Source of the DNA: Muricea muricata
Lineage: Eukaryota > Cnidaria > Anthozoa > Malacalcyonacea > Plexauridae
Direction: 5' to 3'
Assembly: GCA_963855995.1 (NCBI GenBank)
Contig: OY979716.1
Coordinates: forward strand, 34,975,094 to 35,039,093
DNA length: 64,000 nt
In this document: piece after piece, positions 1 to 64,000 of the stretch
Numbering within the stretch: position 1 is the stretch's first letter
Layout: the number at the start of each line of letters is the position of its first letter
Made by a program: the position numbers and the translations under genes
Notes under the pieces: generated by a model
The model's database searches: none
What the model was told of the DNA's origin: nothing
What the model saw: only the letters and a program-made list of their open reading frames with translations

Positions 1-120
1 AACAGAAGCGAGTTAAAACATCACAATGCTGATTGCATTCAAAGCGATCATGAACTAAGCCTTCGCCTTCGAGGCCGAAAAGATTGTGAAGCAAAGTTAT
101 TGATATTGCGGATAATATAA

Positions 121-945
121 TCCCCGAGCCAACGGCGCGAAGCGCCGTGCGAGGGTACTAATCCCGCACGGCTATTTACACCCGGGAAAAGGAAAGCATA
201 GCGAAGTCTGAAGTTCATCAAATATCGCAGGCGCGTGGTTCAAGGGTGGCGGTGAGTGGGTGGTCATCACTGATCTCAAAAATATGGCGGACTATATTGC
301 ACTACAATCTTTCGTATTTTTGCAAAAAGATTTGGCAACTTTCCCAGCCAACGAAGGGTGGTCATTTCTGATCTCAGGAATATGGTGGACTATCAGGAGT
401 AGCAAACACTTAAGGCATCCAAAAAAGCGAGAAATAACACGAAAACGACTGCCACAAGACTCTTGAAGAGAGATTAATTCGGGGAAAATACATAGAAGCG
501 CCAAGAATTGACTATGGCGCGAAACACAAGGCAAGTTTGTTGATAATGCGTATTTATACTTGTGTTTTAATGCTTTTTAAAGGCCGGCGTAGCCGTACTC
601 ATCCAGTCTATTCACTGTTTAAATTCCAGAGTAAGTTTATGTTTTGTAAATGCAAGACTGTCTTCTTATTACTAATGTAATTAATAGGTCGTATTTTATA
701 CGAAATTTAAGCTTACATTAGGCGTAATAACATACTGATGACAAATGTTGTGCCCTTTAAAAAAAATTGTCAATAAAACAAGGATTAAAAACTGATATTT
801 TGTCATTTTGAAAAAATATACAGAAAGAATAACAATTGCCGTGTTGCTATGACAACAGCCTAAGCAAGTACTTTATGTAATTCCGAAAATATAGTTGCAT
901 GCTCTTAGTTAGTGGCGAGGGGTTGCTGCATGCATGTATTTCTAG
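121..945 (-). repeat. Repeat A, copy 1 (about 0.8 kb interspersed repeat)
   Basis: This block reappears in reverse complement at 26781-26810 plus 37789-38579, where a later transposon splits it. Shared landmarks are the CCCCGAGCCAACGGCGC end, the stretch around 610-760 containing AATAGGTCGTATTTTATACG, and the other end at TGCATGCATGTATTTCTA. The two copies diverge immediately outside these limits, so they are the boundaries of a mobile or dispersed sequence. Short open frames inside it match no protein I recognise, so it is probably non-autonomous. Class unknown. Confidence 0.7.
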
Positions 946-1329
946 TAATCCATGAAATGCAAGGAATGGAAAACCCGAGGAATAGCAGCTAAACATGAAG
1001 AGACGTTTCGACCGATTGGACAGAATTGTTGTGGAATTAGTGTCTTAATACAACAGGCGAACTGGAGCACTGAGGTAGACATTTCTTTGTGATTTTTTTC
1101 CAAATTAAATCTCTGATATCTCTGTAAAGAATGTCTATTGACAAATATAAGTAGGGAGAGAGAGGCTCGAAATTGCGTGGGAACACTCGCACTTCGTGCT
1201 CATGTTCCAACGCAGTTTCTTGTTTCTAGCGCGTTCCCCTCGTGTTTTTATAACTATATAGAAACACAAAAAATATTTTTTGTTTCTTAAATATTGCATA
1301 CAAAACGTAGCGCTCGCATCATTTATTTC
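946..1329. other. Stretch without recognised gene
   Basis: AT-rich sequence between repeat A and the SINE. I see no convincing exon, RNA gene or structured repeat. Confidence 0.5.
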
Positions 1330-1502
1330 AGTTTATTTTAGGAAATCGGAGTACCCAGAAAAAACCCACGACTTTCGGCAGTGCGTTAACTACTATACTC
1401 TTTTCACGTGAGGATAGGGTTCAAGCCTACCTTACAGGGGATCGAACTCGGAACCTTAGAGGTGAAAGGCGAGTGGTCTGACAACTACACCATTGACGCC
1501 CC
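1330..1502 (-). repeat. tRNA-derived SINE
   Basis: Read on the minus strand from about 1502, the head has an A-box-like segment (TGGTGTAGTTGTCAGA) and a B-box-like segment (GAGTTCGATCCC) at tRNA-like spacing. A body containing GTGGGTTTTTTCTGGGTACT then GATTTCCT follows, a phrase I associate with SINE bodies of marine invertebrates. This is the layout of a pol III-transcribed SINE. The 3' end is not precisely defined. Confidence 0.6.
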
Positions 1503-2060
1503 AAACTATTACAGTATATCGTATAAAAATTTGCAGGGTGATATATAGTTATATAAAGTAGGCAGATATGAATACCTAAATCTAATTTTTCAAATTAGTA
1601 CTATAACTTTTAGGGAATACTATAACTAAAGGGAAATGAATACTATAACTGAAGGAAAATGAACTCCTAAGCAGATATTCTCTCATTCTTTAAAACAGGA
1701 ATCGTCCTTTTTGTAAAACTTTCCTGAAGTTGTGCATATATTATGAATGCATAAATGAGAAAAAACTCGTCTGACATTTCAACATTTTTCAGGGAAAGAT
1801 TCGCCCCCCCCCCCCTCCCTCGAAATTAGTGGCATCTAGTGATATGAACAGTGAGGAAATTTCCAAGGTCCGCCCCTGCTTAGTATGCTTCAAATGTGTC
1901 AAAAAGTATACATCACCTTGGGTGAGGATGAAAAAAAATGCATAGGCATTGCTGTGTAACAATGATGCGTCTAAACATTTGCGCTTCACAGTTGTTAGAG
2001 TCATTCAAAGAAATTTAACATATTACTCAAGCAAAATCTGCCGAAACAACATTCGAATAC
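1503..2060. other. Stretch without recognised gene
   Basis: AT-rich sequence with a C homopolymer at 1804-1815 and a few short repeats around 1610-1660. No coding exon is recognised. Confidence 0.5.
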
Positions 2061-2254
2061 GAGGGGTTTAATATTCAGCAGGAAAATGTGGGTCTAATGA
2101 ATTGAATTAACTAGATAATTATAAATGCACGGGCTGTATCGACAGGGAAAAAATAAAGGTGCTGTATGTATACAACCCGATACTTCCCTTGCATTTACAA
2201 TTATCTGGTTAATTTATTTCATTAGCCCCGCTCTTCCCTACTGAATAAATCCCT
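2061..2254. mobile_element. Palindromic MITE-like element
   Basis: The two halves are imperfect reverse complements: GAGGGGTTTAATATTCAGCA at the left pairs with the segment ending CTACTGAATAAATCCCTC at the right, and the TCTAATGAATTGAATTAACT region pairs with AGTT/GGTTAATTTATTTCATTAG. No open frame is present. It is a foldback-type non-autonomous element; family unknown. Confidence 0.6.
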
Positions 2255-2447
2255 CCCCGTCCCTTAACACACTAGGGCTAATAACTGATATTTATGTTCT
2301 ATACAGCCTGCGGTACATCAAAGAAAACCGATTCAATCATGGAATAAATGTGCATATATTTTTTACCCTCTACCTCCCTGACTTATAGTAAAGGAGCGTT
2401 TTACCATATGGGAGAAAAAATATATAACAGTCTGTCTGTAGACACTG

Positions 2448-3425
2448 GTACTTACTATTAAGTAATAGGCAATAGGAACCATTTTGGTGTCTAGCAAAAT
2501 AAAATAATATTCTGTGACAACAGTCCCTTTGTACATAATGGGGTAGTCTACATGTAATATGAAATATGACATAGCATGAGGGCGGGCAGGCCAGAGTGAC
2601 TAAATGTAATTAATTTATTTTTGAGTCGGTTTTCTCTGATGTACCGCGGGTTGTATATAGGTTATTTACCTTGAATAAATAATTAGATCAAAGTTGTGGA
2701 AAAATCTCGACGAATCTCGACTTAAATTCTTTAAAGTCAAAAGACTCTGTTAGAAAACCTCTTCAAGAATAAATTACTAAGTTAGTTAAATACCTCGAAA
2801 CTCGGGATGTATGTCATATACAGCCCTCGGACGCTGCGCGTCCTCGGGGGTTGTATATGTCATACATCCCTTCTTCTCGGTATTTAACTCTAACATTTAT
2901 GAAACAGGGAGAGTAAAAAACAATATCCAAAAATGGAAATACTCAAATAGGAAGTAGAAACCGTATTGGTATCATGTAAAAATGGGCAATAATTTGTAAC
3001 AACAGTAGCAATGAGTTAATGAGTAATGAGTAAAGAATAGCTAGACCACATGTAGCATAACACGAAATGCGACGGGACAAGACATATACTGGTCTGTTAT
3101 ACAAAAAAGCTAGTAGGAGATATGTAAAAAGGTTAAAAATTTTAAAAATTCCTCACAGTGTTCGCGATTTGCTTTCGTACAAGGACGAGAGCAAAAGGGG
3201 TAAAGGGGCTTTAAGCGTCTGAATAAATTGCGTGTCTGTGGGTTGTGCGAATGCGTAATTGTGATGTAAAGGATAAGGGTTGGTACGGGATAGTGTGGGT
3301 GTCAGTTAATGATAGTCAGGGATAGGCTTGTTGTAAGTTTTGATGGGCTTCATGTAAGGTAAGCTGTCGTAAATTTTGTTTGAAGATATCAAGTCTGTAC
3401 AAGATCGTAAATATTATAGACATAG
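2448..3425 (+). repeat. Left arm of foldback element
   Basis: This arm is the inverted counterpart of 3737-4616. Matching landmarks include the CATAGCATGAGGGC region at 2570 and the ACGGGACAAGACATATACTG region at 3073, which recur in reverse at 4490 and 4270. The left arm carries an extra block of about 285 bp (2608-2893) absent from the right arm. Confidence 0.75.
2783..2888. repeat. Compact hairpin inside the extra block of the left arm
   Basis: GGGATGTATGTCATATACA and TGTATATGTCATACATCCC pair around a GC-rich loop (CCTCGGACGCTGCGCGTCCT). Outer bases (GTTAAATACC / GGTATTTAAC) extend the pairing. It looks like the palindromic core of a small MITE that inserted into the left foldback arm. 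Confidence 0.65.
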
Positions 3426-3436
3426 TATAATGAAAA

Positions 3437-3580
3437 AAACGTTGTATATAAATAAGATTGACTGTCCTATAAACGTTGTATACGATTGAGATTGATTATT
3501 CTACTATGAACGTTTTATATAAATGAGATCCACCGTTCTATAAACGTTGTATATAAATTAGATTGACTATTCACCAGCAC
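3437..3580 (+). repeat. Tandem repeat of about 36 bp in the foldback loop
   Basis: About four imperfect copies of a unit containing AACGTTGTATATAAATGAGA and GATTGACTATTCTATA lie in the spacer between the two foldback arms. Confidence 0.7.
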
Positions 3581-3736
3581 ATTCTTTACAATATTATACT
3601 GATAAAATTTTCAAGAATAAAGATCTATCTGGCTTGTTCATCACTCAGCGTATTGTCAGTTTTCCCTCCTCGTAGCCTTTCCAATATCCAGCCTGTTGTA
3701 TACAACTTGCACTCGTCTTTTCCCTTCGCGATCATT

Positions 3737-4616
3737 ATACGTCTATCTCTATAATATTTACAACCTTGTACAAACTTAATATCTTGAAACCACATTTACG
3801 ACAGCTTACCTTACATTAAGTCCATCAAAACTTACAACAAACCTATTCCTAACTATCATTAACTGACACCCACACTATCCCGTACCAACTTAAGGCCCCT
3901 CTACCCTTTTTACTCTCGTCCTTGTAAGTAAACACATCACGAACACTGTAAGGAATTTTTAAAATTTTGGTAACCGTAATTGTCATGGCCCAAAATATTG
4001 GCTTGTTTAAAATCAACAACACATTTGGTATGCTTTCTTCTTATTTGATGCATTACTGTTTATTATTTTTTGTCATTTATCTATCTTGTATTTCGTTTCT
4101 CCATCTTTCTAAACACGTGCCAGCCCCCATTCCCCGCTGACGAGTCCACGAAGGACGAAGCGCCGCGTACGGAGATATCTGCTTTACGCACATGAAAATT
4201 CTTCTTTCTTTTTTTCTACTTAACATATCTCCTACAAGCTTTTTTGTATAACAGACCAGACAGTGAGTATATGTCTTGTCCCGTCGCATTTCGCGTTACA
4301 CTACATGTGGTCTAGTTATTCTTTACTCATTACAAACTCATTATTACTGTTGTTACAAACTATTGCCCATTTTGCATGATACCAATACGGTTTCTACTAC
4401 CCATTTGAGTATTTCCATTTCTGGAAATTGTTTTTCACTCTCCCTGTCTCATATATTTACATTTAGTCACTCTAGCTTGACCTGCCCTCATGCTATGTCA
4501 TATTTCATATTCCATGTAGACTACCCCATTATGAACAAAGGGACTGTTGTCACAGAATATTATTTTATTTTGCTAGACACCAATATGGTTCCTATTACCT
4601 ACTACCTATTACTAAA
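3737..4616 (-). repeat. Right arm of foldback element
   Basis: Reverse complement of 2448-3425 without that arm's 285-bp extra block. The uninterrupted form at about 4450 (TTTACATTTAGTCACTCTAG) shows where the block at 2608-2893 was inserted in the other arm. Confidence 0.75.
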
Positions 4617-5081
4617 TACTAGACTGGGATTTTAATGCCTTTAATTAGCTTTTGAAAGAAAACGTTTAACATTCTTAAACCTTTTAACTTTGTTTATAAA
4701 AGCTTATGTGTTTATTGTGATTAGAATTTTATTGTACTTAAGATTGATATATTTTTAAACTTATTGAGTCATATTGATAACAATTCTCAATTCAGATGTA
4801 GTGACCATCCTGTATAAATGTTAGCCTTATAATAAAAAATAATAATATTTAGTATTTGTAAGTACACTGAGCGTTCAAACTAATCTTGGAATTATTTTAC
4901 GTGACTTATCAAGGCGACGTTATCCGTGTCTTTTTTTTACAGATGTTACTACAAGACGATACGGCAGTTTGTTTTGTTCTGTTGTTGATAATCTCAGTGA
5001 AAAATAAGTGAAAGTTTGTAAAGGGAAAAGCACACTGTGCAGATTAATAATGATTATTCGTCACATCTGAAGTGTACTGAC
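4617..5081. other. Intergenic or intronic stretch
   Basis: AT-rich sequence between the foldback element and the SRCR exon. If the minus-strand SRCR gene continues, this is intron or 3' flank. I see no further exon in it. Confidence 0.4.
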
Positions 5082-5399
5082 CTGGTCTACATTCTACACC
5101 GGCATCTTCTGAATGACCGCAGTTGTGTCTATTTATTCCAACATGATCGCAGTCTAAAACATGTGATTCATCACCTTTGCAGTTCACATCATCAAGCAAT
5201 ATTCGGCCACTTCCTTTTCAATAATAAGCCTCGGGTCTTACTTGTTTGGCACCTTGGAATCCCAGAACACGGCAAACGACATCACCATCATGAATATCCC
5301 AAAAATCATCACAGACTGTACGCCAGCCGAACTCACGGTCATAAATCTCGACTCTTCCACTCCTATTGTTGTTTGAGCCACTCAGTCTGAAAGGTACAG
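5082..5399 (-). pseudogene. SRCR (scavenger receptor cysteine-rich) domain exon with an in-frame stop
   Basis: On the minus strand a 318-bp exon is bounded by an acceptor (CATAG) and a donor (CAG|GTCAGT) in phase 1-1, the usual phase of a shuffled extracellular module. The translation has SRCR hallmarks in order: [61 protein letters not shown]. Such domains occur in secreted or membrane receptors that bind microbial or extracellular ligands. A TGA interrupts the frame between EAYY and KGSG, where the family usually has glycine or a similar residue. It is therefore a pseudo-exon, a null allele or a sequence error. The EGF exons upstream on the same strand may belong to the same gene, which is inference. 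Confidence 0.8.
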
Positions 5400-5703
5400 C
5401 TATGAAAAAAATAAATAACTTGATAGCACTCATGTTTATCATATCAAAAAGGTTTCACATGTTCATATATTAAATGACTTCAACTGTGCTGAAATAAGGA
5501 AAATATTGAGGGAGTTAAAATTATTGGTGCAATTATTGGTACCCATGTAATGTTCTATTCTGAAGTCAGAATGCAGTGTACTCGTAGTACTTGCAAAACA
5601 TTTGCTCAGCTATACACTATCAACCGTTTATAAGTTTTCAGAACAATAAAAAACAAAATTTTACACTAAGAATAATATTTAATATTTGACATTATATTAA
5701 GAA

Positions 5704-5708
<5 letters not shown>

Positions 5709-5782
<74 letters not shown>
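5709..5782. repeat. (TA)n microsatellite
   Basis: Uninterrupted alternating TA for about 74 bp. Confidence 0.97.
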
Positions 5783-5784
<2 letters not shown>

Positions 5785-6152
5785 TCATTATCTGTGTTTT
5801 TGTTCTGGTTTATGCAGGAATGAGGTCCTTCGTCGTCACGTGCGTATTGTATTTTCACCTAACTAACCAATAGCAACGTTTTAGGAAATTTAGCCATCCG
5901 CGGCTTGAACAATAGGGTAATTTAAGAATTCCGATTGGTGGATTTAGCGAAAACACAATACACACGTGACGATGAAGAACCATATTTTTGAATAAACGTT
6001 GACCAACATAGATGATGAGTTATATTGTTATTCTGAAGAGTTTCCAAACCATCTACTGTATTAACTATGGTATAAGATTATCCGGATTTTTGTTTTTTCT
6101 TTTTGGCAAGCTTTCAACTTAGTCCTTCCAGTCTTCGTCAGGCAATGCGACA
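5783..6152. other. Stretch without recognised gene
   Basis: Sequence between the TA microsatellite and the Penelope-like inverted dimer. No exon is recognised. Confidence 0.4.
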
Positions 6153-7178
6153 TTGTTTGGTGTAGTGTGCATTTTATATCATTCTTTTTGCGTGTGAACG
6201 GTTAGATTTCCGGTTTGTCAATTGGTTAGTTTTGGATAATGTTGATTGGTTGGTTTTGTTCTGGTTTCTCATTGGCTGTTTGTGATCCTCTGGTTGTGCT
6301 GTGGCGATGTTGGAGTGGCTGGTACGCTATGGGGATGTCAATGTGTCTATTTATTGCGGGATTTTGTAAGCCGTGCCAGCTGTGCTAAATTCTCGTGCTT
6401 CTCTTGTTTTCGCATGATTTAATATTTTTATCTTTTTCCAGTCAAACCTATGGTCGTTTTCGGTGACATGTTTTGCCAGGAGGGATCCTGCGTCTTCTCG
6501 TTTGATGGCGTTCTTATGTTCTGTTATGCGTGATTTGATGGTTTTGATGTTTCGCCGATGTGTACTTTTTCACAATCTTGGCATGGTATCTGGTAATACT
6601 GCGTTTTAATTGTTTGTCCTCATTGTTCGGTTGGTCTTTATGTTTGTTGAAAAGGGATTTGATTTTGTTTGCTGGTTTGTGTGCCACTTTCAAGTTGTAT
6701 TTTTCAAGTATTCTTGCTGCTATTTTAGAAATTTTATTGATGTAGGGTAAGGTTATTTGTCTAAATTCGGGGTTGTTGTTTTCTCCTGTGTTATTGCTTT
6801 GTGTTCGTTGTGGGCGTTAGGATTGTTTGTGGACAGAGTTGATGAAATGCTTTGGGTAGTTGTTCTTTCTGAAGGTTTTATAAAGGTGACTGCGTTCATG
6901 CTTTTTTGCTTCAGCTGTGCTGCAATGTGCGTCTACGCGATTGAGGAGTGTTTTAAGGCAGCTGATGGCTTTGTGAGCGTGGAGTGGTTGCTACTGTAGT
7001 TCAGTATTTGGTCAGCGTGGGTGTTTTTTCGGTGTACTTGTGTTTCCATGGAGCCGTTGTCAGTTCTTGTGAGTTCGATGTCTAAGAATGCAATTTTTCT
7101 TTCCTTTTCCTTTTCCATTGTGAATGTGATGCCTTTTGTGGTGGAGTTTATCGTCTTAAAGAGGTTGTCAATGTATAC
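6153..7178 (-). pseudogene. Penelope-like retroelement, 3' part, minus-strand arm of an inverted dimer
   Basis: Read on the minus strand from 7178, this encodes the segment after the reverse-transcriptase active site (IDNLFKTINSTTKGITFTME, RKIAFLDIELTRTDNGSMET). A later segment has YQIPCQDCEKVHIGETSKT and RITEH, which resembles the GIY-YIG endonuclease domain at the C-terminus of Penelope-like polyproteins. Frameshifts separate the pieces. The whole arm is the reverse complement of 7603-8820, minus the MITE in the other copy. The terminal sequence near 6153 (CATTGTTTGGTGTAGTGTGC) matches the far end at 8820 in reverse. Confidence 0.65.
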
Positions 7179-8820
7179 CCACTCGGCATCCAATACTGTT
7201 AAATTCCTCCAACACATAAAAGAACTCAAAATCGAACCCGATGAAACGATGGTGTCCTTTGACGTCGTATCCCTGTTTACATCTATCCCAACATTAACAG
7301 CAAAACGTATAACAGACGACCTTCTCACAACCAATTTATCTTGGACCGGCAAAACAAATCTAAGCAAATCCGACATACTCGACTTACTAATACCTCTGCC
7401 TATCAACAGAATTCCAGATTGAAGGAAAATTCTATCAACAAACATCAGGTACACCTATATAGCCCCCTCCCCCCTCTCTAGCTTCCTGGCCGAAACCGTT
7501 ATGCAAGACCTAGAACGCCGATCAATAAACAACGATAGAAACAAAAAACTGTGGGATCGCTACGTCGACGCTGTACTTTCTTTCATCAAAACACACCACA
7601 TTGACAACCTCTTTAAGACGATAAACTATACCAGAAACGGCATCACATTCACAATGGAAAAGGAAAAGAAAAGAAAAATTGCATCCTTAGACATCGAACT
7701 CAAAAGAACTGACAACGGCTTCATGGAAACACAAGTACACCGAAAAAACACCCACACTGACCAAATACTGAACTACAATAGCAACCACCCCACACAACAC
7801 AAAGCCAGCTGCCTTAAAACACTCCTCAATCGCGTTGACACGCATTGCAGCACAGCCGAAGCAAAAAAACATGAACTCAGTCACCTCTATAAAACCTTCA
7901 AAAAGAACAAATACCCGAAGCATTTCATCAACTCTGTCCACAAACAATCCCAACGCCCACAACGAACACAAAGCAATAACACAGGAGAAAACAACAACCC
8001 GGAATTTCGATAAATAACCTTACTCTACACAAAATTTTTAAAATAACAGCAAGAATACTTGAAAAATACAACTTGAAAGTGGCACACAAACCAGCAAACA
8101 AAATCAAATCCCTTTTCAACAAACATAAAGACCAACTGAACAATGAGGACAAACAATTAAAATGCAGTATAACAGATACCATGCCAAGATTGTGAAAAAG
8201 TACACATCGGCGAAACATCAAAGACCATCAAATCACGCATAACAGAACATAAGAACGTGATCAAATGAGAAGACGCACGATCCCTCCCGGCAAAACATGC
8301 AGGGCCGTTGCTAAAGCGTTAATTGGGAGGGGGGTGTATATTCATATATTCGTGTTATGCCCGACTAATTTCTTTTGAAATCAACCCTAATGACATCTGA
8401 TTTCAAAAGAAATTAGTTAGTCATAACACGAATATATGAATATACACCCCCTCCCCCAATTAATGCTCTAGCCACGGCCCTGAAAACATGTCACCGAAAA
8501 TGACCATAGGTTTGACTGGAAAAAGATAAAAATATTAAATCATGCGAAAACAAGAGAAGCACGAGAATTTAGCACAGCTGGCACAGCTTACAAAATCCCG
8601 CAATAAATAGACACATTGACATCCCCATAGCGTACCAGCCACTCCAACATCGCCACAGCACAAGCAGAGGATCACAAACAGCCAATGAGAAACCAGAACA
8701 AAACCAACCAATCAACATTACCCGAAACTAACCAATTGACAAACCGGAAATTTAACCGTTCACACGCTCACTTCGCCTACGCAAAAAGAATGATATAAAA
8801 AGCACACTATACCAAACAAT
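7179..8820 (+). pseudogene. Penelope-like retroelement, plus-strand arm with reverse-transcriptase remnants
   Basis: At 7195-7420 the plus strand encodes KFLQHIKELKIEPDETMVSF then DVVSLFTSIP, a reverse-transcriptase palm segment. A frame break follows. At 7501-8013 comes QDLERRSINN, then the active-site region RYVDAVLSFIK, then the same tail as the minus arm. The expected YxDD motif reads YVDA, so a catalytic aspartate is lost. A decayed GIY-YIG-like segment (CEKVHIGETS) follows near 8180. The copy is dead by several breaks. Penelope-type reverse transcriptases are known for copies with terminally repeated or inverted partial units, which fits this arrangement. Confidence 0.65.
8300..8482. 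mobile_element. hAT-type foldback MITE with 8-bp target-site duplication
   Basis: The 183-bp element begins CAGGGCCG and ends CGGCCCTG, and its two halves pair almost completely. It is flanked by identical 8-bp direct repeats AAAACATG (8292-8299 and 8483-8490). Terminal CAGGG and an 8-bp duplication are hAT features. It sits in the Penelope-like copy, so it is younger than that copy. Confidence 0.88.
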
Positions 8821-9428
8821 CCCGGGGTTGTTGAAGTAGCTAACGCGTTTGAAGCGACAACGTGACAAATCAGCTAATAAAAACGGCCAGAGAAACGCAA
8901 GAGTATGAACAAGTAAATTACACTAACAATTAGGGAAAAAAGAAATCAGCGGTGACCCGTGTTATTTGTGTCATAGTCAGCATAAGCAACCACGACAGAA
9001 GTTCTGACTAGTTTATTCCAAAAGATGCAACAAGTGTGGTACAATATAAAATGAATGTAATTCCGAATAAGGAGTGCATATTAATTATACACAAGTTTGA
9101 ATTAAACTGTATATTTCGAATCAAATCAGATTCATCTTCAGCAGAGTTTGCAAGATATGGCGTTATATTTATAAGCGCAATTAATTTAAAATAAGTTAGC
9201 ATGCGCAAAAGCGCGTAAGCAATCAAAAACGTTTTTGGTATGAACAGTTCGCGCAGTTCTTTCGTTCAGCGGAAGTTCATTTAACTAAACAATTGTAGTT
9301 CTCTACTAGCTTTAAGTCCATTATTTCGGTTAGATTTTCTTCTTTTAATATGAAGCGCTTCTTTATACAGCAGTAAATTCCAGTTTTTGGAAAAATCGAA
9401 GACCTTAGTGTTTGAGAGTACAAGATCT
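8821..9428. other. Stretch without recognised gene
   Basis: AT-rich sequence; no exon or clear repeat is recognised. Confidence 0.4.
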
Positions 9429-9669
9429 GGGGCCGGTAGTTCGAAGCCCGTTTAGCGTAAACGGTGGATAAGTCAAAGTTAAAAAACACTCTTACATCAC
9501 TGGTTAAACAGTTAACTTAAATATTTTGAAGTAAATATGTAGTTGTAAGCATAATCATTCTATTAAGGTTCAAAACTTTTAGTTTGGTTGTTCAATGAAT
9601 CTATAAACTTGGTTTCTATTTTGAGCTTAACTACCGTTTAAGCTAAACGGGCTTCGAACAACCGGCCCC
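9429..9669. mobile_element. MITE with 37-bp terminal inverted repeats
   Basis: The left end GGGGCCGGTAGTTCGAAGCC pairs with the right end GGCTTCGAACAACCGGCCCC, and pairing continues through CGTTTAGC(G/T)TAAACGGT. The interior is AT-rich and non-coding. I could not identify a target-site duplication, so the superfamily is open. Confidence 0.75.
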
Positions 9670-9731
9670 TGTTAGTTATGTGTTAGATTGTGACGTTAAC
9701 CTGTGAATGTATGTTTTCGGTATATGGAGAA

Positions 9732-10620
9732 CTAGTTACCGTCTAGTTTAAGATCGAGAAAGTGTGGTGATTCGTCTGAAAATATGTCATAGGCAAACCG
9801 TTTGTTGAGGTCAAAAGAGTGGAATTTGTTCAGGAGGAATTCAATGTCATCATGTTCGATTAATAGCAGTGTGTCATCAACATAGCGGCAATAGAATTTA
9901 ATTATGCCGTAACTGATTAAAGGATTTATTACGAGGCGTTCAAATTCGGTCAGGATAATGTTAGCCATCACTGAACCAAGAGAGCCACCCATGCTAACAC
10001 CATCAATTTTCTCGTAATAGATATCATTGCAGCTGAAGATGGTTTTCTTGTAAGTGTCTCGTATCAGCTTACGTAATGCAGATCTCTTTAATTTCGTTGG
10101 TATTTCTTTCTTATCATAAACGCGCCTTTCGATGATTTGTAGTGTTCTTTCAAGTGGTACATTGGCAAAAAGAGATTCGACATCAGACATAGTTGAATCC
10201 TTGTATGGATCAATTGATTCTATTCGGGATTTTGCATCAAACGTGTCCTTAATGGTGTGCTCGTTAGTTGTTAATGGGCGCAATAACTGACTCAGCAATT
10301 TGCCGATTACGTAGTGGGTTGTTCCAGTTGTATCGATTGTAGGGCGAAATTTAGGTATAATACAAAACAATAGATACTCCGAAGATCGATAATTAGATAA
10401 TATTTATTGTTTTGTATTTTATCAAAATACTCAGTGGTTCCCGTAAATTTAGGTATATGATCTGAGAACAACGTTTCCATCGAGGTTTTATAATCAGAAC
10501 GATACATTATCACAATGCCTTCTCCTTTATTAGGTTTGAGGATGACGTTATCTTCAAGGAGTTGTTTAATACATTTGATTTTGTTGTTGTCAGTTCGAAT
10601 GCGTGGATTGTTGAAGTCAA
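9732..10620 (-). pseudogene. Penelope-like reverse transcriptase fragment
   Basis: The minus strand encodes LLEDNVILKPNKGEGIVIM, then YRSDYKTSMETLFSDH, then after a frameshift near 10,340 KFRPTIDTTGTTHYVIGKLL, DVESLFANVPLERT, DGVSMGGSLGSVMANII, FYCRYVDDTLLLI and SPHFLDLKLDGN. These are the ordered blocks of a Penelope-like reverse transcriptase, with the catalytic YVDD intact near 9880. The fragment lacks the endonuclease end and is cut off at 9732. The frameshift, around the LRSIYCFVLYLNF / FCIIPKFRPT overlap, makes it inactive. It is a different lineage from the copy at 7.2-8.8 kb. Confidence 0.75.
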
Positions 10621-12964
10621 GAACATTGAAAACGAAGGCTCGAAAGCTTAGTAAATTTATTACCAGTAAATAATAAGGCAGCTTCAGTCTGTATAGTATT
10701 CACATATAAAGTCCCCACACGCTTGCTTGACTGCCATTTACCCAAATGACCTGCTAGACATTTCCATCTTATTTTCAACACACTGCCAACAAAAGTTTCC
10801 TTAACCTCAACTAATGGCATGCGACAGTCAATGTCCATGCAGAATGAAAACAATTACTGTATTTTTTCTATGCTACACATGAATTTTTTCTCGTTTGCCA
10901 AAGACAATTGGTCTTGAATACCTTTTATTTTCATATCCAGCAGGGAGAAGTCTAGTCAGGAGATTGCTTCCCTCTACTAAATCAGCATTTTTTGAAATTG
11001 TTACAGGCACATTGCATTCAATAGTACCTATGTTATCAGATGAACTGATTTCCATACCAACTGGATCACTCTGTGTTTATTACTTGGTTACTTGGTCATG
11101 GTCAAAAAAATTCTTTTGAGTATGACAAATCTCAAGATGATCAAATTCTTGTATAAGTTCTCGAGCATGATCATTGTTATTATAAGTAATACCAACACCG
11201 CGATCAAACGTTTGCGCATGTGCGAGTTGTCCGGCGAGGAGGTAGAAGAACATCAACTGATGATGATGATAGTACATCGCTACCGATGGTCGTTGATTGC
11301 AGTGATACTTCACTTGTTGGCATATTACATAATTTTCATCGTGAGCACTGTTGTTTGTTGTGTTTTCTGGCCCTAGTTCTCGATTGTAACAACAACAGCT
11401 GTGAGGACATTTAGCAGGAGTATCGCTGTCGCAAAGTTTATGAAACTCTAGAAAAAAGGGCAAATAAAATTACGAGGGGTTAAACTCAGAAAAACTTTCT
11501 TTTAACATAAGGAACATACTCAAAATTTCGCTACCTTATATTTTCAGCCGTTGTCTTGTATTCTTTGCTTTTCTTAGCTTTTCACTCCTTTGTATTCAAT
11601 TCGCCTTTGTTTTTCGCGCATGCGTGTAACGTTTGACCACGGTGTTAGTAATACCATGATATGAGGGAAATTAGTGATTAATTAGTGATCCACAAACCTC
11701 CCGAGGGTGAGGGACATTTAATCAGTAATTTCCCGACATATCATGTTATTAGTTTGTAATACCATGATTAACAAGGATATACAGCATAATTTGAATTGTA
11801 AGAAATGGCTTGGGAATAATATATTGTGTTGAAAATACATAAATATCTGATTATTTTGTTGTGTAAAGTGTTGATTTGTTTGGATTCCAGTCATGCATAC
11901 AAATTAGGAAAAATTTCTAATTTTCCTCGTTTTGGGAGAAAATTAGAGAAAATTCTCTCTTCTGAGTATTTAAGCGATTAAATATCACTCTGAGAACAAT
12001 AGAAACCGAGTTCATCATGGTATTATCATCATAATGACTTTCAGTGCTAGCATCTGATTCAAAATCAACGTCATCACCAAGTACCAGGGCTGTCATCTTC
12101 AGGATCACAACAATCATCGCTATCATTCGCTTTAGGAACTGCAGAAATTGATGTATTTCTAATGACTGAGTAGATAAAGACTTTTTCATGAACAGGTAAT
12201 AAAAAATGTTCTATTTCAAGTGAAGAACCTTGTAAATCTAAAATATATAGGATAGGAATCAATTAGCATTTATACATATTAGAACCAAAGTAGTTTATGC
12301 CTATTACACATAGCCATCAGTCTTGAAAATTTGTTTTGCAAAACCACTTGGCAAAAAAATTCCTAAACTTTTCAGTCAAGCTATAAAGCTATATTCTTTA
12401 GACAATAAATACCTGAACTAAAGAGTCGTGATCTGGCTTTGGAATTTCTTGCTGTCGACTTTGCTTGAGAAGAGCCAGGTTTTGAAACAGGAGTATTGAT
12501 CCTGAAATAAGAAATAAAGTGATATAGAATCCACAGCTATGCAAGCTGCCAGTTATAAAATCAAACCAAATACCTTTCACGTTCATTGCCACCACCAGGT
12601 TTTTTGTTTTGTCCAAGACAGTGGATAATTCAGGTTGGCCGGTTGAATCCTTTATGCACTGTAAAAGATATTTGGCAAACTCCGAATTATCTTTAATGTT
12701 GGATGAGGACCGTTAAATCTATCCATTCGTCGTAAATATCCTTGTGCAGCGAGATCGTTTTCCATAAGACAGCAGGCTTACTTTGTCATAACCTTCTTCG
12801 TGTTTGCGCTTTCTAACTGAACCACGTCTTTTCCCACCGTGAATTTTAAAAGATGTGCCAGGTTCGGGCGGACAACGAAAATTATCATCATCTTCGTCGT
12901 TCGAGCCTTTCATATTTAGCTTTTTTATGTTACCTGAATGCCACACAACAAACGCCAGCCACAA
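10617..12964 (-). pseudogene. Degenerate multi-exon transposase-like gene
   Basis: Several minus-strand pieces look like exons of one decayed gene. 12719-12964 has an acidic then basic start (MKGSNDEDDD, GGKRRGSVRKRKHEEGYDK). 12616-12720 encodes SSSNIKDNSEFAKYLLQC and LDKTKNLVVAMNVKG and ends in a plausible donor. A piece at about 12420-12500 encodes LLFQNLALLKQSRQQEI, and 12074-12262 encodes LQGSSLEIEHFLLPVHEKV. The last piece, 10617-10853, contains CLAGHLGKWQSSKRVGTLYV then AALLFTGNKFTKLSSL. This recalls the GHxxxW...N...lFsGn.ytK pattern of a transposase group I tentatively associate with Kolobok. Frames do not join cleanly and no catalytic core is seen. Confidence 0.33.
11646..11752. repeat. 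Palindromic MITE-like hairpin
   Basis: TAATACCATGATATGAGGGA at the left pairs imperfectly with TCCCGACATATCATGTTATTA at the right, around a loop containing CCTCCCGAGGG. Non-coding. Confidence 0.6.
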
Positions 12965-13500
12965 AGTTCTGACTTCATCGGTGTCGAATTACATTTGACG
13001 CAAACATAGCCAATTGCAATAATCTGATACTTCCGGCAAGCAGCTTGGCAGCGTTAAATTATCAAATGACAAAAACATTATTTAAAAGACAGGGTATATT
13101 TTTTCAGGATATTTTTTTATACATTCTCCACTCTTATGTGGGCGCTACTTTGATATTTTTTAAACTTGATTTACAACATTAAGTTTTTCAAGTTTCTGGA
13201 TCTGTTCGTAGATGTTCCATTTTCGGCAATACATTCCTTGAACTTGTCGAGAACTTGTGACTTGTTACTCATATACTTTACGACTACTTACCTGTACTTC
13301 GTGTATTCATCGATGAACGAGACCGCATGTTTCGATCCGCTTAAACTACAATCAGTGACAAAACTGTTTTGGACAGTTGCTTCTCAATCTACAAGTAACC
13401 CAATTTTTAGAGAGTTGCTTAGATAAAGCAGATCCCTCCCTCCCCCCACTTTAAACAAAATAGCAGTGCATGTTATTTGATATTTCGTCCAGAGTGTTTT
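12965..13500. other. Stretch without recognised gene
   Basis: No exon recognised. Short open frames here have no family signature. Confidence 0.35.
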
Positions 13501-13998
13501 GGCACTGATTGTATTAAAGCCATATCCTGCCAGATGACCACCTACAAAAAGACTGCGAGGTAAATTGCGATGGGTCGTAGCTGCGTGCTCCTGATGAAAT
13601 TTTGGACAAAAATGGCATCGAAAAAGCTAATTTCCTTTTGCTTGGTTGGGAATTGAGTCAGCAGAAGTTGTCGTGCTTAATGATTTCAGATCGGAACCTC
13701 CTCTCATACCAGTCCTGGTGCCAGTTCCTGCAAGTGCTTGAAGGTGACACCGTCCATTTTCCAACGCCCAAAAATCAAAGGAGCAAAGATGTTGTACTCG
13801 AAAAGGACACGCTATTCTTTGCGATCAGTGACGCACCACTTGTCCTCATCAATAACGGCTGTATTGATCGCGTCAACACAGACATGATGTGTGTGAGATG
13901 GCAAATGTTTCAACTGCACAGATAAATCCCACGCGAGGAGCAACAAAATGTCACTCCCTGTGGCCGTTGCTTTGCCGAATTTTTATTAAGGAAGTAAC
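13501..13998 (+). pseudogene. Helicase-like or replication-type protein fragment, family unassigned
   Basis: A plus-strand frame from 13602 contains LMISDRNLLSYQSWCQFLQV, LEGDTVHFPTPKNQ, VVLEKDTLFFAISDAPLVLI and DMMCVRWQMFQLHR. After an in-frame TAA at 13922 it continues IPREEQQNVTPCGRCFAEFLL to 13998. The layout recalls the C-terminal half of SF3-helicase-like proteins that recur in cnidarian genomes, with a polar loop before a conserved Arg/Trp segment. I cannot see a Walker A motif, so the assignment is tentative. The premature stop and missing N-terminus make it a relic. Confidence 0.4.
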
Positions 13999-14401
13999 TA
14001 TGCATTATGTTAGATGAACACACGATTTCAGACATTTCTAACAATATCAGTTTTGTGCACGAATGTTTTGTTTAAGTAAAGCGCTGATGTCAGCAAATTT
14101 ATTTCACGATTCCCACTCCTACTTAAGTAATAGTTATGGAGAAAAAGTATAATCAGATGAGCTACTACTCAAATTTTCTCGCATTCTTTATTTATCCCAT
14201 AACGAATTGACTTAGATCATTGCGCTCTTTGTAAGCGTATTTAAACTATAAATGTTCATATTACTTGCACATACTCATGCCACGAATTTTATTTTTCGAA
14301 AAAGATAAAATACGGTCAAATATCATGAAAAGTACTGCAGTAGCGTATGTGGGAATCGTTTAAGCGGAAGCGTGTCTTACAAACGTTTCCATAGTAACTT
14401 G
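13999..14401. other. Stretch without recognised gene
   Basis: AT-rich sequence; no feature recognised. Confidence 0.35.
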
Positions 14402-15476
14402 TTAATATTTTGTTTCATACCCATTTCTTTGTGATACAGCGTTAATTCGCTTTGGCATACTTGTAATTATATTATCTACATAATCTACAGGGATGTTATG
14501 TAAGGTTTTTATAACTCTACTTTTAAATTCCTGCCATGTCTCTCGTACAATTTGCGAATCTATAACTTGTCGTTCGAGCTCTTTTTTTGCTATATGAAAC
14601 ATGTTTTCGATTGGATTTAAGTCTGGAGATCTTGCTGGAATACAGAATAATTCACAGCATTCTTTCTCTTTAGCTTTGCGAGCAGCAACGCTTCGTTGAG
14701 ATGGATTATTGTCCATAATGAGCCATTTTTGTCCACGCTTACGCGAGAGCAGAACAGGAAACTTGTTCCGTACAAACCAAGCAAAATACCTTCCAGTCAT
14801 TTTCTCGTATTCCCCGACCATAACTGCTCCCTGCTTGTAAGAAATTGCAACGAGTAGGTGCAGACGTTTCCCACCAGCAATACTTTTTGATCCTTTCGCA
14901 GTAACCTGTAAACCCTTCGACCTTTTCCTCCACACCCGCTCTCTTGGAGCTAATGCGTCACCAAGAGGCCTGGTCTTGTGAACAAAACATACCCAGTCTA
15001 AATAGAATGCAATACTTCGAGTGAAGAAATTTGGGCTTGTCGATCGTAATTTCTTGCACTCACGTGCAAATGCTTTTCGTTTCCCTACGGTCACCGTTTG
15101 TTACAACTCCCTGTTTACGTGCTGGTAGAAAGTTAAAACAAGCCGCTTTCACTTCTCGATAAATGGCACGGTATGATATTTCGCGCGATTAAAGGTCACT
15201 TTGAGCAACCTAACGCTGAACAGTAAAGTTTGGGTCTTCATTTCGAATAGTATTAATTGTTCTTACTAGTTTTCTTCGATCTCTGTCTGTCAGCTTCTTC
15301 GGCATACCAATTTTGTTGGGTTTAATTATGCAGTGTTTTTTCGTGACACTGTCTCTCAGAATAGGCGAAACAGATGATTTGGATATATTCGCCGTTTTAG
15401 CAATCACTTTGCATGAATACTTTCTCTCGGCCAAGGAAAAGAACAAATGCTCGCGTCGTATCGAAAATCCGTGCAT
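14402..15476 (-). pseudogene. Tc1/mariner-type transposase relic (DD34E)
   Basis: Minus-strand pieces run N to C. 15476-15210 is a helix-turn-helix region (ERKYSCKVIAKTANISKSSV, GMPKKLTDRDRRKLVRTI). A decayed linker at 15209-15095 has at least two stops (SREISYRAIYREVKAACFNF is recognisable). 15094-14402 is the catalytic region, with FYLDWVCFVHK, WLIMDNNPSQRS and SPDLNPIENMFH, giving Asp, Asp and Glu. Thirty-four residues separate the second Asp from the Glu, the Tc1 spacing. Stops and a frameshift inactivate it. I found no convincing terminal inverted repeats, so the element limits are unknown. Confidence 0.8.
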
Positions 15477-15895
15477 TATACTTCATAATTGTTCGCTGGG
15501 GGAAACAACTAGCTGTAATTCATTATGGATGACGCGCCTTTGATGATACTACCACTTCAATACCGGGGCGGATACATAACATGACGCAATAGTTTGTATA
15601 AGTATCAAATGATAAACACTCAATATATGATAATTGTATTTTGTCCTAAATACGATTACGTATTTTAAAATCCAGATAAATCGAGATGTCTTGCTTACGT
15701 TGGCGAAAAGCACCAACGTTCGATCAGTTGTAGTATCCAGTTGCAAAATGACTGACGCATACATGTAAAGAAAAATCCGTGCTAATTGCATGTGTTGAAC
15801 ATCTCTGCGATTTAAAACGTCCGTCAACTTACTCATTTCTGAATACTGTGAAAAATACTCTCAAATACACGCATTTCTAACTTCAGAACTAAATT
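15477..15895. other. Stretch without recognised gene
   Basis: Sequence between the Tc1/mariner relic and the integrase scrap. The open frame at 15549-15836 (minus) has no recognisable motif. Confidence 0.35.
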
Positions 15896-16024
15896 TTAAT
15901 TCACTAAATAAATGAACCTCCCAGATGTAGCTACCCCAAAAGGACCGATAATGTCCGAATAGACTAGTTCGACGGCTTTCTTTGCTTTATTTTTAACTTT
16001 CTTAGGAATTAGTTGAGTAGCTTG
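15896..16024 (-). pseudogene. Copia-like integrase fragment
   Basis: A 43-codon minus-strand frame encodes KKAVELVYSDIIGPFGVATS then GRFIYLV and a stop. The lelvysDi.GPf...s.g.ryf pattern is the start of the integrase core of Ty1/copia-type LTR retrotransposons and contains the first catalytic Asp. Nothing recognisable continues on either side, so it is a short relic. Confidence 0.45.
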
Positions 16025-16079
16025 TTTTCCCAGAAAATTGTTTTCCAGAAAAAATTAGTAAACACAAACTATTGGTCAA

Positions 16080-16372
16080 TTTTGTATGTCAATCAACGGA
16101 GAAATACACAAAATGTTATAAAATGGTTTGGCAAGACCAAAGAAAAAATTAGGCATCTTTCATTTCGACTTCTACCCGTCAATTCTGAAAATTTACTGGA
16201 CCAAGCATTATCTTGGACCGCTAATTTGGTGGATAATTCGGACGAAGACATTTCTATAATAAAACTCACTAGAAAGTCACTCCTTTTCAATCGTGGATCA
16301 AAAATAACAATAGCAATTTTATTGACGCTATCATGGGTAACTATGACGGGGCAGAAATTTGTGAACTAGTAT
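16080..16372 (+). pseudogene. Penelope-like reverse transcriptase, 5' half split by an insertion
   Basis: Plus-strand frames encode NTQNVIKWFGKTKEK, SENLLDQALSWTANLVDNSD, EDISIIKLTRKSLLFNRGSK and, after a frame change, MGNYDGAEICELVYI. These are the palm blocks of a reverse-transcriptase group I provisionally place with Penelope-like elements. The sequence stops at the 3-bp duplication ATA (16373-16375) bordering the inverted-dimer transposon and resumes at 21086. Several frameshifts show it was already decayed. Confidence 0.6.
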
Positions 16373-17146
16373 ATATAGACCGGGAGCCCAGGGGTGCTAG
16401 CCTAGCTTAAAAGGTAACTAATTTTTATGCCGGTAGTAGTGATCTAAATACACTGTCATATGTAAAAGTGATCGTCCGCCGAACACACAGTGGTGGATAT
16501 GGCCAGAGGGGCGATGAGAAAATTAAACTTCTATTAAACAGTATTGCTGTAATAAAAAAAGTCAATATTTTTATACTATGACAAGAAAAATGAAGTGTAT
16601 TTTCAAAAAAGGAGGATAAAACTACATATAAGACTTTTAAACAGATTTTTGATTCTTTAAATAGTTTTTGAGTAATTGCTGTTTTAAACCTGAAGATTCG
16701 ACCAAAATCTCGCGAAAAGGACTAGGTACTAGGTTTTTGACACTGTTTCACTTGAAAACAACAAGGGTGAATAATGTTAGCCAATCAGCGCGTTTGTTGA
16801 CATTTTGCGTAATTGACCAATCAGAATGCATGAAATTCACAATGTGTAAACAAAAGGAGTGGGAAAATAGCACCTTGTTCTATAGCCTCCGTGCCATTCG
16901 TTATTGCACTTCTCACTTCAAAAACAACAAATTGTGAGAAAGCGTGATTTTTTTTACAATTTCCTCGGGGGAATTTTTTAAATTCGATCTAGAACGCGAA
17001 AGATCAACGTCTCAATAACCGTGTTTTTATGCGCGCAAGAAAGATACCAATCAGCTCTATCGATACTATATGTAGACGTAGCTTTGTGTTACCTTACTTC
17101 CTTTATGCTCACTTTATGCCGGAAATATGTCACCAGGTTTTGCAGG

Positions 17147-17541
17147 TTATGACTGGCCATCATCGTGATCACGGCTCGACTCCAGCGTTCGCCAATGGCG
17201 AATTCTTTGTAACAAAGTGTCAATGTTTATCGTTTCGCTTTGATCGTCGACCAGTTGGTCGTACTCGTCGTCGTCATCATCGTCACTTAATTCCTCGTTC
17301 TCGTCGCTTTCCTCAGCAGCAGAAGGCACGGACACGTTTGAAACAGACTTGTTTGCTGTTTGACCAAGCTCTTTAACTTTTGACAATAACGCTGTGTTAC
17401 AGATCGGGCAATCTCCGATATTTGGGAGGATGCATGCGATGTGGAACGGATGCCCACATCACTGAGCTATACTATATGGCCCACATCCATGAAAAACCGT
17501 TCACATGGAGCTGTTTGTTGCAGTTGAGCAAATCGCATTTC
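17147..17541 (-). pseudogene. RING-type exon, left arm
   Basis: Mirror of 20007-20401. The minus-strand exon opens after an AG acceptor and encodes KCDLLNCNKQLHVNGFSWMW, then hits a stop. Downstream in another frame it encodes CGHPFHIACI and IGDCPICNTAL, followed by an acidic tail (DENEELSDDDDDDEYDQLVD). The Cys/His spacing is that of a RING finger. The break between the two halves is shared by both arms, so it predates the dimer or has been homogenised. Confidence 0.6.
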
Positions 17542-17952
17542 CTAAAAGTTTTAAAGTAAGTTTTATATTTTATAATTCATATTATTATAATTTGTCACGA
17601 CTTAAAATATTAAATGAGCTCTATTAAATATGTGAGAAATCATAGGGAGCAATGAGCTGCAGTATCCTGGCAACTTTTCTAACCTGCAACACTATCATTT
17701 TACTGTAATAAGTAACATGGACAGGTCTACATTAATTATATTGCAATTCAGTTCATTAACTCATTAACATGTGCTAATTAAAGGTTGTCCCAACTCTACC
17801 CTCTATTCATCACATGTGCCTTTTTTAATAACAGAGTGTGTTGTGTTTTTCAAAGCATGTGCATGTCCTAAGTAAACCAAGATCTCTTTGAATAGAGAAG
17901 TATTAAAGGCTTGGGGTTTTTTTAATTGAGGTATGTAAGAATATTATTCCAT

Positions 17953-18852
17953 TTACCTGGCTGGGTTTGGTTGGTTTTCCACAGGCAAGAATCCTAGAGG
18001 TAGGACTTGATTGGTAACAATTTTTTGACCAAACAGGTTAGGAAGTTTCCACTTGCTTGTGTGTTTAGGTTGACGGGGTGCCCGAGGTTGTTGAAAAGCT
18101 TTGTTGGGGTTTGTATAGAGGGTCTCAAACTTGTTGGTTAGAAATTTGGCTGCTTTGGTTTTCAGCTTATCTATTCTTTTTGTACTGAAATTAAACTTTC
18201 TAGGTGGTACAAATACAGATTGGAAGGCATTTAGATCATGTTTGCAGACATCAATTTCTTTGGCCTTGAGTGCAATGTGATCTGCAGTGTCTGCTTCTTT
18301 TGTTCTTCGTCGTAACAGCGAATGAAAATTCTCCACTGGATATTCGTCAAAAGCCAACAAGTGTTGATGTAGGGTGTTGAACATGGATGGGATATTTTCT
18401 TGCCAGTGGAGGAGTGCAGAAAGTGGCACCAGTAGTGCTTTGTCGTAGTGGCGTCGGCGGAACACAACAAACGTAACTCAACAGTGGATTAATGATTCAT
18501 AAAACAGTTCATACTTGTTGCACTTGAAGATGATGGAATAAATACTCAACACCAATGGAATGTAATTGTCAAGGGGATTGACCAGTGTGAGGAACTCAAT
18601 ATCTTTGCACTTGTAAAAGACAGAGAAAATCATATCTCTCACAAGTGTCCACCCTCCATATAATACTTCCATAGCTTTATTTCCAAAAAGAAAGGCGTAG
18701 AGATCAGCAAATACCTCATGGAATTGTAACAAAACACATTCTCTGGCATTCAACGAAATATGTAATTGATCGATCAACAGGATTACATTCTTCAGTGCTG
18801 CAGGTACTGTAGGAATATTAGAATAAACCAGCTGTCTGATAAAAAATTGCAT
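17953..18852 (-). pseudogene. Transposon protein exon, left arm (N-terminal extension kept)
   Basis: Two minus-strand frames join through one stop. 18852-18478 encodes VILLIDQLHISLNARECVLL, FHEVFADLYAFLFGNKAMEV and ESLIHC. A TGA follows, then 18465-17953 encodes FRRRHYDKALLVPLSALLHW, FDEYPVENFHSLLRRRTKEA, FVPPRKFNFSTKRIDKLKTK and TNQVLPLGFLPVENQPNPAR. In the right arm the stop position is a tryptophan codon, so the left copy carries a private nonsense mutation. Transposon-linked proteins with the DEYPVENFHS and PPRKFNF blocks followed by a RING finger are, to my memory, common in cnidarian genomes. Catalytic function unknown. Confidence 0.6.
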
Positions 18853-18937
18853 TGGCCAGTCACCAATGAAAGGAGCAACAAATTGATTGAGGTAAATGTC
18901 TAGACAGAAGACAATACAGAAGACATCTTTTACAAGT

Positions 18938-20401
18938 GCAAAGACATTGAGTTCCTCACACTGGTCAATCCCCTTGACAATTACATTCCATTGGTGTTGA
19001 GTATTTATTCCATAGTCTTCAAGTGCAACAAGTATGAACTGTTTTATGAATCATTAATCCACTATTGGGTTATGTTTGTTGTGTTCCGCCGACGCCACTA
19101 CGACAAAGCACTACTGGTGCCACTTTCTGCACTCCTCCACTGGCAAGAAAATATCCCATCCGTGTTCAACACCCTACATCAACACTTGTTGGCTTTTGAC
19201 GAATATCCAGTGGAGAATTTTCATTCGCTGTTACGACGAAGAACAAAAGAAGCAGACACTGCAGATCACATTGCACTCAAGGCCAAAGAAATTGATGTCT
19301 GCAAACATGATCTAAATGCCTTCCAATCTGTGTTTGTACCACCTAGAAAGTTTAATTTCAGTACAAAAAGAATAGATAAGCTGAAAACCAAAGCAGCCAA
19401 ATTTCTAACCAACAAGTTTGAGACCCTCTATACAAACCCCAACAAAGCTTTTCAACAACCTCGGGCACCCCGTCAACCTAAACACACAAGCAAGTGGAAA
19501 CTTCCTAACCTGTTTGGTCAAAAAATTGTTACCAATCAAGTCCTACCTCTAGGATTCTTGTCTGTGGAAAACCAACCAAACCCAGCCAGGTAAATGGAAT
19601 AATATTCTTACATACCTCAATTAAAAAAACCCCAAGCCTTTAATACTTCACTACTCAAAGAGATCTTGGTTTACTTAGGACATGCACATGCTTTGAAAAA
19701 CACAACACACTCTATGTTATTAAAAAAGGCACATGTGATGAATAGAGGGTAGAGTTGGGACAACCTTTAATTAGCACATGTTAATGAGTTAATGAACTGA
19801 ATTGCAATATAATTAATGTAGACCTGTCCATGTTACTTATTACAGTAAAATGATAGTGTTGCAGGTTAGAAAAGTTGCCAGGATACAGCAGCTCATTGCT
19901 CCCTATGATTTCTCACTTATTTAAGAGAGCTTATTTAATATTTTAAGTCGTGACAAATTATAATAATATGAATTATAAAATATAAAACTTAGTTTAAAAC
20001 TTTTAGGAAATGCGATTTGCTTAACTGCAACAAACAGCTCCATGTGAACGGTTTTTCATGGATGTGGGCCATATAGTATAGCTCAGTGATGTGGGCATTC
20101 GTTCCACATCGCATGCATCCTCCCAAATATCGGAGATTGCCCGATCTGTAACACAGCGTTATTGTCAAAAGTTAAAGAGCTTGGTCAAACAGCAAACAAG
20201 TCTGTTTCAAATGTGTCCGTACCTTCTGCTGCTGAGGAAAGCGACGAGAACGAGGAATTAAGTGACGATGATGACGACGACGAGTACGACCAACTGGTCG
20301 ACGATCAAAGCGAAACGATAAACATTGACACTTTGTTACAAAGAATTCGCCATTGGCGAACGCTGGAGTCGAGCCGTGATCACGATGATGGCCAGTCATA
20401 A
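18938..20401 (+). pseudogene. Two-exon transposon protein with C-terminal RING region, right arm
   Basis: Exon 1 (18938-19589) is open: DIEFLTLVNPLDNYIPLVLS, LIHYWVMFVVFRRRHYDK, FDEYPVENFHSLLRRRTKEA, PPRKFNFSTKRIDKLKTKAA, QVLPLGFLSVENQPNPAR, ending at donor CAG|GTAAAT. Exon 2 (20007-20401) starts after TTTTAG, in phase, with KCDLLNCNKQLHVNGF. It then meets TAG, and the frame must shift to read CGHSFHIACILPNIGDCPIC and the acidic tail. The protein is N-terminally truncated because the dimer centre lies there. RING fingers bind E2 enzymes; any ubiquitin role for this transposon is inference. Confidence 0.6.
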
Positions 20402-21085
20402 CCTGCAAAACCTGGTGACATATTTCCGGCATAAAGTGAGCATAAAGGAAGTAAGGTAACACAAAGCTACGTCTACATATAGTATCGATAGAGCTGATTG
20501 GTATCTTTCTTGCGCGCATAAAAACACGGTTATTGAGACGTTGATCTTTCGCGTTCTAGATCGAATTTAAAAAATTCCCCCGAGGAAATTGTAAAAAAAA
20601 TCACGCTTTCTCACAATTTGTTGTTTTTGAAGTGAGAAGTGCAATAACGAATGGCACGGAGGCTATAGAACAAGGTGCTATTTTCTCACTCCTTTTGTTT
20701 ACACATTGTGAATTTCATGCATTCTGATTGGTCAATTACGCAAAATGTCAACAAACGCGCTGATTGGCTAACATTATTCGCCCTTGTTCTTGAAAACAAT
20801 TTCAAAAAAATGATAAATCTGTTCAAATGTCTTATACGTAGTTTCTTGTTAGCTTTCTGAAAATGCAAGTGATTTTTCTTGTGATTGAATAAAAAATTGA
20901 CTTTTATTACAGCAATACAGTTTAATAGAAGTTTAATTTTCTCATCGCTCCCCTGACCATATCCAGCACTATGTGTTCGGCAGACGACCACTTTTACATA
21001 TGACAGTGTATGTAGATCACTACTACAGGCATAAAATTGGTTATCTTTTCAGCTAGGCTAGCACCCCTGGGCTCCCGGTCTAATA

Positions 21086-21400
21086 GGCCTTTTCATCTTG
21101 GACCATTTACGAAAAAGTTTGGTAAGAAAAATATCGACTTTTATAGAGACGACGGTTTGGCACTTATTAAAAAGAGATCAGCACGTTTGGCCGACAAAAC
21201 CATGCAGAAAAGAGCTCCATATAGTTTTCGAACAATTCGGGCTAAAAATAACAGCGGGAGCAAATTTACACGTGGTAAACTTTCTGGACGTGACTTTCGA
21301 CCTTACTCCCCAAACTATAAACCTTATAGGAAGCCCAATGACGATCCGTTATACATACACAATCACTCTAACCATCCACCCAACATATTAATTTTTCCTG
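21086..21400 (+). pseudogene. Penelope-like reverse transcriptase, 3' half after the insertion
   Basis: Resumes the reverse transcriptase interrupted at 16372. Plus-strand frames encode KKFGKKNIDFYRDDGLALIK (catalytic YRDD), KSARLADKTMQK written as KRSARLADKTMQK, then after frameshifts VFEQFGLKITAGANLHVVNF, LDVTFDLT and YKPYRKPNDDPLYIHNHSNH. It breaks off near 21,400, where the EGF duplication unit begins. Confidence 0.6.
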
Positions 21401-22141
21401 TGTTGCAGGAAGAACAATGTGAACAAGTAGATTGTCACTACTATTTGAAGCGACGGTTCGTTTACTGTACTGTAGCATGATCAGTAGACCACAGTGAAAT
21501 GATGACTCAAGCGTGCCAATGCATTAAAGCGCCAATGTTGAGAGAATAAAATGTGTAAAAATAATTTTCTTACTATATGCTATCCATGCATGGCCAAAAT
21601 GTCTTGCCATTGCCTAAGTTGTTAGAGGATATGATCGGACTAGTTTTCTCGTGATTGTGTTAATCCGGCATCGCCAGAAATTTGCGACATTGAGCCCGCG
21701 GTATGTCAGCGGTGATACAAAATACAAATATTTAAGCAAATAAAAATACTATACTTTAGATAGGGCGAGTTAAAATAATATCAAATATTTTTTAAATAAC
21801 GTAATTTATTATATAGTTGACAGTAAGATACTGAAAATACACCGTAAGATATTTTCCATATCTTCACTAGTGAAGATATCGATCACGTGATCATTTCCCG
21901 CCAATAATTTTGTATTTTCAAAATGGCGATATTTGTAAGAGCAGCGAACATATTTTCACCTTTGTTTAAAGAAAAAAACTACATGTTTGTGCCGAAAAAA
22001 TGGAAATAATACAAGAAAACACTAAAATGATGAACAGGTATTGTTTTATTGAAATAAAGCCATGTTTTTAGCATTATTGATCGAAAATTAATATTACTGA
22101 CTTGGGTCTTAAATTGTTTACAACTATATAATAAACAGAAC
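21401..22141. repeat. Start of EGF duplication unit 1 (intronic sequence)
   Basis: The stretch with GGTTCGTTTACTGTACTGTA then GTGAAATGATGACTCAAGCG recurs at 25160 and 26515 in the same orientation, each time ahead of an EGF exon or its unit. This is the flanking intron copied along with the exon. No coding content is seen. Confidence 0.6.
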
Positions 22142-22278
22142 ATTACACGGCGGTTTGAAGATATGAGTTTTATCTTCTCGTGGTGAAAACAATATTTTAC
22201 TCACTCGCTGCGCTCGTTCGTAAAATATTGTTTTAACCACTCGAAGATAAAATTCATATCTTCGCACCGCCGTGTAAT
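22142..22278. repeat. 137-bp palindrome (MITE core)
   Basis: Begins ATTACACGGCGGTTTGAAGA and ends TCTTCGCACCGCCGTGTAAT. The interior pairs through ACTCACTCGCTGCGCTCGTTCG. It is a near-complete hairpin and non-coding. Confidence 0.8.
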
Positions 22279-23463
22279 ATCCTCTATATATCAACTTTGT
22301 TTCGATAGTTTTTCATTCTAGTCTAGTTTCTGCTGATAATGTTGTAAAAATAGCTTGTAAAAGTGATCACTAACTTGTTCCTCTCGAAATGCTTGCTACG
22401 ACTCGTTTGTCCCTTGTTTAAGACTATTAAATATACTCAAAATGCGCCAAAATGCGATAAAAGATGACCGATTACAAAAAGCATACAATTAAATTTGGCT
22501 TTGTTTCTACGGAGTCTTGACGATAAAACGTACCTTCACCCATTGTGGTATGTTTCGTGTCTGAGTTTTAGAGGAAAGTTGTTCCAAAATTCCCTTCAAA
22601 ATACGAACACCGCGCACTGTCCCTGAAGCAATGTCTTTGTGCGATCCAAAGTGCGCTTTGGAATTTGTAGAAATCATTTTTCAAGCTTAGACAACGATAA
22701 ATATTTGACATTTGGTATCAAATTAATCGAGAAAATATGAACTTTTCGAATCTGGTGTAGTTGGAGTCAGCGGATTATTTACGCTCCAGCGATAAGCACT
22801 TTATGTAAGCTACCATGACCTCTCCCGCTTTGAGAACGCGCGAAAATTAGAATTGCAAATCCATTTTCGAAATTCAAATGCGTCGTTGCCGAGATGGTTG
22901 CTATAAATATTAATAAGCTGTGCGATTTTGCCAAATTACGTGACTGTTTTTCTATTAAGCGTATTGAGGGGGGCAAATCTTTCCGACTTGGTGTTACACA
23001 TAGGTACTTAAAAAGCTGGTATGACCATAAAAAGGGTAGCCGGATACATCGTATGTGCAAATCATAAATGGTTTTCTCGAAAGAAGCCATGCTGTACTTG
23101 TGAAAGAACGCAGTGATAGAATTGAAATTCGCGTTAATCAACTGGAGCACATCGCTTCGCAGCCATTTTGATTTTGAATTTAAACTGGTTACCGCTGCTT
23201 GCTTTGCGGGCTCAAATGTCGCAAATTTCTGGCGATGGTTGCACTAACAAATAACCGTTTTGCAAACAGTTCATTAGTACAATAATTAGTTTAACAAAAA
23301 AAGAAATTCTTAATCATTTTTAGTCAAGTCAAAAAAAGAAGAGTAAGGAATACGTTATTATGTCAATGCATTATCGATACCCAAACTATCAAATCAAAAC
23401 TGGAGGAAAATACGGAACCTGCCGATCAACACTACTGGAAAAACGTAATTAAATATTACATAC
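22279..23463. other. Intron-like stretch of EGF unit 1
   Basis: No exon is recognised. From about 23260 to 23460 the sequence matches 25360-25550 and 38580-38745, the intron next to each EGF exon. Confidence 0.5.
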
Positions 23464-23592
23464 CAACACATTGTGTTCCATTGAAGAAGGTAAACTCTTT
23501 CAAGCATCTGCATTTACAAGAACCATTGGTATTCATGCACGTTACATTGTCTGTACAGTTGCAGTAGGGGAATGAGTCGCATTCATTCACAT
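23464..23592 (-). CDS. EGF-like calcium-binding exon, copy A
   Basis: A 129-bp minus-strand exon lies between acceptor CTGTAG and donor GTTG|GTATGT, in phase 1-1. It starts DVNECDSFPYCNC, has TCMNTNGSCKCRC in the middle and ends NGTQCVG. DVNEC at the start is the calcium-binding EGF signature, and the six-cysteine pattern is complete with two extra cysteines. Such modules mediate calcium-stabilised protein contacts in extracellular proteins. The frame is open. Copies B and C are nearly identical and the flanking intron is duplicated too, showing recent tandem exon duplication. Confidence 0.82.
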
Positions 23593-23850
23593 CTACAGAG
23601 AACGTTAAGTAACAATTTCAAAACTCATTGGTACATGAAAAAAATGCACAGGATTTCGCACTTAATTTTCCAATTTCTCGCAATTTCTCGTAAATTTGCA
23701 GGTGCATTGACAGGGCATTTTTATAACATATAAGTTTCTTGGTACATCACCACGGTAAAAAGGGGAGAAACTGTATATAGATGTTCACAGTGACTTACCT
23801 ATGGACTGATTGACAAACGGCATATCAATAACGGGGTGTCATTTAAGTAT

Positions 23851-24005
23851 AGGTTATCATATGAGAGGCGAGGTGATATCAGTTTTATCGCTCGAGAGAC
23901 GATATCATATTTTGTCACGAGTGAGCGCAGCGAACGAGGGACAAAATATGATATCGTAACGAGAGCGATAAAACTGATATTACCGAGTCTCGAATATGAT
24001 AACCT
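23851..24005. repeat. 155-bp palindrome (MITE core)
   Basis: Begins AGGTTATCATATGAGAGGCG and ends with CTCGAATATGATAACCT. The two halves pair through GATAAAACTGATAT and ATCATATTTTGTC segments, with a GAGCGCAGCGAACGAG loop. Open frames across it on both strands are by-products of the symmetry. Confidence 0.8.
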
Positions 24006-24010
24006 GTTAA

Positions 24011-24364
24011 TCACATACTTGTGCCTTTATCTAGAGCAAAAACCAGATTATATTTTCAAATTATTTACACTTCGAGTAAATTTCAAAATGAATTCAAAAT
24101 GATTGTTTAAAATATGCTAAACAGGTTGAAATTACAAAAACAAACCAAAAATAACTTATCTTTTGATAGCTGCAAATTTCTTTGCGTTATTTTCCTTGTA
24201 TCATTTAATATTTTTATTCTTATCTCTCATCGATCCTTCAGTCGGACGCCATCTTTGTTTTGAGCGGGACAAAAAACGATATCGCGGGACAAAAAACGAT
24301 ATCACGGGACATATCGTTTTTATGTCACCGTGTTATCGCCCGGATAAAGGCACAAGTATGTGAT
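24011..24364. mobile_element. MITE with 3-bp TAA target-site duplication
   Basis: Left terminus TCACATACTTGTGCCTTTAT pairs with right terminus ATAAAGGCACAAGTATGTGA. The flanks read TAA on both sides (24008-24010 and 24365-24367). The interior has an internal direct repeat (GCGGGACAAAAAACGATATC). The TAA duplication suggests the PIF/Harbinger group, but no transposase is present to confirm it. Confidence 0.7.
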
Positions 24365-25002
24365 AATTGCTTATATACAAGCGAATGACGCCAAGGCTGC
24401 ATATATCATCTCAATTATTTCTTAGTGTGCTTCAAACTTGCCAAAAGTATCCATCACTTTGAGTGAAAATAAAAAATATTGAGCATGCCGTGTCTTAATT
24501 GCACCAGCCGGTGTGCCCCTAATGACCGGTCACGTGAGAGCTTAAGCATGGCTGTGCAACAATAATGCGTCTGAATATTTGCGCCTTAAAGTTGTTTGAA
24601 TTATTTAAAGAAATTAAAAACGGAAATAGAAGTAAATTATATGTATTTCACGAATCAGAGTAATTATAAATTACATCAAGTGATTTAACAATTAACGCTA
24701 TGACAACACGTGCGCAAGCATGAATATTCTGCGTATTAATTTGCATAATTGAGTTTCCTAGAGGCCCGCTTACCATGGGCTCGTTTTTTGCACTAAAATT
24801 AGAAACAAAATAGTACCATTTTCAAATGTTTTGAACTGTGCTCAAAACAGAGCGAAAATTTGGGGAACATTTCTATTGTTTGCTTCCTCATCTGAGCAAA
24901 AATAATATTGCTAACCCTAATAATGTGCACCACTATGCCATGGCAAAGTTTCTCTAATGCGTCGATATTTTGCTGACTGGAATGGTAAATCGCTCTACAC
25001 AA
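24365..25002. other. Stretch without recognised gene
   Basis: Between the MITE and EGF duplication unit 2. No exon is recognised. Confidence 0.4.
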
Positions 25003-26338
25003 AACACTGAATAACTGAATTCATCACGAAAACTAATCTGTTGTTTCGCCAATTCTAGTCTGTTTGCTAGCCAACCCTTTTGGACTGTCATTTTTAGTGC
25101 TTCTAACTCGGGTTTCTGTCTGTAGTCTTTTGAAATTGATCTAATTTTTCGAAATTGTTAGACAGTGAAATGATGACTCAAACGTGCCAAGGCATTGAAG
25201 AGCCAATATTGAGAGAAAAAAACTGTGCGAAAATAATTTTTCCTGTATGCTATCTATATGCATGCCCAAAATGGCTAATTTGTTAGATGATATGACTGGA
25301 CTATTCTTTTCGTGATTGTATTATTCCACGTACACCAACAAATAATCATACTTTCAAACAGTCATTAGTACAATTATTATTTCAACAAAAGAAGAAATTT
25401 TTAATCATTTTTAGTCAAGTCAAAAAAAGAAGAGTAAGGAATACGTTATTATGCCAATTCGTTATCGATATCCAAACTATCAAATCAAAACTGGAGGAAA
25501 ACACGGAGCCTGCCCATCAAAACTACCAGTAAAACGTAATTAAATACTACATACCAACACATTGTGTTCCATTGAAGAAGGTAAACCCTTTCAAGCATTT
25601 GCATTTACAAGAACCATTGGTATTCATGCACGTTTCTTTGTCTGTACAGTTGCAGTAGGGGAACGAGTCGCATTCATTCACATCTATAGAGAACGTTAAA
25701 TAACAATTTCAGAATTCATTAGTACTTGAAAATTCCAACTTCTTGCAAACAAACTGTAAATTTCTAGGTGCATTCATTGGGAATTGGAGCGTCTACAGGA
25801 AGTATATAAATAGTATACCCAGTCATAGTACATTTTCGATCAGTTTGTTTTAGCTAAAATGAAAAAGTTCAACTGAGAACTGTTTAATGCAATATCATAT
25901 CATATAGAATATTGATTACTGCAAAAACGATTGACAATCCATAATGTAGATAGATATTTCTATATGGTTTGTACAGTTGAACAGTATTTACGCACGCGTT
26001 AATTTGTTTTCACGAAACGAACGACTTTTGTAAAAACATATAAACAATTAAGTGCGTTAATACCGTTCAACTGTACAAACTGTGTCGAAAAAAATACGGA
26101 AATTGTATGAAGAATGCATTCGTAAACAGTCAGCGGTTGGGACTCGGGAAAAAAAACGTTGTTGTTGCTATGATTTTCTCACGAAAATATGTGGTTTTTT
26201 GAAAAAAATTCTGTTGAATTTTTCTGTTGATCGTTGTAGTTTCTCACACTAAAAGACCATGACAAAGTTCGTTTAATTTTTGCATACAAATATCAGACTT
26301 GCAGGTATGTATAACAGCCGCATAGTCTTCACTACTTC
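25003..26338 (-). repeat. Tandem EGF duplication unit 2 (about 1.3 kb)
   Basis: Starts at ACACTGAATAACTGAATTCA and ends where the same phrase recurs at 26339 (ACACTGAATAATTGAATTCA). Unit 3 runs from 26339 to about 39828 once inserted transposons are set aside. Each unit holds one EGF exon plus matching introns, for example the AAAAAAGAAGAGTAAGGAAT and CGCATAGTCTTCA segments. Confidence 0.75.
25555..25683 (-). CDS. EGF-like calcium-binding exon, copy B
   Basis: Same 129-bp phase 1-1 exon as copy A: DVNECDSFPYCNCTDKETC, then MNTNGSCKCKCLKGFTFF, ending NGTQCVG. It is open and all cysteines are present. Splice signals TATAG and GTTG|GTATGT are preserved. It differs from copy A at a handful of codons, consistent with recent duplication under constraint or simply recent origin. 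Confidence 0.82.
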
Positions 26339-26780
26339 GAAACACTGAATAATTGAATTCATCACGAAAACTAATCTGTTTTCTTGCCAATTCTAGTCTG
26401 TTAGCTAGTCAACCTTTTTTGACTGTCATTTTTAGACTTGTAACTCGGGTTGCTTTCTGTAGTCTTTCGAAATTGAGCTATTTTTTTTAATTGTTAGTAC
26501 TAGTCGAAGCAACGGTTCGTTTACTGTACTGTAGCGTGATCAATTGAATCAGTAGATTACAGTGAAATGATGACTCAAGCGTGCCAAGGGATTGAGGAGA
26601 CAATATTGAGAGAATAAATGTGCAAAATTAATTTTGCTTATATGCTGTTCATGCATGTCAAAATGGCTAATTTGTTAGAGGATATGACTGTACTATTCTT
26701 TTCGTGATTGTATTATTCCACGTAACATGAACAAATAACTATACTTTCAAACAGTTCATCAGTACAATTATTAGTTAAAT

Positions 26781-26810
26781 TAGAAATACATGCATGCAGC
26801 AACCCTTCGC
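26781..26810 (+). repeat. Repeat A, copy 2, left fragment
   Basis: TAGAAATACATGCATGCAGC then AACCCTTCGC matches the end of repeat A copy 1 in reverse. The rest of this copy resumes at 37789, on the far side of the nested transposons. Confidence 0.75.
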
Positions 26811-26872
26811 CACAGAGTACTACACAGAGGTCTCACTCGACGAAAAAAGCGTAACGCGGATTCGTAGTTGTC

Positions 26873-26947
26873 AGGGGGGTGAATGCTTCGATGCACTTGC
26901 TGGGAATTTTATCCCAGCAAGTGCATAGAGGTATTCATCCCCCTGGC
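26873..26947. repeat. Hairpin in the left terminal repeat of the outer transposon
   Basis: TCAGGGGGGTGAATGC..GATGCACTTGCTGGGA pairs with TCCCAGCAAGTGCATAGAGG..ATTCATCCCCCTGGCA around a four- to six-base AT loop. One arm of the same sequence occurs at 29496-29536 in the right terminal repeat. Confidence 0.75.
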
Positions 26948-28793
26948 AGTCTCAAAATGGCTCTGATATGCAAGGAGTCCAAATTGACAAAATAAAAACC
27001 AACTAAAAATATTTTGTTGTCTCCATAAAATAATACTCGCACATAATCAAATTTGGCTACTCCAAACGCCACTGTCCTAACAGAAAACGAGTCAACGGAT
27101 ACAGTTTTCGAAAGTTATTTGATATTTTCTTTTGGTGCCATCGTTAAAGGAGTTGAGATGCAGACAAAGCCGTGGCTTCAAGTTCAAGCGTTTAGTGTGA
27201 ACATGCCATTTAAATTTATGTGGTGTTTCCACAAAATTATACTTTGAGCATGTCATTTCACGTTGGATGCCAAAACCAAAACGACAGCAATATAATTAAC
27301 TATTTCAAATCATTCAAGACCTTTTTAGATTATAAAGAACTTTCAGTTGGACAAATAAAAATGACTTCATATTTACGTGGTTCTAGTCAAAAGAACTGGA
27401 GATGAGAACTAAAGGAAAGATAGCATAACATATAGAGTTGGATAACTATGTAGATATTCATTTTATTAATATATTAATGTATAGTTTTTGGATAAAAACA
27501 TCAGCTTCTTTTGCTGGGATTTATGTATAGTAAACCCTTCCTATTTTTATTGGCAATTGCACAGAATGCACAGGTTGCAGCAAGTTATAAGACTTTCACA
27601 GGGAAATTTTGCAAGAGCCATGAATGAAAGTTGATATGGGAAATACACAATTTCCCATGTCAAACTCACACATGGGAAAGTTGCACAAATCTCATTAAAA
27701 AAGTGATATTTACCATTTATTTAAAATATATCCAAACCTCAATCCCCTGTGCTGTTGTGGCCCAGTCATGCTTGTTTCATTTTAAACACTTAAAATATTA
27801 CAATTAGCCTGTTGAATTCTAATGCAGTGGTGTTAAACTACATGTATATAGCATAACCCAGGCAACCAATCATGCTAATACTCAAATACACCTGAGGAGT
27901 GTAACAACGTTCTGCCTGTTACATGAAACAAATTTGTCATGAATTAAAATGTAGATGCAGTATTTAATGCTTTATTCTTATAGCCTATTTGTTACGAATA
28001 CTTCATAATATAGAAAGATCTTAGGGACGTGTTAGAGATTTTAACAAGGGGAAGGGTAGAAAACATGAAGAGGGTCATTTCAAGACCCTAGAAATGGGAG
28101 GGTCAAGATAAAATGAACTGCTTAAAGAGGAGGGTCATTCTAGTTTATGCTTCAAGGGTGGTAGAGCTCTGTTGGTACACAGTATACTTAAAACAGATAT
28201 TAATGGTGCTATATATTTGGTTCAACTACCAATTTAGGGTCTTAAAAAGTTATGATGCCACCCATATTTCCACCCCTCCCTCCCCTTTTAATTTTTTACC
28301 TGTCCCTTTTAAAAGAGATTGCTACAATAAAGGAAATACCGCAATAAAGAGAATAATCAGTAGGACCACACGGCAGTGAAACATATTCCTCATGTTGTAA
28401 TTATACAGTTCATATTTTAACAGTTGACTCATGTTAATTATACACTAGAATGGTTACAGACACCAGACTGAGGTGTCAATGTTACCTTGCAAGGCAAATC
28501 CTGAACTGGATATTATTGATCTGGATTAGCCCCAATATCATGAATGAGAAAGCTGATTTAATTTTTTTTCAACTTCCAACAAAAAAGCTTACAAGTCAGT
28601 TATCGTGCATAAAATATACCTTTATTATATACTTCAACAAGGTGTTATAAATCCCATCATCTGGTACTAGTTCTACTTAATCTGGTAGTCATTGGGCATC
28701 TGTTTTGAATATTTCATGGGATTATCTACCTTTAAATGCTATTCCATCAATCCAAGCATATCATATTTCACTGGCACATATAATTGTTGTCTT
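26948..28793. other. Interior of the outer transposon without recognised exon
   Basis: Long AT-rich interior. The open frames at 27053-27247 and 28113-28379 (plus) lack family motifs, and I do not call them genes. Confidence 0.4.
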
Positions 28794-29336
28794 CATGATA
28801 CTGAAAAACATTGAAGTCTATCAGACTTTCATAGGAACAGAGCTTTGTGTTCCAACATCCTCACACATCTCGACGCGGTAAGCCTGGAACTGTTCACTAA
28901 AACGAAGTGTTTCCAATGGCATATACTCAATATAGATAAAGTCGCTGATTATCCAAAGCACACATATGGTTCCAAAGATGGGTCTAATGGACTCATCAAC
29001 ACTACAAATGACAATGCCACCACTTTTAAACTTGGCTCCATAGCAAGATGCCCTATATACATTCCGAAGCTGGATACCCGGTAGTAAGCTCGAAACATTT
29101 TAATGCTCTCTCAATGTGTGTTTCTCCGTTGGCCAAGAGAACAATGGGTGCGATTGTGGAGCCTCGTCAACATCAGAAAAATTTCCACATTCTTTAAGCT
29201 GACAGCGTTCAGCCAAAGATTTTGTGAGGTTTTTACAGTTTCGTTTCCGTGCTAGTTCCTTAAAGTAAAAGCCAGTTTTGATTTCCCTCTCACTCAGATG
29301 ATATATAGCAGCCTGCTCACAACTAGCAAACTTTTA
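28794..29336 (-). pseudogene. Decayed ORF of the outer transposon
   Basis: The minus strand reads FASCEQAAIYHLSEREIKTG, YFKELARKRNCKNLTKSLAE, SHPLFSWPTEKHTLREH, then a TAA, then in the same frame LLPGIQLRNVYRASCYGAKF, SVDESIRPIFGTICVLWIIS and TLRFSEQFQAYRVEM. The closing pattern (hydrophobic strand, FG.I..I, then F...AY.V) recurs at the C-terminus of many transposon-linked animal proteins of unknown function. One in-frame stop and no recoverable N-terminal joining make it a pseudogene. A separate short frame starting MAAMFKSGKTAV at 29482 next to the right terminal repeat may be its first exon. Confidence 0.45.
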
Positions 29337-29636
29337 AAGAACAGGGCTTGCATAAAATCGCTATAAACACATTTCCCATGGCTTGCAATTTGGACATAGA
29401 TGTAAAATAGAAGCATATTTGCTTTATCTTTGTTAAATCTTTCGATACCGCCGTCTTTCCGCTCTTAAACATCGCCGCCATTTTAAATTTTTCAGGGGGG
29501 TGACGACCTCTCTTCAGCGCACTTGCTAGGAATTTTGAGCGAAAGTACGGTGGCCCACAAGGGACACGGCTTCACTCTTTTATTAACACGCACATTCTTT
29601 ATAGAAGTAAGCCTGCACCACGTGGAAGCATTTTTG

Positions 29637-30140
29637 CTCCGTAGAAACAGGCCTGCTCCGTACAAATACGCCTGCTCCGTACAAATACGCCTGCTCCGTA
29701 AAAATAAGATTGCTCCGTAGAAATAAGATTGCTCCGTACAAACAGGCCTGCTCCGTAGAAATAAGCATGCTCCGTGGAAATAGTCCTGCTCCGTACAAAC
29801 AGGTCTGCTCCGTAGAAATAAGCCTGCTCCGTAGAAATAGGCCTGCTCCGTAGAAATAAGATTGCTCCGTACAAACAGGCCTGCTCCGTAGAAATAAACC
29901 TGCTCCGTGGAAATAAGCTGCTCTGTGGAAATAAGCTGCTCCGTACAAACAGGCCTGCTCCGTAGAAATGAGCCTGCTCCGTAGAAATAGGCCTGCTCCG
30001 TAGAAATAGGCCTGCTCCGTAAAAATAGGCCTGCTCCGTAGAAATAGGCCTGCTCCGTAGAAATAGGCCTGCTCCGTAGAAATAGGCCTGCTCCGTAGAA
30101 ATAGGCCTGCTCCGTAGAAATAGGCCTGCTCCGTAGAAAT
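29637..30140 (+). repeat. 19-bp tandem repeat array in the left terminal inverted repeat
   Basis: About 26 copies of GCTCCGTAGAAATAGGCCT, with variants ACAAACAGGCCT, AAATAAGATT and AAATACGCCT after the fixed GCTCCGT core. Because 19 is not a multiple of 3 and the unit lacks stops, long spurious frames run through it on both strands. The array ends 56 bp before the transposase start codon, so it may hold transposase-binding or promoter sites. Confidence 0.95.
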
Positions 30141-30195
30141 TTATCATATAACCGCTTAAAGAAGGGAGTTAGCCTGCGATCGGGCTGTATTCAAA

Positions 30196-32756
30196 ATGGC
30201 GCAATTTTGTCAGCAATGTGGAACAAGATTAGCCGAGAATACTGCAAATTATTGCCACAACTGTGGAACCCAGATTGCCGGTAAGCTGAAACTATATATA
30301 TATACTTGTTTCTAAATGTTAGTGGTATGTTAGAATTAAACTTCCCAGTACTTATCATACACTCGTGAATCAGTGAAACCTCCATTATCTGATTATCATT
30401 TATCACTATTTCGAAAATTGTGTTCATTATGAGATTGGGTCGTGCTAGAAAGGATCCGTACCCCGCGCGCGAAGGAAATTGAAAATGCTCCTTCTCTAGA
30501 CGTCCTACAAAGGTACGACCTCCCCCCCCACCCCCCTTGACATCTGGATTATCCCTCCCTTCAGTTCAGACATTTTGTTTTTGGCTTATTAAATTTACAA
30601 ACATTTTGTTTGATAAATCCTTCCATACATGTAACTACAGTACCTTTTCTCAAAGTATAACCCCTTTGACAAACTTGCATTGACATGCCTCCCCTGCCCT
30701 GAGGACATCTTGATTAAGACATTTCCCCTGGATAGGAGAATCAAGTATTAAAATGTGCTGAATTGACATACATTTTTAGTTGCTCCAAATTCTTTTAATT
30801 TATAAGACAAGATGGTGACCTCATCCAAAGAATTGTTCTCAATATATCTTCTTGAGGGGGGGGGGGGGGGGGGGGCTTTTCCAAAGATAGGCCTTGAATC
30901 CACCCTTGGTGCATAATAACTCAGACTTGGTTGGTTTTGGACTTTTTTTACTTTGAAATTTTGTCCCACAAGGCTTTTAAATGCCAATTATCACTAAAAA
31001 CTAAAATTCAAATTCATCCCAGGAGCTTAAATCTCATTAAATGAACAAAAATTTATGTAAATTTTGCCACATAAATGTTTGCTGATTAATTAAATTTGCA
31101 TTATCTTTCGTCTGTGTATCTTACTTCGAATTCCCATCAGTGGAAACATTTGATTTCAAGCAACCATTTTTAACACATCATTACTTGGTCATTTTTGGTT
31201 GTATGGTACAGCATGTTTCTAGGAATAGAGAAAAAGTTTTTTAAATACAAAACCTAACTATGATTTGCAGGGGTGTCAGCTAATCCAGATGACCAAGAAA
31301 GAAATGTGATTGAATACTATTTCCATTTGGGTTACAAATATGAAGACATCGTAAATCTGCTTGACGCCTATCATGGTATTTCTGTTTCTACACGTACATT
31401 AAAAAGGAAACTTTTGATGTATAACCTGAAGAAAAAAAATAACACTGTTGATCCTGAATATTTAAAAAATATCATTCAAAGAGAAATGCAAGAATGTGGT
31501 GAACTGTCAGGGTACAGAAAGATTTGGCATCTTCTTCGGATCAATCACCACCTGCACGTGCCGAGAAAGTTGGTTGCCGAAATTGTCTATAATATTGACC
31601 CAGAAGCTAGCAGAGCACGAAAAGGAAACAGATTGAAGCGAAGAAAATACAGATCATATGGGCCAAGTCATTGCTGGCACATAGATGGTTTGTTTCATAG
31701 TGTGCAGTTATGCATACTTGCATGCTTATTACATATACTTGTATATTATTTGTAAGAAGAGTTCTCACATAATTTGAGACTGCTTTTCACCTTTACCCCA
31801 TGTTGCATAATACATAAATGTCGATTTACAGTTAAGCCTGGTTCTCGTATGTCGCCGATTATCGGCGAGTCATTGTCGGTAATCATTCAGGGAGAAAATT
31901 CACAAAGGTTTTACTCACGGGTGATCACAGGCAATGGTGGTCGCCGATGTCGGCGACTTATAACATGAAAACCACGCTGAATTAATCATTCAATCTTCCA
32001 GGTTACGATAAGCTCAAGCCTTTTGGCTTCCCAATCCACGGAGCCATAGACGGATTCAGCCGCAAAGTGTTATGGTTAGAGGTCTGTAAATCAAACAACT
32101 CCCCCACTGAGCCTACTAAGTTATATTTGGATTGCGTAGAAGAGCATGGAGGATGTCCTATGATAACTCGCACAGATTACGGCACGGAAAATTGCAACAT
32201 CGCAGCGCTTCAAAGTTATTTTAGATCAGACGAAGACGCCCATAAATATGGAACATCGACCAGAAACCAACGAATCGAAAACTGGTGGTCACATTTTCGC
32301 AAATCATGCGCGCATTTTTGGATAAACTTTTTCAAAGACCTGAAAGATAATGGATCAATTGATCTCGAACAACCTTTGCACAGGGAATGTTTATGGTTTT
32401 GTTTCAACAGTATTATACAGTCATCTCTGAACGTAATCAAAGAATACTGGAATACGCATTATATTAGACCATCGCGTCATGACACTGTTCCAGGGGTTCC
32501 TGACATTTTGTTCTATTTACCCGAGCGCTCAAATGGTTCAAACTGTCTCGTTCCGGTTAGCAACGATAGAATTGCTGAGATGAGAACACCTCACATGATC
32601 ACTGAGAACACGGAGGAAGATACGTACGAGGAAAACCTTTTCCAAGAATACTTCCAGTACGTTGTTGACCATGAAGAGCTAGAATATCCTGACAATGCAG
32701 ATGAAGCAATTCTTTTGTTTTCGTACTTAATAGAAAAAGCAGGAGAGGCACAGTAG
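30196..32756 (+). CDS. DDE integrase-type transposase with N-terminal zinc ribbon (3 exons, 418 aa)
   Basis: Exons 30196-30280, 31271-31687 and 32002-32756 join in phase 1 at both junctions and give 1257 nt ending in TAG. Exon 1, inside the terminal repeat, encodes a zinc ribbon (FCQQCG...YCHNCG, C-x2-C-x11-C-x2-C). Residues about 40-80 are helix-turn-helix-like (NVIEYYFHLGYKYEDIVNLL, STRTLKRKLL). The retroviral/IS3-type integrase core follows: WHIDG with D167 at the exon 2/3 junction, FGFPIHGAIDGFSRKVLWLE, TRTDYGTEN with D226 and NQRIENWW with E260, so all three catalytic carboxylates are present. It should cut and join the transposon ends. Donor 1 is GTAAGC and acceptor 1 TTGCAG; donor 2 GTTTGT is weaker and acceptor 2 is TTCCAG. 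No stop or frameshift is visible. Confidence 0.9.
30856..30875 (+). repeat. G homopolymer in transposase intron 1
   Basis: An uninterrupted run of about 20 G. Its length is likely to be unreliable in any assembly. Confidence 0.9.
31835..31981. mobile_element. Harbinger-like MITE in transposase intron 2
   Basis: Left AGCCTGGTTCTCGTATGTCG and the right end (complement of TTCAGCGTGGTTTTCATGTT) are inverted, each followed inward by TCGCCGA..TCGGCGA. TTA flanks both ends (31832-31834, 31982-31984). It sits wholly in the intron and does not disturb the splice sites. Confidence 0.6.
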
Positions 32757-33043
32757 AAAGCTACCGCGTAGCCAGGCTGGGTACGAGGTTAAGGAGACAG
32801 TTGCATGTTAACATATATACATTTTCAAAAATACATTTTTCTAAAAGTCGCTTAAATCGTAACAATCGCAGCGAGGCATAAACCGTATATACAGTAAGGA
32901 AACCATCAATTGTAACAAACTGCAACATCATTAATGTAAATATTCACGTATTTCTTTAAATCATTCGCTTATCTGTTGTGCCTCTTGTAAAACAAAAACT
33001 GAAAACAACTTAATTGGTATATCTTCTTTATGGCTCACGCGCG

Positions 33044-36000
33044 TTACAGCAACCCGAACCCTATTCCTTCAACAAGAGCAGAATTTATGGACTCCTTGAA
33101 TAGGCTATAATCCTCGTGGTAGTGCACAGGTAAGGTAATACTAAGATCACAGGTCGACGCGGTAGGTCGGCACTTGCATCGTTCTAGGCAGCCATGCTTA
33201 AATTTTGCCGTGATTTTTTTGGGCAAACCAAGTGGAGGGATGTGTTCGCTTCCAGTAATGAACTTGTGCAAAATACATAGTTGGTTATCACTGCTTTCTG
33301 TAATGAAAAAAATATTTCGATATGTAACATTTAAAAGGTAACCGAACTTTTGCATATCCAATTTAGAAGATGACTTTCTATTTTACACGTTTTTTTCCTT
33401 GTATAAACTATCTTACTGTCTCTTATTTGTAGATGTATACCTCCTGACGAGTCGCACTCTAAGTCTTGTAAAAGGTCACTAAAAAACTTGAACGTGTCGA
33501 TTTCTTTCACTTTCAAGTTGATACCATCCTCGCTAAAGTCAGGGATGATTTCATCCAACAACGTGTTTGCAGAAGGACAAAATCTGGCAGCATATCTCGC
33601 CACGAAAAGCGATTCCATAACAGACCGATTTACTTTCACAGCCATCATTACATCACAGTAATTTAGACCAACTGTAAGTTGGTCTAACATCGGCAAATAA
33701 GTTGCAAAATCGTACAGAACAATTGCTCTAAGAGAAAAAAAAAGAGACAATTCAAATGAAAATAATGCATACTCGGCATTGTACTTTTATTTAAAAGAAA
33801 AAACGGGGTTTTTTTAACGTATACAACAAGATAGCTAAGACTCTTTCAAAGTTCGTTTTCGACTGCCTAAAGTCACTAATCGTATAAACGCGATTGCGAT
33901 CATCCTTTACCTTACAATATTATCAGCGTTCGATAATTTTTGTTTTGATGGAACTCCACGAAAATGGATATTTTCTAGAACGTCCATCATCACTTCATCT
34001 GACAATAAGTTTTGCAAATTTAAATTACTAGTGCATTTTTTTATCTACAAGGGAAAATAAATTACTGACTGTTGGATTTATCTACAAATCATTAATTTAA
34101 TCATCCCTAAAGAAAAGTTATTTAAATCTAAATGGTTGATATATTCTGTACAGCCAGGGTGATGTACACGTCCCGTGAGATTTTTGAACCTATACCTTGA
34201 GAATTTAAACACCTCCCTAAATCATTGCTAAGAAAATTGAATTGATGATTCAAAACTTAAAATTAATTAACAAAAAAATGTAACAGTAGTTGAATTTGAG
34301 CCTGCAGCTCAACTTCTGCGCCTAATCCCGTTAGAATTTTCCCAAAATCCCGCTTTTGGTAAACAAAGAACAACGCGTCGATGATGCATAAAGTATTAGT
34401 TGGATCTGTACAATAGCGTATGACAACTATTTATCAGGAGTATATGTCAGCAAGTTTTACTTCATGCGCTAATAATCATACCATATCAATAGCTTCTAGC
34501 AAGTTTTTATCCTTGATGTATGGATACCACTTCTCGCTGGTAATGCTTGCAACACCTTCAGACATGTATAAATATGCAACTTCAGAAAGGAAACAAGGAG
34601 CTGGCCCTCCTTGTACGATGGAAGCAGCCATCAGTTCTCCGGCTATCTTGAACTTATCGCATCCAAGAGCAGTCATATCACGAACTGGCAAGCCATTTTC
34701 AAACATTTCACGTTTAATAGTTTGAAGTACCTCTACATTAAAAGAGCAAAATAGATTGAAATTAATAACAGTGTGACTTGGTACCATACAACTGCAATCA
34801 TGGTGTCTACGCCTTTAATCACAGCGAACGCTCGTGAGTAGGTTAAATTGAAATCTATAGCCAAAATAAAAAATACACTAATAACCTGAAAAGAACTCGC
34901 GACGTGGTCCGCCGTCGTCAACGGCCGGTTCACCCACAAAGGTTATCTTAAACAGCCTTTTGTTGTTGAACCATTGCTTCTGAGAGGCTGTGAGGTAATC
35001 GTTAAAGACTTCCTTTCTTCTGACATTTATTCTGATTTTAACTTCCTCCACATTTGATGCACACTCGTTGATCAGATCTTTCATCTTTTCCATTTGATCA
35101 TTCTGAGGTATCCTCTTAGCTTCCTCACTACCATCAAAGCATTGTTCTGGAGGATCAGAATCATACTGAAAAAGTTCAGTATCTGAAACGTCGCCAATAG
35201 GATCAAATCTATTGTCAATGCACAAATTTGCATGAGTATCAATGACATCCATTGGAAATTTCCAAAAGCAAGAAGGGCAGACAGCTTCTGGTGTTTTCTT
35301 TTTGTGTTGGTCATTATCATGTATTTCAATAGCTTCTTTTACTTCCAATTGGGACACAAGCTCATCATCATCAGTCTCTGCGTCAGTAAACTCAGCAACC
35401 ATTTCAAAATCAGTCTTACTACAGAGATAAAAATATATTTTGGAATATGCTTTACCCAGATCTCTTTTGTAATCAGAAAGGCTAAACTCCTTGAGGCTTC
35501 CTGGCAATGTTATGACTTGAGAGGTGTCTGGATACAAAAGAACATACTCAGCATGTTTGCTGAATTGTTTAAAATGTTTTGAATGTTTTTCTACAGCTGC
35601 ATTCAGCAAGTTAGCAGCATTAGAACTGTTATGAATTTGTAGTGGTAGTGTCCTTCCCTTTAAACGTTTAAGCCTTGCGCCTTCTGCTTCCACAATACCG
35701 ACTTGGACTGTGACTGCCTCTGGGGTCTTTTTCTTTTTTTCTGACTGCATTTGATTAGTTCGAGTTAATCTTTTCCTTTTTTTAAACTCGTCATAATTTA
35801 ACGTTGACTTGGGCGTTGACAAAGTAGCTGATGTGGAACTGGTATTCTTTAAAGTTGTGCTTGTTGTCTGCTTTCCTACAGATATTGATTTGAAGAAAGA
35901 AAATTGAAGACTTGTGACTATATGTATATGTAGTCCTATTATAGGCCTTATGCCTAATAATGTGACGTGTTTGTCTTGCTATTATGCAGTCAACATTAGT

Positions 36001-37127
36001 GGGGGTTAATTTCAACTATAATGGGAATTATGCTGTACTAGAGTGAGCTAATATGAAATTGCATAGTTGTTACCAAACACAAGACCAACATGTACATTGT
36101 AAATATAATTCATTCTCTATTCTACGTTGGAAGGTTTTCTATTTTTAATTTTACTTTTAGAAATGTGGTAACTTCAACTAACATCTGATCCCCACCCTAC
36201 GCGACCCCAATGATTTCTTGATCCCTTAATAACACACCGTAAGGAATCTTCAAACTTTACTTAAATAAACCCTTAAAGAAAAATTGAATGAAATGTCCCA
36301 CATCAAAAGATTGAATAAGAAATGCATATACATCACCTCAAAATTAAATTGTACAATCAAATGCTAATTTTGTACCATATGGCCATGGGGGGGGGGGGGG
36401 GGGGTAAATTTAACTAGAGCAATAATTGTAGGGTGTGTGAATATTCATGTTCACCCTGACAAATTTCTTTTTAAATGTGTTCATGTATTGAGCTTGTCAA
36501 ATCAATGAATTTCAAATGAAATTTGTCGGGCAGAATGCGAATATATCAGTATTCACCCTCACCACAAATTATTGTTCTAGCTACGGTCCTGTCTGCCATT
36601 TCTGACGACATGGGAATAACTAAATGCAAAAGTCTGTTAACTTCCATCACAATGTAGATTTTTGCATTTTAGGCAGCTGGCATTAATGTGACAACTTGGT
36701 AGTTTGTACAAATAGTCTTTCGCTCTGCCATTGTGAATGTATTTTTGGGTGGTGTAGCCCCCCGCTTGTACTTCTGGAGGGGCCAAAGCCCATCTAGCCC
36801 CCCCTGTTCTGCCACCCCTGCGACACATCATTTTTGGCAAAACATCAACATGTGCAACATAAAAATCTCTCACGACACATACAGCGCTATCAAAATCTAG
36901 GGAAATTTTCCCAGATTTATGCATTCTACGTAGATCAACTTAAAAATACAAAATATAGATGTTCAAAGTGATGTTATAAATACAATGCTAGTAGGATGCT
37001 GTAAAATCTATCTTATATGCAAAATTTGTAATTTCAGCTTACCGGCAATTTGGGTTCCACAGTTGTGGCAATAATTTGCAGCATTCTTGGCTAATCTTGT
37101 TCCACATTGCTGACAAAATTGCGCCAT
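33044..37127 (-). CDS. HECT-type E3 ubiquitin ligase encoded by the transposon (6 exons, 666 aa)
   Basis: Exons on the minus strand are 37127-37043, 35875-34886, 34732-34482, 34044-33911, 33727-33441 and 33297-33044. All junctions have GT/AG and matching phase, totalling 2001 nt with no stop. Exon 1, in the right terminal repeat, encodes the same zinc ribbon as the transposase (FCQQCG...YCHNCG). Residues 228-248 are a C2HC zinc finger of UBZ type (CPSCFWKFPMDVIDTHANLC). From about residue 330 a HECT domain follows: LFKITFVGEPAVDDGGPRRE, FFSEVLQTIKREMF, GPAPCFLSEVAYLYMSEGV, ITGSEHIPPLGLPKKI and RPTASTCDLSITLP, with predicted catalytic Cys632. It resembles G2E3-like ligases. It should pass ubiquitin from an E2 to a substrate, which is unknown. 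It is convergent with the transposase, 287 bp apart. Confidence 0.88.
36387..36404 (+). repeat. G homopolymer in E3 ligase intron 1
   Basis: A run of about 18 G abutting the left end of a MITE. Its length is uncertain. Confidence 0.9.
36405..36591. mobile_element. MITE related to the hAT MITE at 8300, in E3 ligase intron 1
   Basis: CTAGAGCAATAATTGTAGGG at the left pairs with CACAAATTATTGTTCTAG at the right, and the end CTACGGTCCTG parallels GCCACGGCCCTG of the 8300-8482 element. Its left terminus seems eroded by the G run, so no target duplication can be read. Confidence 0.55.
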
Positions 37128-37185
37128 TTTGAATACAGCCCGATCGCAGGCTAACTCCCTTCTTTAAGCGGTTATATGATAAATT

Positions 37186-37635
37186 TCTACGGAGCAGGCC
37201 TATTTCTACGGAGCAGGCCTGTTTGTACGGAGCAATCTTATTTCTACGGAGCAGGCCTATTTCTACGGAGCAGGCCTGTTTCTACGGACCAGGCCTATTT
37301 CTACGGAGCAGGCCTATTTCTACGGAGCAGGCTTGTTTGTACGGAGCAATCTTATTTCTACGGAGCAGGCCTATTTCTACGGAGCAGGCCTATTTCTACG
37401 GAGCAATCTTATTTCTACGGAGCAATCTTATTTCTACGGAGCAGGCTTATTTCTACGGAGCAGGCCTGTTTGTACGGAGCAGGACTATTTCCACGGAGCA
37501 GGCTTATTTCTACGGAGCAGGGCTGTTTGTACGGAGCAATCTTATTTCTACGGAGCAATCTTATTTCTACGGAGCAGGCGTATTTGTACGGAGCAGGCGT
37601 ATTTGTACGGAGCAGGCCTGTTTCTACGGAGCAAA
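37186..37635 (-). repeat. 19-bp tandem repeat array in the right terminal inverted repeat
   Basis: About 23 copies of the complement of GCTCCGTAGAAATAGGCCT, the mirror of 29637-30140. The two arrays differ in copy number and in the order of variant units, so they have rearranged since they were identical. The array lies about 60 bp upstream of the E3 ligase start codon. Confidence 0.95.
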
Positions 37636-37788
37636 AATGCTTCCACGTGGTGCAGGCTTACTTCTACGAAGAATGTGCGTGTTAATAAAAGAGTGAAGCC
37701 GTGTCCCTTGTGGACCACCGTACGAAAGGCCGTTACGACAAAATCATACGAAAAGTGATGAAGTGAGCCCTCTGTGTAGTACTCTGTG

Positions 37789-38579
37789 CACTCGCCACTA
37801 ACTAAGAGCATGCAACTACATTTTCGGAATTACATGAAGTACTTGAATAGGTTGTTGTCATAGCAACACGGCAATTGTTATTCTTTCTGTATATCTTTGC
37901 AAAATGACAAAATATCAGTTTAATCCTTGTTTTATTGACAATTTTTTTAAATGGCACAACATTTGTCATCAGTATGTTATTACGCCTAATGTAAGCTTAA
38001 ATTTGGTATAAAATACGACCTATTAATTACATTAGTAATAAAAAAACAGTCTTGCATTTACAAAACATAAACTTATTCTAGAATTTAAACAGTGAATAGG
38101 CCTGGATAAGTACGGCTAGGGCCGGCCTTTATAAAGCATTAAAACAAAAGTATAAATACGCATTATCAACAAACTTGCCTTGTGTTTCACGCCACAGTCA
38201 ATTCTTGGCGCCTCTTTGTATTTTCTATGAATTAATCCTGAGATCAGAAATGACCACCCTTCGTTGGTTGTGAAAGTTGCCAAATCTTTTTGCAAAAATT
38301 CGAAATATAAGTGCAAAAAGCAAATTTAGATATTTGCTGTCAGTTGAATACGTGATTAATCAACAAACAATAAATTTTAAATCTGGCCAATCAGTGTTAG
38401 CTATTCATGATAGTCCGCCATATTGTTAAGATCAGTGTGAGCATGACGTCATGACTTACCAAAAAAAATCTCATCCCCATCGCCCATGAACAGCCACTTT
38501 GAACTTCGCTAGTGCAAAATTAGTAACCCTCGCCCCGAGCTTACGCCCAGAACGGCGCTTTGCGCCGTTGGCTCGGGGA
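37789..38579 (+). repeat. Repeat A, copy 2, right fragment
   Basis: Continues the repeat interrupted at 26810. CTCGCCACTAACTAAGAGCA and the rest through TTGGCTCGGGGA are the reverse complement of 121-915. Immediately after it the EGF intron resumes (AAAAGAAGAAATTCTTAACC), matching 23290 and 25385. Confidence 0.75.
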
Positions 38580-38748
38580 CAAAAGAAGAAATTCTTAACC
38601 ATTTTTAGTCAAGTCAAAAAAAGAAGAGTAAGGAATGCGATATTTTGTCAATTCGTTATCAACATCCAAACTATCAAATCAAAACTGGAGGAAAATACGG
38701 GACCTGCCGATCAACACTACTGGAAAAACGTAATTAAATATTACATAC

Positions 38749-38877
38749 CAACACATTGTGTTCCATTGAAGAAGGTAAACCCTTTCAAGCACCTGCATTT
38801 ACAAGAACCATTGGTATTCATGCACGTTTTTTTGTCTGTACAGTTGCAGTAGGGGAACGAGTCGCATTCATTCACGT
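38749..38877 (-). CDS. EGF-like calcium-binding exon, copy C
   Basis: Same 129-bp phase 1-1 exon as copies A and B: DVNECDSFPYCNCTDKKTC, MNTNGSCKCRCLKGFTFF, NGTQCVG, open. A 9-bp duplication at the acceptor (ACGTGATAG then ACGTGAATG) creates two candidate AG acceptors. The exon can therefore start at 38877, or at 38886 with an extra DVI. Confidence 0.8.
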
Positions 38878-39989
38878 CTATCACGTCTACAGAGAACGTG
38901 AAATAACAATTTCAAAAGTCATTGGTACTTTAAAATTCCAATTTCCAACTTCTTGCATACAAACTTTAATATTGTAGGCGCATTGATTGGACATTGGAGC
39001 GTTTCGATCAGCTAAAAGACGAAAAGTTCAACTGAGAACTGTTTAATGCAACATCATATTATACAGAATATTGATTACTACAGAAACGATTTACGCACAC
39101 GTTAATTTGTTTTCACGAAACGAACGATTTTTGTGAAAACATATAAACAATTAAGTGCGTAAATACCGTTCAACTGTACCGGCTTGAGCGAGCCCAAATG
39201 CAATATAATGAAATTCAGTGCGCGTTTCGCTTTGTATTCAGTTAAGCTTCGCTTGCGATTGGTTATTGTTTCGCGCTTGACAAAGTCACAGTTTTCATTG
39301 GCTAGAGGAGAATTATTTGTTATTCACGTGCATCACTCATTTGCATGCTCTAAATCATGCACCTTGGAACGAGTCTGGCGTATATCTGACATGATGACAA
39401 CCTAATTGTGCCGCATGCAGGATGCATGTCTGGTTTTGCCAAAACCAAGACATTATAAACCGTAATCTGATCAGAACGTTTCCTCATTAACTTCATTTTA
39501 TTAATAGCTTACAGCTTAATAAAATTGGCTAAACTGTGTCGAAAACAATACGGACTTTTATGAAGAATGCATTCGTAAACAGTCAGCTGTTTGGACTCGG
39601 AAAATAAAGCGTTGTTGTTGCTATGCTTTTCTCTCGAAAATATGTGGTTTTCTTCAAAAAAAATTGTGTGTCGAAAATATGTGGTTTTCTTGAAAAAAAA
39701 TTGTGTGTAATTTTTGTGTGTTGATCGTTGTAGTTTCTCACAACTAAAAAACCATGACAAAGTTTGTTTGATTTTTGCATACTAATATCGGACTTGCAGG
39801 TGTTTATAATAGCCGCATAGTCTTCAAAGCAACTCGCAAAAAGGAAATTCAACCTCAATACAAAAATCCGTCACCTGCATTTGGTAAAAAAGTTACTGAG
39901 TTCGATTTGAAGAAATTAGAAGGTGGTTTAAAATCAACAATCTTATGTGATTATTTTCAAGGCCTTTTAAAATCTAATCGCCATCAACC

Positions 39990-40889
39990 ATGGGTTACAA
40001 TGAGTATTTGGAAGGTCTACCTTCAAAGAGAGTTTATATTGATGCAAATTTGCATGTCTCTCAACTTTACAATAACAATATTAGAGAATCAGTACTAAAT
40101 GAAATCACTGTTCCAGACTTCTCTGAAGTATGCAAGCACCTACCATCTCAAGATTATGCACCATTTGTTCAAAACTATCTAGTATATACTACAAAAGAGC
40201 AGATGGTTGAGTTAGAACGTAATACAAGAGGCCAATCAGATTGTACACTTTGGTTTGAAGAAAGGAGGTCCCGTTTGACCGCCTCCAATTTTGGTTCAGT
40301 TATTAAACGAAAGAAAAATATATTTCCAAAATCCCACTTACAAAAAGTGCTTTCCTCAGCAACAAGTCAGTCCAAGACACCAGAATCATGTTTGTGGGGT
40401 AAAACTAATGAGCAAGTTGCTATAGCAAAATATTTGGAGCAGTTAAAATCTGATGAAAAATCTGTGACTGCTTGCACACAGTGTGGATTATTTAAAAACA
40501 CTGAAACTCCTTGGCTTGGAGCCAGTCCAGACTGTCTGCTACATGACCCTGATGAAGAAATGCCATTGGGGTTAGGTGAAGTTAAGTGCCCATCATCTAA
40601 GAAAGACATCACAATTTCTGAAGCATGTCAGGATCCATCTTTTTTCCTAGCTGCACCGAGCAACAAACAGAGCAAACCCACTTTAAAGCATCATCATAAC
40701 TACTACTTCCAGGTACAAGGCCTGATAGCAGCATGCAAAGTGAAGTGGGCGGACTTTATAGTATACACTAAGCAAGAAACATTTAGTGAAAGAATTTACT
40801 TTAACACTGAATTGTGGTATAAAACAATGCTACCAGAATTAATTTCATTCTATTTTACATACTTATATCCAGAATTAACAAAACTGTAA
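39990..40889 (+). CDS. YqaJ-like PD-(D/E)XK nuclease of the ISL2EU element
   Basis: 299 residues from the first Met of the conserved block. Motifs in order are LWFEERRSRLTASNFG (residues 88-102), CLWGKTNEQ with Glu141, PWLGASPDCLLH with Asp181, LGLGEVKCPSS with Glu197 and Lys199, and HHNYYFQVQGLIA with Gln241/243. These are the core residues of the YqaJ/lambda-exonuclease-type fold, which digests DNA from ends. ISL2EU proteins often carry more sequence N-terminally. An overlapping frame at 39775-40050 (QPQYKNPSPAFGKKVTEFDL) may be that part, displaced by a frameshift or intron. The product's role in transposition is not established. Confidence 0.82.
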   Translation: MGYNEYLEGLPSKRVYIDANLHVSQLYNNNIRESVLNEITVPDFSEVCKHLPSQDYAPFVQNYLVYTTKEQMVELERNTRGQSDCTLWFEERRSRLTASNFGSVIKRKKNIFPKSHLQKVLSSATSQSKTPESCLWGKTNEQVAIAKYLEQLKSDEKSVTACTQCGLFKNTETPWLGASPDCLLHDPDEEMPLGLGEVKCPSSKKDITISEACQDPSFFLAAPSNKQSKPTLKHHHNYYFQVQGLIAACKVKWADFIVYTKQETFSERIYFNTELWYKTMLPELISFYFTYLYPELTKL

Positions 40890-40901
40890 AAATACAAAAA
40901 A

Positions 40902-42269
40902 TTAAGTCTTACATTCTATTTCACTATTTGCATTGATTAAGGAGGGATAAAACAATGTGAGGTAGGAACAAATTACCCAAATTTTATTAAGGTCTGATGA
41001 CATTTTTAATGGTAAAACATTGCTTAGTATTTTATAACTTTTTATTCGTTGTATCGCTCTTTCCACATGTACCCTGAGTGATGCTATCTTCCTTGTTTTA
41101 ACTTCATCCTGAAGTGATAATTGTGGTGCACCATCCAAGAATGGTGGTATATTTAGCCCAACACCAGGAGGCATCTCATTTTCTATATCAAACCCTCTGT
41201 CTGCCATAACTTGATCTCCAGACTCAAGTAAATTTAGAATACTGCAATCTTTGGTAATCTGTTTATCACTAGAACGCCCCGCATAAAGCTCTGACACAAA
41301 TGTAGGATAACCTGCTGGGGAAATGCCCAATAGTCTTTTAGCAGTGTTATGATTGTTTTATGCTGAGTATGTAGCTGACTGGCTTCGAAATGAAGTTGGC
41401 TCTACAATAAATATCTCAGTACAGTCAATTATTACTCTTGTATCTGGATAAGTATTTTTAAAAGATTCTGGCATGGTTTTTTGTATATATTCCTGTGATG
41501 CCCAGATTGGAATTGCCCTTAGTCTGTGGTATAGGAACTCCAACCAAGTGACCCCAATGCGAGAAACTTGCGTCTCTGAAATACTAAATCTAAAAGCTAA
41601 GTCTGGCCCCATTAGCCCACATCGTAAGCGAACAAGTATCATAAAAAGTTCTTGCTCTGGTGACATTGAACGTGTTCCTCGCACTTTTTGCTGTGTTTCT
41701 AGGGAGTATTCTGTGTTGCTATTTGAACCAGCATCGTTTAAAAATTGACAAGCAGGTTGGAGGTAGTCAAAGAATGCTTTGAATGTTTGATAATTTTGAA
41801 AGCCAGTATAAAATTTAAAGGTTGTGTTACTGGCAAGCACATGTTCAATTTGTAGTACAGATTGTGTATACCTGCAAGTCAACTCTTCACATTTCCCTTT
41901 TAATGCAATATTTTCTGCCCTAAGTGTAGCTTGCTCATCATTTGACTCCTGTAATGTGGTTTCTTGTTGCTCAAACTTGGTCAGGTCTTGAACATCAGAA
42001 ATTGTATTGCAGTCAGGAGTAATATCATTTCTGCCTACATTGCTGTTAAAAGTTTGCCTCCCTGAACAGTTTAGTACAGTGGGTAGCGCACCAAATGACT
42101 TTTTCCCACCAGGAAAGTGCAAAGAACAAACTTTATGACTTTTTAAAGGTTGTTTATCAATGCCTAATAAATTCAGCCACGTTTCTTTTATATCCAAATC
42201 TTTCGGGCATTGGTGAAAGGACAATTCAGGATTGTTCAAGCTGTTGCTTTTACAAAAGGCACACAGCAA
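40902..42269 (-). pseudogene. THAP-domain DDE transposase of the ISL2EU element, one nonsense codon
   Basis: A single minus-strand frame of 456 codons is broken only by a TAA at about 41358. N-terminal THAP zinc finger: CAFCKSNSLNNPELSFHQCP to SHKVCSLHF (C-x2-C ... C-x2-H). A coiled-coil stretch follows (NDEQATLRAENIALKGKCEE), then helix-turn-helix (DLAFRFSISETQVSRIGVTW) and the DDE_Tnp_4 core with VIIDCTEIF, VMADRGFD and RVHVERAIQRIKSY supplying Asp, Asp, Glu. The stop falls between ATYSA and NNHNTAK, where the family usually has Tyr. The initiating Met is also missing: the frame opens after a TAA 30 bp upstream with no ATG before the first zinc Cys. The copy is inactive or relies on an unseen upstream exon. 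Confidence 0.82.
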
Positions 42270-42629
42270 GTCGTCCCTCCATGAATTTTGCTTTTACTAT
42301 GGTCTTCTTGTCTTGTATTGTCCATTTGTTTACAAAAAATACATTTGCAAAACGTTGGAAAAAATAGTCGCCGAAGGAACAGTATTTGTTTACATTTTTG
42401 TGGAAATTTTAACTTGCCAAGAACAGTAAATAGCCCTTAAAAGTGCTTTTGACAACAGTGAAAATATTTTGAACAACAAAGCTCGTTTTGAGATATAAAC
42501 ATTTCGCGCCAAAACAGCCTCAATGTTTTGGTTTGTGAAAAGAACGTTTGATCAAGCATGTGTTGTTTTAGGCCGATCAAGTATACAAGCAACTTCGCTT
42601 CTCAAGCCGCTAAAAACCACGCGATCGCT
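42270..42629. other. 5' flank of the ISL2EU transposase
   Basis: No gene recognised. It should contain the transposase promoter on the minus strand. Confidence 0.35.
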
Positions 42630-42832
42630 CAGTGGCGGATCTAGGGTAAGTCAAAATAAATTACCACAGCTCATTCTAGGATATATTTACATTTTAAAAT
42701 ATTTTCAAAGCAACTTCATTGGTTAGATTTTATTCTTTTGAAATTCATAACCTATGACATTGTTATAAAGTTATTTTGAATTTAAAATGGAGCTGCAATA
42801 ATTTATTTTGACTTACCCTGGATCCGCCACTA
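42630..42832. mobile_element. hAT-type MITE with 8-bp target-site duplication
   Basis: The 203-bp element begins CAGTGGCGGATCTAGGGTAA and ends with TTACCCTGGATCCGCCACTA. It is flanked by perfect 8-bp repeats CGATCGCT (42622-42629, 42833-42840). The arms pair for about 35 bp and the interior is non-coding. Confidence 0.9.
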
Positions 42833-42840
42833 CGATCGCT

Positions 42841-43736
42841 GTGTTTGTTTAAGCAAACGATGAGCCATAAAATTCCTATTATCCTAGAAGTAATTTAACG
42901 AGGTACTCACCTTTATGCTATGAAAAACAGCAAAATTTGTGCCTGACTCCTTCGAAAATTGGTCATTCCTCATTTCGAGAATCCCGTACGGCATGTTGAA
43001 TATTTCACAATCAATAGCTTGTATAAACCAAAAACTTCGCACAAATATAGAACAAGACGTACAGATTTCTTGAACATTTAAATTGAGTTGAACAATGATT
43101 TGTATTTTCCATAAACTTGAATTAATGAAGCTCCCCGTGCTTGAAAAAATTCGGTCGCCATGTTTAGCAAAATTCTGTTCGGTAACTAAACTACCCTAGC
43201 TTTGCAATTCCGCAATTGGCCTATTGCCGGTGCTAGTTATGAGATTACTTCGGCTAACGTTCTTGAATCTCTTACATAGGAAACATTAGAAGTGAGACGA
43301 AAACGGAATAAAGCAATCTTAATGTAAAGAATCCTGAATAATAAAGTAGGATAGAGTTTGTGGGAATCGTTCCTCAGGATCAGTGATCTAGAGCTAAACT
43401 ATAATCTCAGAAACTCCCAAATCCTAATTTAAATAGCTTTAAATTTAGCGGAGCGAAACTTTGAATTAGTTTCCCAGTATAAGCAAAAATAGCCTAATCT
43501 CAGTATACCATCAAAATGATTATTAATTAATTGCCTTGGTGCATAACTAACTTACTTTTTGTAATTTTGTATATAGCTTGTGAATATTCCTGTAAATATC
43601 TTTGAATTATTAATATGTGTTCCGACGCCTCTCATGGAAACCAGCTAGCAGCTGATGAGGCTAACGTCCCATTTTTCTTTTGTTTTTAAATAAAAGTGTC
43701 CGTTACGCAAAAACTGGCCATCTTTTCTGAGTATAA
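42841..43736. other. Stretch without recognised gene
   Basis: Contains the presumed right end of the ISL2EU element. I see no exon or clear terminal repeat. Confidence 0.35.
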
Positions 43737-44123
43737 GACTACGTTTACACTACTCCGGAGCGAAATAATGCCAGCAAAATTTACTTGCGTTTACACTACG
43801 CCGTTACAGTTTTGTAACTTGTTTACAAGCCTCATATAAACCAAAAATATTTTTAACAAAGCAAAGAAATTTAAACGAAAAGCATTCAAGTTTGCTGTTT
43901 TGAGACCATTTACAAGCGGCACCAAAAATTAACGGCGTTTGTGTTTACACAACGCCGCGTAGCGCTCCGTTTTTGTTCGACCACGTTTAGAAAGCGTGGT
44001 CGTGTCGCTACGGCAAAAGTGATCTTTTCAAACAAATCCGCTCCGGTGCTGTGTGAACGGAGCGCCGTTTTGTTACTTTTTTCCGCCGTTTTCAGATCGA
44101 TCCGGAGTAGTGTAAACGTAGTC
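43737..44123. mobile_element. PIF/Harbinger-type MITE with TAA duplication
   Basis: The 387-bp element has terminal inverted repeats GACTACGTTTACACTACTCC(GGA) at both ends and a TAA duplication (43734-43736, 44124-44126). Internal phrases GTTTACACTACGCCG and CGTTTGTGTTTACACAACG are related sub-repeats. The 3-bp TWA duplication is typical of Harbinger. Confidence 0.85.
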
Positions 44124-44126
44124 TAA

Positions 44127-44491
44127 GGGGCCTGACTCACCATGGACAGCCCGGGGACTGTTCATGGCTAACAAGGGACTTCAAGCAGAACCACATGAAC
44201 CAAAAAATCCAAAGATTGGAGTAACTGCCGTAGGATGAGATATCGAAAAAGAATGCCATTAGGAAAAAAAAGGCACGAACCATCGATATTCTTAGAAAAT
44301 GATCTCAGTAGCGCCATTATGACGTCTAAGAACCGTAGTACCAATATATATAATGGAGGATGAAAAGTGGGAAGAGAAAGAGTAACGGGCGATAAACGAT
44401 GCAACGAGTGGTAAAGCTCTTGTTCTAGCCAGTAAACAAGCACGCAATTTCTGACACATTGAGCAAACATATTTACACAAAAAAGTCATAC
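44127..44491. other. Intron-like stretch downstream of EGF copy D
   Basis: No exon recognised on either strand. Confidence 0.35.
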
Positions 44492-44620
44492 CAACACAGT
44501 CCGTTCCATTGACGTCTATTTAACCTTTCTTGCATCTGCATCTACAAGAACCTTTTGTGTTGACGCACGCTTTTTTGCCTTCGCAACCACAGTACGGTTT
44601 TGAGTTACATTCGTTAACAT
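44492..44620 (-). pseudogene. EGF-like exon, copy D, with in-frame stop
   Basis: A 129-bp phase 1-1 exon of the same type: DVNECNSKPYCGCEGKKAC, VNTKGSCRCRCKKG, then TAA, then IDVNGTDCVG. It is more divergent than copies A-C and lies upstream of them in the minus-strand direction. The stop lies between the fourth and last cysteines. If spliced into a transcript it would truncate the protein before copies C, B and A, so it is a dead or skipped exon. Confidence 0.75.
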
Positions 44621-46884
44621 CTGAAGGAAAAATTTTAGTACAAATATATTTTTTAATTATAGATAGTTGCAAAATATCGTTAGCAATAAAAGATTGCGTT
44701 TTTTGTAAAATATTAATTATTGCTATACCATGCCTATTTAGCAAATATGTTTGTTAGGAGACAAACGCAAAATCAACTTATTTACCAAGGTGAGCAATTA
44801 CAGAAACCTTTAATTAGTCGTCTACACTCTCTAAAATATATTTCATTAAGGAGATGAAACAAGACACATCAGTCTTGAAGGGGAATGGCAAAAAATATTT
44901 GCACATTTGAAACAGCTTCTAAAAGAAATAACAAAGCCTTTCCCAGATTTTTCATGTTTTGCTTGATTCTTGAGAAATTGAAGCTGAAACCTACGAGCTG
45001 TACGTCATTTTGGATTTTCAAGGATGTTCATGTTAGGTCGTCACAAGTGTAATCACGCGACATTTAATCATTGACAACTGACAAGTACTGATCAGAACGA
45101 ATCAGAAACTTGCTCTAATTGCTATTTGATATCCTTATCGAACAAAAGCATTTTGGCCAACTATTGTTTGTTACTTACTTCATTACGAGTAATTTTTTAA
45201 GGCTTATCCCGCTTGTGAAATCATGTAATGAGTTCAAGAATTTATCCAAGATGGCGGACAGCTTAGATGCTTGAGTTCAAATATCTCAAGAGTCATGCAA
45301 CATATGAAAGGCTATCACAGTTTGTGTTGGTTATTTCAAAAGCTTTTTTAAATAAGCAAAGAACTTTTCTGTTACTATTACCCTTTAATTATTATACATA
45401 TTGTGCTCTTTAAGTCTCCTGGCGACAAGCAGTAAACATATTAACCATAGCAAGACCAATTTGCCCAGGTGGGATTTCCAAGTTTATATGCATTCGTACG
45501 AGAAAGCTATCTCAAAAAAGCAACATCGTGGGATTAATATGCTTGACCTTTAACCGACTACCCCTGATCACAGCCTTGTCCCCGGCGCTTTGCTGTTCTA
45601 CTGCGGCGAGGGACGCCCATGCAAGACCCAATTTGAGATCGCAAATGGATGTGGGCTAGTAAGCACATGGCAGAGAATGCTGTCGATCGAAATTTGTGTT
45701 TGCTGTCGAAATGTGAGTTTCAGGTTGCATGTGCGATCTTGGAAATTCTTATTCTGATAACAATACATGGAGTTGATGATTTAATACAAAATGTACGTCT
45801 TAAAGATAACGATGTGCAAATTAATCGCGTTCTTTCTATAGATTTGACTGATTATGTGCGTTGACTGAGCATAAACAAGTTGGCCCAGACTAGAAAGCTA
45901 CTCAAGGATTGAAAACTATTTTGAAGAACTGGGTAGATGCTTATTTTAAACGTCAGTTATAGGCATAAATATATATTAAACATTTTTATATGGATACGTA
46001 AAATGAGATTATATTATTTTCACGACGCAATATGTTCATTGTAGGATTTAACTTACGAATAATTTCAGAATTTTCCAAAATGCCTTATTAGTCTAGGTCC
46101 TGTATAGGGTTTTGTATGCGTTTCATGCACCAGAGATAATCTCAACAGTCTGAGGGTTAAATGATCATGTCAACTTGGCATTTGTGCCAAAAGATCACCA
46201 TTCAAAGATCACCAAAAGATCTCCAAGAAGATCACCACTCAACATGCCAGGTCAACAGCTAATTATGCATAAAATCACTAAAATCGCTGACAGAAATTAA
46301 ATTTTCATATTTCGAAAAAAAAATTTTATAACATGAAAAATCATGTTCAATTGAATCCACTTATTGCAGATTTTAAAAGAGTCAACATTATTTTGGTGAT
46401 ATACAAGGCATTGCATTTCACTTACCCCTCGCAAAAAAAAGATTTTAGCCATATTTTCTGTCTTGTTTTCTTTTTTATCGTCGAGTAGCCGAAGTCTCAT
46501 ACAATTCTTTTACTTTTCCATAATCACAGATGACTAAACAACAACTCAGCCCATTTTTGACTTGTTTTGAGACTTTGCCGCCTACTTGATCTTCGATTTT
46601 GTATCTTCGACAATTAACCAAAAATGCCCAAAATTGCCGCTATTACGAAGTCTTGCCGCTTTTGTGTCCGATAAAAGTGACTTCGTCTTCATGAGTATTT
46701 ATATTATGTAATTTAACAGTACTTCATGCTATCAAATTTCTAAAGGTGATTTTGTAAACTTCTATCAAATTCCACTATAAAAATCCAACCACATAAAATA
46801 GAGTGTCAGATTTAAAACTTGAAGCTTCAAAATAATTTGAAAGTCACGCGCAATCGTCACGAAAATTCCTCTTGGGCAACTATA
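44621..46884. other. Stretch without recognised gene
   Basis: AT-rich, 2.2 kb. I see no exon with motifs. A short repetitive patch at 46190-46240 repeats AAAGATCACCA. It may be intron or 5' flank of the EGF gene. Confidence 0.4.
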
Positions 46885-47425
46885 CCTATGAAGAAGTGCA
46901 CGTGATTCGAATATCCCGTTTTCAATTGTAACATACCCAGAGTATATTTCTCTAGGCGTAAACGCACCTAAATTACATCGTTTGCATTTCGAGTAATGAC
47001 CAGTGACTTCGAAACAATCAAAAAAAAATTTTTTTCCCCAAGGCAACAATACACGACGAGTTCCTCTTAATAATACAATAATCCAATTACCTTTATCCTT
47101 AGACCAAAACTAATAAGTTTTTACAACCTACTCGCTTCTCGTTGGTCATTTTCCAGTTATTGTAACACAAATAATCCAGAAACTCGGGTAATATAAAATA
47201 ATAATCCCATCTGAATTACCTATTTTGAATAATTATAGCTCAAGCATTTATTTTATCTGTTACCAATAGCCACGTTTTCACTGGAATTTATGGGCAAGGA
47301 TCATTGCAAAATATATGCTGACGAACCATGCCAGATGAAATTATTACTGAACATCACGACAAACGATGAAGTAATAAAAATATCAAAGAATTATAGCCGA
47401 AGCAACACCCGGATTGAATGGCCAT

Positions 47426-47496
47426 GGCACAGGTCTTGTAGTCTAGTCTCTCGCTTACGGCTCGAAAAATGACAGGTTCGATTCCTGTGCTAGCCC
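47426..47496 (+). repeat. tRNA-like sequence in the 3' tail of LINE unit 1
   Basis: TAGTCTAGTCTCTCG resembles an A box, and ACAGG-TTCGATT-CCTGT forms a perfect five-base T-arm with B-box core. A T run at 47497 would terminate pol III. The acceptor stem does not pair properly and no normal anticodon arm forms, so I call it tRNA-derived rather than a functional tRNA. It lies antisense to the LINE and is conserved in unit 2. Confidence 0.55.
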
Positions 47497-48019
47497 TTTT
47501 TACACGATATCAATTGGATATATGATTTGTAATTTTTTCTGTCACTTCCAAAAAATTTTCCCCTAATAGACGAAAAGAAAGCTCTTTTTTAAGAGAAGGT
47601 AATATGTAAGACAGAGTGTCCCATCAAACCGAACTATCTGGACTCTTTTTAAGAATGTATTTTAAACTAAAACTTAGTTCTTTACGCACATGTGCTTTAT
47701 TTACTTCGAACTCGAAGGCAATTCGATCCTTTTTTCTACTATAATATTTCTTTTCTCTTTTTAAAATGCTCCGCCACAATGGAAGAGCTTGGAAAAATTA
47801 GATATAGACTCATTCAGCTGTTCTCCTCCACGGAAATCTTTAGTAAAAGGATTTTTATTAAAAGCCCACATAGTGAAAATCACTAAGGGGAGACAGTTAA
47901 ATATTTACATAGGAAATACAACACACAACTGCTCAAATTACAAAAAATCAATATACACTCAGGACACACTCAAAGTAAAATATAAATATGTTCGTTCTTA
48001 ACACACGCAAGGACATTGT

Positions 48020-51000
48020 TCAAGGCCATTTTGAAATAAAGTCATCGATCGTCAGCAGGGTTTGTTCTGCTTCTAAACGCACACGTACATAGTTTTTAAA
48101 GAAGTTTACACTAGAAATCTTCTGATCCTTTTTATATTTATACGAGACACGTTCCTTCCAAGCCGAGAATTTTCCAACACTTATTAAATAACGGAGAAGT
48201 TCACGCGCAGCACCATGAGGAAAACAGCCCAACAAAATGTTCTTTTCCGAAAAGCCATGCACCGAAGGATCAATGCGCCCACACAATCGAAGAATATACA
48301 TCCAGAGACACTGGATCTTAGGACAATGCACCAAAACTTGGTCTAGCGTCTCAGATCGAGCACCACAACGAGCGCAGCATTCTGGCATATGATGATTCCA
48401 TCGGTGTAAATGAGAATTAACCGGTAAAATCCGGTGGATCGTTCGCCAGTCAACGTCACGCAGCAGAGGATCATTCCAATATTGTGAAACATCTTTCCAC
48501 ACCTCCTTCCAGTTCACTCCGGGACCGAACTGTTCATTCCAGCGAAGTTCAAACCGTGCCTGAATCGGAGTGATACAATCTTTAACACCAACCATATAAT
48601 AAACTTTACTCGGTTGTGGCTGCGATGAATCCACAGAAAATTCGCGAAGAACACGCAAGAAACAACTGTAGAACGGGGTCGAAATGTCACAATTAGGACG
48701 GGTATTGTCATTAATACCAAGAGCTCGGGCCACGAAGTACCTCATTATCTCTTTCCAAGAACCGTCGCTATCATCGAGGAAACGAAAGAGACGACCAATG
48801 AGCAAAACTTTAACTCGAAGTTCAACGTAAACGATTCGTAGACCACCATTAACGAAATTGGACATGCACGTCTCGCGCCGTACTAATTCAGGTTTCCCGG
48901 ACCACACAAATTTCCATATTGATGACTGGAGAGAATCAATGACGTCACGACAAGGTCGATAAATCTTCGCCACATGCCAGATAGTAGAGACGGCTAAACT
49001 CTCAAGCACGGTTGCTTTTCCGCGAAGAGTTAAGAACCGAGGGCGCCATTTCTCGATGACGCCGGAAAATTTCACCCAAGTCTCATTCCAAGTCTTAGTA
49101 CTCGCATCTTCATTACCAAAATAGAGACCAACAATTTTCAAACTCGTGTTTAACCATACAAGCCCACAGGGAGAGTCGGTGCGCGATTTCCAACGACCCA
49201 ACCACAGACCTTTCGTCTTGGAAACATTAAGACGGGCGCCCGAAGCCCGGCCATATTCGTTGAACACCTCAAGCACTTTAACGAGACCGTAAGAGTTGGT
49301 GACAATACAAGTATTATCATCTGCATACTGAGAGATCTTAACCTCACGTCCACCTGGAACACAAAATCCTTGTATTTCCGGACATTTTCGAATCGCTTAG
49401 GCAAACACCTCTGCCACCAGTACAAATAACAGAGGAGACAAGGGACATCCCTGACGCACCCCACGTTCCACGGCGAAGAACTCGGACACATAACCGTTGG
49501 ATAAGATGGCACTTTTAATGTTCGTGTAAATACAAGTGATCATGGAGCGAAAGTTAGGGCCAAAGTTCATGGTTTGAAGAATTCGATCAAGAAACTCCCA
49601 ATCAACATAATCAAACGCTTTCTCTCGATCAATTGAAATGAAAGCACAAGCCATTCGTTCATGAACCTCAAGATAGTCGAAAATGTCGCGAAGAAGAGTA
49701 GCATTATCGTCACTGGACCGTCCTGGCACGGAACAACATTGGTCGGGATGCACGATAGTAGACATGAGAGGCTTGAGACGATTTACCAACACTTTTGTCA
49801 AGATTTTGTAATCGACATTCAACAGCGAGATTGGACGCCAGTTTTTTAACAGCTCTGGATCATCTTTTTTGTACAGCAAAGAGATAACAGCTTGACGCAA
49901 AGTCTCCGGCATCATCTCGTCAGTAAAACAAGTATTGACCATATCGACAAAATCATCCTTTAAAACAGGCCAAAATGTAATGTAAAATTCTTTTGATAGG
50001 CCATCTGATCCAGGTGTCTTTCCATTGGACATGTTCTTAAGGGCAGCTAAACACTCCCCTTCAAAGAACAAGCCTTCACACAAGTTTCGCTGCTCATTCG
50101 AAAGTTTTCTGTCAAGCAAACCAAGTAGCCGATCTTGCGCAGTACCATCTGTGGCAACGCGAGCATAAAATTGAGTATAGAACCGAACCTGCTCACACAT
50201 TATGTCTGCTTGATCCGTTAACCGACGACCATCACACGTACGTAGAGCTGGACATGTCTTTTTAACAGCCCGTTTCCGTTCGCGTTGAAAAAAGAACTTC
50301 GAAGGACGCTCATTATTTTCAACCCACTGGGCCTTGCACCGGATATTATGACCACGAACCGGCCGAAAGTCAAAATTCGACAACTCGAGTTTAACCGCAT
50401 CTAATTCTTTAATTTCACTATCGGACAGGGAGCCTTGAGTTATCAAACGCCGATACTTATTAAGAACACTTGCGCGCGTCTGTCTATTCTTCATGGCGAT
50501 TTTCTTGCTACATGCGATCAGGAGTGACTTGATACGAGCTTTCCCTGCATCCCACCATTCACCCACGTTACTGAACAACGCCTTTTTTGTCTTCCAGTCA
50601 GTCCAAAATCGTTGCACTTTGTCTCTCACAGACTTATTGTCTAACAGGGAAGTATTCAGTTTCCAAAGAATAGGACCAACATTATGGCTGGAACTAACGA
50701 CTTGGATCTTCAGGTGAACAATGTCATGATCTGAGTATGGATAAGTAATAATGTTGGACTCCGTCACGTAATCCTTTGCGAGGGAAGAGGACACATAAAA
50801 CTTATCTAGACGACAGCAAATTGTTCCAGTTTTATTGCGCCATGTAAACTCTAAAGCATGTTCATGTTGTTGTCGCCATATATCCACCAAGGAAAATCGA
50901 GTCAGCACTTGCTTAAGATGAGGACCACCCGTACTACCCAAAGTAGCATTTCCGCCGCGTTTATCTTTGGCCAGATCAAGTAGACAATTAAGATCTCCAC

Positions 51001-51418
51001 CGATAATTAAACGACGACGAGTAACCAGATATCTGTCCAGGTTTTGAAAGTAATCTATTCGCTGACTGCCATCTGTTGGAACATAAATGCTGATAAAGCG
51101 GAAGTCCTGATTGCAGTATGAACAGTCCAGCATAATTATTCTACCTTCGTCATCGCAACGAAAACTACAGTTTTTAAAACGAGAAGGGTCACGCACTAAA
51201 ACACCAACACCACAGCTCTTACTTGTGCCAAGACTCCAATATCCTTTCAAACCGGATTCCTTATTCCACAAAATACAGTCTTCAACAGATGCCACATGAG
51301 TTTCTTGTAAAAATATTACATCAAACTTTTCCAACTTTAAATAATCAAATAATAGACAACGTTTTTTAAAGTCACGTAAGCCATTAACATTCAACGTAAT
51401 CAGATTAAGATCGGCCAT
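48020..51418 (-). pseudogene. LINE ORF2: endonuclease and reverse transcriptase, one nonsense codon (unit 1)
   Basis: A frame of 1133 codons is broken by a single TAA at codon 674 (49397-49399), where unit 2 reads CAA. N-terminal endonuclease: ITLNVNGLR, FLQETH, YVPTDG, IIGGDLNCLLD and YSDHDIVHL. Reverse transcriptase from about residue 450: GKTPGSDGLSKEFY, NWRPISLLNVDYKILTK, FISIDREKAFDYVDW, VRQGCPLSPLLFVLV and, after the stop, ISQYADDNTCIV with the catalytic YADD. Near the end comes a zinc-binding motif CCARCGARSETLDQVLVHCP. The enzyme nicks target DNA and copies LINE RNA at the nick. Apart from the stop it looks intact, so inactivation is recent. It starts immediately after the ORF1 stop, in the same frame. 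Confidence 0.9.
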
Positions 51419-52918
51419 TTATCGTTTAGTACGTTTCCCACGTTTCGATCGCGGTTTCCCTACACGACCAGTAAGGACAGGTTTATCTTTCGCCCGCGAA
51501 GATTCTACCGGAGGCCGTTGAGTGTTCTCGGAGGACAAGTCTCCCACTACCGGGCGCGTGTCATCATCAATCGGACCGCTACCAACAGCCACAAAAGCAG
51601 ACACGGGATCATCAGGGGTAGTATGGGGTGCCTCTGCCATGATTTCGTCGCCCGAGCAAGAAATACCACTGATTTCATCATCACCATCCCCGGCAAAAAG
51701 GGATTGCTGACTGAGTTCGGTACCACCGACCTGCGAGTCGACTTGGTTGATATCATCATTATTCAAAGGTGGAATTACAGGATCATCACTAGAAAGAGAT
51801 TGCTGACTGAGTTCGGTACCACCGACCTGCGTGTCGACTTGGTTGACAGCATCATTATGCATAACACGGTCATCAACGATCTCGTCTACACGGCGATTGG
51901 CAGGATTGTCAGGGCACTCCGATCGTACCTGACCAAAAGAACCACACAGGAAACATTTATAACAATTCCGCTGAATATGACCATCGTTGCCACAGCGAAA
52001 GCATTTTACATCATTGATGCAGGTGGCAACACGATGCCCGTAGGAGCCACAGCGACCACATTGAGGAACTTGCCCACGATAACGGGATTCCACTTTAAAC
52101 CGACCGATAGAAAAACGGCGAGGAATACCTTCCGTTAACTCAGTCATCCTGGCAATACGAGCCCCGGATTCAACACCGGGCCAATCACGAAACATTTCAC
52201 GATCCACGGATAACACTTTGCCGTACTTCGCAAGGAACTCACTCACCGTCTGGTTAGATATTTCGTCAGGGACATACAAGATCTTCACAATCAGCGCAGG
52301 AGTATCAAGCTCCTGGGCGATGATGCGTTCACCACGAAACAGAAATTCTTTGTCAAGGAATGTTTGCTTAGCTTCGAGGGAACGAAAGGAAATTCTGTAA
52401 CGAGGACCGGGAATTTGTTGAAGGCACTTAATGGACGCAACCGGTATGTGTTTTAAAATAGCCAACATAACTTCACGCACATTCACATCCTTGAATGCTT
52501 CCGTGTGTAAAACGACCGTCTTGGGACGAGCAATCCGCCCACCCCACTGAACACCTGGCAATGGTACAGCCGGTTGATGGGTACCCGCTCCACCCGCATC
52601 AGCAACAATATCAGCCCAGGATAGGCCACCACCTTGACTTTGATCACGACCAACATCACCACCAGGAGCCACAGCATCACCACGAGCAACATCACCTACT
52701 CGAACTACACCGGCACCACCACCACTTCGTCCAACTTCGCCAGCATCAACAATATCTCTTCCGCGTACAACGGAACCATCACGAACCACGTCACCATCAC
52801 GAGCCGCATCACCAACACCAACGTTGTCAGCACGACCGATGTCTCCACCACGAGCCAAGTCATCAGATACTGCACCAAGATTCACCACACTCCTTTCTTC
52901 TTGTCTTTTGGTTTCCAT
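51419..52918 (-). CDS. LINE ORF1: zinc-knuckle RNA-binding protein (unit 1, 499 aa)
   Basis: Open from ATG at 52918 to TAA at 51421-51419. Residues about 15-100 are low-complexity Gly/Asp/Val/Arg repeats (VGDAARDGDVVRDGSVVRGR). Residues about 205-280 resemble an RRM (LIVKILYVPDEISNQTVSEF, YGKVLSVDREMF). Residues 287-334 hold three zinc knuckles: CGRCGSYGHRVATC, CFRCGNDGHIQRNC and a third lacking the His (CFLCGSFGQVRSEC). The tail is acidic, with a direct repeat containing VGGTELSQQSL, and ends in a basic patch. ORF1 proteins coat LINE RNA in the cytoplasmic particle. The next codon after the stop is the ORF2 ATG. Confidence 0.88.
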   Translation of the reverse strand: METKRQEERSVVNLGAVSDDLARGGDIGRADNVGVGDAARDGDVVRDGSVVRGRDIVDAGEVGRSGGGAGVVRVGDVARGDAVAPGGDVGRDQSQGGGLSWADIVADAGGAGTHQPAVPLPGVQWGGRIARPKTVVLHTEAFKDVNVREVMLAILKHIPVASIKCLQQIPGPRYRISFRSLEAKQTFLDKEFLFRGERIIAQELDTPALIVKILYVPDEISNQTVSEFLAKYGKVLSVDREMFRDWPGVESGARIARMTELTEGIPRRFSIGRFKVESRYRGQVPQCGRCGSYGHRVATCINDVKCFRCGNDGHIQRNCYKCFLCGSFGQVRSECPDNPANRRVDEIVDDRVMHNDAVNQVDTQVGGTELSQQSLSSDDPVIPPLNNDDINQVDSQVGGTELSQQSLFAGDGDDEISGISCSGDEIMAEAPHTTPDDPVSAFVAVGSGPIDDDTRPVVGDLSSENTQRPPVESSRAKDKPVLTGRVGKPRSKRGKRTKR

Positions 52919-53583
52919 ATCCAAATCAAATTTAAAGATTTATTCGTGAATGAAGGAAAACCAGAGTTACTCAAATAATTAAAGCGATCATATTAAATAT
53001 ATACGACATCCATGCAATCTATTTGTTGTGGTGGGTGGCACAGCCTATGAAGATGTGCACGTGACTCGAATATCCCGTTTTCAATTGTAACATACCCAGA
53101 GTAAATTTCTCTGGGCGTAAACGCACCAAAATTACATCGTTTGCATTTCGAGTAATGAGCAGTGACTTCGAAACAATCAAAAATTTTTTTTTACATAAGG
53201 CAATAATACACGACGAGTTCCTATTAACAATACAATAATCCAATTACCTTTATCCTTAGACCGAAAACTAATAAGTTTTTACAATTTACTCGCTTCTCGT
53301 TGGTCATTTTTTAGTTGTTGTAACACAAATAAACCAGAAAATCGGGTAATATAAAATAATAATCCCCTCTGAATTACCTATTTTTAATAATTATAGCTCA
53401 AGCATTTATTTTATCTGTTACCATTAGCCACGTTTTTACTGGAATTTATTGGCAACGATGATTCCAAAAGATATGCTGACGAACCATGCCAAATGAAATT
53501 ATTACTGAACATCACGACATACGATGAAGTAATCAAAATATCAAAGGCCTATAACCGAACAAAAGTCCGGATTGAATCGCCAA

Positions 53584-53654
53584 GGCACAGGCCTTGTGGT
53601 CTAGTCTCTCGCTTACGGCTCGAAAAATGACAGGTTCGATTCCTGTGCTAGCCC
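53584..53654 (+). repeat. tRNA-like sequence in the 3' tail of LINE unit 2
   Basis: Same element as 47426-47496, with TGGTCTAGT in the A-box position and the same ACAGG-TTCGATT-CCTGT arm and T run. Bases differing from unit 1 include GGCCTTGTGG versus GGTCTTGTAG. Confidence 0.55.
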
Positions 53655-54129
53655 TTTTTGCACGATATCAATTGGATATATGATTTGTAATTCCTTCCGT
53701 CGTTTCCAAAAATTTTTTCCCTTAATAGATGAAAAGAAAACTCTTTTTTAAGAGAAGGTGATATGTAAGACAGAGTGTCCCATCAAACCGAACTATCTGG
53801 ACTCTTTTTAAGAATTTATTGTAAACTAAAACTTAGTTCTTCACGCACATGTGCTTTATTTACTTCGAACTGGAAGGCACTTCGATCCTTTTTTCTACTA
53901 TAATATTTCTTTTCTCTTTTTAAAATGCTCCGCCACAATGGCAGAGCTTGGAAAAATTAGCCCATAGACTCATTCAGCTGTTCTCCTCCACGGAAATCTT
54001 TAGTAAAAGGATTTTTATTAAAAGCCCACATAGTGAAAATCACTAAGGGGAGACAGTTAAATATTTACATAGGAAATACAACACACAACTGCTCAAATTA
54101 CAAAAAATCAATATACACTCAGGACACAC

Positions 54130-55261
54130 TCAAAGTAAAATATAAATATGTTCGTTCTTAACACACGCAAGGACATTGTTCACCGCCCATTTTGAAGTAA
54201 AGTCATCGATCGTCAGCAGGGTTTGTTCTGCTTCTAAACGCACACGTACATAGTTTTTAAAGAAGTCCACACTAGAAATCTTCTGATTCTTTTTATATTG
54301 ATACGAGACACGTTCCTTCCAAGCCGAGAATTTCCCAACACTTATTAAATAACGGAGAAGATCACGCGCAGCACCATGAGGAAAACAGCCCAACAAAATG
54401 TTCTTTTCCGAAAAGCCATGCACCGAAGGATCAATGCGCCCACACAATCGAAGAATATACATCCAGAGACAGTAGATCTTAGGACAATGCACCAAGACAT
54501 GGTCTAGTGTCTCAGATCGAGCACCACAACGAGCGCAGCATTCTGGCATATGATGATTCCATCTATGTAAACGTGAATTAACAGGTAAAATCCGGTGGAC
54601 CGTTCGCCAGTCAAAGTCTCGCAGCAGAGGATCATTCCAACTTTGTGAAACATCTTTCCACACCTCCTTCCAGTTCACTCCGGGACCGAACTGTTCATTC
54701 CAACGGAGTTCACAATGTGCCTGAATCGGGGTGATACACTCTTTAACACGGGCCATATAATAGACTTTACTCGGCTGTGGCTGCGATGAATCCACAGAAA
54801 ATTCGCGAAGAACACGCAAGAAACAGCTCTAGAACGGGGACGGAATGTCACAATTAGGGCGGGTATTGTCATTAATACCAAGAGCTCGGGCCACGTGGTA
54901 CCTCATCATCTCTTTCCAAGAACCGTCGCTATCATCGAGGAAACGAAAGAGGCGACCAATGAGCAAAGCTTTAACTCGCAGTGCGACGTGAACGATTCGT
55001 AGACCACCATTGACAAAATTGGACATACACGTCTCGCGCCGTACTAATTCAGGTTTCCCGGACCACAAAAATTTCCATATTGATGACTGAAGAGAATCAA
55101 TAACGTCACGACAAGGTGGATAGATCTTTGCCACATGCCAAATAGTAGAGACGGCTAAACTCTCAAGCACGGTTGCTTTTCCACGAAGAGTTAGAAACCG
55201 AGGGCGCCATTTCTTGATGACGCCGGAAAATTTCCCACAAGTCTCATTCCAAGTCTTAGTA
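54130..55261 (-). pseudogene. LINE ORF2 3' part (unit 2)
   Basis: Encodes the region after the reverse transcriptase core: VLESLAVSTIWHVAKIYPPC, WSGKPELVRRETCMSNF and, after a TAG near 54829 (between PSPF and SCFLRV), the zinc-binding end CCARCGARSETLDHVLVHCP. The C-terminus is longer than in unit 1 (NNVLACVKNEHIYI) because the unit 1 stop is absent. It is severed from its 5' part by the Tc1/mariner insertion. Confidence 0.85.
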
Positions 55262-55284
55262 CAGTATTGCCTAGAAGTAACTTA

Positions 55285-55450
55285 ACAGAAAACCGCGGTC
55301 AACCGCGTGCCAACCGCGGCTTAACCGCGGTTCGCCCGCGTGCTCGTCGCGGTTGACACGAGGGCGGCTCGCGGGCGAGCCGCGGCTCGCTTGCGGGCCA
55401 ACCGCGGTTCGCCCGCGTGCCGCCCTCGGGTCGACCGCGTGCTGCCCGAT
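55285..55450 (+). repeat. Left subterminal GC-rich repeats
   Basis: Repeated AACCGCG(G) and CGCCCGCGTGC motifs in an otherwise AT-rich element. They are positioned like subterminal transposase-binding repeats, with a counterpart at the right end. Their function is inference. Confidence 0.75.
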
Positions 55451-55605
55451 GTTACTGAGATTGATCTCAATTTACGAAAGAATACGATAATAGCCCGACT
55501 TCGGCTTCGGTTCTGTCACTAAACACCCATACCTTGTATTCTGTTCTTCTGCGCGTGTCTGAGAAGCTGTTCTTCGTTTAAGTTGGTTTATATTTTAATT
55601 CAATA

Positions 55606-57512
55606 ATGGGAAAGCTATCGTTATAAGCTCGAAGTCGAGTCGTTTCTCTCTCTACGGAAGCGAATTTAAGTGTCATTGCTGTCACGAGAATTTTGGCGAA
55701 GGAAGGAATAAAAGTCTCTCGCATGTCTGTCAGTCGATTTTTAAAACGCTATCGTGCAAGTGGTAGTCTTCATGATGCCTCACGAAGTGGAAGAAAATGT
55801 AAATTGTCTGAGGAACAGCTAACATTTATTGATGAGAAAATGAAGGAAAACGACGAGCTAACGTCTGAAGAACTCATGAAAAGGTTAGCGAGCCAGTTTG
55901 GTGTCGAAGTTTCATCGTCAGCTATTCGTCGGGTCAGACGTGAAAAATTAGGCTGGAAATATGAGAACACGCGCTATTGTCAGTTCGTTCGAGAGCCAAA
56001 CAAGATCAAGAGACTAGCATTTTGCCTTAACGCCTTATCGAGGAAGGACAGCTTCGATGATGTCATATTCACAGACGAAACAACTGTCCAAATCGAGCAG
56101 TACGCTCGCGTGTCGTTTCGGAAGGATGGTACACAAGCGAAGCGAAGGGGACGTCCAAAACATCCATTAAAGGTTTGATATAATTTTGTTTTTTTTTTCG
56201 TTTTACCTATTTAAATTTAAATATTTGTCTTGTAGTGGTCGTTACTTGTTAAACGTGAGCCTTTATGTTTACTGAGTGGTTGTGTTAGCTTTTATTTATA
56301 TAGATAAGCAAGCTCTGTTTTATTTTGCCATGTGTTTTACTATTATGACATCTTTTATCATTTTGGCTATGAAATCACGTCTACTAATCCATTGTCTCTG
56401 GTTAAATCCGTTCTACATAGTTATCAGTGTCTCATATTTTCAGTTATTATTGTGTTGTGTTGGTGAATTTGGTAATTCTGATATTAAAATATTACAGGTT
56501 CATGTGTGGGGAGGCATATCTGTGCGTGGTGCCACTTCAGTATGTGTATTTTCTGGCGTGATGGAAAGTGTGGGGTACCAAACCATTTTGGAGAGGAATT
56601 TGTTGCCATTTATAAAAAAGGCATTCCCAGATGGTCATCGTTTTTGGCAAGACAATGACCCAAAACATACAAGCAATGCCACCAAGCAATGGATGAAGGA
56701 CAATGGCATAAATCACTGGCCAACCCCACCTGAATCTCCGGTTAGTAAACATTAGAAAACAGTTGTCAAAAATACTGATCATCTGAGGGCTTTTTATAGT
56801 TTGCAGTGATATGGTTTTAAGACCAGGTCGAACGAGGATGAGAGTTGGCAGTCATGCAATCTTGTTTAGCTGCTGTGCTTGTCAAAGCGCTTATTACTTT
56901 ATATTTTCATTGTGAAGCTTCAAATGTCCTCAGTGGCAATTTCTGACTGCCAACTCTCATCAACTCTTATCCAGGTTTGACTTGGCCTTTAGACATAGTT
57001 TGATTTCAGTTATATCAATCAATTTTATACAGTTAACAGTTAGCTGAAATCATGGAGAAATAGAAAATGTGAAAATCAACGCTCCTGTTAAAATTCGGTT
57101 ATTGACCAAAACACATTGTAATGGTTTTTGGATAATTTTTAACATGCCATTACAAAGTATATTTTAGCCTTTACCAGTTCATTGAATTTGCATCATTGCA
57201 GTACAATGTTTACCCAGCACATGCACAACCCCATTTCATGAGTAATATCATACAGCATTGCACAGAGCAAAGTAATGTACCATATGTATTTTTTCTCATT
57301 TGTAGGATCTCAACGTAATTGAAAACATATGGGCTAATCTGAAGTACCACATCAGAAAGCATGTGAAGCCGACAAATAAAGAAGAGCTCATCAAAGGAAT
57401 TTGTGACTATTGGAGTAACCTGTCACCAGAAACATGTAGGAAATACATTCAGCATGTGCACAAGGTTATACCAGCTGTAATTGTTAGTGAAGGTGGCCCA
57501 ACTGAATACTAG
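55606..57512 (+). pseudogene. Tc1/mariner transposase in three exons (DD34E), stop at codon 7
   Basis: Exons 55606-56172, 56498-56740 and 57306-57512 join in phase 0 at AAAG|GTTTGA..TTACAG and CCG|GTTAGT..TTGTAG. They give 338 residues plus stop, a normal Tc1 length. The N-terminus has paired helix-turn-helix features (AVTRILAKEGIKVSRMSVSR, SGRKCKLSEEQLTFIDEKMK). Catalytic residues lie in VIFTDETTV, FWQDNDPKHTSN and SPDLNVIENIW, with 34 residues between the second Asp and the Glu. The apparent ATG at 55606 is followed by TAA at codon 7 (MGKLSL then stop then ARSRVVSL), so this copy is dead. If initiation occurs at 55722 (MSVSRFLKRY), only an N-terminally truncated protein could be made. Confidence 0.87.
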
Positions 57513-57726
57513 ATACTGGTCTGGCTAAAAGTGTAAATGTGATTTGTCATCACTGTAAAGATCTTGCAGTGACTTAGCTTCCTGGCCATCATTTACATTA
57601 TAGAGGATATGTGCATATGGGCAGCTAATTTTTATATTAAGCACAATTTCTCATTGGTAAGAAAAACTAGGGATGGAATGAAATAATCATCATTTGACAA
57701 AATGTAAATATATGCGGTACTAACCA

Positions 57727-57906
57727 ATTACTTTATGGTTTCTGTATTTGGATGGCCTGATCCAAACTCGCGGGAAAGTTGCGAGAGTTAAGAAAAGCAT
57801 GCGAAACACGAGCCGAAGGTGATTTATTTTGCACGCTTTTCTTAACTCGAGCAACATCTCCAAGTGTTTGGATCAGGTCATCCTAATAAGGAAACCATAA
57901 AGTAAT
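57727..57906. repeat. 180-bp palindrome (MITE) 3' of the transposase
   Basis: ATTACTTTATGGTTTCTGTA pairs with the end TAAGGAAACCATAAAGTAAT. Inner arms GGATGGCCTGATCCAAACTC and TTTGGATCAGGTCATCC also pair. Non-coding. Confidence 0.8.
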
Positions 57907-58793
57907 TTTTTATAAAATAACATATGTGTAACAGGAAGAACCTTGTTTGATGCTGATTGGCAATTCTTTAATTTTAAAAAATCCTATGTGGGAGATGAAA
58001 ACAAACTCCTATTGTGAGCATCTTGTAAACTGAGGATTTCAGTTTGTTTTACCGTACATTTGATCAAATTGACTGAAAGAAAAGAGAGGGTTGACAGTTA
58101 TTAATTGTTTAAGGTTTTTTTGCTCTAATAATTTTTCTGTGATTTCTGCTGTGATTTTTTGTGGTCTAGTTAGAAATGCTAATGTGAGGACAGCCCTTTT
58201 TTGTCAACCCACATCCTCAGAAAGAGAAAATACTATTTGAAATTGCAGCAATAATTGCAAGTGTACACAAAATGATATTGTATTTCTTGGTACTGATTTA
58301 ACTGTGGCATAAAAATATAATAAACCAGAAATATTAAGTTTTTCTTCAGCATGGTAGCTGGATGGTTTGATGTGGATTCTTCCCTTAAGCTGTAGTTAAG
58401 CCCAGTTGTGAAACCAGTCCACAATTTGGTCATGCTATGCTAATTTTGGCTTGTTTATAGGCTGTGAAAACAAATATTAATTGAAAAATTTCCATAGTAT
58501 GACCGTATTTGTTGGGGTGGACTTGCCACTGGTGAAATCTATGTTAATACCTTATTCTAACCTACACCAGAAATTTTACTCATCATGGGTCAATTGTTCA
58601 AAGCTAGTTTATAGTTCATAGATAGGTACACCGGGTAGCTCCAGGGTTGTCCCCTTGAGGTTGAAATAACATTGAACAAATTTGTATTGTTAGTGCATGA
58701 ACATATAATTACATTTACTTTTCATAATATAAACAAACTGCATGACTATATATTCCATCACAAAAAAACACTAAAGTGTAGTAAATACAGCAG

Positions 58794-59758
58794 TTATTTT
58801 ATGTGTCTTATGGCACAATCAACAGCCTTGCGGCAAGCAGCTCAGGATTTCTTTTTATCGTCCACATAGTATTTTCGGAACACAGCTTCTTTAACTAACT
58901 GCATTCGTTGATCTGTTTCCAGTGACCGCTTTCCCTTAGCACCAATACAATTACTGCCCACCAGTTCATCCTTTTCAAATAATTTGAAGACAAGGTTTTT
59001 TGCATAGTTTCCCATTGATGCACTCTCTTTGTATGTATCTTCATAAATAGCACTTGTGGGGCTGTTCAATTGAAGTGGAGGGGTGGTTTGTCTGGATGGC
59101 ATTGGTCCTGTATTTTGGATTACAGGTAGTGTGGTCTCGGTGGTATTTGCTGGAGGTGTGGTTATGGAAATTGCATCAGAGCTCAGAGAATTGGAGAGGG
59201 ATGATAAAGTTATGGATGATGAAGTGATAAAAGGAGTAAGAGTGGTTGAAGCATTGTACCCTAAATGCTCAGGGGTAGGGTCAACTGGCAAAGTATGACT
59301 GTCAGGCACAGTACTTGAATTAACAGACCTATGATTAGATGATGTGTTTGTGGTGAGAGTGGGGTCAGGAGAAGGTAGTTGAAGCTGAGAGGGAGATGTT
59401 TCCAGTGAAGTGGGAAGGATAAATTCATCAAAGTCTACAGTTATTGGGATTTTTTCTGAAGGTATTGCATCATAGATAAAATTTTGTCTAACTTGACCTG
59501 AATATTGGAAAGCATATCCTTGCATTCATAGTTACAGAAATTATTTCCAATTGCATTGTCAGTTTGAACGGCCACTTCTTTTCCTTCTCCTCTGGTGTAG
59601 CTCAGCAAGAGCTTCTGCACTTTTGTTTGTTCTGCCAGATCAAGGAATTTGATGGAGCCTGGTTTAGGAACATTTTCATCAGCAGTGTGTGCCAGGAGGC
59701 CTTGATTATCTTCTTTGGCAGGAGTCTCATCTTCGTGATTACAGTAGTGTAAACTCAT
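58794..59758 (-). pseudogene. BEN-domain gene carried by the Tc1/mariner element, antisense to the transposase
   Basis: The minus-strand frame from ATG 59758 encodes MSLHYCNHEDETPAKEDNQG, LDLAEQTKVQKLLLSYTRGE and a coiled-coil-like DMLSNIQVKLDKILSMMQYL. Near 59450-59470 the frame must shift to continue with ITVDFDEFILPTSLETSPSQ, a long Ser/Thr/Pro-rich linker, and a C-terminal BEN-like domain: NYAKNLVFKLFEKDELVGSN, KGKRSLETDQRMQLVKEAVF. A TGA at 58842 interrupts before AACRKAVDCAIRHIK, exactly where BEN domains usually have Trp. BEN domains bind DNA or protein in chromatin and transcription factors. One frameshift and one nonsense codon make this copy a pseudogene. It looks like a passenger or regulatory gene of the transposon. 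Confidence 0.65.
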
Positions 59759-59796
59759 TTTTGGAGCATTTTCCGATCAATTTTGTTATTCACTGT

Positions 59797-59959
59797 CAGT
59801 GGCGTAGCCAGCCTGACAATTTAGTCCCGCTATGCAAATTCCAAGTTATTTTCAAGTTATTATCATTATTCATTTCTTTAGAAATTCATTGTTTTCACAG
59901 TCAATGAACATGAAATATTTGCATAGCGGGACTAAATCCTCGGGCTGGCTACGCTACTG
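59797..59959. mobile_element. hAT-type MITE with 8-bp target-site duplication
   Basis: The 163-bp element begins CAGTGGCGTAGCCAGCCTGA and ends TCGGGCTGGCTACGCTACTG. Direct repeats TTCACTGT flank it (59789-59796, 59960-59967). The arms continue with TTTAGTCCCGCTATGCAAAT and its complement. It lies 39 bp upstream of the BEN-domain start codon, in what should be that gene's promoter. Confidence 0.92.
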
Positions 59960-60201
59960 TTCACTGTGTAGATTTCGTGCTAACATAACGAAGTGTTATC
60001 GCATCGATATCAATTAAGGTGTTTAATGAGCGAAGTTTTGCATAGTGTGGAATGTGTCACTGTAATGCAAATGACCAAACACCCACTATAGTGTGTCACA
60101 AAATTCTTTCCCCTTTTCAGGTTTCTATTTAACGCTTATAGTATTTGTTAATGCTTTATATTTTTAGTATACCGGTATTATATCTTCTAAATTCTCTTCT
60201 T

Positions 60202-60204
<3 letters not shown>

Positions 60205-60272
<68 letters not shown>
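60205..60272. repeat. (TA)n microsatellite
   Basis: About 68 bp of uninterrupted TA. Confidence 0.97.
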
Positions 60273-60274
<2 letters not shown>

Positions 60275-61767
60275 GTATCAGTCGAAACGGCCCTAAGTCA
60301 AACTTATGTTGCAAACTATTTATGCTGTTTGTTTCAAAGTATACATTAACGCAAACTGTGCAGTCACGATAGGATTAGCTAACAAAACACGCGCTTGGAC
60401 AATAGATCTACTTTCTGTTCAGATTCTGGAAACTCGCTGAGAACAATCACAATTTGATGCATCCTGATTAACATTGTTGGGGCCGTTTTCATTATCGAAA
60501 ACTTCGCCGTTTTGACCTGGGGCAAGCCGTTTTGACTATACATCATATGTCACTTACTTTTATGATTATGTTGAATTAATGACCAAATACTAAATATAAT
60601 GTGAGGTATGTCGGAATTTACAACGTTTAGCAACATATTTCCCCCTTTAAATTTTTATAACATTTTCTAATGTGTTATATGTATAGTGATGCACTTATGT
60701 ATACCGAGCTAATTTATTCATAGTCGGAAACATGCTGATTAACCGCAGAGCCCTTAAACAAAATCACAGCGTAGGCGAAAAACACTTAAAATACACTGGC
60801 TTACTGTGTTATATGGAGGACTTTGGAATGGGTAGGACATATTGGACGCATGAGAGTGAGTACATTTAAGCTTATGTTGTTACGAATATTTTATCCACGC
60901 GAACTCAAAGCACGATCAGTATACAGTATCTCGGCTTGTTTGATTCAAACATTGTGATAATTATTGTAATAGTATAGTGTAATGCGTATTCAAACTAGCA
61001 GTTGTTTGGTGCGAAATACTTTTTGACTAACGTCAACATTTTTGGATTTTAAGTAGAATTAACGTCTGACATAGTTTTGGACGTACAGGTATAGTTTCTG
61101 TGATTCTGGCGTGTTCATTTTTTTATGAAATAGCTGTTGTCTACAGGGAATGCGTGGAAGCGTGTTGTTGTTATTGCCTACCCAGTATGACGTTTTGCGC
61201 CGAACGAATTCATAGTGTATTAGTTTTTGGTGTTATTGTTTAGACACCAAATTAGCGTTGGCCAGGGCTTCAGTGATCGCAAAAGCCAAAGGCAATGTGT
61301 AAATGAGTGATTTTTAACCCCTTATATTTGCGATGGGTTCTGATTGTTAACTCTGTCAATTATCATAATCACGCTACATGTAAACAGAAACTAATTTATT
61401 TATGCGGATAAATTGTGAGCTCTTAAACAAAATCACTGTATTTTCTCAATAATCTGTGTATACGAATGTGCATATTCCTGCTTTAGTGGGCAAAAAAGTT
61501 TTATAAAAGGTTTATAAAGTATCTTTCTTTTAAATAAACCTACATAGTTCAGCTTTTCAAATACAAAATTGCTACGCATTAAACATCGCAATTTACTATT
61601 AATAGTATTGTCAAGTATTTTTGCGATTTGTTTTATAATTTCGTAAATAGTATGCTTGATTATTCAACACCGTTCAACATCGAACGATCGTCGCATAATA
61701 AAATGTAAAGCTTGGAGAACGTCGGAATACGCCGCAATGATTTTAGCACAGTCAGCTAAGGAACCGC
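60273..61767. other. Interior of the Tc1/mariner element without recognised gene
   Basis: AT-rich, 1.5 kb. I see no exon, RNA gene or strong repeat before the right subterminal array. Confidence 0.45.
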
Positions 61768-61915
61768 ATGAACCTCAACCGCGAACCGCACGAACCGCGA
61801 CCGCTAACCGCACGAACCGTAACCGCGAACCGCAGCCGCGAACCGCACGAACCGTAACCGCGAACCGCACGAACCGCAGCCGCAAACCGCACGAACCGCG
61901 ACCGAACCGCATGTG
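61768..61915 (+). repeat. Right subterminal GC-rich repeats
   Basis: Short tandem units such as CGAACCGCACGAACCGTAAC and CGCGAACCGC fill about 150 bp up to the right terminal repeat. They share the AACCGCG core with the left subterminal array. Confidence 0.85.
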
Positions 61916-61941
61916 TTAAGTTACTTCTAGGCAGTACTGTA

Positions 61942-64000
61942 CTCGCATCTTCATTGCCAAAATAGAGACCAACAATTTTTAAACTCGTGTTTAACCATAC
62001 AAGCCCACAGGGAGTGTCGGTGCGCGATTTCCAACGACCCAACCACAGACCTTTCGTCTTGGAAACATTAAGACGGGCGCCCGAAGCCCGGCCATATTCG
62101 TTGAACACCTCAAGCACTTTAACGAGACCGTAATAATTGGTGACAATACAAGTATTATCATCTGCATACTGAGAGATTTTAACCTCACGTCCACCTGGAA
62201 CACGAAATCCTTGTATTTCCGGACATTTTCGAATCGCTTGAGCAAACACCTCTGCCACCGGTACAAATAACAAAGGGGACAAGGGACACCCCTGACGCAC
62301 CCCACGTTCCACGGCGAAGAACTCGGACACGTAACCGTTGGATAAGATGGCACTTTGAATGTTCGTGTAAATACAAGTGATCATGGAGCGGAAGTTAGGG
62401 CCAAAGTTCAGAGTTTAAAGAATACGATCAAGAAACTCCCAATCAACATAGTCAAACGCTTTCTCTTGATCAATTGAAATAAAAGCACAAGCCATTCGTT
62501 CGTGAACCTCAAGATAGTCGCAGATGTCACGAAGAAGGGTAGCATTATCGTCACTGGACCGGCCGGGCACGGAACAACATTGATCAGGGTGTACGATAGT
62601 AGACATGTGAGGCTTTAGACGATTTACCAACACTTTTGTCATGATTTTGTAATCGACATTCAACAACGAAATTGGACGCCAGTTTTTTAACAGCTCTGGA
62701 TCGTCTTTTTTGTACAGCAAAGAAATAACAGCTTGACGCAAAGTCTCCGGCATCATCCCGTCAGTAAAACAAGTATTGACCATATCGACAAAATCATCCT
62801 TTAAAACAGGCCAAAATGTAATCTAGAATTCTTTTGATAGGCCATCTGATCAAGGTGTCTTTCCATTGGACATGCTCTTAAGGGCAGCTAAACACTCCCC
62901 TTCAAAGAACAAGCCTTCACATAAGTTTCGCTGCTCGTTCGAAAGTTTTCTGTCAAGCAAGCCAAGTAGCCGATCTTGCGCAGTACGATCTGTGGCAACT
63001 CGAGAATAAAGTTCGGTATAGAACCGAACCTGCTCACGCATTATGTCTGCTTGATCCGTTAACCAACAACCATCACACGTACGTAGAGCTGGACAAGTCT
63101 TTTTAACAGCCCGTTTCCGTTCGCGTTGAAAAAAGAACTTTGAAGGACGCTCATTATTTTCAATCCACTGGGCCTTGCACCGGATATTATGACCAGGAAC
63201 CCGACGAAAGTCAAAATTCGACAGCTCGATTTTAACCGCATCTAATTCTTTAATTTCATTATCGGACAGGGAGCCTTGAGCTATCAAACGTCGATACTTA
63301 TTAAGCAGACTCGCGCGCGTCTGTTTATTCTTCATGGCGATTTTCTTGCTACATGCGATCAGGAGTGACTTAATACGAGCTTTCCCTGCATCCCACCATT
63401 CACCCACGTTACTGAACAACGCCTTTTTTGTCTTCCAGTCAGTCCAAAATCGTTGCACTTTGTCTCTCACAGACTTATTGTCTAACAGGGAAGTATTCAG
63501 TTTCCAAAGACCAGGACCAACATTATGGCTGGAACTAACGACTTGGATCTTCAGGTGAACAATGTCATGATCTGAGTATGGATACGTAATAATGTTGGAC
63601 TCCGTCACGTAATCCTTTGCGAGGGAAGAGGACACATAAAACTTATCCAGACGACAGCAAATTGTTCCAGTTTTATTGCGCCATGTAAACTCTAAAGCAT
63701 GTTCATGTTGTTGTCGCCATATATCCACCAAGGAAAATCGAGTCAGCACTTGCTTAAGATGAGGACCACCCGTACTACCCAAAGTAGCATTTCCTCCGCG
63801 TTTATCTTTGGCCAGATCAAGTAGACAATTAAAGTCTCCACCGATAATTGAACGACGACGAGTAACCAGATATCTGTCCAGGTTTTGAAAGTAAGCTATT
63901 CGCTGACTGCCATCTGTTGGAACATAAATGCTGATAAAGCGGAAGTCCTGATTGCAGTATGAGCAGTCCAGCATAATTATTCTACCTTCGTCATCGCAAC
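61942..64000 (-). pseudogene. LINE ORF2 5' part (unit 2), several nonsense codons
   Basis: Same frame throughout as unit 1 but broken by TGA after GKTP (near 62850), TAG after KEF (near 62823) and TAA near 62415. The endonuclease end (FISIYVPTDGSQRIAYFQNL, IIGGDFNCLLD) and the reverse transcriptase motifs (VRQGCPLSPLLF, ISQYADDNTCIV) are recognisable. The frame runs off the window's end and is cut on the other side by the Tc1/mariner insertion at 61939. It is more decayed than unit 1. Confidence 0.88.

What the first reader, a model, noticed from the sequence alone, without database searches (positions are those of the whole stretch)
29546..37722. Transposon whose terminal inverted repeats encode a shared zinc-ribbon exon for both of its genes
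Seen directly: each 0.7 kb terminal repeat contains an ATG and an 85-bp exon (30196-30280 and 37127-37043) encoding FCQQCG..YCHNCG and ending in a GTAAGC donor in phase 1. The left copy splices in phase to the integrase-type transposase, the right copy to the HECT ligase. Both proteins thus begin with a near-identical zinc ribbon supplied by the DNA ends themselves. Inference: the shared module could target both proteins to the same place, for example the ends, each other or a host factor. Any new cargo captured behind a terminal repeat would automatically receive the tag and promoter. I know of no described element with this design.
Basis: partly seen in the sequence, partly recalled or inferred. 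Interest (0 to 1): 0.88.

Follow-up and report, generated by a model that had tools for sequence, protein, structure and literature searches.

The report
Jumping gene whose ends encode protein
This is a cut-and-paste DNA transposon in an animal genome whose two mirror-image ends each contain the same small protein-coding exon, so its two opposing genes (a transposase and a ubiquitin ligase) are both predicted to start with almost the same zinc-binding tag; such tags occur in many related elements, but carrying one inside the DNA ends was seen in only some families.

Summary
Window 29546-37722 is a transposon with TACGG..CCGTA termini, a 6-bp target duplication (CGAAAG) and ~0.7-kb inverted repeats, each holding an 85-bp zinc-ribbon exon with a phase-1 donor (3 differences). 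The left exon joins in frame to a DDE transposase, the right to a HECT ubiquitin ligase. Termini and TSD fit the IS3EU/GingerRoot superfamily. A second copy 0.43 Mb away has its own TSD, both exons and uninterrupted coding frames.

Relatives change the interpretation. N-terminal ribbons on both proteins also occur in families where they lie outside the repeats and differ between the two ends. In two separated lineages (window with sister R1; R9, 5 of 5 copies found) the repeat covers the ribbon exon, wholly or in part. R9's ligase gene also keeps a second, inner ribbon exon. Best reading: end-to-end copying lets the repeat boundary move inward and exchange or homogenise first exons.

So the layout is confirmed and recurrent; 'the ends supply the tag' holds only for some families; a selected shared tag, or tagging of captured cargo, is unproven. 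No RNA evidence was available. Full-text searches found no IS3EU-HECT or shared-exon description; Repbase could not be searched.

The parts
29540..29545 (.). left target-site duplication CGAAAG
   Evidence: repeated at 37723-37728
29546..30294 (+). left terminal inverted repeat (TACGGTGG...), including leader and ribbon exon
   Evidence: aligns to the right end, 667/694
29635..30140 (+). 19-bp tandem array, 26.7 copies, inside the left repeat
30196..30280 (+). transposase exon 1: ATG + CxxC..CxxC zinc ribbon, phase-1 donor GTAAGC
   Evidence: (zinc-ribbon Pfam matches)
31271..31687 (+). transposase exon 2: HTH region up to the first catalytic Asp (D167)
   Evidence: gene model
32002..32756 (+). 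transposase exon 3: rest of the integrase-type core (D226, E260) and stop
   Evidence: gene model; PF24764 rva_4 9.4e-33; catalytic columns invariant in 33 relatives
33044..33297 (-). HECT exon 6: C-lobe with catalytic Cys639 and stop
33417..33727 (-). HECT exon 5
   Evidence: gene model
33911..34044 (-). HECT exon 4
   Evidence: gene model
34482..34732 (-). HECT exon 3
   Evidence: gene model
34886..35875 (-). HECT exon 2; acceptor in phase with exon 1
   Evidence: gene model; acceptor
37043..37127 (-). HECT exon 1: ATG + zinc ribbon, phase-1 donor GTAAGC
37029..37722 (-). right terminal inverted repeat, including leader and ribbon exon
37183..37633 (-). 19-bp tandem array, 23.7 copies, inside the right repeat
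37723..37728 (.). right target-site duplication CGAAAG

Best explanation
It is a recently moved IS3EU/GingerRoot-type DNA transposon with two convergent genes, a DDE transposase and a HECT E3 ligase. In the wider group one or both proteins often begin with a short CxxC..CxxC zinc ribbon, frequently on a separate first exon with a phase-1 donor just inside the terminal repeat. In the window family the repeat has extended inward over that exon: one end's terminus, leader and exon 1 were copied onto the other end (probably by gap repair or gene conversion between the inverted ends) and have stayed nearly identical. Both genes therefore take leader and ribbon from the repeat. The same happened separately in family R9, where the ligase end carries a copy of the exon found at the transposase end and also keeps its own inner ribbon exon. 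Shown: anatomy, TSDs, copy structure, recurrence, families without it. Inferred: splicing, promoters in the repeats, the copying mechanism, and the ribbon's task, which I take to be a contact module bringing ligase and transposase to one complex.
For: Anatomy and identical leaders. Second copy, same design, own TSD, both reading frames uninterrupted. 9 of 10 fetched relatives have TACGGTGGCC..GGCCACCGTA ends with a perfect 6-bp TSD; in R4 no right end was found. All 10 carry transposase and HECT matches. Genome-wide 31 of 45 HECT matches have a scored transposase within 6 kb, all 31 convergent; about 0.2 expected by chance. The ribbon is fused in one reading frame with the transposase in R5 and with HECT in R8, and heads single predicted proteins of other genomes: transposase 54 of the 115 listed hits of 340 aa or more, HECT 18 of 47 hits. 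R9: exon identical over 181 bp at both ends, phase-compatible acceptors on both genes, plus an inner HECT ribbon; 10 places = 5 copies x 2 ends, 9 of them at 100%. R1: leaving out a 437-bp hAT-like insert with 8-bp TSD, its ends match 87/88 bp before the ATG and 57/60 bp into the exon, then diverge. Controls: the R5 transposase-side ribbon exon has 6 full-length places, one per copy, and the R3 one 4. R9 lies far from the window clade on the transposase tree, which argues for separate events.
Against: No RNA. No direct observation of end-to-end copying. Direction of copying rests on a weak classifier: ribbons from other genomes separate with AUC 0.95, but 3 of the 6 separately located HECT ribbons of this genome (R2, R8, R10) are misread, the R3 transposase ribbon too, and the window's left exon scores near zero. 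Between the two window-family copies the HECT frame has 12 nonsynonymous and 2 synonymous codon changes, no sign of short-term constraint. Exon 1 differs from R1 mostly by nonsynonymous changes, though all four cysteines are kept. A left/right-specific site in exon 1 is shared by both copies, so homogenisation is not complete. A single old exon-in-repeat state with losses is not formally excluded.
Confidence: 0.75

Rival explanations
1. Passive by-product: long repeats drift inward and include whatever exon lies there; sharing the ribbon has no function of its own. (This and the next rival are two answers to why the layout exists; both are compatible with the best explanation's anatomy.)
For: Repeat length varies from about 170 to 750 bp and its inner boundary falls before the ATG (R3, R5), inside the exon (R1), about 15 bp past the donor (window) or some 245 bp past it (R9), as expected of a wandering boundary.
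Against: The exon stays open, phase-correct and with all four Cys in the repeat-borne cases read (window, copy 2, R1, R9).
Confidence: 0.55
2. Selected shared-tag design: the ribbon is kept in the repeats because transposase and ligase must carry matching ribbons (to bind the ends, each other, or one host factor).
For: Recurs in two separated lineages; nearly identical ribbons within window-family elements; all four Cys kept in window, R1 and R9.
Against: R3/R6 and R5 have clearly different ribbons at the two ends; R7, R8 and R10 transposase frames start without a ribbon, while R8 and R10 HECT have one; R9's ligase gene keeps a distinct ribbon of its own. Matching ribbons are therefore not generally required.
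Confidence: 0.25
3. The repeat-borne ATG exon is not used as coding exon in one or both genes; an unseen other first exon is used.
For: No RNA data; the Paramuricea HECT relative P0121 is predicted without a ribbon.
Against: First in-frame Met after exon 1 is residue 78 (transposase) or 71 (HECT); fused ribbon proteins exist for both genes; phase-1 donors at 11 of 11 donor sites checked, 7 elements' exons counted per end.
Confidence: 0.1
4. Assembly artefact or a one-off inverted duplication at this locus.
For: Inverted repeats with tandem arrays are prone to misassembly (general knowledge, not tested).
Against: Second copy with a different TSD; five R9 copies with the same layout; each of the 9 complete relatives has its own TSD.
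Confidence: 0.02

Closest known systems
IS3EU/GingerRoot DNA transposon superfamily (PMC10045372, passages read)
   Same: TA..TA termini, usually 6-bp TSD, DDE integrase-type transposase. Fungal IS3EU end TAYGG..CCRTA (PMC12730594, passages), matched by TACGG..CCGTA here.
   Different: No HECT gene and no ribbon exon in the repeats is mentioned in the passages read; 'HECT' occurs 0 times in PMC10045372. Placement by phylogeny could not be tested (Repbase sequences not held).
Fungal IS3EU with accessory genes (PMC12730594, passages read)
   Same: Transposase and an accessory gene in opposite orientations inside one IS3EU element.
   Different: The accessory gene is an alpha-kinase (with TET/JBP between), not HECT; no shared exon in those passages.
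Maize MuDR (PMC3440606, passages read)
   Same: Two convergently transcribed genes; ~215-bp TIRs hold the transposase binding site and the promoters of both genes.
   Different: Different superfamily; the passages place promoters and transcription starts, not a shared coding exon, in the TIRs.
RAG-like transposons (PMC7204232, abstract start seen in the listing)
   Same: Two convergently oriented genes between TIRs.
   Different: Different transposase family and partner gene; no shared exon mentioned in what I saw.
Foldback-type transposons such as Tetris and Tm1 (search listings only)
   Same: Long inverted repeats, often with internal short repeats (recalled).
   Different: No coding exon shared through the repeats is known to me (recall).

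Membership tests
IS3EU/GingerRoot superfamily | TA..TA termini | tested here: met
   TACGGTGG..CCACCGTA in the window; TACGGTGGCC..GGCCACCGTA in 9 of 10 relatives
IS3EU/GingerRoot superfamily | 6-bp target-site duplication | tested here: met
   CGAAAG (window), ACTTTC (copy 2); 9 of 10 relatives
IS3EU/GingerRoot superfamily | DDE transposase core of integrase type | tested here: met
   PF24764 rva_4 at 9.4e-33; catalytic columns invariant in 33 relatives
IS3EU/GingerRoot superfamily | groups with known IS3EU transposases in a tree | not testable with these tools
   Repbase sequences not held; placement rests on termini, TSD and core type
HECT E3 ubiquitin ligase | HECT domain with C-lobe catalytic cysteine | tested here: met
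   PF00632 match to residues 592-673 of the window protein, Cys639 in TASTCDLSITLPVHY; a profile of 25 relatives (window protein not included) matches solved HECT domains over profile positions ~329-645, best E 4.1e-15
HECT E3 ubiquitin ligase | ubiquitin transfer activity | not testable with these tools
   needs an assay
MuDR-like two-gene layout (works like, not a member) | convergent genes with promoters in both TIRs | tested here: inconclusive
   convergence met (31 of 31 pairs within 6 kb); promoter function not testable (the only promoter scan is bacterial)

The most novel reading that the evidence does not exclude
The terminal repeats of these transposons act as an exon-exchange device: by spreading inward over the first coding exon they repeatedly copy an N-terminal module from one gene to the other (possibly in opposite directions in different families), keeping transposase and ubiquitin ligase matched, or giving one gene a choice of first exons as in R9.
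Probability: 0.35. Interest if true: 0.78.

Novelty: new variant of a known kind. Interest (0 to 1): 0.62.

Why it matters
Terminal inverted repeats are usually regarded as transposase binding sites and promoters; here they carry a coding exon for two different proteins, and this is seen in two separated lineages. It gives a concrete route by which a transposon can spread a protein module between its own genes, and raises a testable question: why do a transposase and a transposon-borne ubiquitin ligase start with the same kind of zinc ribbon? A HECT ligase as a regular partner of an IS3EU-type transposase also points to ubiquitin-based control of transposition or of host silencing (inference).

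Tried and rejected
Assembly artefact: rejected (second copy, R9 copies, distinct TSDs). Ribbon as unused leader: disfavoured (no in-frame Met until residue 71-78, fused forms). Single origin of the exon-in-repeat state: not formally excluded, but R9 and the window family are far apart on the tree and R3, which groups with the window clade, has it outside the repeat.

Direction of copying: a position-specific score separates transposase-type from HECT-type ribbons (leave-one-out AUC 0.94, 0.95 with outside ribbons only, 49 and 18). R1-left and P0002 score HECT-like (0 of 49 transposase ribbons as low), R9's repeat exon transposase-like (+5.5). But the window's left exon is near zero (-0.17), three genome HECT ribbons (R2, R8, R10) of six and the R3 transposase ribbon are misread, so I use it only as a hint.

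Led nowhere: PDB search with the window transposase and with the profile of its relatives (no match); viral contigs (no relative); Rfam on the window (0 matches); bacterial promoter scan (not informative); structure prediction of the Acropora HECT relative (accepted, not finished, so no model is used); Revolver paper (passages: no shared exon in them).

In one search some rows (R1 and R3 transposase side) printed empty because no stop lay in the stretch, and its donor pattern missed the R3 HECT site; donors were recounted.

Papers: searches. 'IS3EU': 35 papers, 20 listed. 'IS3EU'+'HECT': 0. 'zinc ribbon'+'HECT'+'transposase': 0. Five terms on HECT and DNA transposons: 0. 'HECT'+'DNA transposon'+'Repbase': 48, of which 15 listed, titles and abstract starts only. 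First exon/TIR terms: 27 papers, 12 listed. Repbase reports and most subscription papers are not in this library.
Full report
WHAT IS THERE. The element at 29546-37722 is 8177 bp long, flanked by the 6-bp duplication CGAAAG, with termini TACGGTGG..CCACCGTA. Its ends are inverted repeats of 749 and 694 bp, 667 of 694 aligned positions identical; much of each is a 19-bp tandem array (26.7 and 23.7 copies). Each repeat finishes with a leader, an ATG (context AAAATGG) and an 85-bp exon encoding a CxxC..CxxC ribbon, then GTAAGC in phase 1; the two exons differ at 3 of 85 positions. Identity is complete for the 60 bp before the ATG and collapses about 15 bp past the donor.

THE TWO GENES. Joining exons at GT-AG sites gives a 418-aa transposase (integrase-type core PF24764, E 9.4e-33; catalytic D167, D226, E260) and, on the other strand, a 674-aa HECT protein with Cys639 in the expected C-lobe position. 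Pfam matches the window protein only over the C-lobe (592-673); a profile of 25 relatives matches solved HECT domains of HUWE1, TOM1 and E6AP over about the whole domain (best E 4.1e-15). After exon 1 no in-frame Met occurs before residue 78 (transposase) or 71 (HECT). Splicing is predicted, not observed.

SECOND COPY. A copy 0.43 Mb away (C1:34571877-34579965) has TSD ACTTTC, both repeat-borne exons and the same reading frames of 1257 and 2025 nt without internal stops. Aligned bases are 98.8% identical (MAFFT; the longest blastn piece gives 97.6%). Transposase: 4 synonymous and 3 nonsynonymous codon changes; HECT: 2 and 12, so no short-term constraint on HECT is visible. A left/right-specific difference in exon 1 is shared by both copies, so the ends are not fully homogenised at each move.

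RELATIVES IN THE SAME GENOME. The transposase core query has 148 matches among 931 candidates, of which only 148 were scored. I read ten further loci (R1-R10; R3 and R6 are two copies of one family). All ten have transposase and HECT matches. Nine have both termini TACGGTGGCC..GGCCACCGTA with a perfect 6-bp TSD; R4's right end was not found. Of 45 HECT matches (76 scored), 31 have a listed transposase match within 6 kb, all 31 in convergent orientation; 14 have none (chance about 0.2). Transposase plus convergent HECT is therefore a regular layout here.

WHERE THE RIBBON SITS. Among the 11 elements with both ends known (window, copy 2, nine relatives; R4 left out, it has a transposase-side ribbon), a ribbon is found on both genes in 7 (window, copy 2, R1, R3, R5, R6, R9), on HECT only in 3 (R2, R8, R10) and on neither in 1 (R7) (a regular-expression search, so degenerate ribbons may be missed; R2's transposase frame has no start of its own and may have an unseen first exon). 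It lies inside both repeats in the window, copy 2 and R9. In R1 the repeat reaches 60 bp into the exon; a 437-bp hAT-like insertion (name inferred from its 8-bp TSD CATGTAAT and ends) separates leader and ATG at the right end. In R3, R6 and R5 the repeats stop before the ATG and the two ribbons differ (DNA comparison for R3 and R5). The R5 transposase and the R8 HECT protein have the ribbon in one uninterrupted frame with the body. All 11 donor sites recounted (window x2, R1 x2, R2, R3 x2, R9 x3, R10) are in phase 1; no donor was found for the R5 HECT ribbon.

RECURRENCE. R9's exon is identical over 181 bp at the two ends, with phase-compatible acceptors for both genes; its HECT gene also has a distinct inner ribbon exon. 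A genome search found that exon at both ends of five copies (10 places, 9 at 100%, one at 99%; an eleventh weak 70% match lies elsewhere). The R1-type leader and exon occur at both ends of R1 (the right end in two pieces, split by the insert), in two inverted pairs 2.7-2.8 kb apart on C3 (one pair full length at both ends, one with a partial right match) and at one single place. Controls behave differently: the R5 transposase exon has six full-length places, one per copy, and a weak partial seventh; the R3 exon has four, one per copy, plus an inverted pair of partial matches about 0.5 kb apart. The R4 exon occurs once.

OUTSIDE THE GENOME. 1767 proteins match the transposase, 120 listed; of the 115 with at least 340 aa, 54 have a strict ribbon in the first 80 aa and 61 do not. 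47 HECT relatives were found (only the 7992 candidates sharing most words were scored), 18 with a ribbon, including Acropora muricata P0122 (ribbon and C-lobe motif in one protein) and a Priapulus protein; most are partial, 3 of 47 having the C-lobe motif. On a 123-row tree (114 listed proteins, window, R1, R2, R3, R5, R7, R8, R9, R10; left out: five short proteins, P0030, R4, R6, copy 2) the ribbon state needs 11 changes (at least 5 forced by strong branches; 41 in shuffles). The window pairs with R1, then with Porites P0002 and R3, while R9 sits in a distant clade of 34 rows otherwise scored as ribbonless. That score is unreliable for split genes, since single-exon predictions miss exon 1.

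HOW IT PROBABLY WORKS. The simplest account is a repeat whose inner boundary wanders: before the ATG (R3, R5), within the exon (R1), just past the donor (window), or some 245 bp past it (R9). Copying from one end to the other during gap repair would move it and overwrite the other gene's first exon. R9, with the outer exon shared and an inner ligase ribbon retained, looks like such an event caught midway. A classifier hints that the R1/P0002 ribbon is of ligase type and R9's of transposase type, but it is weak and nearly neutral for the window's own left exon. The ribbon's task is unknown; I think it most likely a contact module bringing ligase and transposase to the same complex, since it heads both genes in several families. 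Identity of the two ribbons is evidently not required, because R3 and R5 have different ones.

WHAT IS KNOWN. TA..TA termini and usually 6-bp TSDs mark IS3EU/GingerRoot (PMC10045372, passages); fungal IS3EU end TAYGG..CCRTA and carry transposase and alpha-kinase genes in opposite orientations (PMC12730594, passages). MuDR has two convergent genes with promoters inside its TIRs (PMC3440606, passages). A coding exon shared through the TIRs, or HECT in IS3EU, was not found in the searches named in Tried and rejected. I therefore call this a new variant of a known kind.

Noticed in passing
window 39978-42293: Next to the element: a YqaJ-like nuclease frame (+, 39978-40886) facing a THAP/HTH_Tnp_4 transposase frame (-, 41361-42293); looks like an ISL2EU-type transposon (name recalled).
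   Followed up: no
window 48023-52939: LINE-like retrotransposon on the minus strand (zinc knuckle, endonuclease, reverse transcriptase frames); further RT or endonuclease pieces at 9735-10403 and 62853-63998.
   Followed up: no
window 14405-15100 and 55627-56175: DDE_3 and Tc3-type HTH frames, pieces of Tc1/mariner-like transposases (family name recalled).
   Followed up: no
G000:C3:4361012-4363859 and C3:16508058-16510965: Inverted pairs of R1-type leader plus ribbon exon 2.7-2.8 kb apart: probably internally deleted elements that kept the exon in both ends; interior not read.
   Followed up: partly
G000:C1:34643268-34643965: Two R3-type ribbon-exon pieces (86-89%) in inverted orientation only about 0.5 kb apart, a foldback-like arrangement.
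   Followed up: no
R9 element, G000:C1:39698250-39706195: The HECT gene has two candidate ribbon first exons with phase-1 donors (outer in the repeat, inner about 0.5 kb further in): possible alternative N-termini.
   Followed up: partly
window copy versus L005: HECT frame: 12 nonsynonymous and 2 synonymous codon differences between two uninterrupted copies, against 3 and 4 for the transposase: relaxed or diversifying change in the ligase; numbers small.
   Followed up: no
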